NCBI RefSeq assembly: GCF_019175385.1
Contig: NC_083339.1
Span: 47,478,074 to 47,542,073 of the forward strand
DNA length: 64,000 bases
Source: Lycium barbarum
Taxonomy: Eukaryota; Streptophyta; Magnoliopsida; Solanales; Solanaceae
Direction of reading: 5' to 3'
Under the pieces are notes generated by a model that searched no databases, was not told where the DNA came from, and saw nothing but the letters and a program-made list of their open reading frames with translations. The position numbers were made by a program, and so were the translations under genes. Numbering within the stretch: the first letter of the stretch is position 1; each line of letters begins with the position of its first letter. This document shows, piece by piece, positions 1-64,000 of the stretch.

Positions 1-205
1 CCAGGCATGTAATGTTTTTCTTGGTGTTTTCTTGGTCGTGTGTGGCCATGATAATTGTCGTTGTTGTTGTTGCCCTGTGAGACGATGTATTTTGGGTTGC
101 TGTGCAGGATGGTAGTGCCGTATTATAGGGGAAACTCTGGTGGAATTTTTATAGAATCCCCGAGAACCTAACATTTGAGGACGAATGTTCTTAAGGGGGG
201 AAGAA
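1..205 (+). mobile_element. 3' internal tail of a plus-strand Tekay-like LTR retrotransposon
   Basis: This is the non-coding end of the internal domain of an element that starts before the window. It matches, in opposite orientation, the segment 4502-4690 next to the LTR of the minus-strand Tekay element: both carry a 'gggaaactctg' stretch, then a short hairpin around 'gaggacgaatgtt', then a purine tract and an LTR. No coding frame survives here. Confidence 0.8.
193..205 (+). other. Polypurine tract (PPT)
   Basis: The purine run 'aaggggggaagaa' directly precedes the LTR start TGTTACACC. This is the plus-strand primer of Ty3/gypsy reverse transcription. An imperfect hairpin (arms 170-177 and 182-189, four-base loop) lies just upstream, as in the other elements here. 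Confidence 0.85.
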
Positions 206-2572
206 TGTTACACCTCGAAAGAATTTCATGTCGTCATATGATAGATAGACTAATGCGGGGTGAGCAAAATATGTTGTTTCTATAAGTAAGAAAGGTTATT
301 TAACGATCCTAGTTAAGATTTCAAAGAGGTTGGAAGTAAGAGGAGAAAGTTCCTTAACAAAGTATATGTGGTGTTTTGGAAAATTTCCGTAAAGTACCGA
401 GCTAATGTTGACTTAATGATGTCTTAAAGAAGAGTTGTAACTCTCCTTAGATTGGTAATGAAGTGTTAAACAAGTGTTAAGCAGGTTCCATAAGGATTGG
501 AGATCAAACGAAACGACGGAAACCATTCAGGGAAGTGGAGTTATACGACCACTTATACTGTCCGTATAAGGGGTCCGTATAACCCCCAGCAGGGAGATAT
601 TTTTCATGGTGGTCAACCACGGCCACTTATACGGACCGTATAAGTGTCCGTGTAACACCCGATGGGCTGAGTTATTCTAAAGTCTATAAATGTGATCCCA
701 CTTCATTATTTTCATTTTTCACACTTCTCCACTTCTCTCCAAGTCTCTAGAACATCCCATATATTTCATATATAGGAATCCAAGGGAAATCAAAGGCTCA
801 TATCACTAATCCAAGGGAATTAAGTATAAGGAAGCTCTTAGGGGGTTGCTAGAGTCAAGAAACTTTATGGATAGAAGCTAGGGTTTTTCTTCAAGAGAAG
901 TATTTCCATCCAAAGGTTATTCCTACTCAATCAAAGGCAATTTTTATGATAATTTCATGCTATTTGAACTATGGAGAGGTTGAAAGACTAGGGTAGAACA
1001 AGAAAGTAGAAAATGAAGTCTAAATGTAGCTTTTATGATGTTTATGAGTAGTAATATATATGTAGTCATGATTCTTAGTATGATATGAATATAACCATGT
1101 TATGGAAGGTAATAATGGGTATGAAGTTGCTAGTATGAGTTGAACATGGAGGTGAATATTGAAGGCTTAGTGTAATGTGATTATTTGAATTGGATATTAT
1201 GAGTTTATTATGGATGTTATTGTGGTTGTTGGGAGTTGTTTTGTGATATGGTGGAAGTTAACGAAATAGGGGAAACGTTGCCCAATTTTCATTAGACTAT
1301 GAATTATTCTGGTTTGAATTTAAAAGTATCATTAAGGCTTAAACATGGTATGAATCCTTCTAAATGTAGATTGTTCAAGCTTCAACGGTGAACGTTAGAT
1401 AGTTGAGAAGACAAGGAGGTATGTAAGGCTAACTCTTCTTTCAATAAGGCATGGTTCCTTGGCTATATATATATATATATATCCTCTTATGAGTTCCATA
1501 ATGTCCTCCAAATGATTCTATCTCCAAAGCTTCTAAAGCTCATGATCCTCGATACTTTCATGATTTCATCGCAGCCTTTATATGATAGTTGATCCTCCAA
1601 GGACAGATGTAACAAAAACGATAATGGTAATGATGTTGATGATACTTATGGACCCTTATGTATACGTGTCTAAGTATGCATGACTATTACGTGACACCGA
1701 GCTTATATGGCCAGGTATGGTACCTATCGCGCACACACCACTGCAGTTGGGTACGGATACCACTGAGCCTTGGTAGGGCCAGGTATGTATAATCACCGAG
1801 CCTTGTCATAGTTAGGTATGTGAAACCACTGAACCTTCGTGGTCGGGTATGCTATGGATATGAATATGTAAATGAATACAGATACGAATATGGATATGGA
1901 TATAGATATATGTATGTACACGAGCACATATTAGAAATTGAAGGTCCCTGTGAAAGCCAAGTAAGTAAGTAATGATGATGATGGCTTTATTATCTCCCGA
2001 TTCTCCAATCTTATGCTATTTCTTATGCTGTCTCTTATGCTCCTATTATGATGTTGATTATTCTTTACATACTCAGTACAATATTCGTACTGACGTCCTT
2101 TTGTTTGTGGACACTGCGTCATGCCCGCAGGTGGCCAGGGAGACAGGCTTGATCCATAGCTTCCTTACTCAGGGACTACTTAGAGGAGCTCCATTTTATC
2201 CGTAGCTACAACTTTTGTATTATTCTTTTGTGTACATGTATGGGCACGGCAGGGTCCTGTCCCACCTATATGATGTTACCTACTCTTCTTAGAGGCTCGT
2301 AGATAGATGTGCATGATTAGATGTCTTTAGCCTTGTCAACTTATATTTTGTATATTATCTTGATAGCCTCATCGGCTAGTGTATATGGATATGGGCATTG
2401 CGTTGATGATGATATAAATGTGTTGTTGCCCAATGAGTTTAGCTTTATTGATGTATAGTATTCATAAGTAAGCTATATGGTCCACCTAGATGTGAATACG
2501 AATGTACGATAAGAGGTACCCGGGTGGGTTAGCACCGGGTGCCCGTCCTGGCCCTCGGGTCGGGTCGTGACA
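206..2572 (+). repeat. 3' LTR, Tekay-like, about 2.37 kb
   Basis: The LTR begins TGTTACACCTCG straight after a PPT and ends CGGGTCGTGACA, the usual TG...CA ends of these families. It contains a cluster of TTATACGG/CCGTATAA palindromes (541-660), a TA microsatellite near 1465, degenerate tandem repeats (1685-1860) and the stem-loop core shared by most LTRs here (2063-2132). At 2573 it abuts a truncated opposite-strand LTR, so the right-hand TSD cannot be tested. Confidence 0.85.
1685..1860 (+). repeat. Degenerate tandem repeats in LTR, about 4 units of 40 bp
   Basis: Units of the form 'ccactgagcct...ggccaggtatg' recur about four times. Related modules ('gagtcccat..ggccgggtatg') occur in the LTRs at 27845-28010 (opposite strand) and 37555-37725, so this is a repeat shared between LTR families. 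Confidence 0.6.
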
Positions 2573-4501
2573 ACTACATACAACTGTCTACAGACCTTTG
2601 CTGGAATAAAAACTGTAGAAAAGACAGGACAGCGCCCCGTCATACCCATATGCATACATATCCAAAAAGGGCATACCAAAACTGTCTGTAGCTCCGGATA
2701 AAATGGTGCGTACTGACCACTGCTCAATCTAGAGGTCCTACTAAGCTGGACCACCTATCTGTCTCCTTGTACCTGCGGGCATGAACGCATTCCCCCGAGC
2801 AATTAGGAGTCAGTACGAAGAATGTACGGATTATGTAAGGCATAAGAACAATATATATACATAAGAATCACTGATAAGATCTGAACCTATAACTGAAATG
2901 ATGGACTACACGTACTTGTATGAACTAGTATCTGCCTAAATCTGCTTAAATCTACGTAACTGGCACAGCCTCTTTGGGCACATATTATGCATTCTCATAC
3001 CTATCAATGATGGTCGTGCATCTATATGAGTGCGTATATAACGCCTGATGTATGTGCGTATATAACGCCTGTAAGCCTCTATGGCATCTCGTCATATCAT
3101 ATAGGCTCCTCTGTGGCCATAATAAATATCATCATCCTAGTAGTAACGCGTATATAACGCCTATATCTCTTTTCATAGTTTACATATATCTAATAGTGAC
3201 GTATATAACGCCTGATATGAGTGCGTATATAACGCCTTCTAGTCACGGGTCAATATACATAATATATAATAAATGTAAATGCATGAATAAACTGTATGCA
3301 TAGAACTAGCTACATAAGACTGGACCTATGAACAGAAGGATTACTCGTAAATGGGGTATATGAACATCAAAGACTGAAGTACTTCTAATGCTTCTAAGAG
3401 TAGAGTAAATATGGAAGCTCACTTATTTGCTTGTCGGATCATATCATAGGAACATGCCCAAAGAAGGAAAGAATGACCTTAACATACTTGGAAGTGTACT
3501 CAATCGTCCAACTTCTACCTATCGAACTTGCAAGTCTACAATTAAGATAACACAGGGCTTAATTAGACTATTTACTTCGCTTACTAACCATCATCAAACA
3601 CGTATAAAGCTCAACGAACTATAGACAATAATTTCCTTTGTATGCTTACACCTCTCCAACTTCTCATTCGATCCCACATCCACTACAATACTCACATCAA
3701 CAATGCCAACACACACATATATATATATATCAAGATATACGTAAACCCGCTTCCAATCATCTCTTAAAATAACCCTAAGTCACTATTTTGTCTTTCATCA
3801 ACTCATCACCGCCACAACTATCCCCTCTTTGCTTATAATCACGAAAACTCTTGATACTCAACTTAAATATAAGGGTAGAAATCATTTACATACCTTGAGG
3901 GGTCAAGAATCCCAATAATAACTTCAACTTCAACTCCCTAAACTCCACAACTTGAAGAAACCCTAGAAGCAACCTTCTTTTTCACTATCTTGGGTTTACA
4001 GGGTCCGGGTCTTGTCCAATCTTCACTAATATGAAGAAAAATATAGGAGAGAATATCTTAGGGTTTTTATGATTTTTGAAGGAGGAAAAATATGAAATAG
4101 GGTCGTGGACCACCTATTTATACTTAGAAGCCAAAAAGGCTATAACGTCCCGTTCGTCGAGCGGGTTGAAGGCCCGTTGACGTGCCGACGGTCCGTTGAC
4201 CTGCGCCTGCAGATGTATAGTTGCAAGACCCTGTCGACGCCGTACGTCGACGGTCTGTATAACATGTTGACGACCCGTTGACGATGACTGGTGTCTTGCA
4301 GATTTTCTGATTCAGTTCAGATCGCATCGATTCAATTCGTTCAACTTCTAACTCTGTAATTTGGCAGGAATATCTGCTGGTACCCTCGTACATGGGATAA
4401 GATATTTTCTTCCTCAAAATTCGGGCTCAGGTCTCTATTCCAAGGGCATACCCGACTAGGAAACCATAGGTTCTACTACTACAAACACGAAGGGTGTAAC
4501 A
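2573..4501 (-). repeat. 3' LTR of the Tekay element, distal end truncated
   Basis: On the minus strand this LTR starts TGTTACACCCTTCG at 4501. The first 300 bp are nearly the same as 9417-9711, which proves the pair. It runs to 2573, where the expected ...CGTGACA end is lost against the neighbouring LTR. It contains the conserved LTR core (2771-2843), five GCGTATATAACGCC repeats and a GTCGACGG-rich palindromic stretch (4141-4285). Confidence 0.8.
3031..3236. repeat. Five dispersed copies of GCGTATATAACGCC
   Basis: The near-palindromic 14-mer occurs at about 3032, 3056, 3148, 3199 and 3222, spaced 24-90 bp apart, with a TATATAA core. A related copy is at 57308 and a variant at 59082, both in minus-strand LTRs. 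Possible roles are promoter elements or protein-binding sites; neither is shown. Confidence 0.6.
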
Positions 4502-4537
4502 TTCTCTCCCCCTTAGGAATATTCGTCCTCGAATGTT
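4502..4537 (-). other. PPT and adjacent hairpin
   Basis: On the minus strand a purine run (4517-4502) precedes the LTR start. Just upstream is a hairpin with arms 4518-4525 and 4530-4537 around a four-base loop, with one mismatch. Confidence 0.75.
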
Positions 4538-4684
4538 CGAAAAATCCTGGGTTATAAAAATTTTGGCAGAGTTTCCCCTGTACTTACACCAATTCATCCT
4601 GCACGCAACAACCCAAAATAATGCCACACAGGGCCACATACTATAACACACAATGCCATGGCCTCACATGACCAATCAAGATAA

Positions 4685-6060
4685 CTAAAATGAAATATTA
4701 CCTGGGGGCGATGATGTCATAGACTGAACCTCCTGTACTGCTGGGAACAAATGCGGGTACTCAGTCTTCATTACCTCTTTCGCTTCCTAAGTCACTTCCT
4801 CAACATTCTTATTCCTCCACAAGACTTTAACGGAGGCTACATCCTTAGTTCGCAACCAACAGACCTGCTTGTCCAATATAGCCACTGGAACTTCTTCGTA
4901 TGATAACTGCTCGGTCATCTGAATGTCATTCAGTGGTATCACTCTTGAAGGATCTCTGATACACTTACGAAGCTTTGATACATGAAATACTGGATGTACC
5001 GATTCTAATTCAGAAGGCAATTATAGCTCACATGCCACTCTACCCATTATACGAATGATCTTATATGGCCCAATATATCGAGGGCTCAACTTACCCTTCT
5101 TACCAAACCTCATAACTCCCTTCATAGGAGAAACTTCCAGGAACACCCAGTCGCCTATCTCGAACTCTAGCTTACGTCGCCAATTATCCGGATAGGATTT
5201 CTGTCGGCTCTGAACTGTTAGCAACCTCTCTCTAATCACTTTCACCTTATCAACTGTTCGCTGAATTAAGTCTGGGCCTAGTAACTGATTCTCTCCAACA
5301 TCGAACCACCCTATGGGTGATCTGCATCTCCGCCCATATAAGGCCTCAGAAGGAGCCATCTGAAAACTAGAATAGTGACTGTTGTTATATGCAAACTCGA
5401 TAAGAGGAAAATGATCATCCCAACTGCCTTGAAAGTCAAGTACACAAGCTCTAAGCATATCCTCAAGGGTTTGTATAGTACGCTCTGCTTGTCCATCTGT
5501 CTGGGGGTGAAATGCAGTACTAAGACTCACCTGGGTCCCCAATCCTTGCTGAATAGACTTCTAGAATTTGGCTATGAACTGTGCTCCCCTATATGAAAAA
5601 ATGGCTGAAGGAACACCATGAAGTCGTACAATCTCCTAAAAATAAAGCCTTGCATAATTCTTGGCTGCATAAGTAGTTCTGATAGGCAGAAAGTGAGCTG
5701 ACTTAGTGAGCTTATCAACTATGACCCATATCGAATCACACTTCTGCTGAGTGCGGGGAAACCCTGTAATGAAGTCCATATTAATTACCTCCCACTTCCA
5801 TGTCGAAATTTCCATAGCCTGCAATAGACCTCCAGGCTTCTGGTGCTCTATTTTGACCTGCTTACAATTTGAACACTGAGCGAAAAATTCTGCTATATCT
5901 CTTTTCATACCATCCACTAATAAACTTCCTTGAGATCATGGTACATCTTTGTTGAGCCTGGATGAATAGAATAGCGGGAGTAATGTGCCTCCCCCATAAT
6001 CTACTGACGGAGTCCTGCAACATTAGGGACACACAATCTACCTCGATACATGAGTACTCC
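4685..6060 (-). pseudogene. pol: integrase with C-terminal chromodomain (degenerate)
   Basis: Integrase joins retrotransposon DNA to the host chromosome; the chromodomain of chromoviruses is thought to steer it to heterochromatin. Visible parts in order: the zinc-binding region (QCSNCKQVK near 5870), the catalytic core (INMDFITGFP with the first Asp, then HPQTDGQAERTIQTLED and EFAYNNSHYSS), a GDWVFLEVSPMKG block near 5140, an ELESVHPVFHVSKLRK block near 4990, and a chromodomain-like tail (about 4930-4770). The second catalytic Asp, normally in S-D-R-G, reads S-Y-R-G. TAG stops replace a Gln (RLYF*EIV) and Trp codons (AKF*KS, VT*EA). The last in-frame stop is at 4685-4687. It is inactive. Confidence 0.88.
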
Positions 6061-7560
6061 ATCACCTGTGATCACAAAGGGTGTCTTTTCTTTCTGAGGG
6101 GTTGTATCTCGGTACTGAACTAAAACATGATCCTCATACTGATGCTCATTTATCTCTACTACCAAGGATGATACCGCTGTGTCTTGAACAGTAACTCCTG
6201 CATCGCCTAAATCTATCAATCGAACTCCGAGGCTAGCTAATAGATGAACCTCACGAACCTTTTCTCTTCTCTCTGGCGACACATGTGACAAGCTACCCAT
6301 AGATTTACGACTGAGGGCATCGGATACCACATTAGCCTTCCCGGGATGGTACAAAATATCCATATCATAGTCTTTTAACCTCTCTAACAATCGCCTCTGA
6401 CGCAAGTTCAAGTCCTTCTGCTTAAAGATGTAGTGGAGACTCTTATGATCAGTATAGATATCAACATGGACACCGTATAAGTAGTGCCTCCATATCTTCA
6501 TGGCATGAATCACTACCGCTAACTCAAGATCATGGGTTGGATAATTCTCCTCGTGCTTCTTCAACTATCTAGAAGCATAAGCGACAACTTTACCATGCTG
6601 CATCAACACACAGCCCAACCCAACACCTGAAGCATCATAATATACCATATAGCCATCTGCTCCTTTCGGAAGAGTCAAAACTGTTGCTGAAGTTAACTTA
6701 TCCTTCAACATCGAAAAGCTCACCTCACAAGCATCTGTCTATTGGAACTTAGCTGATTTCCGAGTCAATTTGGTCAATGGGGCTGAAAGAGAGGAAAATC
6801 CTTCTACAAACCATTTATAATAACCTACCAATCCCAAGAAACTACGTATCTCCGTTAGTGCCGTGGGCCTTGGCCAATTCTTCACAGCCTCAATCTTCTG
6901 GGCATCCACTCTAACGACTTCCTCTGAAATAATGTGACCCAGAAAAGCCACAAAGTTCAAACAGAACTCACACTTAGAAAACTTGGCATACCACTCTTTA
7001 CCTCGAAGAATTCCAAGTACTGCCTGCAGATGTTCTGCATGATCGGCCTCTAACGGCGAATAAACCAGAATATCATCTATGAACACAATCACGAAAAAAT
7101 CTAGAAAGGGCTTGAATACGCGATTCATCAAATCCATGAATACGGCTGGGGCGTTAGTCAGCCCGAACGACATAACACGAAACTCATAGTGGCCATACCT
7201 AGTCTAGAATGCCATCTTCGGAATGTCCTCTTCCTTGACCTTGATCTAGTAATATCCTGATCTTAAGTCTATCTTCGAGAAATATTTAGCGCCTTGTAAT
7301 TGATCGAATAAATCATCGATCCTCGAGAGCGGATACTTATTCGTTACAGTCACCCTATTCAATTGCCTATAATCAATACACATTCGCAAAGATCCATCCT
7401 TCTTTCTCACAAATAATATCGGCGCTCCCCACGGTGATGTACTAGGCCTGATAAAGCCCTTCTCGAGCAAATCTTTCAACTTCTCTTTCAATTCTTTCAA
7501 CCCCGCAGGTGCCATCCTATAAAGAGGAATAGATATTGGCTGAGTGTCTAGCAATAAGTC
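6061..7560 (-). pseudogene. pol: reverse transcriptase and RNase H (degenerate)
   Basis: RT copies the element RNA into DNA and RNase H removes the template. RT motifs visible: [16 protein letters not shown] near 7460, [16 protein letters not shown], the [10 protein letters not shown] block, MSFGLTNAP, and the catalytic box [12 protein letters not shown] near 7070. RNase H shows [11 protein letters not shown] near 6450 and the connection ends [10 protein letters not shown] near 6310. TAG stops interrupt it after RSGYY, near AF*TRYGH, after AKFQ and before LKKHEENY; family comparison suggests most were CAG or TGG. The RT aspartates (IDD) are intact although the frame is not. Confidence 0.9.
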
Positions 7561-8447
7561 AATAGTAAAATCAATCTCCCTCTCTGGGGGAATGCCTGGA
7601 AGCTCATCTGAAATACTTTTGGGAACTCATTAACCTCAGGAGCAGACTGAAGAGTCAGCGACTCTACTTGTACATCTTGAACTCGAACTAGGTGAAAAAC
7701 ATACCCTTTTCTGATCATCTTCTCTACCTTGAGGTAGGAAATAAACTTACCCCTAGGTGAAGTAACATTGCCCTTCCACTCTAGGACTGGCTCGCCTGGC
7801 AACTGGAATAAAACCATTTTTGCTCTACAATCAACATTAGCATAACAAGAAGCTAACCAGTCCATGCCCATAATAACATCAGAATCAACCATATCTAACT
7901 CAATTAGGTCTGCTATGGTATGGCGGTCATAAACTATAACAACACAGTCTCGATATACCCGCCTAGCTATAATCGGATCACCAACTGGCGAAGACACCTC
8001 AAAAGGTCTAATCAACTCAGGCTCTATCCCAAACTTTCCGGCAACAAAAGGCGTAACATAAGATAAAGTGGAACCTGGATCTATCAGTGGATAAACATCA
8101 TGGGAGGAAACTGATAATATACCAGTAACAACATCAGGAGATGCCCCACGGTCCTGTCTACCAGCCAATGCATACACGTGGTGCTGAGGACCGCTCGAGC
8201 TGGATGCTCTACTCCTCCCTCTTCCTCGTCCTGCTGGCGTCTGAAAAACTTGTGCTGAAGGGCGCACTGTAGAAGATGAGCTAGCCACAGACCCTGTAAG
8301 CTGAACCATACCTGAATCAACCCCTATCGGGCACTCCCTCATCCTTTGGCCTGGCTGGGCACAAGAATAACAAACATCTGAACCCAACCGACACTGACCT
8401 GCATGTAACTTGCCACACTGAGAACATCGCGGCAAAGGGGGCCTCAT
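7548..8447 (-). pseudogene. gag zinc knuckles and aspartic protease
   Basis: An open stretch of 299 codons holds the end of gag and the protease. The first knuckle is CSQCGKLHAGQC (residues 8-19). A second, CYSCAQPGQRMREC (residues 26-39), has Gln where the zinc-binding His belongs. A Ser/Arg/Gly-rich linker follows. The protease active site reads DPGSTLSYVT at residue 123, the usual form in this lineage, followed by VIMGMDWL. A frameshift near 7600 (after NEFPKVFQ) breaks the join to RT. Confidence 0.85.
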
Positions 8448-9416
8448 CTGACCTGACTCTGTTCGTACTGGGAGCCTGATGCTCTAGAACTCTGGCCCGT
8501 TCCGGAATAAGAAGACCGGTCAAATCATGGACCTGGAAACCGCGGAGGTGCACTCCCTGCCGGCTGATAAGAATACCTGGGATGTTGTTGCCTCTGTCCT
8601 CCCCTGAACTCACCAACCATATCAAAAGATCTAGTCCTCTTACCACGGCTCCGGTCACCCTCACGCTCTATCCTCCGCTGGCGTTTACGGTCCTTCACAT
8701 TCTATGCATACGCCTGTATAGGGAGATGTCCATGCCTGGCTATAGTGCAGCGGTCGTGCACTCATCTATCAAGTGCGGCCCTAGACCGGCCACAAAGCGA
8801 TGAACTCTATCCTTCATCTCAGCCACCATGGCTGGGGCATATCTTGCTAGGGAATCGAAATGTAGACAATACTCTTGCACATTCATACTACCCTACAAAA
8901 TACGTAGGAACCTATCTACTCGGGCCCATCGAACCTCTGGAGGTAAGTAATAGCGAAGAAAAGCATCTGAGAACTCTCGCCACACAGCTGGAGGGGCATT
9001 TTCTCCCCTAGATAACTCCCATACCTGATACTACTGTATCGAAATATGCTGGAGTCTATATGAAGCCAACTCTACTGACTCAACCTCATCCACGTGCATA
9101 ACCCTCAAAGTCCTCTGCGTACAATCTATAAAATCCTGGGGGTCCACGTTTTGCTTTACCATAGAAAACTCAGGAGGACCTAACCCAAGGAAGGTCTTAA
9201 CCCTCGAACTACTGGCCCTGTCTGTTGGGTCAACACCACCTCCCTGCCACTGTGCCTGGGCGGCTACTAATCTGGTCAACAACTGTACAACATCCCGTAC
9301 ATCTTGTCCCTCTACCTCCGGCTGAGGAACTGGGGCTAGTGCTGGAGGCGGGGTGTGTGATGTCTCAGATGGCCCCTCACTCTGAATCTCATCCTGGGCC
9401 GTTGAGTATGACTAGT
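8448..9416 (-). pseudogene. gag capsid region (degenerate)
   Basis: Gag forms the virus-like particle. Recognisable pieces on the minus strand include LTRLVAAQAQ near 9280, KTFLGLGPPEFS..DPQDFID near 9180, and a capsid-like stretch with a WREFSDAFLRYYLPPE-type segment near 8970, all broken by stops and shifts. The N-terminus is missing because the frame runs straight into LTR sequence near 9417. Confidence 0.75.
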
Positions 9417-9711
9417 ACCCCCATCAACTTGCGCCTGTAGATGTATGGCTGCGGGATCCTATCAATGCCGCACATCGACTGTCCGTCGAACATGTCGACT
9501 ACCCGTCACGATGACTGGTGTCCTGCAGATTTTCTGATTCAGTTCAGATCGCGTCGATTCAACTTCTAACTTTGTAATTTGACAGGAATATCTACTGGTA
9601 CCCTCGTACATGGGGTAAGATATTCTAAATTTGGGCTCAGGTCTCTATTCCAAGGGCATACCCAACTAGGAAACCATAGGTTCTACTACTACGAATACGA
9701 AGGGTGTAACA
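9417..9711 (-). repeat. 5' LTR remnant of the Tekay element, about 295 bp
   Basis: This matches the first 300 bp of the LTR ending at 4501 with few changes and ends at TGTTACACC (9711). The remaining LTR, PBS and leader have been lost; LTR sequence joins gag directly. Confidence 0.85.
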
Positions 9712-11120
9712 GAAACCTTGGGAAGTAGGGTGGAAGCAATTGAAGGAGGTAGTAGGGAGGTCTCGTATTCGCCCCTAGTGTAATATCAAGGTGGCACAAG
9801 TGGAGCTACTCGAAGCACTTCACTTACATTGTCACCCGGCACCTTCCATCATCTATATAACCCTACTCCCCAAAGCACTCCCCAAAACACAACTCTCACC
9901 CCACCAAACAACATTCCCATAGGCCAACGGAACAACCCACCCCCACAATATCAAACTCGAAATGACACACATCCAAATGATCCACCCCTTAATGATCCAT
10001 ACCTAAATGCACCAATGCCACCCCAAAACCGTCCAAACATCCAAAAAATAAATGATAAGATAGAAGAAGCTATACTTGAGCACGAACGTTATGGTGTCCA
10101 AGGTGGGAGGCAACGAGGGTAAGCACAAGGAGGTTATGGAGGAAGGGGTGGAAGGAATGGTCTTAACCCTCACATGGGTAGGCAAGGATGGTACCAAGCT
10201 CGTGAAGGGTAACAAGGTCGTGACCATCGAGGTTATAATGAAGATGGAGATTGAATGGGAACCATGGTTATGGAGGAGGGCGAGACACGAGTCTTAATTC
10301 AATTAAGGTTATTCTCCCAACTTTAAAATAAGGAAGTGACCCCGATACATTTCTTGATTAGGAGATGCATTGTGATAGAATCTTCTTGACGAATGACATG
10401 TCCGAGGTGAAAAAGGCGTCTTATGCCATTGCTCAATTCGAAGGGTACCCCTCCACATGGTGGGAAACTCAAGTGAAAGCAAGAAGAATTATTGGACATC
10501 CTCTCACACCTACTTGGGATGAATTGAAGGATGCCATGCGGCGTAAGTATGTCACCGAACGCTACAAGGAAGAACAACTCAAAAAGGTGTATACCTTAAG
10601 GCAAAACAAAAAGAGTGTGGAAGAATACTATGATGAGTTCCAAATTGTCAAGATGAGAATCGACTTTGAAGAGGATGAGTTAAATGCTATGAATCGGTTC
10701 CGAGCTGGGTTAAATGGTGACATTGTCTCCCAAATGAGACTCCACAACGATGGGAACATTGAAGAAACCCTTCAAGCGGCTATTGAAATAGAGGAGGGTC
10801 TCAAGAAAGATAAAATTAATAAGTCAAGGGGCTATGTGAGTTCATGGAATAATAACAAAGAACGAGGAGCTTCCTCGTCCAATTGGCAAAAGAATAAAGG
10901 CCCCATGCAAGAAGCCAAGAAACCCTTTATGAAGAATACTCAAGTTGAGAAGCATGTTTACAAACAACCTCCGAAGTTTACTCCAAAAGAATGAGGTACG
11001 AAAACTCCTATTCAATGCTTTAAATGTCATGGCTTCAGTCATAGAGTAAGTGGCCCTAATCGTAGAGCATTTATTTTGAGAGCCACTTGTAGTGAGGATG
11101 AGGAATAATGTGAGGAAGAA
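9712..11120 (+). pseudogene. gag of the CRM-like element
   Basis: The N-terminal part (9829-10260) is rich in Pro, Asn and Gln and is frameshifted. The capsid-like core is open at 10365-10994, with YAIAQFEGYPSTWWETQ, WDELKDAMRRKYV and KSVEEYYDEFQ blocks typical of retrotransposon gag. A Lys/Asn-rich tail follows. The zinc knuckle CFKCHGFSHRVSGP (about 11020-11060) has Gly where the last Cys is expected, and a TGA precedes it. It is inactive. Confidence 0.82.
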
Positions 11121-11149
11121 GATGACGAGGGTGATTATGAGAATGAACA

Positions 11150-11895
11150 ACTTGGTAGTGATGAAGGGGATATGGAGGGTGATAATGAGGAAATTGTCCC
11201 ACTTTACTTATCTAGGAGAATCATGACATGTATGGCTAAGCCTCAAGAAGGGGAGGTCACTATTCCAAACTATGTGGTCCGACGGACAATGATAAGCAAA
11301 GCCATGGATGATCCTTGTCAATGGGAGAACCTTTTTCATTCCAAGTGTATCATCAATCAAAATGTGTGTATCATGATCATTGATAGTGTGAGTTGTGTGA
11401 ATGTTGCAAGTACGATCCTAGTTGATTTCTTGACAATTTGGAACACCCTTACAAACATCAATGGCTCAATGAATGTGGAGAATTGAAGGTGACCCGACAA
11501 GATATTATCAAATTCAAAGTTGGGAAGTATCAAGATGAGATCCTATGTGATGTAGTTCCCATACAAGCTTGTCACCTTCTACTTGGGTGACCTTGGCAAT
11601 ATGATAGGTCAACCAAGCATGATGGTAGAACCAATCGATATACACTTGTACACAATGGGGTAAAACATATGATGTGCCCAATGTCTCCTCTTCAAGTTAG
11701 TGAGGTCTATCACAAAATGAGAGAGTTGAAAGAGAAGGGCAAGAGAGCCTTGCAAACAAACATGGTGATACAAGGGAATATTGAAGATAGTGGTTCTCAA
11801 GAAGGAAGTACGAAGTTAAGAGAGTCAAGGGGAAAGGCCAAGGTGTCCCTCTTGGCAAACTTTGGGGAAATTAGGGAAGAATTGGAGGAGCGTTA
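11150..11895 (+). pseudogene. Protease region of the CRM-like element
   Basis: An acidic segment (EGDMEGDNEE) leads into IIDSVSCVNVAST near 11380, the aspartic protease site of this group. The expected D-G-G/D-S-G form is altered to D-S-V. Further family blocks follow (GKYQDEILCDVVP and LLLG near 11520-11590) in shifted frames. Several stops are present. Confidence 0.7.
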
Positions 11896-13330
11896 ACCAG
11901 TGATTCTCCTCATGCATAGGGACTATGCATTGCACACTAATGAACTAACCCCATCTTTTCCTAGTTCTATTTCTTCTCTTTTGCAGGATTTTGATGATAT
12001 GTTCCTAATGGAACTCCCAAAAAGATTACCACCCTTGAGGGGAATTGAACACCAAATTGATTTTGTCCCGGTGTCTCAAATACCAAACAAACCGGCTAAT
12101 AGAGCCAACCCGGATGATACTAAAGAGCTTCGAAGGCAAGTGGATGAGCTCCTTGAAAAGGGAGTTGTGCGATAAAGTATGAGTCCATGTGCCTTACCCC
12201 TGATCTTGGTTCCAAAGAAAGATGGATCATGGCGCATGTGTGTTGATTGTCGAGCCATCAACAAAATAACGGTAAAGTATCGCCATCCCATACCTCGTCT
12301 TGATGACATGCTTGATGAGTTGAATGGTTCATGCATATTCTCTAAGATAAATCTTAGGAGTGGGTATCATCAAATCCAGATGAAACCCGAAGATGAGTGG
12401 AAAACCGCATTCAAGACAAAGTTTGGTCTATATGAATGGTTGGTGATGCCTTTTGGTCTTACTAACGCTCCTAGTGCTTTCATGCCTTTGATGAATCATG
12501 TGATGAAACCTTTTATTGGCAAATTTGTGGTTGTTTACTTTGATGATATTTTGGTGTATAGTAAAACCGTGGATGAACATGTTATTCACTTGAAATGTGT
12601 GTTTGAAGTGCTTAGACAAGAACAACTTTACGCTAATGTTGCTAAATGCTCTTTTTGTGTTGATGAAGTTGTTCTCTTGGGTTTTATTGTGAGTTCAAGG
12701 GGCGTTGAGGTTGATGAATCCAAAATAGATGCTATTAAGAATTGGTCAACTCCTAAATCCGTTGGTGATATTAGAAGTCTTCATGGATTGGCTAGTTTTT
12801 ATAGGCGGTTTGTTAAGGGGTTTAGTACCATAGCCGCTCCTTTGACCGAGGTAATCCGAAAGGATAAACCTTTTTCTTGGAGTGTGGAGCAAGCAAAGGC
12901 TTTTGAAACTCTAAAACAAATGCTTAGCTCCGCACCGTTGTTTCAATTACCTGATTTTGACAAAATCTTTGAAATTGAATGTGATGCTAGTAAAGTAAAT
13001 ATTGGTGCCGTTTTGATGCAAGACCAAAAACCATTGCCTATTTTAGTGAAAAGCTTAAGGGTGCGACGTTGAATTACTCCACCTATGATCTTAAATTGTA
13101 TGCTTTGTTTAGAACTTTGGGTAATTGGCAACACTTCTTGTGGCCTAAAGAGTTTGTGATTAGGACCGACCATGAGTCCTTAAAACATCTTAAGGCCCAA
13201 GGAAAGTTGAACAAAAGGCATGCTAAATGGGTTGAATTCCTTGAAACCTTCCCTTATGTAATCCAATACAAAAAGGGAAAGGAGAATCTAGTGGCAGATG
13301 CCCTATCAAGGAAACATGGTTTGATTAATA
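11896..13330 (+). pseudogene. Reverse transcriptase and RNase H of the CRM-like element
   Basis: RT begins with FDDMFLMELPKRLPPLRGIEHQIDF (near 11985) and continues through [45 protein letters not shown] and the catalytic [12 protein letters not shown] near 12535, with both aspartates intact. RNase H shows [17 protein letters not shown] near 12975 and [14 protein letters not shown] near 13170, ending in [10 protein letters not shown] near 13310. A TAA stop lies at 12174, and a one-base shift near 13035 moves the frame. Catalytic residues survive but the frame is broken. Confidence 0.9.
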
Positions 13331-13714
13331 CCTTGTCTTCCAAATTGATAGGTTTTGAAAGCTTGAAGACATTGTATCCCGAAGACCCCGTCTTTTCCAA
13401 GATCTTTCTAGATTGCGAAGACTGGGAAAGGGAGAGGTGGATAAGGGATAGTTCTTCTAATCCCTATTCTAGGTTTGATGGTTTCTTGTTCAAAAACAAG
13501 CATTTATGTGTGCCCATGAGCATTTGGATGGAATTATTTGTGAGGGAGGCACACAATGGGGGATTGATGGGACATTTTGGGATTGATAAGACTTTAGGGA
13601 TTCTTGAGATGCAATTTTATTGGCCTCATATGTGGAGGGATGTAGCTAAGATTTGTGGCCAATGCATTGAGTGTCGTGACGCCAAGTCTAGACTCCTTCC
13701 CCATGGTTTGTATA
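13331..13714 (+). pseudogene. Integrase N-terminal (zinc-binding) part, cut by insertion
   Basis: The HHCC zinc domain is visible as [10 protein letters not shown] (near 13550) and [11 protein letters not shown] (near 13660). The frame is open to 13714, where the minus-strand element is inserted. The remainder lies at 26250-27363. Confidence 0.9.
13710..13714. repeat. Target-site duplication GTATA, left
   Basis: GTATA directly precedes TGTCACGACC at 13715 and is repeated at 26250-26254. Confidence 0.95.
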
Positions 13715-16116
13715 TGTCACGACCCAAACCGATGAGCTATGACTAGTGCCCGAGCTGGGCACCCGTATACGACCTGTTAGATATCATCAGACTGAAACTG
13801 AAAACAATATGGCGCTCTGTAAAAGCATGCTATGAACTCATCATGTCATACATCAAAGAGAACCTGTCTCCTGAGAAGCCACAGCTAACCAAAACATATC
13901 AAATATGCAAGCCGACAAGGCTGCCACTATACACGGGGAAGTCCAAGACGAACTACAATGATATAGCTGACCAAATCGTATATACACAACCCACATATGT
14001 CTACAGACCTCTAAGTGTATAACCAAGTCTATGCCAAAAGGATCTGTACCAAAATAACTCAATCTCCGGAATGGAGCTCTCCAAGCGACTGGGCAGAAGT
14101 CCTAAGCCGGAGGATCACCAAACTGAGTGTCTGTACCAGCGGGCATGAAATGCAGCCCCCGAAGAAAGGGGGTCAGTACGAATAGTGTACTGAGTATGTA
14201 AGGCATGAAATCAACATATACATAAAATCCAGGAAAATATTTGAGGCGTGCCAATGAATGGGCAAAATAAATGCATATGTATAGCTATATTAAAGAAACA
14301 CATATATCCATAGAAATATCACAACAAAGGCCACAGCGTCACCCCCTGTCAACTGTGCCATATATATATATACATATCATAACGAAGGCCACAGCACACC
14401 CCCTGTCAACTGTGCCAAACATATACACATCACAACAAAGGCCACAACACACCCCCTGTCAACTGTACCATATATATACACATCACAACAAAGGCCACAA
14501 CACACCCCCTGTCAACTGTGCCATATATATACATATCACAACAAAGGCCACAGCACACCCCCTGTCAACTGTGCCATATATATACAAATCATAACAAAGG
14601 CCACACCACACCCCCTGTCCACTGTGCCATACATATACACATCACAACAAAGGCCACAGCACACCTCTGTCAACTGTGCCATATATACACAACAAAGGCC
14701 ACAGCACACCCCCTGTCAACTGTGCCTTACATACACATGAAGAATGAAAATGAGTGTAGTACATAATCAAAATGAAACAATAGAGCTCTCTATAATGTCA
14801 CAAAGTAGCCATATACATATATTATACTCATGGCATGCATAGGAGTTCAAATGAAAACTATCGCTCTATCCTACCTTGGAGGAACAATTTATAAGGTGAG
14901 ATCAACAACAATGAAATAAATCGAGAAAAACATGAAATAGCTTATCATTTTCATATTGTCGTTGAAATCACATTTGAGACCTTTAAGTATAAAATCATCC
15001 TCAACGTAATCCTCATAAAAAAATTCTCATTTTTAACGTCATAAGAAGCTAACACTTATGGAATCATACCATAGGAATCATGCCTTTGAAAGAAAAGGAA
15101 GAGCCTTAACATACCTGTTCAGCCACCAACTACCTACGCTTATCCGTCCGAGCCCGCAAGTCCACATATAAGACCATTCATACTATAATTAGGCCCATTA
15201 TCATATACTTATCCTAAGCTTTCAAATAATTCTTCCTAAAATCTATCAAAATTTCGGCAGCATCTCCTCTGTTTATATATCTAGCCCGAAATCACAATTA
15301 TGCAACCAACAACAACAATAACAATACCCACATCCATAACATCATTTCCAACACCAATATGTACCATAAAACAGCCCACACACTGTTTTCCAGCTTCCAT
15401 AACTAACAAACTTACTACACGATTGTTTAGCGACTTTATCTCCGTAAATAAGCCTTAAATAATACCAAAAGAGAAACATTCATACCTTTTTTTCTTGGTA
15501 AGACAGCAATATCCTCAATATTCATGAAACAATCCACCGCAAAACAATACTAGAATCACAACCATGCGTTACCCGGACCTAAACCACTACTCCGATACTG
15601 GAAAATTGCTCACTCTCTCTCTTCAATTTCTGGAATTTTCCAGCAAAATCTGGTGAAAAAAGGGGTTCTTACCCTTTTTATAAGGGTCAAATTCGGGTCG
15701 GGTTCACTGTAGCACGCGTTTCTGCTCTGTCAGCTGAACTTGTAACATCCATAATTCTCTACTCTGAAGACCAATTGCAGAGCGGTTTATTGCGTTGGAA
15801 ACTAGACTCGACGAACTTCAGTTTAGGATTTTGTTTCACCTTAAAACACTTCATATTCTAAGAGATAATCATTCACCAAGTTGGACAAAATTTTCACACA
15901 AATCATTACCCGTCATTTCTCCAAAGTCGTACTACTCCATTTCTTCCACTCATTTCCTCATAACACCTTCCGGTATACCTTATATACATATTTACTCATT
16001 AAATATACTTAATAATGCTTGCCTCTTATATTCCAAAGTGGTTTTACTTAACCATAACTCAACGTACTTATGTTTCATATTTGATAAGTGCTTCTTCGAA
16101 GATACGGGGTGTAACA
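13715..16116 (-). repeat. 3' LTR of the LARD-like element, 2402 bp
   Basis: The ends TGTCACGACC...GTGTAACA are the reverse complement of TGTTACACC...GTCGTGACA. It pairs with 23694-26249. It has the conserved LTR core (14135-14209) and eight tandem units (14310-14745). Confidence 0.92.
14310..14745. repeat. Tandem repeat, 8 units of about 53 bp
   Basis: Each unit is of the form 'acaacaaaggccacagcac', 'accccctgtcaactgtgcc' and a TATATACACATC tail. One unit is shortened. The partner LTR has ten units (24299-24812). The repeat produces long artificial open frames with Cys/Pro/His-rich periodic peptides. Confidence 0.93.
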
Positions 16117-16152
16117 TCCTTCCCCCCTTAAAAACATTCGTCCTCGAATGTT
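16117..16152 (-). other. PPT and perfect pre-PPT hairpin
   Basis: On the minus strand the purine tract (16130-16117) abuts the LTR. Immediately upstream is a perfect hairpin with 8-bp arms (16133-16140 and 16145-16152) and a 4-base loop. Confidence 0.85.
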
Positions 16153-19100
16153 GTAGTGAGCCGATCCTCAATATCCTCATTGAATTTTTGTTCGATTACC
16201 ATATAGTTGTACTATAATTTGGTCAGTTTCGTCCTGCTTTTTCCTAGTTCCTTATCAAATTCATTTGTGAGTCATACAATCTTCAATCCTCATGTATACA
16301 AGTTAGCTAGAATTCCATTCTCATTCTGTCTTCCTTCTTGTGGTTTAACTAGCCACGCCACGGTGACTCGACGTCCTGCGAGCGCCCTTCCTCTTCGTTC
16401 CTCATTTCGTTATTAATGGATAACTCCCTTGCTCAAATATAGCACTTTCTTCTTTCTCTTTTTGACTCCTCCGATGCTATCTTGGCTATCCCTACTTGTA
16501 CTTGTTGAGCTTAGATACGTGCTAGATTATCCCCTCGTAATTCATCAGCCAAGCTTTCCGATTCATCATAGATTTTCTTATACTAATGTCCAGTTGGTTG
16601 TTCAATGTTACTCTGCTACTGACAAATCCTTACTCTTAACGGTTACGTTTCTTTAACCATCCGTCTTAATTCCTTTCCATGATAGGTTATAACCATATCC
16701 TCAATATGATTTCTTAAATACATACATTCCTAATGTTCCATCACCATCTCTGTTAGTCCTCATAGCAGGATTATATATTGCGATGAACCAATAATCATAG
16801 TTCGAACTGGTCTATAGCTCACAATATCTTCGAGTTCTTGTCAAACTCTCCCATTAATTCCTTTGCCTCAAATCTTGCAATATAACTTATAATTATAAGG
16901 TTAGGGCAATTCTCACTTTACCACAGCTTCTTTCCAACATCGGTATGGTATACTTACCCTTGACTGCCTTATTCCAGTGATCACTTAGTTAGCTGTCATT
17001 CCTTGTTGGCTTTTCGGTGTGTCCATTCCCATCTGTGGGGCATAACCTTACGCTGATGGTTCATATAATTCTATAATACATACCCTTATGCTTAGTATGG
17101 TTAGTGACTCGTGATATACTTTCTAATTTCTATTGATGCTGCTGCCTTTCTATCTGCACCCACATCGTTCTTCCTCTCTTTAGAGATCGCCACACCGCTT
17201 ATCGTTACTCCCTTTGTTAAGATTCTTATATTTTTCCTTTAATATCAAGATTATCTTTTGTTCTAACCCAAAGTGTCCTTTGTACTCATCATCCATTTCA
17301 TCATTCTCTTTGTAGTTAGCTTGCAGAGCTTTCTTACTCTCTTTATTACTCTTTAGGATACGCTGCTGCCTATTTAGGTGCAACACAAATTTCCCTGGTC
17401 TAGAAATATCATATCTCACGTCCGCATGAAGTATTCACTTGATCCATTTTAATTCCTTTTTATACCTGCTTTGTGGTATGCTTATCTTTAATTCGTTCCT
17501 GCTCCCTCTTAATGCATTCTTGGTATGCCACTACGTCCCGAATTTTGGCCTCCTTAAGCTAACCTCTTTCTTTCCTTGGACTTTTGACAATTCCATACCT
17601 CGTTTTAGAACTAGATCTGCCCTTCCCCCATTTTTAAGGGTGTTCTTATACACTAGTAACTCCCGAGTATCAGTAGTCATCGGCCTACCCTAACGATCCT
17701 TCGACTCCTTTGGTCTCTTATAATACCGGAATTCTCTCATTGTATAGCTTGACTTATTTTCCTTTCTGCTAATCGAGGGCTTTGCATTTGAATGAAGCAC
17801 TTATGCATTACAGATCCATTCTCGATGCCTTTTTTAAAGCCTTTCTACTTCTACCTTTTATGACTGAACATTTCCCGAATCAACGGGTTAATGAAAACTT
17901 TGGAATCCATCAAAACATTTTACGGAATATTTGGTCACACTTTGCTCTTTTTATCTCTCGTCTTCCTCCAGAACTATTATCACTAAAATTCTTCGTACTC
18001 TGAGTTTCCGGTTTCACTCTAGGTCTACAATATATCATTGAGGGTTAATATGCTACACTTTTCCCCTTCCACTATCAATCCTTTTATTCTCTTGGCTCAC
18101 TTATCCGAAATTTTCCTTGACTACTTATTTGCGTCCCACCTATGCGTTATAGTTCTTCCAGTGTTCTACCACTTCTTGTTCGTGTCATGAATTCCTTGCA
18201 AATATACCCTCTCCTTTCTTCTCCTTCCTGCTGCCAAGGCTAGTCCATACTCATGAATATTTCCCATACATCCTTCTATTTCCTTTATAATTAAACCTCG
18301 GTATTCCTTATCCTCATCCCATGTCATTGATGTACTACCTCCTGGTTAGCTTTGTTAGTTCATTAACCTCTCGCTTGTCCTTGGTGATTGCTCAATTTTT
18401 CTTTTCTTCCTTTCTTCTTCTTTTGACCAGCCCATTAGTGTACCTTTCCTGCTTTCATCCTCAAACCTTCCTTGAGTTCCTTCTTCCACGAGCGCCCCTC
18501 TCCACTTGTTATTTTTTAGTATCGACCCTAACGTTCGTAAAATATTCCTATAAAGGTGCACATCCGTTGTATTCTTAAATCATCTTTTAGGAAAGCTTCT
18601 CCGTTTCTGAGGCAACCGTGTCAGTATGACTACACATTTATCCCTTTAGACACCTCCCGAGAGATGGAAATCTCTTAGTATCGTTGTACGGCCTGATCAT
18701 TCTCTCTATAACTTCACATCCCTATTTGTGATTACTATCCTTTAGTCCCACTTATCGAAGTCTGTTTTCTGACCCCACACATTCATCTTTTGTTTCACAC
18801 TACCATACTTTATCCCTTTCGCGCGCCTACCTTCGAGTTTTATCCAAACAGTCCCTTGCCTTAGCCGTCGTCCCTCTTGGAAGCTTCACTTACCCTCGTT
18901 TCTTACACTTTTTTTTCTCAAGGCATTCTAGTCTCTTTAGTTTCTATATATTCACTTTCTTCCTTTCCCTAATGTTGTTGCATTGGGATATTCCAACTCT
19001 AGCCTGTGGTGACAATATCATCAACTTACCTTGTAACATCTATCACTTAAACCTCACTACCCTGTTCGATTGATGCCTTCAGTATACCGTAACATCTGTT

Positions 19101-19176
19101 GCTGGGACACATATACCGGTTGGCGCAGCCACATATGGGATGTCATACACATACACACACACATATATATATATAT
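16153..19176 (-). other. Non-coding 3' interior of the LARD-like element, purine-rich sense strand
   Basis: About 3 kb with no recognisable protein. The plus strand is strongly C/T-rich, so the element's sense strand is A/G-rich. Parts are the reverse complement of 62760-64000, for example the 'gaataccgag' and 'ggactagccttgg' blocks, which supports one family. Short frames here are not conserved. Confidence 0.7.
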
Positions 19177-19181
19177 ATATA

Positions 19182-22100
19182 TGTTATATCCCGCATTTTA
19201 TGCAATCGGATAATTCAAGACAAATGCGGGAAAACAACAAGCAAGGCAATATTTTATTTTGTTTGGCACATGAGTTGCTTATGAAGAGTCTAGAAGTGGA
19301 AATATGGAGAACGCCGAAGGGAAAATTTGGAAGTTGGAAAAATTGTTTCCATAAATTACAAGAACTAAGAATATAAAGTGGGCTTGACATTTTTTTTTAA
19401 GGAAATTTGAGGCCCAAACGTCCATGCATATGGGTCAAGCCCATATTGAATAAAAATTTGGTCAATAAAAAGATGACTAAGTCATCTTTATCACAACAAG
19501 CTCTAGAAATTTCAAGAAAATCAAGAACAAAAGAAAGAAGGAGAAAACCCTAAGGCATTTCGGCCATAGTAAAATTTCCCAAGGAAAATTGATAAAATTC
19601 TTCCAAAAATCATTTCCTACCAAGCTAAAGGTGCTTAACAAGGTGGAGTTGTTGTTGGAGCAAGAACAACTCATAATCCTACAAGTTGCCAAAAGATAGG
19701 CAAGTGAGAAGTTGAAGAAGAAAGGTGAGTATTGATCTTGTTTTATGAATTATGCATGGTTTATATGTGTAGTAGTATGTTAAAATTGATGAAAATCATG
19801 AAGGAGAGGAATATGAAGCATGGCCGTGTATGTATATGTATATATATATGTGTGTAGAAAGTGTGTTTTAATTATCTTGCCTAGTGTTGGTTGTTATGGT
19901 TGTGAATGAAATGTGGAAAATGGAAGTTGAATGAATTTTAGGAGAGATTGTAGTATGCATGCATGTGGCCGTGTGTTGTGTGTAGTGGTGTGGCCGTGTG
20001 GTTGTGGTATAATATGGAGGAGAACGAGTCAATTTTATGTAGTGCTTTGATTGTCGTTATGTTGCGGATTCTTTGTGTTAATGATTATCTATGAACCTTA
20101 GCAAAGTTGAAATGGTGGAGACTTGCTTTAGAAGTTAAACGAATGGAATGTAATGTTTCTTTGTATGCATGAAAGACTATATGATTAGTGTGATGTCGTT
20201 GGAACGTATACATGAGCTCGTTATTGATTTTATTGAAGTTGGACGGTTTTTGAAAAAAAAAGTAGTGAATTGTTTGAATATGGATGTTGCTAGTGTAGTC
20301 GTTAAATTCATATCGATAGTTTGGCCGGGTTTGAATTCCCGGATTGTGATTGATGCGAATTTGAATATGTTGAATGTCGAGGATGGTGTATTTACAGAGG
20401 AAATGCTGCCAAAATTTCGGTAGCCAATTGTTTCCTTAAGGTGTTAACTCTAAGTATGCTAATGAGAGTTTTGGTAAAAATGACCAAATCACAGATTTTG
20501 ACGAGATTGTGACTCGAATTTGGAGTAGCTAAAGGAGCGGAAAGAGGTATGTAAGGCTTCACCTTTCTTTCTATGGCATGTCTTAACTAAAAGAAGTCGG
20601 GTACGAGCCTCGGGGACAACCCTAATCCTTGGAATCCGCACCTAAAGTTTTCAACTTTTCGTTCAATTGAATTGAAGTAGAAAGTGTGCAAAATGATGAA
20701 AAGACCTTCTAGACCCCTATAACTTGCCTAAGTGGGACCCGATTACCCTAAGACTCATACAAGTAACGTTATGACACGTAATATGGGTAAATTATATACG
20801 CTACCTCGTCCGGCCCGAGGTGGGCCCGTTACTCTCGGATTTTCCTATAATCTTGGTTAACGTACTTGAAGTGAATCAAAAGGGGGCCTTTGATCCCGAT
20901 TTCGTCACCAAGTGATAAGTACTATGACTACTCCAGCGGGAGTGTTTCTATGATGATAATGATAATGACAATGTCGGACAAGAGAATGTAGCTATGATAA
21001 GTACGACCGGAACGACTCTACGACTAAGCCAAGTACTTCAAATAAACATGAAAGCAATAAACTAATTGTTGAATCATATTTATATTTTCTAGTTATAACT
21101 TTATTTTCTAAAATACCTTAGATTTCATTTTCGGTTACTGTAACACTATTTTCCGTTGATAGTTTCGCCTTAAAATACTTGTTCCTTCAAGGTGAGACAA
21201 AGCTATCACTAGCATTCCGTAATGTAATCGGAGGTCACCGACCTTATGTCACTCTGATGGATACATGATTTTCCTTGGCTCTCTTGTGTGCTTATATGAT
21301 ATAGGTACATAAAACGGGTATACGTGTATGGGTATGTATATATATATGGTAAAGTAAATGTATATAAGACATGTATATGCATAAAAGATGAGTAAATGTA
21401 TATATATGTGTATGTGGGGAAAAAGGGAAGGGCCACTGTTATATCACCACCTGATTCAGCTGTATTCCATCCTGGACGCGGGATGCCCGGACGCGGGATA
21501 TGGGATGAGCCGTACGCGGCGTCTGTATATATATATATAATGTGTGATACATATGTGATGTAATATGTTGGGTCATCGTTGGGGAGAGGGTTGGGGGAGC
21601 CGATTGTATTCGGCGTCTATAAATGTAAATGAAAGATACCGTCTACCGAATTGTACTGTTTTCTGTATACATGAATAAGGGACACCGAGGGGGGGTTGGG
21701 AGAGCCGATTGTATTCGGCGTCTGTAAATGTGAGCAAAAGATACCGTTACTGAAATGTACTGTTTTCTGTACACGAGAATAAGTAATATAAAAATGTTGA
21801 TTCCTATGCCTATGAAAAGAAACATTTCAAAGATGAAAAGAAAAGCCTACATGACAGCCGGACTAAAGAGGGGCCTTCCTATGTACAGGTTACGTTCTTG
21901 CCTCGTTATACGCCCTATGGCTTCGTGATATTATTATTGATCGTACTTCATGTTACTGCTTGCATTGTTTTCCATGCCTTACATACTCGGTACATTATTC
22001 GTACTGACGTCCCTTCTTGTGGACGCTGCGTTTCATGCCGCGCAGGTCAGCAGGTATACGGACCAGATTCCTAGTGCCCTATCAGCAGCATTCGACAGCG

Positions 22101-22414
22101 CTCCAGTTGTTCCGGGGCCTTATTTCATCGGTACTATTTTGTGTATGTATTTTCGGGCGCGACAGTACTCGGCCCTTTCTCTGTATAAATGTATTATGTC
22201 TAGAGGCTCGTAGACAGATATACACAGTCAGCTATGTACAGTTTAATGTATTTTATTCCGAATGGTCCGCGTTCTGGTGTAACGCGATATTAGAAAGTTT
22301 ACTGCAAATGTTAATGTTTAGAAAAAAAAATATGGCACTGTTTATACAGGATAGCTAAGGGGTGCTCGGTACAAGTATCGGGTACTCGTCACGGCCCCTG
22401 GTCGGGTCGTGACA
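19182..22414 (+). repeat. Solo LTR, 3233 bp, in the LARD-like interior
   Basis: It begins TGTTATATCCCG, ends GGGTCGTGACA, and is flanked by ATATA at 19177-19181 and 22415-22419. It was inserted into a TA/CA microsatellite; the host sequence on both sides aligns with the uninterrupted region near 62765-62850 on the other strand. No internal domain remains, so it is the product of LTR-LTR recombination. It carries the LTR core (21972-22046). The LTR at 50777-54130 is the same family in reverse. Confidence 0.9.
21590..21785 (+). repeat. Two-copy tandem duplication of about 105 bp in the solo LTR
   Basis: Two adjacent units each contain 'gccgattgtattcggcgtct' followed by 'gataccgt...ctgttttctgta'. 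The first starts near 21592 and the second near 21697. Confidence 0.8.
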
Positions 22415-22642
22415 ATATATATATGTTTACTAACGCCTCGCTTACAAAGTACTTCCCAATACTATTCGAACTCATCCTAATTCTAGAGCTGGGATGCAAT
22501 TTGTTTTTTCATTACCGGTCTAGTCCGCCTCATCCTTCGCGACCTTTTACGCTTTCTAACCACTCTGCATACTCCAATTTCCCTTAGGCTACTCTAGCTT
22601 CTCATTTGTCTCTTATGTCTGAATTTGTAGGACTCTTAATAT

Positions 22643-22744
22643 ACTTCCCAGGGGGTCACCCATCCTAGTATTTCTCTCACCCCAGCACGCTTAACCTTGG
22701 AGTGCTAATGGGATCCGGTGAATAGTGCTGGTATAATCGCATAC
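22643..22744 (-). pseudogene. 5S rRNA-derived sequence inside the LARD-like element
   Basis: On the minus strand this reads as plant 5S rRNA from near its 5' end (GCGATTATACCAGCACTA) through the internal control region (GGTTAAGCGTGCTGGGG, then ATACTAGGATGGGTGACC) to GGGAAGT, lacking about the last 15 bases. The C-box-like segment looks intact and no T-run terminator follows. It lies about 945 bp downstream of the PBS, in the same sense as the element. Equivalent copies are at 55710-55813 and 62459-62561. Cassandra elements carry 5S sequence in their LTRs; here it is in the internal domain. Confidence 0.85.
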
Positions 22745-23008
22745 ACCTTACTGCGTGACCTTCCTCACATAACCTAAAGCAAGTTGAAGTTTTAACAGAT
22801 TCCAAAACATTCTCGTAAGGCATCTCCCTCCGAATTAGAAAGGATCTCTTACTCGTCCGACTAAGCAAATGCTATTTTGGCCTTTGAAATCCTCAATAAT
22901 CACCTTCGATCTACATGTATGATTACTTTTCATCCTAGCTTTCAAGATTCCCAATGGTGGCGAAGGCAGATCGCAGTTACTTCCAAATACTCAAGTCACT
23001 GATCCCCT

Positions 23009-23504
23009 TTAGGATTTTCGCTCATCACTATTCAGTATAACACTGAAGTAAATACATACGCACATAGGAAGTTCCAATAAGAACACGTATATACCTGTAG
23101 CCGACCGGTCCTTAGCCTGATCTGGTAGGCTATCGTGTGAAGTGTGCTCTTCATCCTTATCTTCCCACCGTCTACTAGTCTGGCCTAACATAATGCTGAA
23201 ACGTAAGAAAAATCTAGATGCGCCAACTTTGTACTTGCTCAATTACGTCTTCATCCACAAAAGTCTCGTTGCCCTTAAACGGGTCTTTGTCATATGATTT
23301 CTCAGTCGGGTCTCCTCCTACTGGAGCCACATCCTCCGATGGGTCCGCCTCAATGAAATAACTGATGCTCTTTCTTATACCTCTTGACATCCTCGATCCT
23401 GAGACGACGGGCGATACGTGTCTCATGTCCCCCTTCGGAGCCTCACTTACGCTCCCATTAACTGAACTGGTCCTCTTCTCCAATACAGTCCTGCAATTTA
23501 ACAA
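23009..23504 (-). pseudogene. Remains of the small acidic LARD ORF
   Basis: Two overlapping frames are homologous to the ORF at 61625-62194. The upstream one (23504-23214) has SISYFIEADPSEDV..DPTEKSYDKDP, matching SLSYSIETDPSED..DPSKDSYDTNP. The downstream one (23242-23009) ends LPMCVC..LNSDERKS, matching FPMCVC..FNSDERKS. The ATG of the other copy is missing and a frame change separates the halves. A conserved CTACAG/GTATAT at 23100-23089 resembles a splice donor. The function is unknown. Confidence 0.6.
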
Positions 23505-23677
23505 AAATCGTACAAAGAACGAGCTTTCCTATCATTGGCTCTACTGCATGATCTATGATCAGAAAGAAAGATGACATCCTAAATGTCCTGTAGCTTTCTA
23601 TTTATAGATGTGGTGCACAACACACCGATAAACAAAACTCGACTAGACACAGTCTGTAGACATTCCAAGGATGAACT
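23505..23677 (-). other. Conserved leader downstream of the PBS
   Basis: On the minus strand this leader shares blocks such as 'gtctacagac.gtgtc' and 'aagctacaggacatttagga' with the leaders at 61416-61624, 56340-56521 and, more weakly, 38940-39166. Leaders of LTR retrotransposons usually hold packaging and dimerisation signals; that role here is inference. Confidence 0.65.
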
Positions 23678-23689
23678 GCTCTGATACCA
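23678..23689 (-). other. Primer-binding site, initiator-Met tRNA
   Basis: The reverse complement reads TGGTATCAGAGC, the classic complement of the plant initiator-Met tRNA 3' end, four bases from the LTR end. Confidence 0.93.
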
Positions 23690-23693
23690 CTTT

Positions 23694-26249
23694 TGTCACG
23701 ACCCAAACCGATGAGCCATGACTAGTGCCCGAGCTGGGCACCCATATACGACCTGTTAGATATCATCAGACTGAAACTGAAAACAATATAACGCTCTGTA
23801 AAAGAAAGCTATGAACTCATCATGTCATACATCAAAGAGAACCTGTCTCTTGAGAAGCCACAGCTAACCAAAACATAACAAATATACAAGCCAACAAGGC
23901 AACCACTATACACGGGGACATCCAAGACGAACTAAATCGGTATAGCTGACCAAATCGTATATACACACCCCACATATGTCCACAGACCTCTAAGAGTATA
24001 ACCAAGTCTATGCCAAAAGGATATGTACCAAAATAACCCAAGCTCGGGAACAATGGAGTTCTCCAAGCGGCTGGGCAGAAGTCCTAAGCCGGAGGATCAC
24101 CAAACTGAGTGTCTGTACCTGCGGGCATAAAACGCAGCCCCCGAAGAAAGTGGGTCAGTCCGAAGTGTACTGAGTATGTAAGGAATGAAATCAACATATA
24201 CGTAAAATCCAGGAAAACATTTGAGGCGTGTCAATGAATGGGCAAAATAAATGCATCTGTATAGCTATATCAAAGAAACACATATATCCATAGAAATATC
24301 ATAACAAAGGCCACAGCGTCACCCCCTGTCAACTGTGCCACATATATACACATCATAACAAAGGCCACAACACACCCCCTGTCAATTGTGCCATACATAT
24401 ACACATCACAACAAAGGCCACAACACACCCCCTGTCAACTGTGCCATATATATAAACATCACAACAAAGGCCATTGCACACCCCCTGTCTACTGTGCCAT
24501 ATATATACACATCACAACAAAGGCCACAGCACACCCCCTGTCAACTGTGCCATACATTTACACATCACAACAAAGGCCACAACACACCCCCTGTTAACTG
24601 TGCCATATATACACAACAAAGGCCATAGTACACCCCCTGTCAACTGTGCCATATATATACACATCACAACAAAGGCCACAGCACACCCCCTGTCAACTGT
24701 ACCATACATAAAAACATCACAACAAAGGCCACAGCACACCCCCTGTCAACTGTGCCATATATACACAACAAAGGCCATAGTACACCTGTGAACTGTGCCT
24801 TACATACACATGAAGAATGAAAATGAGTGCAGTACATAATCAAAATGAAACAATTGAGCTCTCTATAATGTCACAAAGTAGCCATATACATATATTATAC
24901 TCATGGAATGCACAGGAGTTCAAATGAAAACTATCGCTCTATCCCACCTTTGAGGAACAATTTATAAGGTGAGATCAACAACAATGCAATAAATCGAGAA
25001 AATCATGAAATAGCTTAACATTTTCATATCGTCGTTGAAATCATATTTGAGATGTTTAGGTATAAAATGATCCTCAACGTAATCCTCATAAAAACATTCT
25101 CATTTTTAACATCATAAGAAGCTTTAAGAGCCATAAACTTCTACCTTTTGAAATCAAGGAGGTTATGGAAACACTTATGGAATCATACCATAGGAATCAT
25201 GCCTTTGAAAGAAAGGGATGAGCCTTAACATACCTGTTCAGCCACCAACTACCTACGCTTATCCGTCCGAGCCCGCAAGTCTACATATAAGACAATTCAT
25301 ACTATGATTAGGTCCATTATCATATACTTATCCTAAGCCTTCAAATAATTCTTCCTAAGATCTGCCAAATTTCGGCAGCATCTCCTCTGTTTATATGCCT
25401 AGCCCAAAATCACAATTCAGCAACTAACAACAACAATAGCAATACCAACATCCATAACATCATTTCCAACACCAATATGTACCATAAAACAGCACACACA
25501 CTGTTTTCCAACTTCCATAACTAACAAGCTTACTACACGATTCTTTAGCGACTTTATCTCCGTAAATGAGCCTTAAATAATACCAAAAGAGAAAGATTCA
25601 TGCCTTTTTTTCTTGTTAATACAGAAATATCCTCAATATCCACGCTAAAATCCACCGCAAAACAATACTAGAATCACAACCATGCGTTACCCGGACCTAC
25701 ACCACTACTCCGATACTTGAAAATTGCTCAACCTTTGTTTTCCTCACTCTCTCTCTTCAATTTCTGGAATTTTCCAGCAAAATCTGGTGAAAAAAGGGGT
25801 TCTTACCCATTTTATAAGGGTCAGATTCGGCTGTAGAAGTACTGTAGCACGCGTTTCTGCTCTGTCAGCTGAACTTGTTACGTCCATAATTCTCTACTCC
25901 GAAGTCCAATCGACGAGCGGTTTATTGCGTTGGAAACTAGACTCGACGAACTTCATTTTAGGCTTTTGTTTCACCTTAAAACCCTTCATATGCTAAGAGA
26001 TAATAGTTCACCAAGTTGGACCAAAATTTTCACACAAAACATTACCCATCCTTTCTACAAAGTCGTACTACATTTCTTCCACTCATTTCCTTATAACACC
26101 TTCCGGTATACCTTATATACATCCTTCCTTATTAAATATACTTAATAATTCTTTGTCCTTATATTCCAAAGTGGTTTTACTTTACCATAACTCAACGTAC
26201 TTATGTTTCAAATTTGATAAGTGCTTCTTCGAAGATACAGGGTGTAACA
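23694..26249 (-). repeat. 5' LTR of the LARD-like element, 2556 bp
   Basis: It pairs with 13715-16116 and is next to the PBS. By eye the first 250 bp differ at roughly 7-8% of positions. The length difference comes from two extra tandem units and about 50 extra bases near 25120. Confidence 0.92.
24299..24812. repeat. Tandem repeat, 10 units of about 53 bp
   Basis: Same unit as 14310-14745, but ten copies, three of them shortened. The array has changed in copy number between two LTRs that were identical when the element inserted. Confidence 0.92.
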
Positions 26250-26254
26250 GTATA
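26250..26254. repeat. Target-site duplication GTATA, right
   Basis: GTATA directly follows the LTR end ...GTGTAACA at 26249 and matches the left copy. Confidence 0.95.
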
Positions 26255-27363
26255 CCCCTCTCCCCACCCCTCAATAACCTTGGGTTGATATCTCAGTGGA
26301 TTTTGTGTTGGGATTGCCTAGAACCAAAAGGGGTAAAGATAGCATCTTTGATGTTGTTGATCGATTTTCTAGAATGGCTCATTTCATTACTTGTCATAAA
26401 TTTGATAATGCTCCTCATGTTTCCTCTTTGTTTGTTGAGCATGTGGTAAATTTTCATGGTATTCCCAAAACCATAGTGAGCTATAGGGATCCCAAATTCC
26501 TTTGCCACTTTTGGAAAGAATTATGGGGACAACTTGGTACTAAATTGTTGTTTTCTACCTCCTGTCACCCATAAACCGATGGCCAAACCGAAGTTGTCAA
26601 TAAAACCTTAGGTTCTATGCTTAGGACTATGGTTAAAGGGAAACTAGCATCTTGGGAAGAAAAATTGCCTTTGGTTTAATTTGCTTACAATAGAGTCATT
26701 CATAGCACTATTGGCATGTCACCTTTTAAAGTGGTTTATGATTTTAACCCCCTAACCCCTTTGTCTCAAGATGTTGTGTTGAGTTTAGATGGAAACAATC
26801 AAGTCGAGGCCATGAAGATGTTGCATGAGAAGGTGAGGTTTCACCTTGAGAAGAACAACCAAGAAATGGCCAAGAGAGCAAACAAGAGCCGCAAAAGAGT
26901 TGTGCTTGAACCGGGTGATTGGGTTTGGGTACATTTCCAGAAAGAGAGATTTCCCAACAAGAGAAATACCGAGTTGATGCATAGAGGAGATGGTCCATTT
27001 GAAGTACTTGAACGACTCAATGATAATGCATACAAAATTGATCTTCCACCCGAATACCAAGTTCATAACACCTTCAATGTGTGTGATCTCTCTCCTATGG
27101 TTGTGCAAGATGATTATCCCTTAAATTTGAGGACAAATTCTCTTCAAGAAGGGGAGAACGATACAATCCAAGTTGAATCAAGGCCTTTTACAAGGAACCA
27201 AGCGAGGGAACTTCAAGCTATGCAAGCTTTGTTCATGAGGAGGGACATACTTGAATACATTCTAGAGCCTTTCCGGGGATTCCAAGTATTCATGGTAGCA
27301 TGGGAGGATGGTTTGGAGAAGAGTGTTGAAGATGGCCATGCTTGCAATATGGCTATTACTTGA
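26250..27363 (+). pseudogene. Integrase core and C-terminus of the CRM-like element
   Basis: After the duplicated GTATA the integrase resumes: [18 protein letters not shown] (first Asp, near 26290), then a second catalytic site that reads S-Y-R-D instead of S-D-R-D, then TDGQTEVVNKTLG near 26580 and FAYNRVIHSTIG near 26690. Stops interrupt HP*TDGQ and PLV*FAYN. The C-terminus is open from 26716 to 27363, with GDWVWVHFQKERFPNKR, GDGPFEVLERLNDNAYKIDLP, HNTFNVCDLSPM and a final TRNQARELQ segment. No classical chromodomain is seen. Confidence 0.88.
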
Positions 27364-27780
27364 AGATTTGCAATTTCATGTTCTTTTCCCAAAAGAAGAC
27401 ACCCAAACAAGGCCCTTACTTCATTAAAGGTAGAAGTGTAATAATGTAATTGCCTTCTTTTGAGCTTTAGTATAAGTAGTAGTTTCTTTCATTTGGAAGA
27501 CTTAGACTATTTTGATTGTTATTACTTGATATTTGGATATTGTAACTCTTGAGAGTTGAGTGATTGCTTAGCTTTGGATTGGGTGATTGTTGAGAGGATA
27601 GGTTATTAGGGATTCTAATCCCTCTTGGTCTTCTTAAGAATTTGGTTGCTTCTTGTTCTTAAATTTAGAGGTCTTAGTTTTCTATAACTTTGGATGCTAA
27701 ATTGAGTCTAGGTTGTGTCAAATTATCTATCTCTTTTATTTCTTGCATTTGTTATTGTTTTCATTTCCGTTCTTGCATCA
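27364..27780 (+). repeat. Probable 3' LTR of the CRM-like element
   Basis: The sequence after the integrase stop ends in ...TTGCATCA at 27780. The LTR at 49269-49907 ends the same way just before a PBS. The start is not defined by eye; in related elements the coding frame can run into the LTR. Confidence 0.45.
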
Positions 27781-29547
27781 ATATTTACTTACTTCTTTCT
27801 CTAAAGAAGACCTTCCATACATATACATACGTATATAAATATCATTATCAATATAACATACCCGGCCTTAATAGGACTAGGTGTGTAACATACCCGTCCT
27901 CAATGGGACTCGGTGTGAAATATACCCGGCCACGATGGGACTCCGTGTTATTCATACCCAACTGATCAGTGGTGTGCGCAATAGATATCATACCCGGTCA
28001 TATAGGACTCGATGTTGCACATAGCTTTATATATTTATACATATAGAGTTACATGAGTAAGAGCAATATCGTTATCATCCTTTTCACTATATCTTTCCTT
28101 AGAGAAACAACTACTATAGGATGGAATCAATGACATCATGAGAGTATCAAGAACTATGAGCTTTAGTGATTCTAGGAATGAAATTATCATGGAAAACATT
28201 ATGGATTTCACGTGAAGGTATATAACAATAGAATCATGCCTTAATAAAGAAGGGTTAGCGTTAACTACTTAACGCTAACCTCCAAGGTTTGAGAAATCTA
28301 CATTTAAGAGGGTTCATAGAAAAGTTAGGTCTCAAAGACACTCTCAAGTCCAAACTAGTATAATTCGTAAGTAGCGAAAATTGGGCAGCATTTCCCCTAT
28401 TTCATCTACTTCTACCAATTTCAGAAACAACTCCCAAACAACAATGACATCATTAACAATACCATAATCAAGAGGCTTCATTCAAGTTAAGTGACATCCA
28501 ATCCTCAAAACTCCTTTTCAAGATCATTCATAACAATAACTACAACACAACACCATATAAACTTACAATACTTCCTCAAAATCATTAGCATCACCCACAT
28601 CAAAATTATACTCACAACATGCTAGGAATCATAATTCAAACTAACTTATAGCTCACAATATCCTCAAGTTCATGCTTGAACCCTATTCTCACTTTTCTTC
28701 CTCCAACTATATGATATAACAATCAAACAACCTTAACCATATGTAAAAGATGTAAATACCTTAATCACTCAAGAACAAGTCTTGTATCAGCTTACTACAC
28801 TAAAGTGATGTCTCCAACATCAAAACCATAGGAAATCTTGAGTTCCACAAACACTAGCAAGCTTCTTAGCACTTGAATCTCTTGATATTGGCCTCTTGAT
28901 CGTTGATTTCATTTTAGACTTTTGTTGATATGCTTGGAGAAAGGTTATATAGCTTTTAAGAGTTTGGGGAAAGTGGAAAATCAATTAAATGAACAAGGGT
29001 CGCTCATATATAACAAAAAGAAAACTAGCCCGACCCGAATCTACTGTCATTTATACGAGCCGTACAAATTATACGGTCTACATAAATGGACCGTAGAATC
29101 ACACCATGGGTTCACCCTTCTCTGGAATGGTTTTACAGAGGGGGTCAGCAAATTATACGAGCCGTATAAATATACGGTCCGTATAAATGACCGTATAATC
29201 CATTTTCCCGAAACTTATTCTCGTCGATTCGCTCAGCCCCTAATCCTTATGGAACCTTATTGGCACTTGTATAAGACTTCATTAATCTTCTAAGGGACCC
29301 TATATCTCCCCCTCAAGGTATTACTAAACAAATATTAGCTCGATTTTAGCGAAACCTTCCCAAATATGACTTACATTTCACTTCCTTGGACGAACTTAGT
29401 TTCACCGATTCATATGACTTCAAAATCTTATAGTGCGCACTTAAATCTATGAAATACTCTCCTTTATCTCATAAAGACTTCATGTTCACCTTAAGATCGC
29501 ATTGGTCTACTCACAATGTAACAATCCAAAATTTCTGAGATGTAACA
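27781..29547 (-). repeat. Truncated minus-strand LTR, Tekay-like
   Basis: The LTR start on the minus strand is TGTTACATCTCAG at 29547. The segment aligns with the LTR at 206-2572 up to about its position 1950 and then stops at 27780 against the CRM-like LTR end. It contains tandem 'ggactcggtgtg..atacccggcc' units (27845-28010) and a palindrome cluster (29050-29205). Confidence 0.75.
29050..29205. repeat. Cluster of TTATACGG/CCGTATAA palindromes
   Basis: At least five arms of 'ttatacgg' or 'ccgtataa' occur as inverted pairs. The same cluster sits at the same relative place in the LTRs at 541-660 and 47383-47482. Confidence 0.75.
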
Positions 29548-29614
29548 GACCAGCACCACCTACCCTGTAGATCAGAGAGCGGCAGATAAGGGGAGATGGA
29601 GTGTTAGCTCTTCT

Positions 29615-30073
29615 ATGAAGTCAGACCCCTACGAGTTTATTCCAGAGCAGGCTCCCCCTGAGGCTACGACATTTATGGAGTCAGACCACTCTGAGATCGT
29701 TCTAGAGCCAGACCCTTCTGAGCATCCGAGTCTGATAGAGGAGGGCCCATTTGAGGGTTTCTATGAGATCCTGATAGAGCTCGAGGAGACGCCAAAGGAG
29801 CAGGAGGAGTACTCGAGAGGATGGGGGCAGCCAGAGCTATTCCAGGGATCGCCACGTCTGGCTTCCCCTATGGTTCAGAATTATGTGAGGTAGGACACAA
29901 CTGTGAGTGTTACTGAGCCCGATAGCCCCCAGTCTTGGGCATCTGTGAACCAAGGGTCCCCAGTGTATGTGATGAGATATGTTCTGGAGGAGGAGGAAGA
30001 GGATAGACCGACAGAGAGGTAGAACGAAGAAGAGGAGGCTAAGAGAGCTCTACTTCGAGAGGTATCTGACTAA
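29615..30073 (+). pseudogene. Acidic small ORF of the non-autonomous element (two TAG stops)
   Basis: One frame from 29615 to the TAA at 30071 encodes about 150 residues, very rich in Glu, Asp, Ser and Pro, with repeats of the type SDPYEFIPEQAP / SDHSEIVLEPDPSE. Two TAG codons interrupt it (NYVR*DTT and TER*NEE). The block TTVSVTEPDSPQSWASVNQ matches TSVSVTDYSSLLSWPSVNQ in the ORF at 61625. No known domain is recognised. It ends near a conserved TGACAG/GTATAT at 30105-30116. Confidence 0.6.
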
Positions 30074-32337
30074 AGCTCCCGTGTGCAGGACCCGCGTAGG
30101 TGGCTGACAGGTATATTAGCACCTTATTGATATCATGTGTATTGTATGTGTGCACAAGTTAGTTTGATTATCTATAGAAAAAAATCGAAGGAATTGTTTC
30201 CTGAAAAGTGGGATTAAGGTCGGAATGACGAGAACTATGATGTCGGCATTAAGTGAATAAGGATTGGCCCTTAGTCGGTAGCTACCCTATTTCACCCTCT
30301 TCTTAAAGACATATGATCAGAGAATTTGCCCATAGTTCTAATCAAACCCCAAGTTAATAGACAAATGGGAAAAAAGACTTAGCTACCGACACAAAGGACA
30401 TATAGTATTCATCTTCAGGCCAAGAAATCAGCAAAATGAATCGCCAATTGAGACAAGTAAGGGGGACGGTGGGAAGATACGACACGAAACTACCTCAGGA
30501 CAACATGTAAACCAAATGGAAAGTCAGGATCACCTGAGTAGGCAAAGATGAAGGAAGACAATTGGGAGCTAGGACACGGAGGGTATATTGAGCAAGAATA
30601 GGAGGGACCGTGAGACGAAAGAGCTAATAGATAAGTCAAATAAGAATCAAGGATAAATGAGCATAAAAGAAAGTATAGAGAGGTAAAAGCAGAAAGGACC
30701 GAAATGCATCAAGGATAAGCAATACCGAATAATGAAGGGTTGAGCAGGTTGGAAAATGTAACTGCAATAAGGAAGCGTCGTGCAGGATTAAGTATAGTAC
30801 GAGGGCAATACTAGAAGTCACGAGGTGACCACGACATCCGACTCAAAGGAAAAGCACTGGCTATAGGATTGAAGCGAGTAAGGACTAACGCCATAAGAAG
30901 ACAAATGCAAGAAGATTCACCTATCAGAAAAGTGACCTCAGGATTCTGGGGTTTGCAACTGTGCCAGGTAGTAGGGAAATATTAATAAGCATTAGGGGAA
31001 GACCCGAGGAACCAGACGACAAATTAAGATCAATGAGGTGTATTGAGAGTAGACATCGTTAAGTAAAGCGAAGATCATGTGCAGGAATGCATTCGCCTTA
31101 GTAAACGCCCAAGTATTGTATATAAATGATGTGCAAGGATACGAGGATCTTAACCACCTTAGACCCGCCTTAGAGAATTCTGGGAATTAACCAACATGAA
31201 GAGGGAAGAGTTCCACAATCTGGAGAAAAGAGCGAAGTGTATGGAAGACTAGACGAAAACAAGATAGTGGACGCAGAAAACCGGACAACGGAACACTCTA
31301 AAACCCAGAGCAGGAGAGTAAGACAGTGGAGAAGGGATTGAGTTGAGAGAGGTTACGTCAAAAGGCAAGGTAGAAATACTTTCAGGTCAACCACGCTCTG
31401 AGAAAGCGCCAGCCTTCTAATGAGCATCTTGGAAATAGCAGGACAAGACCAAGATTATCGCGAACAGAATCAAGCATGGATCAGCAACAAGGTAAGAAGC
31501 TTTAACCCGAGGAGCATTCAACTATAGATCTAACTATAACAAGTGTATTAGAGACCGCCAACCCAAGAATTAAAGTCACAATGAGGAGAAAGCTAAAAAG
31601 GCCTCACCAAGAAAACACGATGGGAATTCTAAGGACAATACCCTAATCGTTTCAGGGGGAAACTATGGACAAAGGTATTAGAGGTAGAAGTTGATCAAGA
31701 GAACTGCTCAAGCTATTCCAAACATAAGGTGCTATACGACGTTGGTAGCAGAGAGGCGAAGTGTAAGGAAGCATTCCATGACATTCTTCCAAAATATTGG
31801 TTAAGGACTATATTACGGGCGGCAATACGAATGGGAGCGTGACTCAAGACTTATTGTTTTTTCTACAGGATCTTTTGAAGTGACTCAACATATTTCGGTC
31901 GTGGTAAAGGATACGAATATTGCCAAGGACAAGTAAATAACACGCGAATGGAATCTAAATTTTACTCCGAAACAAGGTTGAGAGCCCCAACCAGTCAGTC
32001 AGGAATGCAGAAAGGACTAAAACATGTGACAAAGGCTTCGGCATTCCTCGAGTTCTATTCTTTGCTAAAGAAGATTCGAGAAGGAGATGGAAGTAAAGGA
32101 TCCGTTCTCAGAACATGAATAAGGTATAGGTTGAATGAGAGGATAAAAATAGTTGGATGAGATTGGAAGGGCCTTCAAACGATGCGCCGGCTCAGGTAAT
32201 ACCCTATTTACTGCAAGGTATCCCACCTATCGACTAGGACTTGATTAGTGGTATGTCGGTCAGTCGCCACGGTAGCAAGGGACAATCTATGTACAGCAGC
32301 TAATGAGCGCCCTATGTGAGGGTAAGCCACATAGGTA
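30074..32337 (+). other. Non-coding, purine-rich interior (first part)
   Basis: No protein similarity was seen. The plus (sense) strand is strongly A/G-rich over most of this stretch, as in 62562-64000 and the complement of 16153-19176. Confidence 0.6.
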
Positions 32338-32342
32338 GTTTT

Positions 32343-34560
32343 TGTTACGCCCCGTATCTTCGAAGAGGCATTTATCAAATTTGAAACATAAGTACGTTGA
32401 GCTAGGGTTAAGTAAAACCACTTTGGAATATAAGGAGCAAGCATTATTAAGTATATTTAATGAGTGAAGGATGTATATAAGGTATACCGGAAGGTGTTAT
32501 AAGGCAATGAGTGGAAGAAATGGAGTAGTACGATTTTGGAGAAAGGATTGGTAATGTTTTGTGTGAAAATTTTGGTCCAACTTGGGGGATGAATATCTCT
32601 TAGTATTTCAAGTGTTTTGAAGTGAAACAAAATCCTAAAATGAATTTCGTTGAGTCTAGTTTCCAACGCAACAAACTGCTCGTCGATAGGACATCGGAGT
32701 AGAGAATTATGGACGTTACAAGTTCAGCTGACAGAGCAGAAACGCGTGCAACAGTACTACAGTGAACCTGACCCGAATTTGACCCTTATATAAAGGGTAA
32801 TAACCCTCTTTTTCCATCAGATTTTGCTAGAAAATTCCAGAAATTGAAGAGAGAGAGTGAGGAAAACAAAAAGTGAGCAATTTTCAAGTAGCGGAGTAGT
32901 GGTTTAGGTCCCGGTAACGCATGGTTGTGATTCTAGTATTGTTTTACGGTGGATTTTAGCGTGGATATTGAGGATATTGCTGTCTTAACAAGAAAAAAGG
33001 TATGAATCTTTCTCTTTTGGTATTATTTAAGGCTTATTTACGAAGAGATAGTCGTTAAATAATTGTGTAGTAAGTTGGTTAGTTATGGATGTTGGAAAGC
33101 AGCGTGTGGGCTGTTTTATGGTACATATTGGAGTTGGAAATGATGTTATTAATGTTGGTATTTTTGTTGTTGTTGTTGGTTGTTGGATTGTGATTTCGGG
33201 CTAGGCATATAAACAGGGGAGGTGCTGCCCGAATTTCGGCAGATTCTAAACAGAATTAAATTGAAGGCTTAAGATGAGCGTATGACATTGAGCCTAATAA
33301 TAGTATGAATGGTTTATATGTAGATTTACGAGTTTGGAAGGATAAATGTTGAACGACTAAGGCGACCCAAAGGTATGTTAAGGCTAGTCCCTTTCTTTCA
33401 AAAGGCATGATTCTTATGTTATGATCCCATACATATTTTTCATAACCTTCTTACTTCCAAAAGTTAGAAGTTCATGATTCTAAAAAGATCTTTATGATGC
33501 TAAGGATGAGATATTTTATATGATGAACATGATGATGATGATTTTAATTCTAGAAATTCGGAATTATTGATGGTCATTACGATATTATTGAGCCATTCTA
33601 TGAATCCCTTGATCTTTCTTATTATTGATGGTCTCACCTCATGTTACTCGTTCCTTCGAGGTGAAATATAGTGAAGATAATGATTCTATTTTCAACGCTA
33701 TGTAAGTTCACGATTCTCGAGACTTCCATGACATTATCGGATTCATCTTACGATGGTTGGCTCTTCAAGGAATGATATAGTGACAATGGTAATACTAATG
33801 ATGATGTTGATGTGGCCGGGCAAGATGCTTTATATATTATTGTGCCTGAATGAGCGGGCAAGATGCTATATATATTACCACGCCTTAATGGACGAACAAG
33901 ATATTATATAGGGATATGTATGGAAAAGTGTTTTTTTAAAAGCTAAGCATGCACGACATTCTCCTTAAAAGGGCATTCAGAGGCATAGATTGATCTCTTT
34001 TATATTACTCTATCTCCATAAGTTCATTATATTAATTTCCATGTTCGGTATCTCTCACTATGTTACTATTCATGCCTTACATACTCAATATATTGCTCGT
34101 ACTGACGTCCCTTCTTGTGGACGCTGCGTTCATGCCCGCAGGTGTAGATAAACGAGACGAGGATCTTTCATCGTAGGCTCTCTTCAGGTGCTGGTCTTGA
34201 GTGGTGGCTCCACTTCTTCCTGGAGCATTGCCAAGTCGGAGTCTATGCATATATATATATATATATATGAATTATATTCAGGGTAGGTCGGGGGTCCTGT
34301 CCCGACCTGTATACCTCAGTCATGTTCATAGAGGCTTTGCAGACAGTTCCTGTGTACAGCTTAGTCATAGTGTGACAGAAGTAATGTCGGCATCATGGGT
34401 CTATTGTATATTTACTTATGCATGATATTATGTTCATATTTAGCCTGTTGATCTTGTTGTTGCCATTCGAGACATAGAGGATGTGAGTTGTAAGTTGGTT
34501 CGCTCGGTTTCCACAAGGTGCCGGGTGCCAACAGCGCCTTACCTAGGGTGGGGCGTGACA
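32343..34560 (+). repeat. Solo LTR, 2218 bp
   Basis: It begins TGTTACGCCCCG, ends GGGGCGTGACA, and is flanked by GTTTT at 32338-32342 and 34561-34565. Its first 300 bp resemble the start of the LARD LTRs (at 26249 and 59625). It carries the LTR core at 34072-34142 and a short TA run near 34246. No internal domain remains. Confidence 0.92.
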
Positions 34561-34565
34561 GTTTT

Positions 34566-36416
34566 GGTTAGCTGGTGGAATTCAAGTATGGATTAGTAAA
34601 AAAAGGTAAGGACACCCCTATAAGGAGGGGGGGAGAGAAAGGAATAGGAAAGGAAGAATATAAAGGTAAGTTAACCACCCGGAAGAGACGCAATATGGAT
34701 AATGGAAGTAGATTGGATATCGGGAAAGGACCTAGAAATAGTTAAAAGGTAGAGAGGTACTCCCGTAATTAAGAGGTAGAGACGCAATCCGGAAACATCA
34801 TAAGCAGAAGAAACTAGAGACAAGGTATGAGGCGACTGCAATGTAATCCGGTAAACGACCATGGACATAGGTATAAGCTACTGTACGGATCACAAAATTC
34901 CAAGACAAGCAAGGATGAGTAAGGTATAAGACAAAAAGAGTACGACTAATTGTTGTCAAGAGCAGTGACAGTAGGACGATTAGGACAACAATGGAATTAA
35001 CCCCCCGAATCCCAAGTAACACCATCGCCTAAGAATTGAGCTCACTCGAGGAATAGTATGGTAAGGACCAATGATCACATAAGGGGAAGCGGGCAATGAC
35101 AAAACAACCAAAGATTGAGACATCAGAGTAAGACAGGCACTAAGTCGAAGTCCATAACCGCAAGAAATGGGGTAAGCGTAAAACCTATGGCCATTAAGAA
35201 GATGTCACACGAAGGACGATTAATGTGAAAAGGGCCTAAGATGAGAACGACAGTAAGTAGATGCCATCAGCAGCTAAAGGACTGGAAGAACCAAAAACAG
35301 AATTTCCCAAGTATTAGCCAGATCCAAGGAGCATATCACAACTTTGTCACCAAGAGCAGGCCAACAGTTGTCGGCACCCCCGAGGGCAGATATTAGATAA
35401 AGTACGAGGGAAGAAAGTTTTTGAGTAAAGACGCAAGATTGATGTAAAGGTACGGAAGTTGGGAACGTTATCACAAGAATTAAGGATAGTCATGAGGACT
35501 CTGAAGGTAGCCAGGAGGCAAATGCACCTGGGAAAGAGTACCCTGTACTAGACTAACCCAATGACAACAGGCAATAATGAAGGATTAAAGGGTAAAAATA
35601 AGGACAAAGGAAGGTTGGGCAAGACTCTGAGGATAACTGAGTAAGTCCATTGATCATCAACCTTTTCCATCTATGCGCAAGGGTGCAGACAAGGAAGAAA
35701 GGGACTCTTAGAGGCACATTATAAACAAGATATACAGAGGAATTAGCAGAAACTAAATACAAGTTTAGAAGGCGAAGATAAGAAGTACGTCAGGTTCAAG
35801 TATACAGTGGTACCCCATAGTTAATCAACAAAAAGGAAAACAAGAGTTAGTATATGGGAGATAAAGCATCGAGCTGTAAAGGTCTTGCTCGCAAAGATAA
35901 GTTGGGTGGCAATGAAGACAAGAACATATGTTTTGAGACAGGCGAAGAAAATATGGACACTATCAACAGTATGCAACAGTACGATAGACCATAATAAGAG
36001 AGGACCCCATACTTTCAAGGGCTTATGGAAGTACATGTATAAACTGCAGAACATGCCATGTGCATGACAGATCCAAGCAAATCAGAAAGAACAAGAGTGA
36101 CAAAGGAGGTTTTTATGCAGACAAAGAAAGAAAGGTTGGTTCAGGACAGCCGAAGGTACTTGAGGCCATCCACACTAGACAATGAAGTAGACTCAGTGGT
36201 TATAGCTGGTCAGAAGGCAGTAGGTAGAGGAGAAGACGTAGGATGTAAGGAGTAATAAAAGGAGAATCTAGATTCAAGAGATAACCGGCTGAGGAAGCCT
36301 TCAGGAGAAGTGTTGGTGTACACAAGCATGCTTAAGTCCAATATAGTTTCTGCCCCGTGGAATGATACCGGAATTCTTGAAGAACAGACTCGACAAGTGA
36401 GGAAACCCTTCGACTG
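34566..36416 (+). other. Non-coding, purine-rich interior (second part)
   Basis: This continues the purine-rich interior after the solo LTR. The short open frames are not conserved and I assign no product. Confidence 0.6.
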
Positions 36417-36418
36417 TT

Positions 36419-36453
36419 AACATTCGAGGAAGAATGTTCTTAAGGAGGGATAA
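36419..36453 (+). other. Pre-PPT hairpin and PPT
   Basis: Hairpin arms are 36419-36426 and 36431-36438 (one mismatch, four-base loop). They are followed by 'taaggagggataa' and the LTR start TGTCACACC at 36454. Confidence 0.8.
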
Positions 36454-37080
36454 TGTCACACCCCGCCCTCTCAGAGATTGTGCACGCCACGTATTGCACC
36501 ATATTAATAGAATATCAGAAGCGTCCCGTGAATTCTTGAAAGGTACAAGCCATGGGAAGTACGTAACAATGAAGTAGAGGATGAATTGTGATCTCGTAAG
36601 TCGTAACCGAGAAGGATAACCTTGGAACCTGGGGACATGACCCTTATCAAGTATAATTAATGATAAATATCATGTTTGAGAAGTTTTGGAAGGTTCTACG
36701 GTCAAGCGGATAGAAGAAAAGAAAGTTAATTGGACTTTCGAAGAAGTTGGTGAAATTTTGAAAGAAAATTTTGGTCCAATTAGATGAGGTGATTAAAGAG
36801 TCCAAAATGAAGTTCGTCGAGCCTAGTTTCCAATGCAACAAACCGTTCGTCTTAAAGACATCGGAGTAGGAAGTTATGAGCATTTTAAAACGAACTGCCA
36901 GAAGCCCGCGAATCTACACGGAAATTCTAGAAACCAATTAAAAGCCCAGTAATTTCGGCCCATTAAGCCAAACCCAATCCCCAGACATATAAATACCCTA
37001 CTAACTTACCATTTCACCCCCCAAAAAATCAGATTTACATCCATAAGCAAACCTTAGAGAGATTAGGGGTATTTTTGCAC

Positions 37081-37200
37081 AAAATATACTTCTCCATAAA
37101 ATCGATAAACTTCAAGGACCAGATCAGATAGAGGGGTTCCGCCTGCTCCTACGACGCCATGTTTTATGAGATTTATCGATTTTATGGAGAAGTATATTTT
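37081..37200. repeat. Perfect 29-bp inverted repeat
   Basis: Bases 37081-37109 are the exact reverse complement of 37172-37200, with a 62-base spacer. The arms read from AAAATATACTTCTCC to TCGATAAA. An RNA crossing this would form a long hairpin. Confidence 0.93.
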
Positions 37201-37427
37201 TTACGATTTTCTCTAAAAGAGCTTATTGTTTATGACTAAAAGTCTGTTAGTGGGCATTCCTTGATCCTTGTTAAATTCCATAAAATGTCACGCATAATCC
37301 TTATGCTTGTTTATTGATATCATAACTATTATTGATTGTCCTTTTGGCATTGATATGCATTCCAAAATTCATTCGGAGGTTTATGTCACTCCGAAAGGCT
37401 CATGTCTATTTCTTGAACTCTCCCTGC

Positions 37428-37430
<3 letters not shown>

Positions 37431-37467
<37 letters not shown>
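37431..37467. repeat. (TA)n microsatellite
   Basis: A run of about 18 TA units inside the LTR. Confidence 0.95.
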
Positions 37468-37473
<6 letters not shown>

Positions 37474-37731
37474 TCTATTTGCACTATTTTACTTATAGAG
37501 CCGCGCTATAGTCGGCCGGATACGACACGTAGATATGCAACCACTGATTAGTGGGTTATGCTTACCGAGTCTCGAAAAGGGTCGGGTACATTATGATGAT
37601 GATATGAAGTTTCCCCGAATGCAGGATGCCCCGGACGCGCGAGGATATGATGATGATGCTTCTTTATCGAGTCCCGAAAGGGCCGGGTATGATATTTCAC
37701 CGAGTCCCACAAGGGCCGGTACGTTATATAC

Positions 37732-37742
<11 letters not shown>

Positions 37743-37785
<43 letters not shown>
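37743..37785. repeat. (TA)n microsatellite
   Basis: A second run of about 21 TA units, preceded by interrupted TATACA units. It creates artificial Tyr/Ile-rich open frames. Confidence 0.95.
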
Positions 37786-37792
<7 letters not shown>

Positions 37793-38472
37793 CACTATAT
37801 TGCATATGAAAAATGGTTTTATCATGCATTTCATATTAACTGCTTTCAAATTATGTCCTTCGTTTTTCTTATCTTATCGTTATGTCTTGTTTCATAACCG
37901 TACTTCATCCTGCCTTACATACTTTGTACATATTTTTCGTACTAACTGTTCTATTTTGGGACCTGCAACTCGTGTTGTAGGTCAGGACGGGTTTATTGAA
38001 GATGCGCCGTGATAGGAGCATCGTCAGCAGGTCAGCAAGTGACATTCATCCGAACTTGCCAATTTTGGTATATGATTAAGACTGCATGGTTACTGTATAT
38101 GTTTCTGGATACGTCGGTGGACGGGTAGTCCTGACCTTTTATGAGGATGATGTTTTCTACTCTTAAAGGCTCGTAGACCCTGTGTAGTGTGTTGTTGTTG
38201 GTCGTGAGAATTATGTTTTGTTAAATGGGCCTACTGACGTATGATATTGTTTAGTGGCGGCCTCGTCGGCACGCGTACTGTGATTATGTGTATATGTCGA
38301 TGATGTTGTCTACTATTCGGTTTGGGTTTTTTTTTAATGCAGGTGCCGCTAAGGCTTTATGCTAAGTTATTCCAAGTCCATTATGATTTTGTTATCTAGT
38401 TCAGGTTAGCTCAGCCGGCATTCCATCCGTGAGGTCCGGTGCCCTGTCATGCTTCCCGGCGGGGGTGTGACA

Positions 38473-38700
38473 CTATCTAAACCGTAGTAATCAATTTGTT
38501 CGAGCGACACACCCCATGGTGTCCCTTACCTCTGTGGCCCACACAGGATTTTGACTGAGAGCCTGGTGCTCTGAAAATCTTGTTCTGGCTGAACTGACTT
38601 TTCTGATCATATCTGGACCTCGGGACTGGGGTACAAGCTGCAGATGGAGTAAGTCCTGTTGACCTTCTATAGAAAATTGTCTGCCTCCACCTCCCTGAGA
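38473..38700 (-). pseudogene. Probable gag C-terminal remnant
   Basis: The minus strand in one frame reads GGGGRQFFYRRSTGLTPS...FRAPGSQSKSCVGHRG...HHGVCRS. This composition (Gly/Arg/Ser/Gln-rich, followed by knuckle-like Cys/His) resembles the linker before the zinc knuckles in Tekay gag, but it is too short and decayed to be sure. Confidence 0.4.
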
Positions 38701-38939
38701 TCCTACATGATTTATGTCTCCAGCAGACTTAGCTCCTTTGCTAATTTCTCTGTTATTCTCTTCCTACAGCCTCTCATTCTTTTTTCTCAAGTATATCGTT
38801 ATTACTCAACTTTCAAATTCATTATACACCGCCCTTTCTCGGGTGATGTACACTTCATTCAACTTTTATTGTCACCTCAAGTCTCATCCGTTTCCAGCAA
38901 GTACTTTAGAATTGTACCCCTATAGGTAATCATCCTCAG

Positions 38940-39166
38940 TTGGACCTCGAATTTCTTGCTCGTCGCCTGTGCATTCAAAACATACGTAATTCGATAGGAA
39001 GAGAAGGTTACTTATTGCTGTGTCATAGCACAATCTAGAGTAGAAAGAAATGACACAATCCTAAATATCTTGGTAGTGAACCGTTTATACGCGTGGCTGA
39101 CACACACATATAAAGGAAACTGCACTGGACACAGCTTCATAGACTCCCTAGGACACTTGAACCTAG
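38940..39166 (-). other. Conserved leader downstream of the PBS
   Basis: On the minus strand it contains 'ctgtgtccagtgcag', 'agccacgcgtataaac' and 'atatttaggatt', parallel to the leaders of the elements at 13715, 54431 and 59625. The interval 38701-38939 between this and the gag remnant shows no recognisable feature. Confidence 0.55.
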
Positions 39167-39178
39167 GCTCTGATACCA
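39167..39178 (-). other. Primer-binding site, initiator-Met tRNA
   Basis: The reverse complement reads TGGTATCAGAGC, five bases from the LTR end at 39184. Confidence 0.92.
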
Positions 39179-39397
39179 AGCTTTGTCACACCTAGAACCT
39201 GGGCATGGATTTAACACGGCACCCGGTTCCTGACTACATGTGATCGAGTGAACCAACTGGCTGACTGAATTAACATATGGTATCATAACATACTGAATGC
39301 GAAAAATAAACTAACATATGCTGATATACTGAAAGTCTGAATTATACATGACAAAAGTGCAGAAACACTAATATAAGTCTGACGCTTAACTGTAACT

Positions 39398-40086
39398 AGG
39401 GGTGTTCGCTGTTTGGTTATAAACCGATCCAAAACGAAAATGAAAACCAAACCGATTAAATAAACTGATATTTACTTGGATTAGGGTTGGTTTGGTTTTG
39501 GTTTTACTAAGTAAACCGAAAAAAAAAACCGAACCGAACCGAAAATTTTTATACATGATTTTATAATTATATATATATACAATATATTAATTTTTTAAAT
39601 ACTTTTAAATAATTTATATACTTTTTAAATAAAATTTTATTTATCTCTAATAGGCTAATGAAATTTATACCTTAAGCCGATTTTAAAAACGAAATCCGTG
39701 AATTCAAACTCATTTATTCAAAGAAACAACTATATGAGATTTACCTAGATTTATTTCTTGTATTTATTATACACTTTATGCACTAAATTGAAATCATAAA
39801 TCCTAAGACATTTTATCCATAATGCAAGAAACTATAGCTACCATAATAAAAGGGTAACAACAGATTATAAGTTGAAAAAGGAGAGAAAATTCTCTCTGAA
39901 TTGTAGGAAAAAAACATGAAAGAGAGAAATACCGTTAATTTTCTTAAAACCCGAAAAACTGACCCAAATCAACTACAAGCAAACTGATGGATATGTATTG
40001 TATTTGGTTTGGTTTTAATAGTTTTAAAAACTGACTAGATTGGTTTGGTTTTGGTTTTAACTTAAAACCGATCCATGAACACCCCT
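39398..40086. mobile_element. Small non-autonomous DNA transposon (MITE-like), 689 bp
   Basis: The ends are inverted repeats (AGGGGTGTTC...GAACACCCCT). Subterminal inverted sequences carry repeated ACCAAACC/GGTTTGGTTTTGG and AACCGATCC. AACT flanks both sides (39394-39397 and 40087-40090), which fits a short TSD. The interior is AT-rich with no transposase. The superfamily is not resolved; such GGGGTGTTC-ended repeats are common in plants. Confidence 0.75.
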
Positions 40087-40504
40087 AACTATAGCCAACA
40101 TAGATTAACATTAAAAGCCTGCGACTCTGTCTAGCTGTTACTCTAGTCTATCAAGCCTCTAATGAAGTACTGAAAACACTGACTTTCTGTAAATACTGAA
40201 AGACTGTAAAGCAATAATAATGCCCCAAAAGAACTGGGGCTCACCACATAGCTGGTACGAGAATCCTAGCGCTCTGAATCGTCAACCGGTAAACCATTAC
40301 ATGCATCGTGAGGTGTAGGCCCCGGGCGAAAGAGACGTCAAACCATTTGAATTGCACTGGTATGTAAAGCAACTGAATGAAAGAACTATAAGTGGGGTGC
40401 TCAGGGAAAGGTAGCACAAATCAATAAACATATAATAAGTGTTGTAACTGAAACCGAAACTGAACATAAGTACTCCCTATTCTTAATGAGAAACCACCTG
40501 TTTA

Positions 40505-40680
40505 TCTAAGTAAATAAGATACGGCCTCAGGCCCAATATATAAGTGCACAAGGTACGGCCTCGGGCCCAAGTATACGTATACATAACTACAGCCTCAGGC
40601 CCAAAGATACATAAAGCATAAACTATGGCCTCAGGCCCAAAGATACATAAAGCATAAACTATGGCCTCAGGCCCAAATAC
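40505..40680. repeat. Tandem repeats with core GGCCTCAGGCCCAA
   Basis: Five units of 30-40 bp each carry 'cggcctcaggcccaa' or a variant; the last two are almost the same. The core contains the palindrome GGCCTNAGGCC. Confidence 0.85.
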
Positions 40681-41339
40681 AAGTGTTCAACATTCCGGAA
40701 TTTAGAATCAGGAACTGAGAATTATACTGTAATACATGATGCTGAACTATTTGCCAGCACTGAACTGAGACATGTATTTCTAAACTGATTATGGAGTATA
40801 AACATACTCAGTTCTCATGGCTGAGACTCACGGAATATCAAGGAGCTGAAAGTCATACTGTAATGCATAATACTGAACTACTGGTTGATGCTGGACTACA
40901 TAATACTAGACTACTGGATAGAACTAGATTGAGAGATGTATTCATGAACTGATTATGGAGTTTAAAGCATTAACTGTTCATAAGAAATATGAGCATTACT
41001 ATCTCGAGACATGAAATCATACTATCATGGCTTTGAGAGTAGTAGTAAAATAGTGATATGAGATACTGAACATGAATTCATACTGAGACATGAAAGCATA
41101 CCAAGGGTATAAACATGCTGAGTTTACAAACTGATTATGCCAACTAAAACTTTAACTAGTTTACAAACATGCTGAGTTTCTAGACTAAGACTGATGGGTA
41201 TAAACACTAGTCTAATTAGATTACATTCTAGGTTCAGAATATTTGGAATGAAAGTCATGAACAAACAACGAAAATAGGGAATAGAAGTTCTGCAACTATT
41301 CAAGCAGACTAAGCTAAACTATATTTCTGAGGCAGTTCT

Positions 41340-44248
41340 TGTCACGACCCAACCCCGTAGGCCGCGACTCGTGTCCGAGCAGGACACCTTACGTACCCAG
41401 TAACCCCAAACCAACATATAAATTAGATACATAAATATATAAAGCCAAACGGAGTCACAAGATATTGTACATAAGCAGATGTAGCGCACAGAAGCCGATA
41501 AGGCCATCACAGAATACGTATTTCCCAGAACATATACACAACCCACATATGTGTCTACAGACCTCTACGAACAGTAATAACAGAAACATAAGACGGGACA
41601 GGGCCCCGTCGTACCCCTGAATAGCGTACATATATACAATAGCCGAATACTATACCAAAATATAGGCTCCGGATAAAAGAGTGCTCCAAAATAGCAGAAC
41701 AAAGTCCTAAGCGGGCGGATCAGCAAACCTGTCATCTGTACCTGCGCGGCATGAAAACGCAGCCCCCGAAGAAAGGGGGTCAGTACGGAATATGTACTGA
41801 GTTTGTAAAGCATGAAGTACAGTAGACGAAATCATAACCGGAATAGAAAATACAAAAAATGAGTGCAAAGTCCAGGATATCAAAATGTATACTTACAAAA
41901 CGTAAATAATGCATGCAGAAACATATGCCAAATCCGGCCCCAATACGGGACTCGGTGAACAGAACGTGGCGCCACCCCGTCACTGGCGCCACAACACATC
42001 ATACTTCAGAGTAGGGAATAGCTCCGTAACATATCATAACATATCAGAACATAGGTGTACATGGCACATCATACTCCGGACCCATGTACATGTCATACCT
42101 GCCCCCTCACATCGAGGCACGGCGAACAATGCAGTAGAATACGCTTGATAACAAATCCTGTCCCGAGCTCAGTGAAGGAAGCATTGAGGCATCCACGAGT
42201 GGAGTAGTGAGAAACTTTTGCATCATAAAATATTTACAAAGACTCGACAGAATAATCCGAATGACAGGTCATTTAAGAAAGAAATCAGACGATAGTCATA
42301 GCACGTACCTTTCGGATGTCGCGGGGGATTATATCGAATTAAAGCTTTTGGGATTGTTTGAACATATCAAAATATAACATTTACAGAATCTTGATAGCAT
42401 AACTTAGATGGCAAATCATATAAAAGAGATTGAACGGTAATCATATCGTATGCCTTTCGGATGTCACGATGGTTTATATCAAAATAAGCTTTCTGAAATC
42501 GTTTTCATGTTTCAAAATGCATTATGGAAGTCAACGCAATAATTCAAACAAACTTCATATGGTAGTTAGGAGAGTAGCCAAGAGTTTCCTTTGAATTCTA
42601 CTTCAGAACAAGTCAAAGGGAACAAATCAGAAAAATCCGGGAGTAGTGGGCCCACCTCGGGTCAAACGAGGTGGCGGACACAAAGTATGTGTAATAAACT
42701 TTATGGAGTCTCTTATGAGGGTTTTAAGGTAATCGTATTTTATTTACACAAGTTCTAGGTATTTAAACAACTTTCCTAACCATTTGCAACATAATTAGTT
42801 CAATTCCACTGAATGGAAAAGGGGCAAATTTAGACGCGGATTCCGAAGAGTAAAGTAGTCCCCAAGGTCCAACTTCAAACCTAATACATCTAGGACATGC
42901 CAAGAGAAGGAAAGGGTGAGCTTTACATACCTTTTCCGCTTCTTACGCTCCTCCAATTGCAAGTCCCGAATGCCCCAAAATCTACAATTGGTCACAAATA
43001 CCAATCATTGATTATAAGCCTTTAAGAATTCAATTTTAACTCAACACTTGTCTACAAAAATTTGGGCAGCATCTCCCCTGTTTATATGCCTAGCCCAGAA
43101 TTACAATTCAGCAACCAACACATCAACAACAATACCAAATATATTAACATCATTTCCAACACCAACATATGCCGTAAAACAGCCCGCACATTATTTTCCA
43201 AATTTTCCAACCAACCAATTCGCGATATAATTATTTAATAATTTTATTTCCGTAAAGAAGTCGAAATTAATAGTAACAACATCCTCCGCATTCTACAAGT
43301 TAAATACATTTTTTTTTCATCCAAAATTTTCTTCAAACCCCATTCCACAATTTAACCATACCAACAAACGAATTTATCACACTATTTTCTTCGTTCTAAT
43401 CCGTTAAAACTCTAAATAAACTTGTTAACAATGAAAAGGAACCTTATTCATACCTTAAGTGCACATCCACCACGTCCACCCTCTTCTCTTTAGTTGATTT
43501 TTAGCTCAAATCGAAGGCAACGCTACGTAGAACACTTTTATCTTCATGGGCTTCGGGATTCGGGGCTCCGATTTTGGTCAAAAATTGATTTTCTCTCTAG
43601 GCTCTCCTCTCTCTTTTTCTCTAGAGTTTTCTAGGTTCTCTTGGTTTGAAAATGAGGGAGAGAAACCGAAAATTTTAGTTAAAAAGCATGGGTAATGGGC
43701 CTGACCCGAATTGGATTCGGGTTGGGCCGGATTTACTGTTCAACTCAACCCTCCTGCCTTACAACGTTCATATCTCCTTATCCCGATGTGACCTGTAGGC
43801 CCACGACCTACCGTTGGAAAGATAATTCAATTATCTACAACCTTTATTCCAAATTCCAAACTTATAATGCCGTTTTTTCCCCTCCAAGTTAGGTCATCCG
43901 GAAACGTTTTCTTAAATCGTCCTTTTGGAGGGCTTACACTCATTTTTGACTTATGGGTCCTTCTTAGGACTTGCTCAAATTCACATGTACTACCCATATA
44001 TATCTTCATATGTCTTTTATAAAGTCTCGATGTGTGGGCCCCACCTTAACTTACTGTAACGAGGGTTTTTCGTTAAATAACTTATGAACCAATTCACACC
44101 ATATTGTCTCCAAATGTCGTATGTGTATATATTCTTAGACTTAGATCACCCAATCTTCATCCTTAATCCTTGTTTGACTTAACTCCTTTTCGAGCTCGTA
44201 CTACGCCGTCTATGATTTTGTAGCGCAAAATTTTTCCGGGGTGTAACA
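41340..44248 (-). repeat. Solo LTR, 2909 bp, minus orientation
   Basis: It begins TGTCACGACCC, ends GGGGTGTAACA, and has GTTCT at both edges (41335-41339 and 44249-44253). It carries the LTR core (41740-41814) and a 'cccacctcgggtc..acgaggtgg' block shared with the LTRs at 19182 and 50777. No internal domain remains. Confidence 0.92.
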
Positions 44249-45160
44249 GTTCTTAACATTGTAAAAGAGACGTAGTGTAGGGAGATTATTAACATTCCCA
44301 AACGTAGAGTAATCGCTCCAATCTAACGAACTAAACTACTTCTCTGATGAAGAACAACAAAACCCTAGATTTGTATTGCTTGAGAAGGATTTACCTCGGA
44401 AATCCTATGTTTTGGGTTAAGAATCATGTTACTAATCCTGAATTAATTGTTATATTACTTGGGAATCATTAGAGCGATCTTACCTTGATATGGGAGGATG
44501 AGAAGAGGAGGAAAATGGCTGCTTAGGGCTTTAGAAAGTCTGATAAATGAAATTTAGTGTTAAAGTGTTGAATTTATAGCACGGGCCATTTTTGGACCCT
44601 CAGGCATACCGAGAGAGCTCCACAGCGAGGTGTGACCTCGCTATGGGCTGCGCTATGTGAGATCCCTCGACGTTTTGGACTTAGTCATTTTTCTTGAATT
44701 TTTTTAACTTTTGGACCCCTAACTTGCTGAGCGTGGTCTATGGTGAGCCATTGCCTCGCTTTGAGGCAAGCTCAGCGAACTCTCCTGTCCATTTCACACT
44801 TAGTCAAAATTTCACATTTTTCTGCTCGTCAACAAGGTTCAGTTAAATAGACATAATTCCTAGCATAGAGCTCCATTTGAGCTGGGAGACCTACTGTCGG
44901 AAAGCTATTTCAAAGATCTACAACATTCATGTTTTAAGTTTTCTCAAACTCTAAATGGAATATCAGGAAATAGAGCTAGAAGGTAGACATATTGAAAACT
45001 TAGTCGATTCTGTCGAATCTTAAGCACCTCACTATTCGTCTTGATTCCAAACCAACTATTTCCACCCAAAATCATCACTATGGGACTTCATATGGATAAA
45101 ATGTCACATTAACACTCATTTAACACATTTGCACCTATTCTTAATTTACAGAGTGTTACA

Positions 45161-45446
45161 TTGACGTGTGGTCAACTCGCAAGGCCTGCTGCTCTAAGTG
45201 TGTTTGTGACACTTATAACTTTGCTCTAATCTATGTTTGGCTTGATCTTTATGTGGATGAAAAAATATTTCCACATACTACAACTTTCATTAAGGGCACT
45301 TTCCTAAATTCCCAACTAATCAAAGGGTTATGGTTGCCCGAAGTAGGCCCCTTGGCTACTTTTGCAAAAATAAATAAACCTTCTAAATTTCATTTTTACT
45401 TTCTTAATATGAGTCATACCTTAGTCTGAGGACCTGAAGTGTTACA
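45161..45446 (-). repeat. Fragment of another minus-strand LTR start
   Basis: It ends ...GTGTTACA at 45446 and has the layout typical near LTR starts ('ctacaacttt' block). It lies directly beside the LTR end at 45160. Alternatively the previous LTR extends to 45446. Confidence 0.4.
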
Positions 45447-46214
45447 ACAAATAATATTGAGTAGATAGCTTGGGTAAGCACTTTTCGACATTAAGGACTT
45501 GGTAGTAGTTGTGTGAGGTTTAGAGAGATAGTTGTAAGATTTAATACTTTCATAATTGTTATGGACATATCGAGGCGTTACAATAGGAGATTCGATGGTT
45601 AAAGGGGTATTATACGAGGCTATAAGTTTTGCATTGAAAAGTTCGGGGTTGTATCAGATTTGCGTATCTGGTAAAGGTTCAGAAACTTGAAGATTACAAT
45701 CATAAGGTATAGTTCTTTGGTACTAAGTTGATCATTTGGATAGGCCTCAGCTTTTGGAGTCGAGGGTGATAGACAAGATTGATTATGCATAAGGAAACTG
45801 TTAGAATTGACTACCACAGATGTGTGATAGGACTATGATTGGTTTCGGAAAATTGGAGTAAGTTCAAATGACTATTGGAGGTATTCAGGGGTTGTGCGTT
45901 CATTCCGGGTCAGGATTGTTCGATTAGAGTTTGATGGACTATGTTTATATTTTCAAGAAGGACTTATGGGTTTCCTAGCGAATCACCTTCACGGATTCAA
46001 TGAGTTACAATTTAGATTTGAAAAATGACAAGTTTATCGAGCTTTTCCAGGGTTTACAAGTGTACTTGATAATATTTTACCGAGAGCAGCTACTCGGACA
46101 GATGTAATGGTTTACGTGGGCACTTGCTATTGATTTGATGAGGTACTATGGTTGAGAGAGTTCTTTAGAGTGATCACATGGTTTTCCTACGGACTTGGCT
46201 CGGTGAGGTATTCA
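45447..46214. other. Unassigned, probably retrotransposon interior
   Basis: No coding frame, repeat array or known motif is visible. The base composition resembles decayed element interior. The boundaries are set only by neighbouring LTR ends. Confidence 0.3.
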
Positions 46215-46637
46215 TGTTACACCTTGTAATTTTGTACGTAGATTTTGTCGCGAGTTAGTTGTTGTAGACTTGGAAGAGCGGGACAAACTTCGAGCTCATA
46301 TGGGATTAGAAATGTATATCTTCAGTATATAAGAGTTTAAGAACATGTTTTGTAGGTATTGGAAGTTTCAGGATCAAGCGAATCGAAGAAATTAAGTTTG
46401 TCGAAACTCGGGGAAAATTAGGCTCAATTCTGGATAGGATTTTGGCCCAAATTTCGGGAGGCATATCTCCTAGTATATAAATATTTATGGAATGCATAAC
46501 CTATCTAAATTCAAGTTCAGAGAGTCTTCTTTCCAATGCAAGTTATAGTTCGCAAATATGAGGAGTATGGGGCCATGTGCGACCCATACAAAAATTACGG
46601 TCCTTACATTGTGGGCGTAAAATTAAGGCGGTGTAAT
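46215..46637 (+). repeat. Fragment of a plus-strand LTR start
   Basis: It starts TGTTACACCTTG and follows the general order of the LARD LTR start ('gtttgtcgaaactc', 'tttggcccaaatttc', 'atatctcctagtat', 'tttccaatgcaa'). It is cut at 46637 by the next LTR. Confidence 0.55.
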
Positions 46638-49268
46638 GTTACACCTCGAAAAATTTCATGCCGTTGTGCAGCCAATTGACTAATGTAGGGTGAGATGTAT
46701 ACGATGTCCCTACAAGTAAGAAAGGTTACTTATCAATTCTAATTAAGATTACAAAGGCATTTGAGGCAAGAGAAGAAAGTTCGTTGAGGAGGGCAAGGTA
46801 CAAGTCGAGTTTTGGAAGGATTTTGCAAAGTATTGAGCTGATGTTGATTTAATAATGTCTTGAGGATAGTAGAATTTGTAGCTCAATGTCCCAATTGCCA
46901 ACAAGTGAAAATTGAGCATCAAAAGCCAGGAGGATTGTTACATGCCATGGAAATTCTAGCCTGGAAATGGGAAATGATCAACATGGATTTCATTGTAGGT
47001 TTGCCTCATTCTCGGCGTAAGTATTACTCCATATGGGTGATTGTTGATAGACTCACAAAATCGGCTCATTTTCTTCTAGTCAGGATCACGTATTCGGCAG
47101 AAGATTATGCAAGGTTGTATCTTAAGGAGATAGTGCGACTTCATGGTGTCCCGATATCTATTATCACGGATAGGGGAGCACAATTTACTGCTAAATTCTG
47201 GAAGTCTTTCCAAGAAGGTTTGTGTACTCAAGTGAGACTTAGAACAACATTTCACCCACAAATTGATGGACAAGTTGAACGCACTATTCAGACCTTGGAG
47301 GACATGTTACGAGCATGTATATTAGACTTCGGAGGAAATTGGGATGAACATTTGCAATCACTTATACAGACCGTACCAAATTATACAAGCTTTATAAGGT
47401 ACCGTATAATGGTTACAGAAGGGATGATTGTTGGTGCAGTTTCATGGTCCCTTATACGGACCGTATAAGTGTCCGTATAATCCATGACGGGTCAGATTTT
47501 TCCCAAGTATAAATAAGTGATCCAAGTTATTATTTTTCATTTTTCCCATCTTCCCCACTTCTCTCAAGAGCCCTAGAATATTCCACATATCATACCAACA
47601 TAAATTTAAGGTCAATCCAAGAGCAAACACTAATAATTTGTAGAAACAAGTGCAAGGATGCTAGCTAGGGCTAATGGAAGCTAGAAATTCCTTTGGAGTT
47701 GAAGTTAGGGTTTTCTCCAAGTGAAGCATTTCCACCCAAAACCCATTCCTACACAATTAAAGGTGAGTTTTATGTTCATTTCATGCTATTAAGAGTATTG
47801 AATGGTTGAATGACTTGTATTATGGAAGGAAGTAGAAAATGGAGTACAAATATGAAAATAGTGGAAATCTTGAATGGTAACTTGATTTGAATCATAGTTC
47901 TTGATATTTTATGGGTATAATCTTGCTATGAATGATGTTAAGGATATTTAAGAAGCATTATATATGAATGAATGTGACGTTGGGAGATAGCTATGGTTAT
48001 GGATGACCTTGAAGAGGGAATTTTGAGAATTGAACAATATCTAGCTTAACAAGTTCATTGATCATGATATTGTTGATGTTGGGATTTGTTATATTATATG
48101 GAGAAAGTTATAGAAACAAAGGAAATGCTGCCCAATTTTCATTAGCTTTTAGTCGCTTTAGCTTAAGCATAAGTATGTTATCGATTATCTAATTTTAGTA
48201 CGAATTCTCTTGAATGTAGAATTGTGAGTATCGGAGGGGAGCACTTAGTCGCAAAGTTAGAGAGGCAAAAAGGTATGTAAGGCTAGTCCTTCCTTCAAAG
48301 GCATGATTCCTATATATACTGTAATTTCTTTCCGGTAATTCCCATGACCTTCTTACATTCCAAAAGATGAAAGCTAAAGAGTATTAAAAGCCTCATACGA
48401 GATAGATATTAAATATGTTCCATAAAAATGCTACAATGCTATTATGATGTTAATGATCTTTACATGATTCCTTGATGTTATTCATTGTTGCTAGACTCAC
48501 CTTATAATGCTAGTTCCTTCAAGATGAGACATGATGATCATGACTACTCCATAATGGAATCAGGGTTTCTCGACCTTACGTCACCCCGATAGAGTTGTAG
48601 CTTTACTTGAGTTCTAATGCATGCTTTATGATAAGTATATAATGATGAGATTACATCGTGCCTATATGGCTGGGCAGACACCGCTAAGGCGGGCGGCATA
48701 TACACCATGTCTAGATGGCATGGGCAGACACCACTAGTGGGCGGCATGCGATGTTTACCCCGGACGCGGGCTAATGATGATCACACCGAACCTATATGGT
48801 CGGGCAGCTTATATATGCATACTCGATATGCTGTTGTTTATGATGTAAGTCAGCATGCATAATTTTGTCTTAAGAGACATTCAGTTGCAGGTTGTTTCCT
48901 TACTTGATATTTCCCTATCTCTTCGACATGTTATTGTTGTTCATGCCTTACATACTCAGTACATTGTTCGTACTGATGTCTTTTCTTTTTATGGACGTTA
49001 TGTTCATGCCCACATATAGACATGGTGGCGGTACTGATTCATAGGACTCTATCAGCTGATTCACAGGAGCACTCTACTACTCCGGAGGTGCTATTTGTTG
49101 ATACATTCTTTTGTGTATATATTTGGCCACGACGGGATCCTGTCCCGTCCTTGTGTCTTAGTACTCTAGTAGAGGCTCGTAGATACGTATATATGGGTAG
49201 TAGTTGTCTTATGAATACATCAGTGTATATTTTGTATAACTTTTTTGCAGCCTTGAGGGCTTATGTAT
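46638..49268 (+). repeat. Tekay-like LTR with an integrase gene fragment inside
   Basis: It begins TGTTACACCTCG and follows the LTR at 206-2572 in order: start region, TTATACGG palindromes (47383-47482), 'aaccctagaa' region, TA and core segments (core 48942-49013), 'gaggctcgtagata'. Between about 46862 and 47357 it holds integrase coding sequence instead of the expected 120 bp or so. A GGGCAG..GGGCGGC module lies at 48665-48790. The far end is missing; another LTR starts at 49269. Confidence 0.8.
46862..47357 (+). pseudogene. Integrase fragment captured within an LTR
   Basis: About 165 codons in one open frame span the zinc-domain end (IVEFVAQCPNCQQVKIEH), the first catalytic Asp (MINMDFIVGLP), the second (SIITDRGAQFTAKFW) and the region up to DMLRACILDFGGNWDEHL. 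It is homologous to the Tekay integrase at 5900-5390 but has no stop and keeps the second Asp, so it is better preserved than that gene. Both edges run straight into LTR sequence. It lacks the rest of integrase and cannot act alone. Confidence 0.85.
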
Positions 49269-49907
49269 TGATGCAATCCAAATTACCATGGTGACGACTC
49301 AAGTGTTCAAATCGAGGAGACCCAAATTGAAGCCCGAGAGGATACGGATTGAAGCCTAAGATCTACCCCACAGAAAGAACAAGTCTAACAACCTAAATTA
49401 GGACTTCTAGAAGCTCTAGTGTGAACATGAGGGGCTGGTCTAATGTGAATAAAGGAAGCTTCCCTTTTTGTGTTTTCTAGGCTTAGTAAAGGCTATTTTG
49501 ACTTTCATAATGTGTAGTGGCTTTCTAGGATTCTAGGAGTATGCATTTTGTAGTCTTCTATGCACCTAGAAGACTACACTTCCATTTATTTCTTTTGACT
49601 AGTATATTTTAAGAACCTTATTTAAAGGTGCTTGTAATTCATTTGAAAGGGACCTATCTTTGAATATTGAATATTATTGAAATGCTTTAGTCTTGAATGA
49701 CTAGTGTTAGTTTGGTGGAGTTCAAATTGAACAACCCCTGTTTGATCTAACAATTTGCAAGAGATGTCTATTCTCTTAACGATTGTTCGCATAGGATAGG
49801 TGCCTTTTGATCCTTTTTGGAGGTAACTAGGACTAGTTCTTCTAGTTATTATCCAATTGTTATTCAAATTGTGTCTTCTTTCTATCTTTGTTATTTTTCT
49901 TGCATCA
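49269..49907 (+). repeat. 5' LTR, 639 bp
   Basis: The ends form an inverted repeat, TGATGCAA...TTGCATCA. The LTR is followed after two bases by a PBS. It is much shorter than the Tekay-type LTRs. Confidence 0.75.
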
Positions 49908-49909
49908 TT

Positions 49910-49921
49910 TGGTATCAGAGC
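49910..49921 (+). other. Primer-binding site, initiator-Met tRNA
   Basis: TGGTATCAGAGC, two bases after the LTR end. Confidence 0.93.
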
Positions 49922-50776
49922 CTAGTATAGATTTGTTCTAACAAATCTAGTCTTGGGTTGGTGTTCACCAAAAAAAAAAAAAACTAGAAACAAATCTGGA
50001 AAAAAAATCCAAAATTCGTTTGAATTCCTTGATTTTTTGTTGATTCTAGTGTTAGATTCGAGTTCCTTAGAGTTCTTAGGTTCTAAATCTGAAGTTTTGA
50101 GTCAATTGAAGTTAGATTTTCAATTTCCACCATTGTCAGACCTTGAAACTTGAAGACTCAAAGTGGGTCTTACAGAAGAGGTTGAAATTGAGGGTTGAAA
50201 GTTATTGGCTTATTTCTCCCAGTTAAGAAGGGCAAGAATCCAAAAATTTGAAAGATTTGGAGTATTTCGGTGTTTTTTATCTATTTGGTGAATCTGATTT
50301 TTAATGTTTGAATACTTGCGTTCTTGGATGTTCATAAGTTCAAGAAAAAGTTCATGAACTATTATTTCTAAAGTCTCCAATCGTGCCATTAGTTTAGGTG
50401 TTTTGGGTGATCCATGGTGATATTTGGAAACTAGACATCAAGATGGTCATTTTGGTATATCATTTGAAATGTTTTGAATACTTGTGTTCTTGAGTGTTCA
50501 TAAATATTTTGTGAATGTTCATGTGTGTTCTTGGTAATTTCAGATTTACTAACTTTGTTTCATCTAATTTTGGTGATAAGTTAACCTTTCAAGGTGTTAG
50601 GGAGTGTAAAAGCTCTTTTGGAAGTCAAAGGGATTAGTTAAGAGTTGATTCCCAAGGAGTTGGTGCATTGAACCCCTCCAAAACGTGGAGAAGGGGGATG
50701 CACTCATTAGGAGAAGTCAAAAATCAGTTTGGGGTGTGTGAAAGGGTGGAGAGGCAAACAAATAGTCAAACCATTA
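49922..50776 (+). other. Leader of the CRM-like element, first part
   Basis: Non-coding, A/T-rich, with a 13-base A run near 49970 and repeated 'gaatacttg.gttcttg.gtgttcataa' phrases near 50310 and 50475. It is interrupted at 50776 by the solo LTR. Confidence 0.6.
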
Positions 50777-53700
50777 TGTCACGACCCGTCTAGGGGCCGT
50801 GACGAGTACCCGATACTTGTACCGAGCACCCCTTTTATCGTTTTACCTTTACCTCTTAGCAAGTCATGTAAACAGAGCCATTTTGTTTTTTGAACATTAA
50901 CATTATCGGCGTCATTCTGAACATAGACTAATAAACTTCGTTATCAATTATACATCAACATTAGCATGCCAAAACACCATATATCTAACTGTACTTAACT
51001 GACTGTACATAGCTGTCTACGAGCCTCTAGACGTAGTACACTTATACATAGAAAGGGCCGGGTGCTGCCGTGCCCGAATATACATACACAAAATAGTACC
51101 GCAGTAGTGAGGCTCCGAAACAACTGGAGCGCTGTCAACACTGCTGGTAAGGCTCCTAAGGATCAAATCCGCCTATCTGCTGACCTGCGCGGCATGAAAC
51201 GCAGCGTCCACAAGAAGGGACGTCAGTACGAATAGTGTACCGAGTATGTAAGGCATGAAAGATAACACTAGCAATAACATAATGTATAATTAATAATGTC
51301 ATGGAGTCACAGAATATAGAAGATAGAACGTATCTCATGTCATATATTATCATCTCGTATCATATCGTATTATATTTTATCTTGTCTTGTTGTAGTATAT
51401 CACGTCATAGTATATCGTGTCATAGAGTGTCAGGATATAGTATATCATAACATATTACCTCATATCGTAGCATGGCATGTTATAGCATGTCGTGTCATAG
51501 CATAGCGTGTCATAGCATGTCTTACCATAGCATAGCATATCATAGCGTATCATAGCATAGCATAGCTTGTCATATCATGTCCTGTCGTAGCAGATCATAG
51601 CATATCATGTCATAGTATAGCTTACCATAGCATATCTTATCATAGCATGTCTGGTCATGACATGGTAGGTCATATCATAGCGTCGATCAATGCCGGCTCA
51701 CCCACATAGCGCCGATATACACCGGCTCACCCATATATCCCGCGTCCGGGATGATAAGCCAGCTGATCAGGTAGCAATGAAACATGTTTCCCTTCCCATT
51801 CCCCCATGTATCCCTTCCCCCCAACCCAGGTTCATATACATAGCTTGCATACATATACATGTCTTATATACATTTACTTATCTTATATACATATATATCT
51901 TTTATATACTTATACATATCTTATATACACATACATGTTATATATTTATATATACATGTCTTATATACATAGACATGTTTTCTATATGTATATATCCTAT
52001 AAGCAAACAAGGGAGCCCAAGGAAAACTCATATAGCCATCGAAGCGGCGTAAGGCCGGTGACCTCCGATTACATTATGGAATACTCGTGATCGCTCTTGT
52101 CTCACCTCGAAGGGACGAATATTTTGAGGTGTGATGGTCAATGGAGAATAGTATTAAAGTAAACGTAGAATGAAATTATGGGCATCATAGATGACAGTTC
52201 ATAGACTTTGAAATCTTTAGAAAATAAAGTCATAGCTAGGAAATATAAATAAGATTCAAAAATTAATTTATCATTTTCATATTTACATAAGATACTTAGC
52301 TTAGTTATCTTGGTCATAGAGTCGTTCTGGTAGCACGTATCATAGGCATATCCTCTTATCTAACGTCATTGTTATCATTACCGTCATGGAAGGGTCCTCG
52401 TTGGAGGAGTCATAGTACTTATCATTTGGTAACAAAATCGGGATCAAAAGTTCCCTTTGGGCCCACCTCGGGCCGGATGGGGTGGCGTATGTTATTTACA
52501 TATATTACGTGTCATGTCATTACTTGTGAGGGTTCTAGGGTAATCGAGTCCCACTCGTGCAAGTTCTAAGGGTTTAAGTGGTCTTTCCATCATTTGCACA
52601 CTTTCTAGTTCAATTCTATTGAACAAAAAGTGGAAAACTTTAGGTGCGGATCCCGGGGACTAGGGTTGTCCCCGAGGCTCGTACCCGACTTATTACAGCT
52701 AAGACATGCCATAGAAGGGAGGGTGAAGCCTTACATACCTCTTTCCGCTCCTTTTGCTATTCCAAATTCACGTCGCAATCTCGTCAAAATCTGTAAATTG
52801 GTCATGTTTACCAAAACTCTTATTAGGGTACTTAGAGTTAGAATCTTAAGGAAACATTTGGCTACCGAAATTTCGGCAGCACTTCCCCTATAAATACTCC
52901 ATCCCACCAAGTTCAACTTGGCTAATTTCAATCAAAAACAATCCCGGGAATTCAAACCCGGCCAAAATATCAACCACAATTCCAACAACAACAATACTAA
53001 CAACTTTCATATTCAATCAACTTACTACTTCTTCCAAAAACTTTCTAACTTTAATGAAAACAATAACAACCTCATAATCTATATTCCAACAACATCATAC
53101 TAAATAAAATTGACTCATTCTCTTCCATTTTTTCACCATAACCACACGGCCAACACCAACATACACACTACAACTTCTCAAAATTCATTCAACTTCCATT
53201 TTCCACATATCATTCACAACAATAACAACCAAACACTAATTAAAATAATTGAAGCATGACTCCTACACATATATACATACACACGGCCATGTACTACATT
53301 TCTCTCCTTCATGAATTTCATCCATTTTAGCATACTACAACACATATAAACCATATATAACACATAAAACAAGATCAAAACTCACCTTTCTTCTTCAACT
53401 TCTCACTTGACTACAACTTGACAACTTGTATGATTTTGAATCTTTCTTTCTCCAACAACAACTCCACCTTGTTAATCACCCTTTACTTGGTAGAAAATGA
53501 TTTTTGAAGAATTTTTATCAATTTTCTTGGTGGTTTTTGATCTTGGCCGAAATGGCCTTCAAGTTTTTCTCCTCCTTTTCTTGTTCTTACTTTCTTGAAA
53601 ATTCTAGAGAGTTTGATGAAAAAGATGACTTGGTCATCTCTTTATTTACTCATTAACCTTGATGTGGGCTTAAGCCCACACCAAATGGACGACCAAACAA

Positions 53701-54130
53701 GGCCCAAACCTTAGCCCACTTATTTTTTTGATTTTTTTGGGCCAACTCGGTTTGGTCCCGAGTTGGGCCTAGCCCACTGACCTTTCGACCTTAAAATGTC
53801 CATATCTCCTTGTACCGACGTCACCTGGGGACCCACGACCTATGGTTGGAAAGCTAATTCAAATATCTACAACTTCTATTTCTTGGTACTTTTGCAAATT
53901 CCAAACTTATAATACCGTTTTTGCCCCTTGAAGTCAGATCACCCGAAAACGTTTTCTTAAAAATATTCGTTTGGAGGACTTGCACTTTGATTTGGCCCAA
54001 GGGTCCTTCTTGAGTTGTGTTTAACTTCTCATATGTGATTCATATGAATTTTCAGATGTCCCAAAAAAATCTCGATGTGTGGGTCCCACCTCAGCAATTA
54101 ATCTGACGTTCAAAAATACAGGATATAACA
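50777..54130 (-). repeat. Solo LTR, 3354 bp, minus orientation
   Basis: It begins TGTCACGACCC and ends GGATATAACA, with CATTA at 50772-50776 and 54131-54135. It belongs to the same family as 19182-22414 (TGTTATATCC start on the sense strand). It carries the LTR core (51183-51259) and a long short-unit repeat (51350-51670). Confidence 0.92.
51350..51670. repeat. Short-unit repeat based on TCATAGCATA / TCATATCGTA
   Basis: About 320 bp of irregular 9-11 bp units such as 'tcatagcata', 'gcatgtcgtg' and 'tcatatcatg'. The sister LTR at 19182-22414 does not show this array. Confidence 0.85.
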
Positions 54131-54135
54131 CATTA

Positions 54136-54430
54136 ATTGACACAAGTTCCCAAGTCAATTCTTGGGAAGACTAAGAGTCACCTTGAGAAAAGAGCGTCCA
54201 AGTTCCTAATCACCTCTTGGGAAAACGAGAAGTCAAGTGTGCAAGTCCCTAGTCATCTTTTAGGAAGACGAGAAGCTACATTGAAACTTGTAGTAATTAA
54301 ATTCCAAGACAAGTTGCTCAACGGATATTAATTAGTAAGACTTAGGGGGCTGCCTTGCACATTTTAAGGGGGATTGGGAAGCTTCTTAATCCTTTCTTTG
54401 TGAGCAGGTCTGTCCTAGGGAGTCTACAAG
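54136..54430 (+). other. Leader of the CRM-like element, second part
   Basis: It resumes after the CATTA duplication. It has three degenerate repeats of a 'caagt.cc.agtca.cttttggga.gac.aga' type phrase between 54140 and 54290. No coding frame is recognised. It ends where sequence homologous to 58047 begins. Confidence 0.55.
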
Positions 54431-55458
54431 ATACCTGATTGATCTCTTATGAATTAACGCTTATTCTCCCGAACTTGAAAATCTACATTCAAGAGAAATT
54501 ATACTACCGTTAGAATTATCGTCATATACCTGTCTCAAGTCCTTAAACCAAACTCCTTTAGAATCTGCCAAATTTCGGGCAGCATCTCCCCTGTTTATAT
54601 GCCTAGCCCGGAATCTCAATTCAGCAATCAACAACAACAACAACAATACCAACATCAATAACATCATTTCCATCACCAATATGTACCATAAAATAGCCCA
54701 CACGCTGTTTTCAAACTTCCATAACTAACCAACTTACTACACAATTATTTAACGACTTTATCTCCGTAATTAAGTCTTAAATAATACCAAAAGAGAAAGA
54801 TTCATACCTTTTTTCTTGTTAAGACAGCAATATCCTCAATATCCACGCTAAAATCTCCCGTAAAACAATACTAGAATCATAACCATGCGTTACCCGGACT
54901 TCAACCACTACTCCGTGACTTAAAAATTGCACACTTTTGATTCCCTCACTTTCTCTCTTCAATTTTCTGGAATTTTCCAGCTAAGTCTGGTGAAAAAAAA
55001 AAGGGGTTCTTAACCTTTTTATAAGGGTCAAATTCGGGTGTCACTGTAGCATTTTACTGTAGCAAGACGGTACTGTAGCATTAATGTAGCACGCGTTTCT
55101 ACTCTGTCAGCTGAACTTGTAACGTCCATAATTCTCTACTCCGAAGTCCAATCGATGAGCGGTTTATTGCGTTGGAAACTAGACTTGGCGAAATTAATTT
55201 TAGGCTTTTGCTTCACCTTAAAACACTTCATATGCTAAGAGATATTCGTCCGGCAAGTTGGACCAAAATTGTTCCTTATATTTTCTCCAAAGTCCGACAA
55301 ACTTAATTTCCTTCATTCACTTGCCCTCCAGTCCTTTCGATACTTCTAATACATGATTTTAACCCTTATAACTATAGAATAGACGCATATCACTTTAGTG
55401 TTCACAATTAAGCAGTTAACACCTACGGAACTCAACGTCCGAACTGCGTGGTGTAACA
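54431..55458 (-). repeat. 3' LTR, truncated to about 1.03 kb
   Basis: It aligns closely with 58047-59076, the last kb of the other LTR. The missing part lies beyond 54431, where CRM-like leader sequence joins. Confidence 0.88.
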
Positions 55459-55494
55459 TTCTTCCCCCCTTAAAAACATTTGTCCTCGAATATT
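55459..55494 (-). other. PPT and adjacent hairpin (imperfect)
   Basis: On the minus strand a purine run abuts the LTR at 55458; hairpin arms lie at 55475-55482 and 55487-55494 with two mismatches. Confidence 0.7.
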
Positions 55495-55709
55495 GTAGTT
55501 ACAAATCCACGATGTTTTTACTGATGTCTTAAAGTTATTTTCCTTCTCTTGTACTTCGATCGCCTTATTTTTAACATAGGTTGGTCAACCTCTTCTCTCG
55601 CAATCATTTAGAATCTCCAATCGTGAGGTTCACACGCTTCTAATTTCCCTCAAACTGTTCTAGTTCCTCATCCTTCCTTTATGTCTAAGCCTGTAGGTCT
55701 CCTTAGGAC

Positions 55710-55813
55710 ACTTCCCAGGGGGGTCACCCATCCTATTACTACTCTGGCCCAAGCACACTTAACCTCGAAGTTCTGATGGGATTAGGTGCATTTGTGCTGG
55801 TATGATCACGTCC
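55710..55813 (-). pseudogene. 5S rRNA-derived sequence inside the compact element
   Basis: The minus strand reads GGACGTGATCATACCAGCAC, then CATCAGAACTTCGAGG, GGTTAAGTGTGCTTGGG, AGTAATAGGATGGGTGACC and ends GGGAAGT. It follows plant 5S rRNA over about 104 of 120 bases and ends at the same place as the other two copies. It lies 720 bp from the PBS and in the element's sense orientation. Confidence 0.85.
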
Positions 55814-56339
55814 ATCCTACTGCGTGGCCTTTATCACGTGACCTAAAATAAGTTGAAGTTCTAACAGATCCCAAGAAAAATTTTGATCATGCATCTCCCT
55901 CTGAATTGGAAAAGTTCCTCATGTTACTGACCACGTAAATGTTGTTTTAGTCTTTGGAACTCCCTATTACTTCTCGTTTTTCCCATTATCGGGTGTCATA
56001 ATTTCTCTAATACCTTAGTCAGTCCTTGTGCTCATACTCAAGCTTACTTACTTCCCCCCTTAAAGGTTTTACCTTATGGTGTTGTATTTCATTGTCATTC
56101 TTGATCGAAATTTCATCCCATAATAATCCTTTCGTCCTCACTTTTTATACTTCCCCAGTCACTTCCCCTTCCATTCATTGGTTGTACATTTCAATCATAC
56201 TTGCAACACTCTTACCATATCAGACTTATAATCCTTTTAACCAATACTTACCTCTATGCTGACTTCTTCAACTTCTATTGTCCCTATAATCCCAATATCA
56301 CCATTCACTTCCTTTGCCAGTACCATTCTTCTACCGAAA

Positions 56340-56521
56340 TCAAGGGTTAGTGCAAGGAATTTCATTTCCTATAACTTGGCTCTCATCGCACGATCTTAGA
56401 TATGAAAGAAGGGTAACCATCCTAAATGCCCTGTAGCCTCCTGTTTATAAATGTGGCGCGCAATACACCATAAACAAGACTCTACTGGACACGACTTTGC
56501 AGACAACCCCTAAGACGGACT
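56340..56521 (-). other. Conserved leader downstream of the PBS
   Basis: It contains the complement of 'cgtgtccagtagagtc', 'gcgcgccacatttataaa' and 'ggctacagggcatttagga', matching the leaders at 61416-61624 and 23505-23677. The interval 55814-56339 between the leader and the 5S segment shows no clear feature. Confidence 0.65.
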
Positions 56522-56533
56522 GCTCTGATACCA
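56522..56533 (-). other. Primer-binding site, initiator-Met tRNA
   Basis: The reverse complement reads TGGTATCAGAGC, four bases from the LTR end at 56538. Confidence 0.93.
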
Positions 56534-56537
56534 CTTC

Positions 56538-59076
56538 TGTCACGACCCAAACCGGAGGGTCGCAACTGACACCCAAGACCCAACTCGGCTGAGTGCCATA
56601 CTACCATTCCATCCATGAGTCACAAATTTTTGTGAACCTTTAATCTATGAAATGACGCTTCCGTCAGGTACAAAAAAAAACTTTTCAATAAAACTCGTTA
56701 GTCAAATTACGGAATTCTCCCTTATCGTTAATTCAAGAAAACCTTTAGTCACAAATAAAATCTTTACAAAGGAAACAAAGCATAAAGGCACATCGACCTA
56801 TATGGTCACCTTACACAACTGTCGACTCCTCGACGCCCTATCCATAGGACATTGTCTGCAAAGTCTCTAACATATACAAAATACCATAACATAAGTACTT
56901 GACTCGGCAACACTCCGAACTGAGGTGGAGCACACCAATCCAGCTGATAGTCTGGGAACATCCTATAGCCAATGTCTTCTACTCATCTGTATACACCTCC
57001 GTGGCGTGAAACGCAGCGCCCCCAGGCAAAGGGACGTCAGTACGAACAATATACCGAGTATGTAAGGCAGAACTGAAACAATATATCTCGACTCGGATGA
57101 CAAAAAAGTAACAGACTCAACCTGTACTTGTAACCAACTCTGATAAACATGTACGTGCATATGAACTTTTGATGCAGCATGAGTATGTGTATATATATGT
57201 ATATATCAATATAATGCATGCCTTCACCCTGCTCGCAGCCCCTTCGGGCATAATAGCATATGGCCCCTTCGAGCATCATAACCATCGTATACCAGCTGAT
57301 CAGGTGGTTTGCGTATATAACGCCTTAGCCCTTTTCCCTTCCCTATGAAATGTTGTCGTGCATGTATGTAAATATGTAAATGCATGAAAATCTTTGAAAA
57401 CCATCAAAAGACTTCCTTCGGAGCAATTTTAATGCAAAACGGGAACTTCTTTCCCTTTTCATTTGTCTCCTTCGAGACTCCAAAATTTAAATGGAAAATG
57501 CATAGGAAAGAGAAAACCCTTTGAATGTCCCCTTCGGGAATTAGACAACATTATGAAATTGCACAACTTATGGATGCCCCTCCGGGACTCAAGAGGTCAA
57601 AGATACGAATACTCCTATACTGTCTAAGAATAGAGTCTTTGGAGTTCGTTTATTTGCTGGGTTTGTTTGGATAATAAGGATCTTCACCACTACTATAATC
57701 ATCACCACTATCATGTCTCACTTTGAATGATCCATAACATAAACAGAGGCCATATGTTATATAGCACGCTCAGACATAAGCTGAGGCCATAACACACTCA
57801 GACATAAGCTGAGGCCATAGCACACTCAGACATAAGCTGAGGCCATATATTATATAGCATGCTCAGTCACGTCATAAAATCATCTAGAACCTTAGGCTTG
57901 AAAATCTCTAGGATTGGAGTCATCGTAGGATTTTTTCAGAAACTATAGACTTCTGGCACTTCTAGGAGTAAAAATATTATGGAGGTCATGTATGGAATCA
58001 AAACATATGAATCATGCATTTGGAAGAAAGGTTTAACCTTAACATACCTGATTGATCTCTTACGAATTAACGCTTATTCTCCCGAACTTGAAAATCTACA
58101 TTCAAGAGAAATTATACTACCGTTAGACTTATCGTCATATACCTGTCTCAAGTCCTTAAACCAAACTCCTTTAGAATCTGCCAAAATTCGGGCAGCATCT
58201 CCCCTGTTTATATGCCTAGCCCGGAATCTCAATTCAGCAATCAACAACAACAACAACAATACCAACATCAATGACATCATTTCCATCACCAATATGTACC
58301 ATAAAATAGCCCATACGCTGTTTTCCAACTTCTATAACTAACCAACTTACTACACAATTATTTAACGACTTATCTCCGTAATTAAGTCTTAAATAATACC
58401 AAAAGAGAAAGATTCATACCTTTTTTCTTGTTAAGACAGCAATATCCTCAATATCCATGCTAAAATCTCCCGCAAAACAATACTAGAATCACCACCATGC
58501 GTTACCCGGACTTAAACCACTACTCCGTGACTTAAAAATTGCACACTTTTAATTCCCTCACTTTCTCTCTTCAATTTTATGGAATTTTCTAGCAAAATCT
58601 GGTGAAAAAAGGGGTTCTTACCCTTTTTATAAGGGTCAAGTTCGGGTCTGGTCACTGTAGCATTTTGTTGTAGCAGTATTGTAGCATGTCGGTTATTGTA
58701 GCACGCATTTCTGCTCTGTCAGCTGAACCTGTAACGTCAATAATTCTCTACTCCGAAGCCCAATCGATAAGCAGTTTGTTTCGTTGGAAACTAGACTCGA
58801 CGAACTTCATTTTAGGTTTTTGTTTCACCTTAAAACACATCTTATGCTAAGTGATATTCGTCCGCCATGTCAGACCAAAATTGTTCCTCATATTTTCTCC
58901 GAAGTCCGACACACTTAATTTCCTTCATTCACTTGCCCTCCAGTCCTTTCGATACTTCTCATACATGATCTTAAACCCTTATAACAATAGAATAGAATAG
59001 ACGCATATCACATTAGTGTTCACAATTAAGCAGTTAATACCTACGGAACTCAACGTCCGAACTGCGAGGTGTAACA
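56538..59076 (-). repeat. 5' LTR, 2539 bp
   Basis: It begins TGTCACGACCC beside the PBS and ends GGTGTAACA. It carries the LTR core (about 56997-57070), one GCGTATATAACGCC (57308) and a 29-bp tandem array (57750-57870). Confidence 0.9.
57750..57870. repeat. Tandem repeat, 4 units of about 29 bp
   Basis: Units of the form 'cactcagacataagctgagg' plus 'ccata', two of them extended by 'tatatagca'. Confidence 0.88.
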
Positions 59077-59624
59077 TAATGCGTGTATAACGCCTTCCCG
59101 CTTCCTATACCCCATATGCATCTAACGTTTCGTATTTGACGCCTTCTGATCACGGGTCAATATGAATGTATATATATAAATGAATGTAATGCGTGAATAA
59201 ACTGTACACATAGAACTGGACCCATGAACAGAAGGGACAATCATAAGCGGGGTACAAGAACATCAAAGACTGAAGTACTCCTAGTGCTTCTAAGATTACA
59301 GTAGTATGGAAGCTCGATTACTCGCTTGTTGGCTCATATCATAGGATAATGCAAAAAAAAAAAAGGTAGCCTTAAGATACCTTAGAATATATCCAATCAT
59401 CAAACTTCTACTCCTCGAACTTATAAGTCTACAATCAAGATAACGTAGGCCTTAATTAGACTATTTACCTCATTTGCTAACCATTTTTAAATACAATTAG
59501 AGCTTAACGAATTATGGAAAACATTTCCCTTGCAAGCTTACAACCCTTAAACTTCCCATTCAATCCAACATCAACCATAATATTCACAACAACATTGACA
59601 ACACTTACATAAACATACTCAAAT
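59077..59624 (-). repeat. Minus-strand LTR fragment, relative of 2573-4501
   Basis: It follows the LTR at 2573-4501 over about 3220-3720 ('gaataaactgta', 'catgaacagaagg', 'catcaaagactgaagtact'). It is cut on both sides by other elements. A 12-base A run lies near 59352. Confidence 0.75.
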
Positions 59625-60238
59625 TGCTACACCCCGTATCTTCGAAGAAGTACTTATCAAATTTGAAACGTAAGTACGTTGAGTTATGGTTAAGTAAAAC
59701 CACTTTGGAATATAAGTAGCAAGCATTATTAAGTATATTTATTGAGTAAAGGATGTATATAAGGTATACCAGAAGGTTTTATAAGGAAATGAGTGGAAGA
59801 AATGGAGTAGTATGACTTTGGAGAAAGGATGGATAAAGTTTCGTGTAAAACTTTTGGTCCAACTTGACGGAAGGATGTCTCTTAGCATATGAGGTGTTTT
59901 AAGGTGTTTCAAATCCTAAAATGAAGTTCGTTGAGTCTAGTTTCTCAATATTATTCATGGATGATGACTCAATTTCTAACGAGTCCAATGTGTATGAATT
60001 GGCGCTTTATGAGATTTATGATCTTTACTCTATGTTTTCCCCTGATGTTATTCTTCATTGATAGTCTCACCTTATAGGGCTAGTTCCTTTAAGGTGAGAC
60101 ACGACAGTCATGATTATTCCATAATACAATTAGAGGTTACCGACCTTACATCACTCCGATGGAGTTATAGCTTTTGATTGGGCTCTTATGCATGCTTATG
60201 TTATGATGATTACAAAATGCTTATACGGCCGGGCAGCA

Positions 60239-60259
60239 CCACTACGCTGGGCGTAGTGG
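60239..60259. repeat. Short palindrome CCACTACGC/GCGTAGTGG in repeated module
   Basis: Nine-base arms with a three-base loop. Degenerate copies of the surrounding 'cgggcagcaccac...gtagtgggcggc' module follow to about 60400, and a related module lies at 48665-48790. Confidence 0.75.
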
Positions 60260-60780
60260 GCGGCATATGGATGATTACACCGTGCCTATACGGCCGGCCA
60301 GCACCACCACGGTAGGCGTAGTGGGCGGCGGCTTATAGATGATGATAATAACACCGTGTCAATATGGCACGGGCAGTACCACTAGTGGGCGGCGTGAGAT
60401 GATTACCCCAGACGCGGGCTAATGATGTTAATTGATTCAGACAGTTTATGTATCTATGTGTGATATGTTTTGAAGGTAAAAGTGAGCATGCATGATTCCG
60501 CCTTAAAAGGCAACCAGTCATAGTTGTACCTTCTTCTTACGTGTTCTATATTTCCTTATTATGTTGTTGTTCGTATTCTGTACATATTATCATGTTATCA
60601 TTCATGCCTTACATACTCAGTACATTACTCGTACTGACGTCATTTTTTTAAGACGCTGCGTTCGTGCCCGCAGGATCAGGTAGCTAGTTGAGCGAGCCAT
60701 ACAAGTAGGATCTCTCTTTCGTCTCAGCCAGCGAGCTCCATTTGGACCGGAGCGACCGCCCTTTTGGTATGCTCTTTTTT

Positions 60781-61295
60781 GATAAATAGGTATGACAGGG
60801 GCTTGTCCTGTCTCTTCTACAGTCGGTATTCTATAGAGGTTTGTAGACAATGTTATGTAGCCGTGATGTTATGCAGCCTTGTCGGATCTTGCGTTGTTGT
60901 ACAGTACATGTAATGGCCTAATCGGCTTACGCTGTTACTCTTAGTATTTATGCTTATATGTATGCGTTTACCGTGAGTTCTCGAGACGATGTTTCTTGTG
61001 TTGATTATTCAAGAGACAATATAGCTCTGTTATGGATTGATAAACGGGTATGACAGGGGCTTCTCCTATCTCTTCTATAGTCTGTATTCTATAGAAGTCT
61101 GTAGACAGTGTTATGTAGTCGTGATGTTATGAAGCCTTGTCCGCGCTTGCATTGTTGTATAGTATATGTAGTGGCCTAATCAGCTTGCGTGTTACTTTCA
61201 GTATTTATGCTTATATGTATGCGTTGGCCGTGAGTTCTCGAGACGGTGGTTCTTGTGTTGATTATTTAGGAGACTGTATAACTCAGTTATGAATT
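60781..61295 (+). repeat. Tandem duplication of a 258-bp unit in the LTR
   Basis: 60781-61038 is repeated at 61039-61295 with scattered substitutions ('gtatgacaggggcttgtcct' versus 'gtatgacaggggcttctcct', and so on). The unit includes the 'tctatagaggtttgtagacaa' segment found once in other LTRs. Confidence 0.92.
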
Positions 61296-61403
61296 GTGTA
61301 TGGGCCCAGGTTAATCAATGAGAAGTGAATCCAAGCATAGGAGCGCTTGGCCAGTAGTGGTCGGGAATTCGTCAAGGCTCATCGGTTTGGGTCGTGACAA
61401 AAG

Positions 61404-61415
61404 TGGTATGAGAGT
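61404..61415 (+). other. Primer-binding site (two mismatches to initiator-Met tRNA)
   Basis: It reads TGGTATGAGAGT where the other elements have TGGTATCAGAGC, four bases after the LTR end. Confidence 0.8.
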
Positions 61416-61624
61416 CATTCGTCCAAGGGATTGTCTACAGACAGTGTCCGGTAGAGTCCTATTTATGGGTGTGAAGGCGGCCACACTTATAAACAGGAGG
61501 CTACAGGACATTTAGGAATCATTGACCTTTCTTTCAATCTCAGATTGTGCGATAGAGCCAGAGTCTAAGGAAAGATCGCTTCTGGCCCCTTTTTCGTGTA
61601 GGTAAAAGTGCAGACTAACAAAAG
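61416..61624 (+). other. Conserved leader
   Basis: It contains 'gtctacagacagtgtccg', 'ggcggccacacttataaac' and 'aggctacaggacatttagga', shared with the LARD-like leaders at 23505-23677 and 56340-56521. It leads into the ATG at 61625. Confidence 0.65.
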
Positions 61625-62194
61625 ATGAAGAGATCCGCCTCAGATAGTGGGGGTGCTAAAAAGGCCCCCAGAGTAGGTTCTGGACCTTAGGCTTCAGGAC
61701 GGAGCAGGAGGAGCCTCAGTTATTCCATTGAGACTGATCCCTCGGAGGATCCAACGACGATTGCTCAAGAGTTTTTGACTTCTGGGGAGGAAGATCCCTC
61801 AAAGGATAGTTATGACACGAATCCGTCTGAGGATTCGTCTAGGACCCCAGAGGAGGAGATTCCTGAGGCCGTACCAGCTGCTCCTGTGGCAGAGCACTAC
61901 GTCAGACGAGCTACCTCGGTGAGTGTTACTGATTACTCTAGCCTTCTATCCTGGCCGTCGGTAAATCAGGAGCTGCCCGATTATCTATATCCCTCGGACT
62001 TAGATGAGAGAGATGATAAAGACCAGATGAACAGATGGTGGATAGACAATGACGAGAGAACACTTCACTTTATAGCCCACCGAATCAAATTAAGGACCGA
62101 TCGACTACAGGTATATGAGACTTTATTGGAATTTCCTATGTGTGTGTGCACTTACTATAGGTTACTGTTTAATAGCGACGAGCGAAAATCCTAA
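61625..62194 (+). CDS. Small acidic ORF of the LARD-like element (one in-frame TAG), unknown function
   Basis: From the ATG at 61625 the frame runs 189 codons to the TAA at 62192, broken by one TAG at 61688. Homologous stretches in two other elements (23504-23009 minus; 29615-30073 plus) suggest it was once translated. The first 35 residues are basic and Ser/Gly-rich (MKRSASDSGGAKKAP, then GRSRRSLSYSI). Then comes an acidic segment with DPSED/DPSKDSYD/NPSED repeats, then VSVTDYSSLLSWPSVNQ and a Trp pair (NRWWIDND). A conserved CAG/GTATAT at 62108-62116 resembles a splice donor, so the mature protein may end differently. No signal peptide, membrane segment or known domain is visible. It could be an accessory protein or a decayed gag N-terminus. 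Confidence 0.55.
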
Positions 62195-62458
62195 TGGGAC
62201 CGATAACCATGTATTTATAAGTAACGACGATCAAGGTGTTTCACCACCATTGGGAATTTTGAAATCTAGGATGGAAGGTAGTTGTACACGCAGATGAAAG
62301 GTGAATATTGAGGATTGAAAAGGCCAAAATAGTATTTGCGTAGTCGAAAGAGTAAGAGATCCTTTCTAATTCGGAGGGAGATGCATTACGATAATGTATT
62401 GGAATCTTTAGAACTTCAACTTGTTTTAGGTCATGTGAGGCAGGTCACGCAGTAAGGT

Positions 62459-62561
62459 GGATGCGATCATACCAGCACTAATGCACCAGATTTCATCAGA
62501 GCTTCAAGGTTAAGTGTGCTGGGGTGAGAGAAATACTAGGATGGGTGACCCCCTGGGAAGT
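62459..62561 (+). pseudogene. 5S rRNA-derived sequence inside the LARD-like element
   Basis: This copy starts exactly at the plant 5S 5' end (GGATGCGATCATACCAGC), and the first 29 bases agree with canonical plant 5S rRNA as I remember it. The A-box-like region (GGTTAAGTGTGCTGGGG) and C-box-like region (ATACTAGGATGGGTGACC) follow. It stops at GGGAAGT, about 15 bases before the 5S 3' end, with no terminator. It lies 1055 bp after the PBS, in sense. Flanking 'aacttcaacttgttttagg' and 'gcagtaaggtggatgcg' are conserved in the other copies. Confidence 0.88.
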
Positions 62562-64000
62562 ATATTAAGAGCTCTACAAATTCAGACATAAGAGGCAGAT
62601 AAGAAATTAAAGTAACCTAAGGGAATTGGAGTATGCAGAGTAGTTGGAAACCCTAAAAGATCGCGAAGGATGAGACGGACTAAACCGGCAAAGAGAAAGA
62701 AGGTGCATCACCGCTCTAGAGCTAGGATAAATGTGAAAGGTATTCAGAAATACTTTGGAAGCAAGGCATTAGTAAATATATATGTGTATGTGTATATGTA
62801 TGTATGTGTATGACATCCTATATGAGGCCGCGCCAACCGATATATGTGTGCCCCAATAACCGACGCTGCTATATACCGAAGGCATTAATCGAACAGGTTA
62901 GTGATGTTCAAGTGACAAAAGAATGTTACTAGGTAAGCCGATGTTACTTTCATTACAGGTTGTATTTGGAAAGTCCGAATGCAATGACATCCGGGAAAGG
63001 AAGAAAGTGAGTATGCAGAAAGTAAGAAGATCAAAATTTCGTGAGAAAAAAAAAAGGAACAAGGATGAGTGAAGCTTCCAAGAGAGACGACGGGCAAAGC
63101 AAGGGACTATTTGGATAAAATTTGAAGTTAAGAGTGCGAAAGGGATAAAGTACGGTAGTATGGAATAAAAGATGAATGTGTAGGGTTGGAGAACAGATTT
63201 TGACAAGTGGGACTAATGGATAGTGACCACAACTAGGAATGTGAAGTAAGAGAGAGAATGATCAGGCCTTGCAACGATACTAAGAGATTTCCAGCTCTTG
63301 AGAGGTATATAAAGGGATAAATGTGTAGTGATACTGAAACGGTTGCCTCAGAAATGAAGAAGCATTACTAAAAGATGATCTATGAATAGAATGGATTTGC
63401 ACGTTTAAAGGAATATTTCATGAACTTCAGGGTCGATACCATAAAATAACAAGTGGAAAAGGGTGCTCGAGGAGGAAGGAACTCAAGGAAGGTTTGAGAA
63501 TTAAAGTAGGAAAGGTACACTAATGGGCTGGTCAAAAGGATAGGAGAGAAGAAAAAGGAAAGAAAAGAAAAATTGAGCAATCACCAAGGACAAGCGAGAG
63601 GATAATGAACTAACAAAGCTAACCGGGAGGTAGTACATCAATGACATGGGATGAGGATAAGGAATACCGAGATTCGATTATAAAGGACATAGAAGGATGT
63701 ATGGGAAATATTCATGAATATGGACTAGCCTTGGTAGTAGGAAGGAGAAGAAAGAAGAGAGTATATTTTCAAGGATTTCACGACACGAACAAGAAGTAGT
63801 AGAACACAGGAAGAACTAAGTAGTCAAGGAAAATTCCGGATAAGTGAGCTAAGTGAATAAAAGGATTGATAGTGAAAGTGGAAGAGTGTAGCATTTTAAC
63901 TCTCAATGATATATTGTAGACGTAAAGTTAAACAGAAACTTAGAGTAAGAAGAATTTTAGTGATAATAGTTGTGGAGGAAGATGATGGATAAAAAGAGCA
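62562..64000 (+). other. Non-coding, purine-rich interior to the window end
   Basis: Strong A/G bias on this strand, no protein motif. It is homologous to the complement of 16153-19181 and 22415-22642. TG/TA-rich sequence at 62775-62815 corresponds to the microsatellite into which the solo LTR at 19182 inserted in the other copy. Confidence 0.65.

Follow-up and report, generated by a model that had tools for sequence, protein, structure and literature searches.

The locus described here raises the question of how a piece of 5S rRNA sequence came to lie inside LTR elements of Lycium barbarum and whether it does anything for them. A profile search with RF00001 (cmscan, Rfam gathering score) was performed over the window, by which we mean the entire 64-kb stretch of DNA that was analyzed. 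Three matches exceeded the gathering score, located at 62459-62577 on the plus strand (52.1 bits), 22626-22744 on the minus strand (55.0 bits), and 55692-55813 on the minus strand (59.8 bits), and we refer to the elements that carry them as E62, E22, and E55, respectively. In every copy, similarity to 5S rRNA started at 5S nucleotide 1 and ended at the motif GGGAAGT, near nucleotide 103, beyond which the Rfam match consisted of poor pairing and filler. Defined by the profile match and the GGGAAGT end, the 5S piece comprises 103 bases in E62 (62459-62561, plus strand; 5S nucleotides 1 to 103), 102 bases in E22 (22643-22744, minus strand), where one base is missing near 5S position 22, and 104 bases in E55 (55710-55813, minus strand), where one additional C is present within the C-run of box C. 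Each piece is oriented in the sense direction of its element and is located in the interior, outside the LTR; it begins at a distance of 1060 bases (E62), 950 bases (E22), or 725 bases (E55), counted from the end of the 5′ LTR, and the RF00001 search detected no 5S match in either LTR of E22. Moreover, the arrangement of box A and box C separated by 18 nt that was published for Cassandra elements (PMC7215508) matched all three pieces with zero mismatches. No such match was expected by chance, as calculated from 100 dinucleotide shuffles, and no other site in the window fit the pattern when up to three mismatches were allowed. An Rfam search of 62200-62800 returned 5S and no other RNA family, and a tRNA search of the whole 64-kb window found none. 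We conclude that three elements carry 5S sequence in the sense orientation with a common end, as a preliminary description of this DNA had proposed, and its estimate that the pieces lie 720 to 1055 bp after the PBS is near the distances measured here from the end of the 5′ LTR.

E22 is a complete element of 12,535 bp (13715-26249, minus strand) that has TG...CA ends and a 5-bp TSD, GTATA, at 13710-13714 and 26250-26254. Its 5′ LTR (23694-26249, minus strand; 2556 bp) is followed by a PBS, TGGTATCAGAGC, and its 3′ LTR (13715-16116, minus strand; 2402 bp) is preceded by a purine tract. The two LTRs differ by 6.7% (K2P 0.070 over 2393 sites, gaps left out) and are 86.7% identical by BLAST when gaps are included. 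Each also contains a 53-bp unit in 8 to 9 tandem copies, at 14318-14737 and 24298-24767. E22 is nested inside a plus-strand Gypsy element and interrupts the gag-pol of its host. A domain search located gag of this host at 10362-10991 and its reverse transcriptase, RNase H, and integrase H2C2 domains at 12176-13743; the SH3 part of the integrase follows on the far side of E22, at 26680-27360. All of these lie on the plus strand.

The other two elements are less complete within the window. E55 consists of a 5′ LTR (56538-59076, minus strand; 2539 bp), an interior of 1079 bp (55459-56537, minus strand) that holds both the 5S piece and a PBS identical to that of E22, and a truncated 3′ LTR of which 1031 bp are left (54428-55458, minus strand); where the LTR parts overlap, they differ by 6.2% (K2P 0.065 over 1027 sites). 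E62 has a 5′ LTR of 1775 bp (59625-61399, plus strand) and an interior (61400-64000, plus strand) with a PBS-like sequence, TGGTATGAGAG, at 61404; the element continues past the window end, and all values given for it refer to the portion inside the window. A stretch of approximately 260 bp is duplicated in the E62 LTR (60779-61039 and 61037-61296). A fourth family copy is a partial LTR (32343-33546, plus strand) for which no adjoining family interior was found. The leader piece and the block containing the 5S sequence each occur at three places in the window, and thus 5S is present in all three of the family interiors found there.

The sense strand of the E22 interior contains nine open stretches of at least 70 amino acids, five of which lie within a nested insert, and none of the nine had a Pfam match above the cut-off, one DFF-C match falling below it. 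The absence of gag-pol from E22 refers to open stretches of that length. The insert measures 3233 bp (19182-22414), has TG...GTCGTGACA ends, lies in a TA repeat, and is related to opposite-strand sequence at 50777-53649; it may be the solo LTR of a different family. E22 therefore combines LTRs, PBS, PPT, and TSD with a long interior that is devoid of gag-pol domains, as in a LARD, and E55 and E62 show these structural features in part. The earlier proposal that the elements are of LARD size holds for E22 but not for E55, with its 1079-bp interior, and the window stops within E62. We infer that the family is one of non-autonomous Gypsy-type LTR elements, presumably Tekay/Del-like, a label that we base on LTR-end, PBS, and PPT motifs.

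The E62 interior also contains an open stretch of 167 amino acids (61691-62191, plus strand) without a Pfam match, the family of which is acidic and rich in repeats. A protein search recovered 9 relatives, and 27 were recovered when the search was done by alignment; the 13 of these 27 that carry an organism label are all from Lycium (11 from L. ferocissimum and 2 from L. barbarum). Among the nine relatives fetched, eight start with MKR and one with MNR, and in E62 a stop codon is located at 61688-61690 in the same frame.

The three 5S pieces could descend from one event or from several. A block around the 5S piece, 62310-62620 on the plus strand, is common to all three elements, being 88.8% identical to 22894-22584 of E22 and 78.1% identical to 55955-55679 of E55 over 279 aligned columns, with the E55 flank alignment weak past approximately 30 bp downstream and the BLAST alignment ending at 62591. 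Farther out, the E55 interior aligned well in the leader and the 5S block only. The flanks are thus homologous on both sides of the 5S piece, in agreement with the preliminary description, and the 5′ and 3′ junctions are identical in the three copies. Differences were counted against a Solanaceae 5S reference sequence, which by eye fits the Rfam consensus and which is identical to one Solanaceae primer site and 1 base different from the other. By this reference, E62 and E22 each differ at 12 of 103 positions and E55 differs at 10, with one of the E22 differences being a gap and the additional C of E55 being left out. Relative to the same reference, one derived base, A50G, is common to all three copies, five are found in E62 and E22 only, and two are found in E62 and E55 only. 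The sequences would fit an early split between an E55 lineage and an E62/E22 lineage. Because the junctions are the same, the flanks are homologous, and the piece is present in every one of the three interiors in the window, a single capture in a common ancestor, followed by inheritance with the family, is well supported, and independent captures sharing identical junctions are very unlikely. The same account had been put forward from first inspection of the sequence, and the two comparisons named against it leave it standing for these three copies: the breakpoints do not differ, and the 5S piece has not evolved faster than its flanks. Collections of viral and prokaryote contigs, which say nothing on plants, yielded no relatives: the junction pattern and a plant 5S pattern each had zero matches among the viral contigs, and the prokaryote search likewise had zero.

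The ends of the piece bear on the route by which it was acquired. Active Solanaceae 5S genes have a TATA-like box at −28 and GC at −14 and need C at −1 (PMC5260122). Upstream of the 5S piece, both the −28 box and the −14 GC are absent in all three copies, and the base at −1 is T in each. The captured piece lacks the 3′ strand of helix I. Because the piece starts exactly at +1, is devoid of 5S spacer signals, has a cut 3′ end, and lies in the sense orientation, it was likely captured at the RNA level by template switching, as judged from end positions in three 5S-bearing copies. The 130 bp upstream were also considered as a decayed second copy of 5S and rejected, as their similarity did not exceed that of shuffles in any of the three elements.

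Two other routes would place the 5S piece in the interior as DNA. One is the insertion of a Cassandra LTR or a 5S-derived SINE, the remainder of which has decayed. Cassandra has the same box pattern and the same PBS (PMC7215508), and in some species it contains more than 100 nt of 5S (PMC10853983), but its 5S core is approximately 70 bp (PMC10853983), no direct repeat of more than 4 bases resembling a target site was found between the 30-base flanks of the piece, and no A-tail follows it. We consider such an insertion distinctly improbable. The other is capture from a truncated 5S pseudogene, for which Atropa belladonna offers an example in its short 5S repeats. Their 3′ ends fall short by 18 bp, their base at −1 is T, and they have been proposed to represent orphans located away from the 5S loci (PMC5260122); their ends are thus almost those of the present piece. 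The Atropa repeats, however, are nearly spacerless, whereas the flanks here show no similarity to 5S above shuffles, and the Atropa repeats could equally descend from a capture of the present kind. DNA-level capture from such a pseudogene we regard as very improbable.

The piece could be either a passenger or a module retained for its function, in which the part with box A and box C would bind TFIIIA and recruit pol III, or would open chromatin, and would thereby help the family persist, with box C kept by selection. Consistent with a function, the box A-18 nt-box C arrangement is intact in all three copies, and 5S divergence across the E55 split is approximately half of that of the flanks, taken as 150 bases upstream and 100 bases downstream (14.6% versus 31.8% for E55 and E62, Fisher P 0.0008; 18.6% versus 30.7% for E55 and E22, P 0.024). 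When only the flank alignable by BLAST was used, the E62-E55 comparison gave a P of 0.034. Between E62 and E22, 5S and flanks are equally different, at 10.8% each. Moreover, none of the 24 changed positions falls within 5S positions 79 to 103 in any copy, a region that was picked post hoc with the data already seen; the P of 0.004 was computed for positions 78 to 103, which hold one changed position. The invariance of box C was not due to a mere lack of methylatable sites, as it persisted when CG/CHG-type changes were removed (0 of 17 changed positions within 79 to 103; P 0.0055). The promoter boxes, which we take to be located at positions 50-64, 67-72, and 80-99, hold 5 of the 24 changed positions (P 0.024), and the same box test performed per copy showed no effect (P 0.44, 0.21, and 0.38).

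Other observations weigh against a retained function. The comparison includes three copies, the box coordinates are assumed, the 79-103 region was chosen after the fact, and the additional base of E55 falls in box C itself. The 60 bp upstream of the 5S piece (62400-62458) are as conserved as 5S in all three pairs, and the constraint is therefore not specific to 5S. A preserved 5S fold was considered and rejected, as 18, 17, and 19 of 21 helix pairs are kept in E62, E22, and E55, respectively, a retention comparable to that under changes scattered at random (P 0.79, 0.76, and 0.24). Folding energies were likewise nothing special (z-scores of −1.2, −0.3, and 1.2 against single-base shuffles). 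Because helix retention is at random level, E62 and E22 have diverged equally in 5S and flanks, and the pol III signals are missing, the 5S piece is most likely carried along, mainly as a passenger, within an interior block that is conserved. Against a pure passenger stand the lower divergence of 5S than of flanks across the E55 split and the unchanged positions 79 to 103, which we read as weak evidence of constraint on box C. Retention of the piece as a functional module we consider unlikely.

The preliminary description had further suggested that the retained internal promoter could allow pol III transcription or bind TFIIIA or ribosomal protein L5, which might aid RNA stability or nuclear export. 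The pieces do not display the signals of a functional pol III 5S gene, namely, the −28 and −14 elements, C at −1, and a T-run terminator. The first TTTT downstream of the 5S piece occurs after 637 nt in E62 and 234 nt in E55, and box A is separated from box C by a spacer with 4, 4, and 2 substitutions in E62, E22, and E55, respectively. A depletion of T-runs as an adaptation to pol III was also rejected, as 4 were found versus 2.7 expected in E62 and 2 versus 2.0 in E22, the latter count spanning 300 bases of which the last part lies inside the nested insert. Moreover, a pol III transcript that started at the 5S piece would be without PBS and 5′ LTR and so presumably could not serve as the template for a new element. 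With upstream signals and a near terminator missing and the box spacer substituted, the evidence argues against an efficient pol III gene, and the random-level helix pairs together with the uncaptured 3′ strand of helix I argue against a 5S-like RNA. A related reading, in which the interior 5S control region is a working landing site for TFIIIA and pol III apart from the promoter of the genomic RNA, with box C kept under selection for as long as two sublineages were active, appears quite unlikely.

The account that we favor, and hold to be somewhat more probable than all others combined, is one RNA-level capture followed by inheritance in the interior block as what is now mostly a passenger. 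A non-autonomous Gypsy-type family would have taken nucleotides 1 to 103 of cellular 5S rRNA once, in a common ancestor. During minus-strand DNA synthesis, reverse transcriptase would have quit the element RNA, entered 5S rRNA near nucleotide 103, copied it to the 5′ end, and finally come back to the element RNA, and such a template switch would produce the sense orientation, the exact 5′ end, and the cut 3′ end. Afterwards, the piece would have been inherited within the conserved interior block, and it is now most likely a largely passive passenger, perhaps having been under weak box C constraint during family activity.

If the piece is family-wide, it represents a further and differently placed capture of 5S by LTR elements besides those of Cassandra and Ajax. 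Capture would moreover be separated from promoter use, since a transcript started in the interior could not give rise to a complete element. If family-wide, such pieces would also mean that Solanaceae 5S annotation and copy counts can include retrotransposon sequence, and they might account for orphan, truncated 5S repeats of the type reported from Atropa. In a study that counted 5S rDNA in Capsicum, the passages on 5S that were covered here, 12 of 13, do not mention 5S in elements (PMC7076952). In the available literature on 5S in LTR-element interiors, LARDs, Tekay, and Solanaceae, most of it outside subscription journals, no description was found, and within that range the earlier claim that 5S is not known from inside LARD-size elements stands, the known cases being the LTRs of Cassandra and Ajax. 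As far as these sources go, what is new here is that large elements have 5S in their interior, and what was already known is that non-autonomous LTR elements can capture 5S.

Comparison with known systems separates what is shared from what differs. Like the elements described here, Cassandra is a non-autonomous LTR element, carries a 5S piece with box A and box C 18 nt apart, and has the PBS that is found in E22 and E55. Unlike them, Cassandra carries 5S in its LTRs (PMC10853983, PMC7215508), whereas the elements here have it in the interior, from which a pol III transcript would presumably not yield a new element, and have LTRs of 1.8 to 2.6 kb. Cassandra is 565 to 860 bp in length (PMC10886601), and its TRIM size is exceeded by E22, at 12,535 bp, and by the 2539-bp LTR of E55 alone. 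Ajax, a nemertean TRIM of the TRIMp3 group, is likewise a non-autonomous LTR element in which the 5S part ends past the promoter region, but it is found in animals, measures 421 to 434 bp, and has its 5S in the LTR, with the promoter part alone clearly 5S-like (PMC10886601). Chimeras of 5S and LINE-1 in mammals also begin at 5S nucleotide 1, have a cut 3′ end, and are joined to a retroelement, but they occur as single insertions at the 5′ end of a non-LTR element, are antisense in most cases, and do not form a heritable family module (PMC13174262). Finally, the short 5S repeats described as orphans in Atropa belladonna resemble the pieces in having lost 18 bp from the 3′ end and in the T at −1, and changes of the C>T and G>A types are numerous in them (PMC5260122). 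They are PCR clones of short repeats without element context, compared here by their published description, and it may be that pieces of the present kind were already encountered in them.
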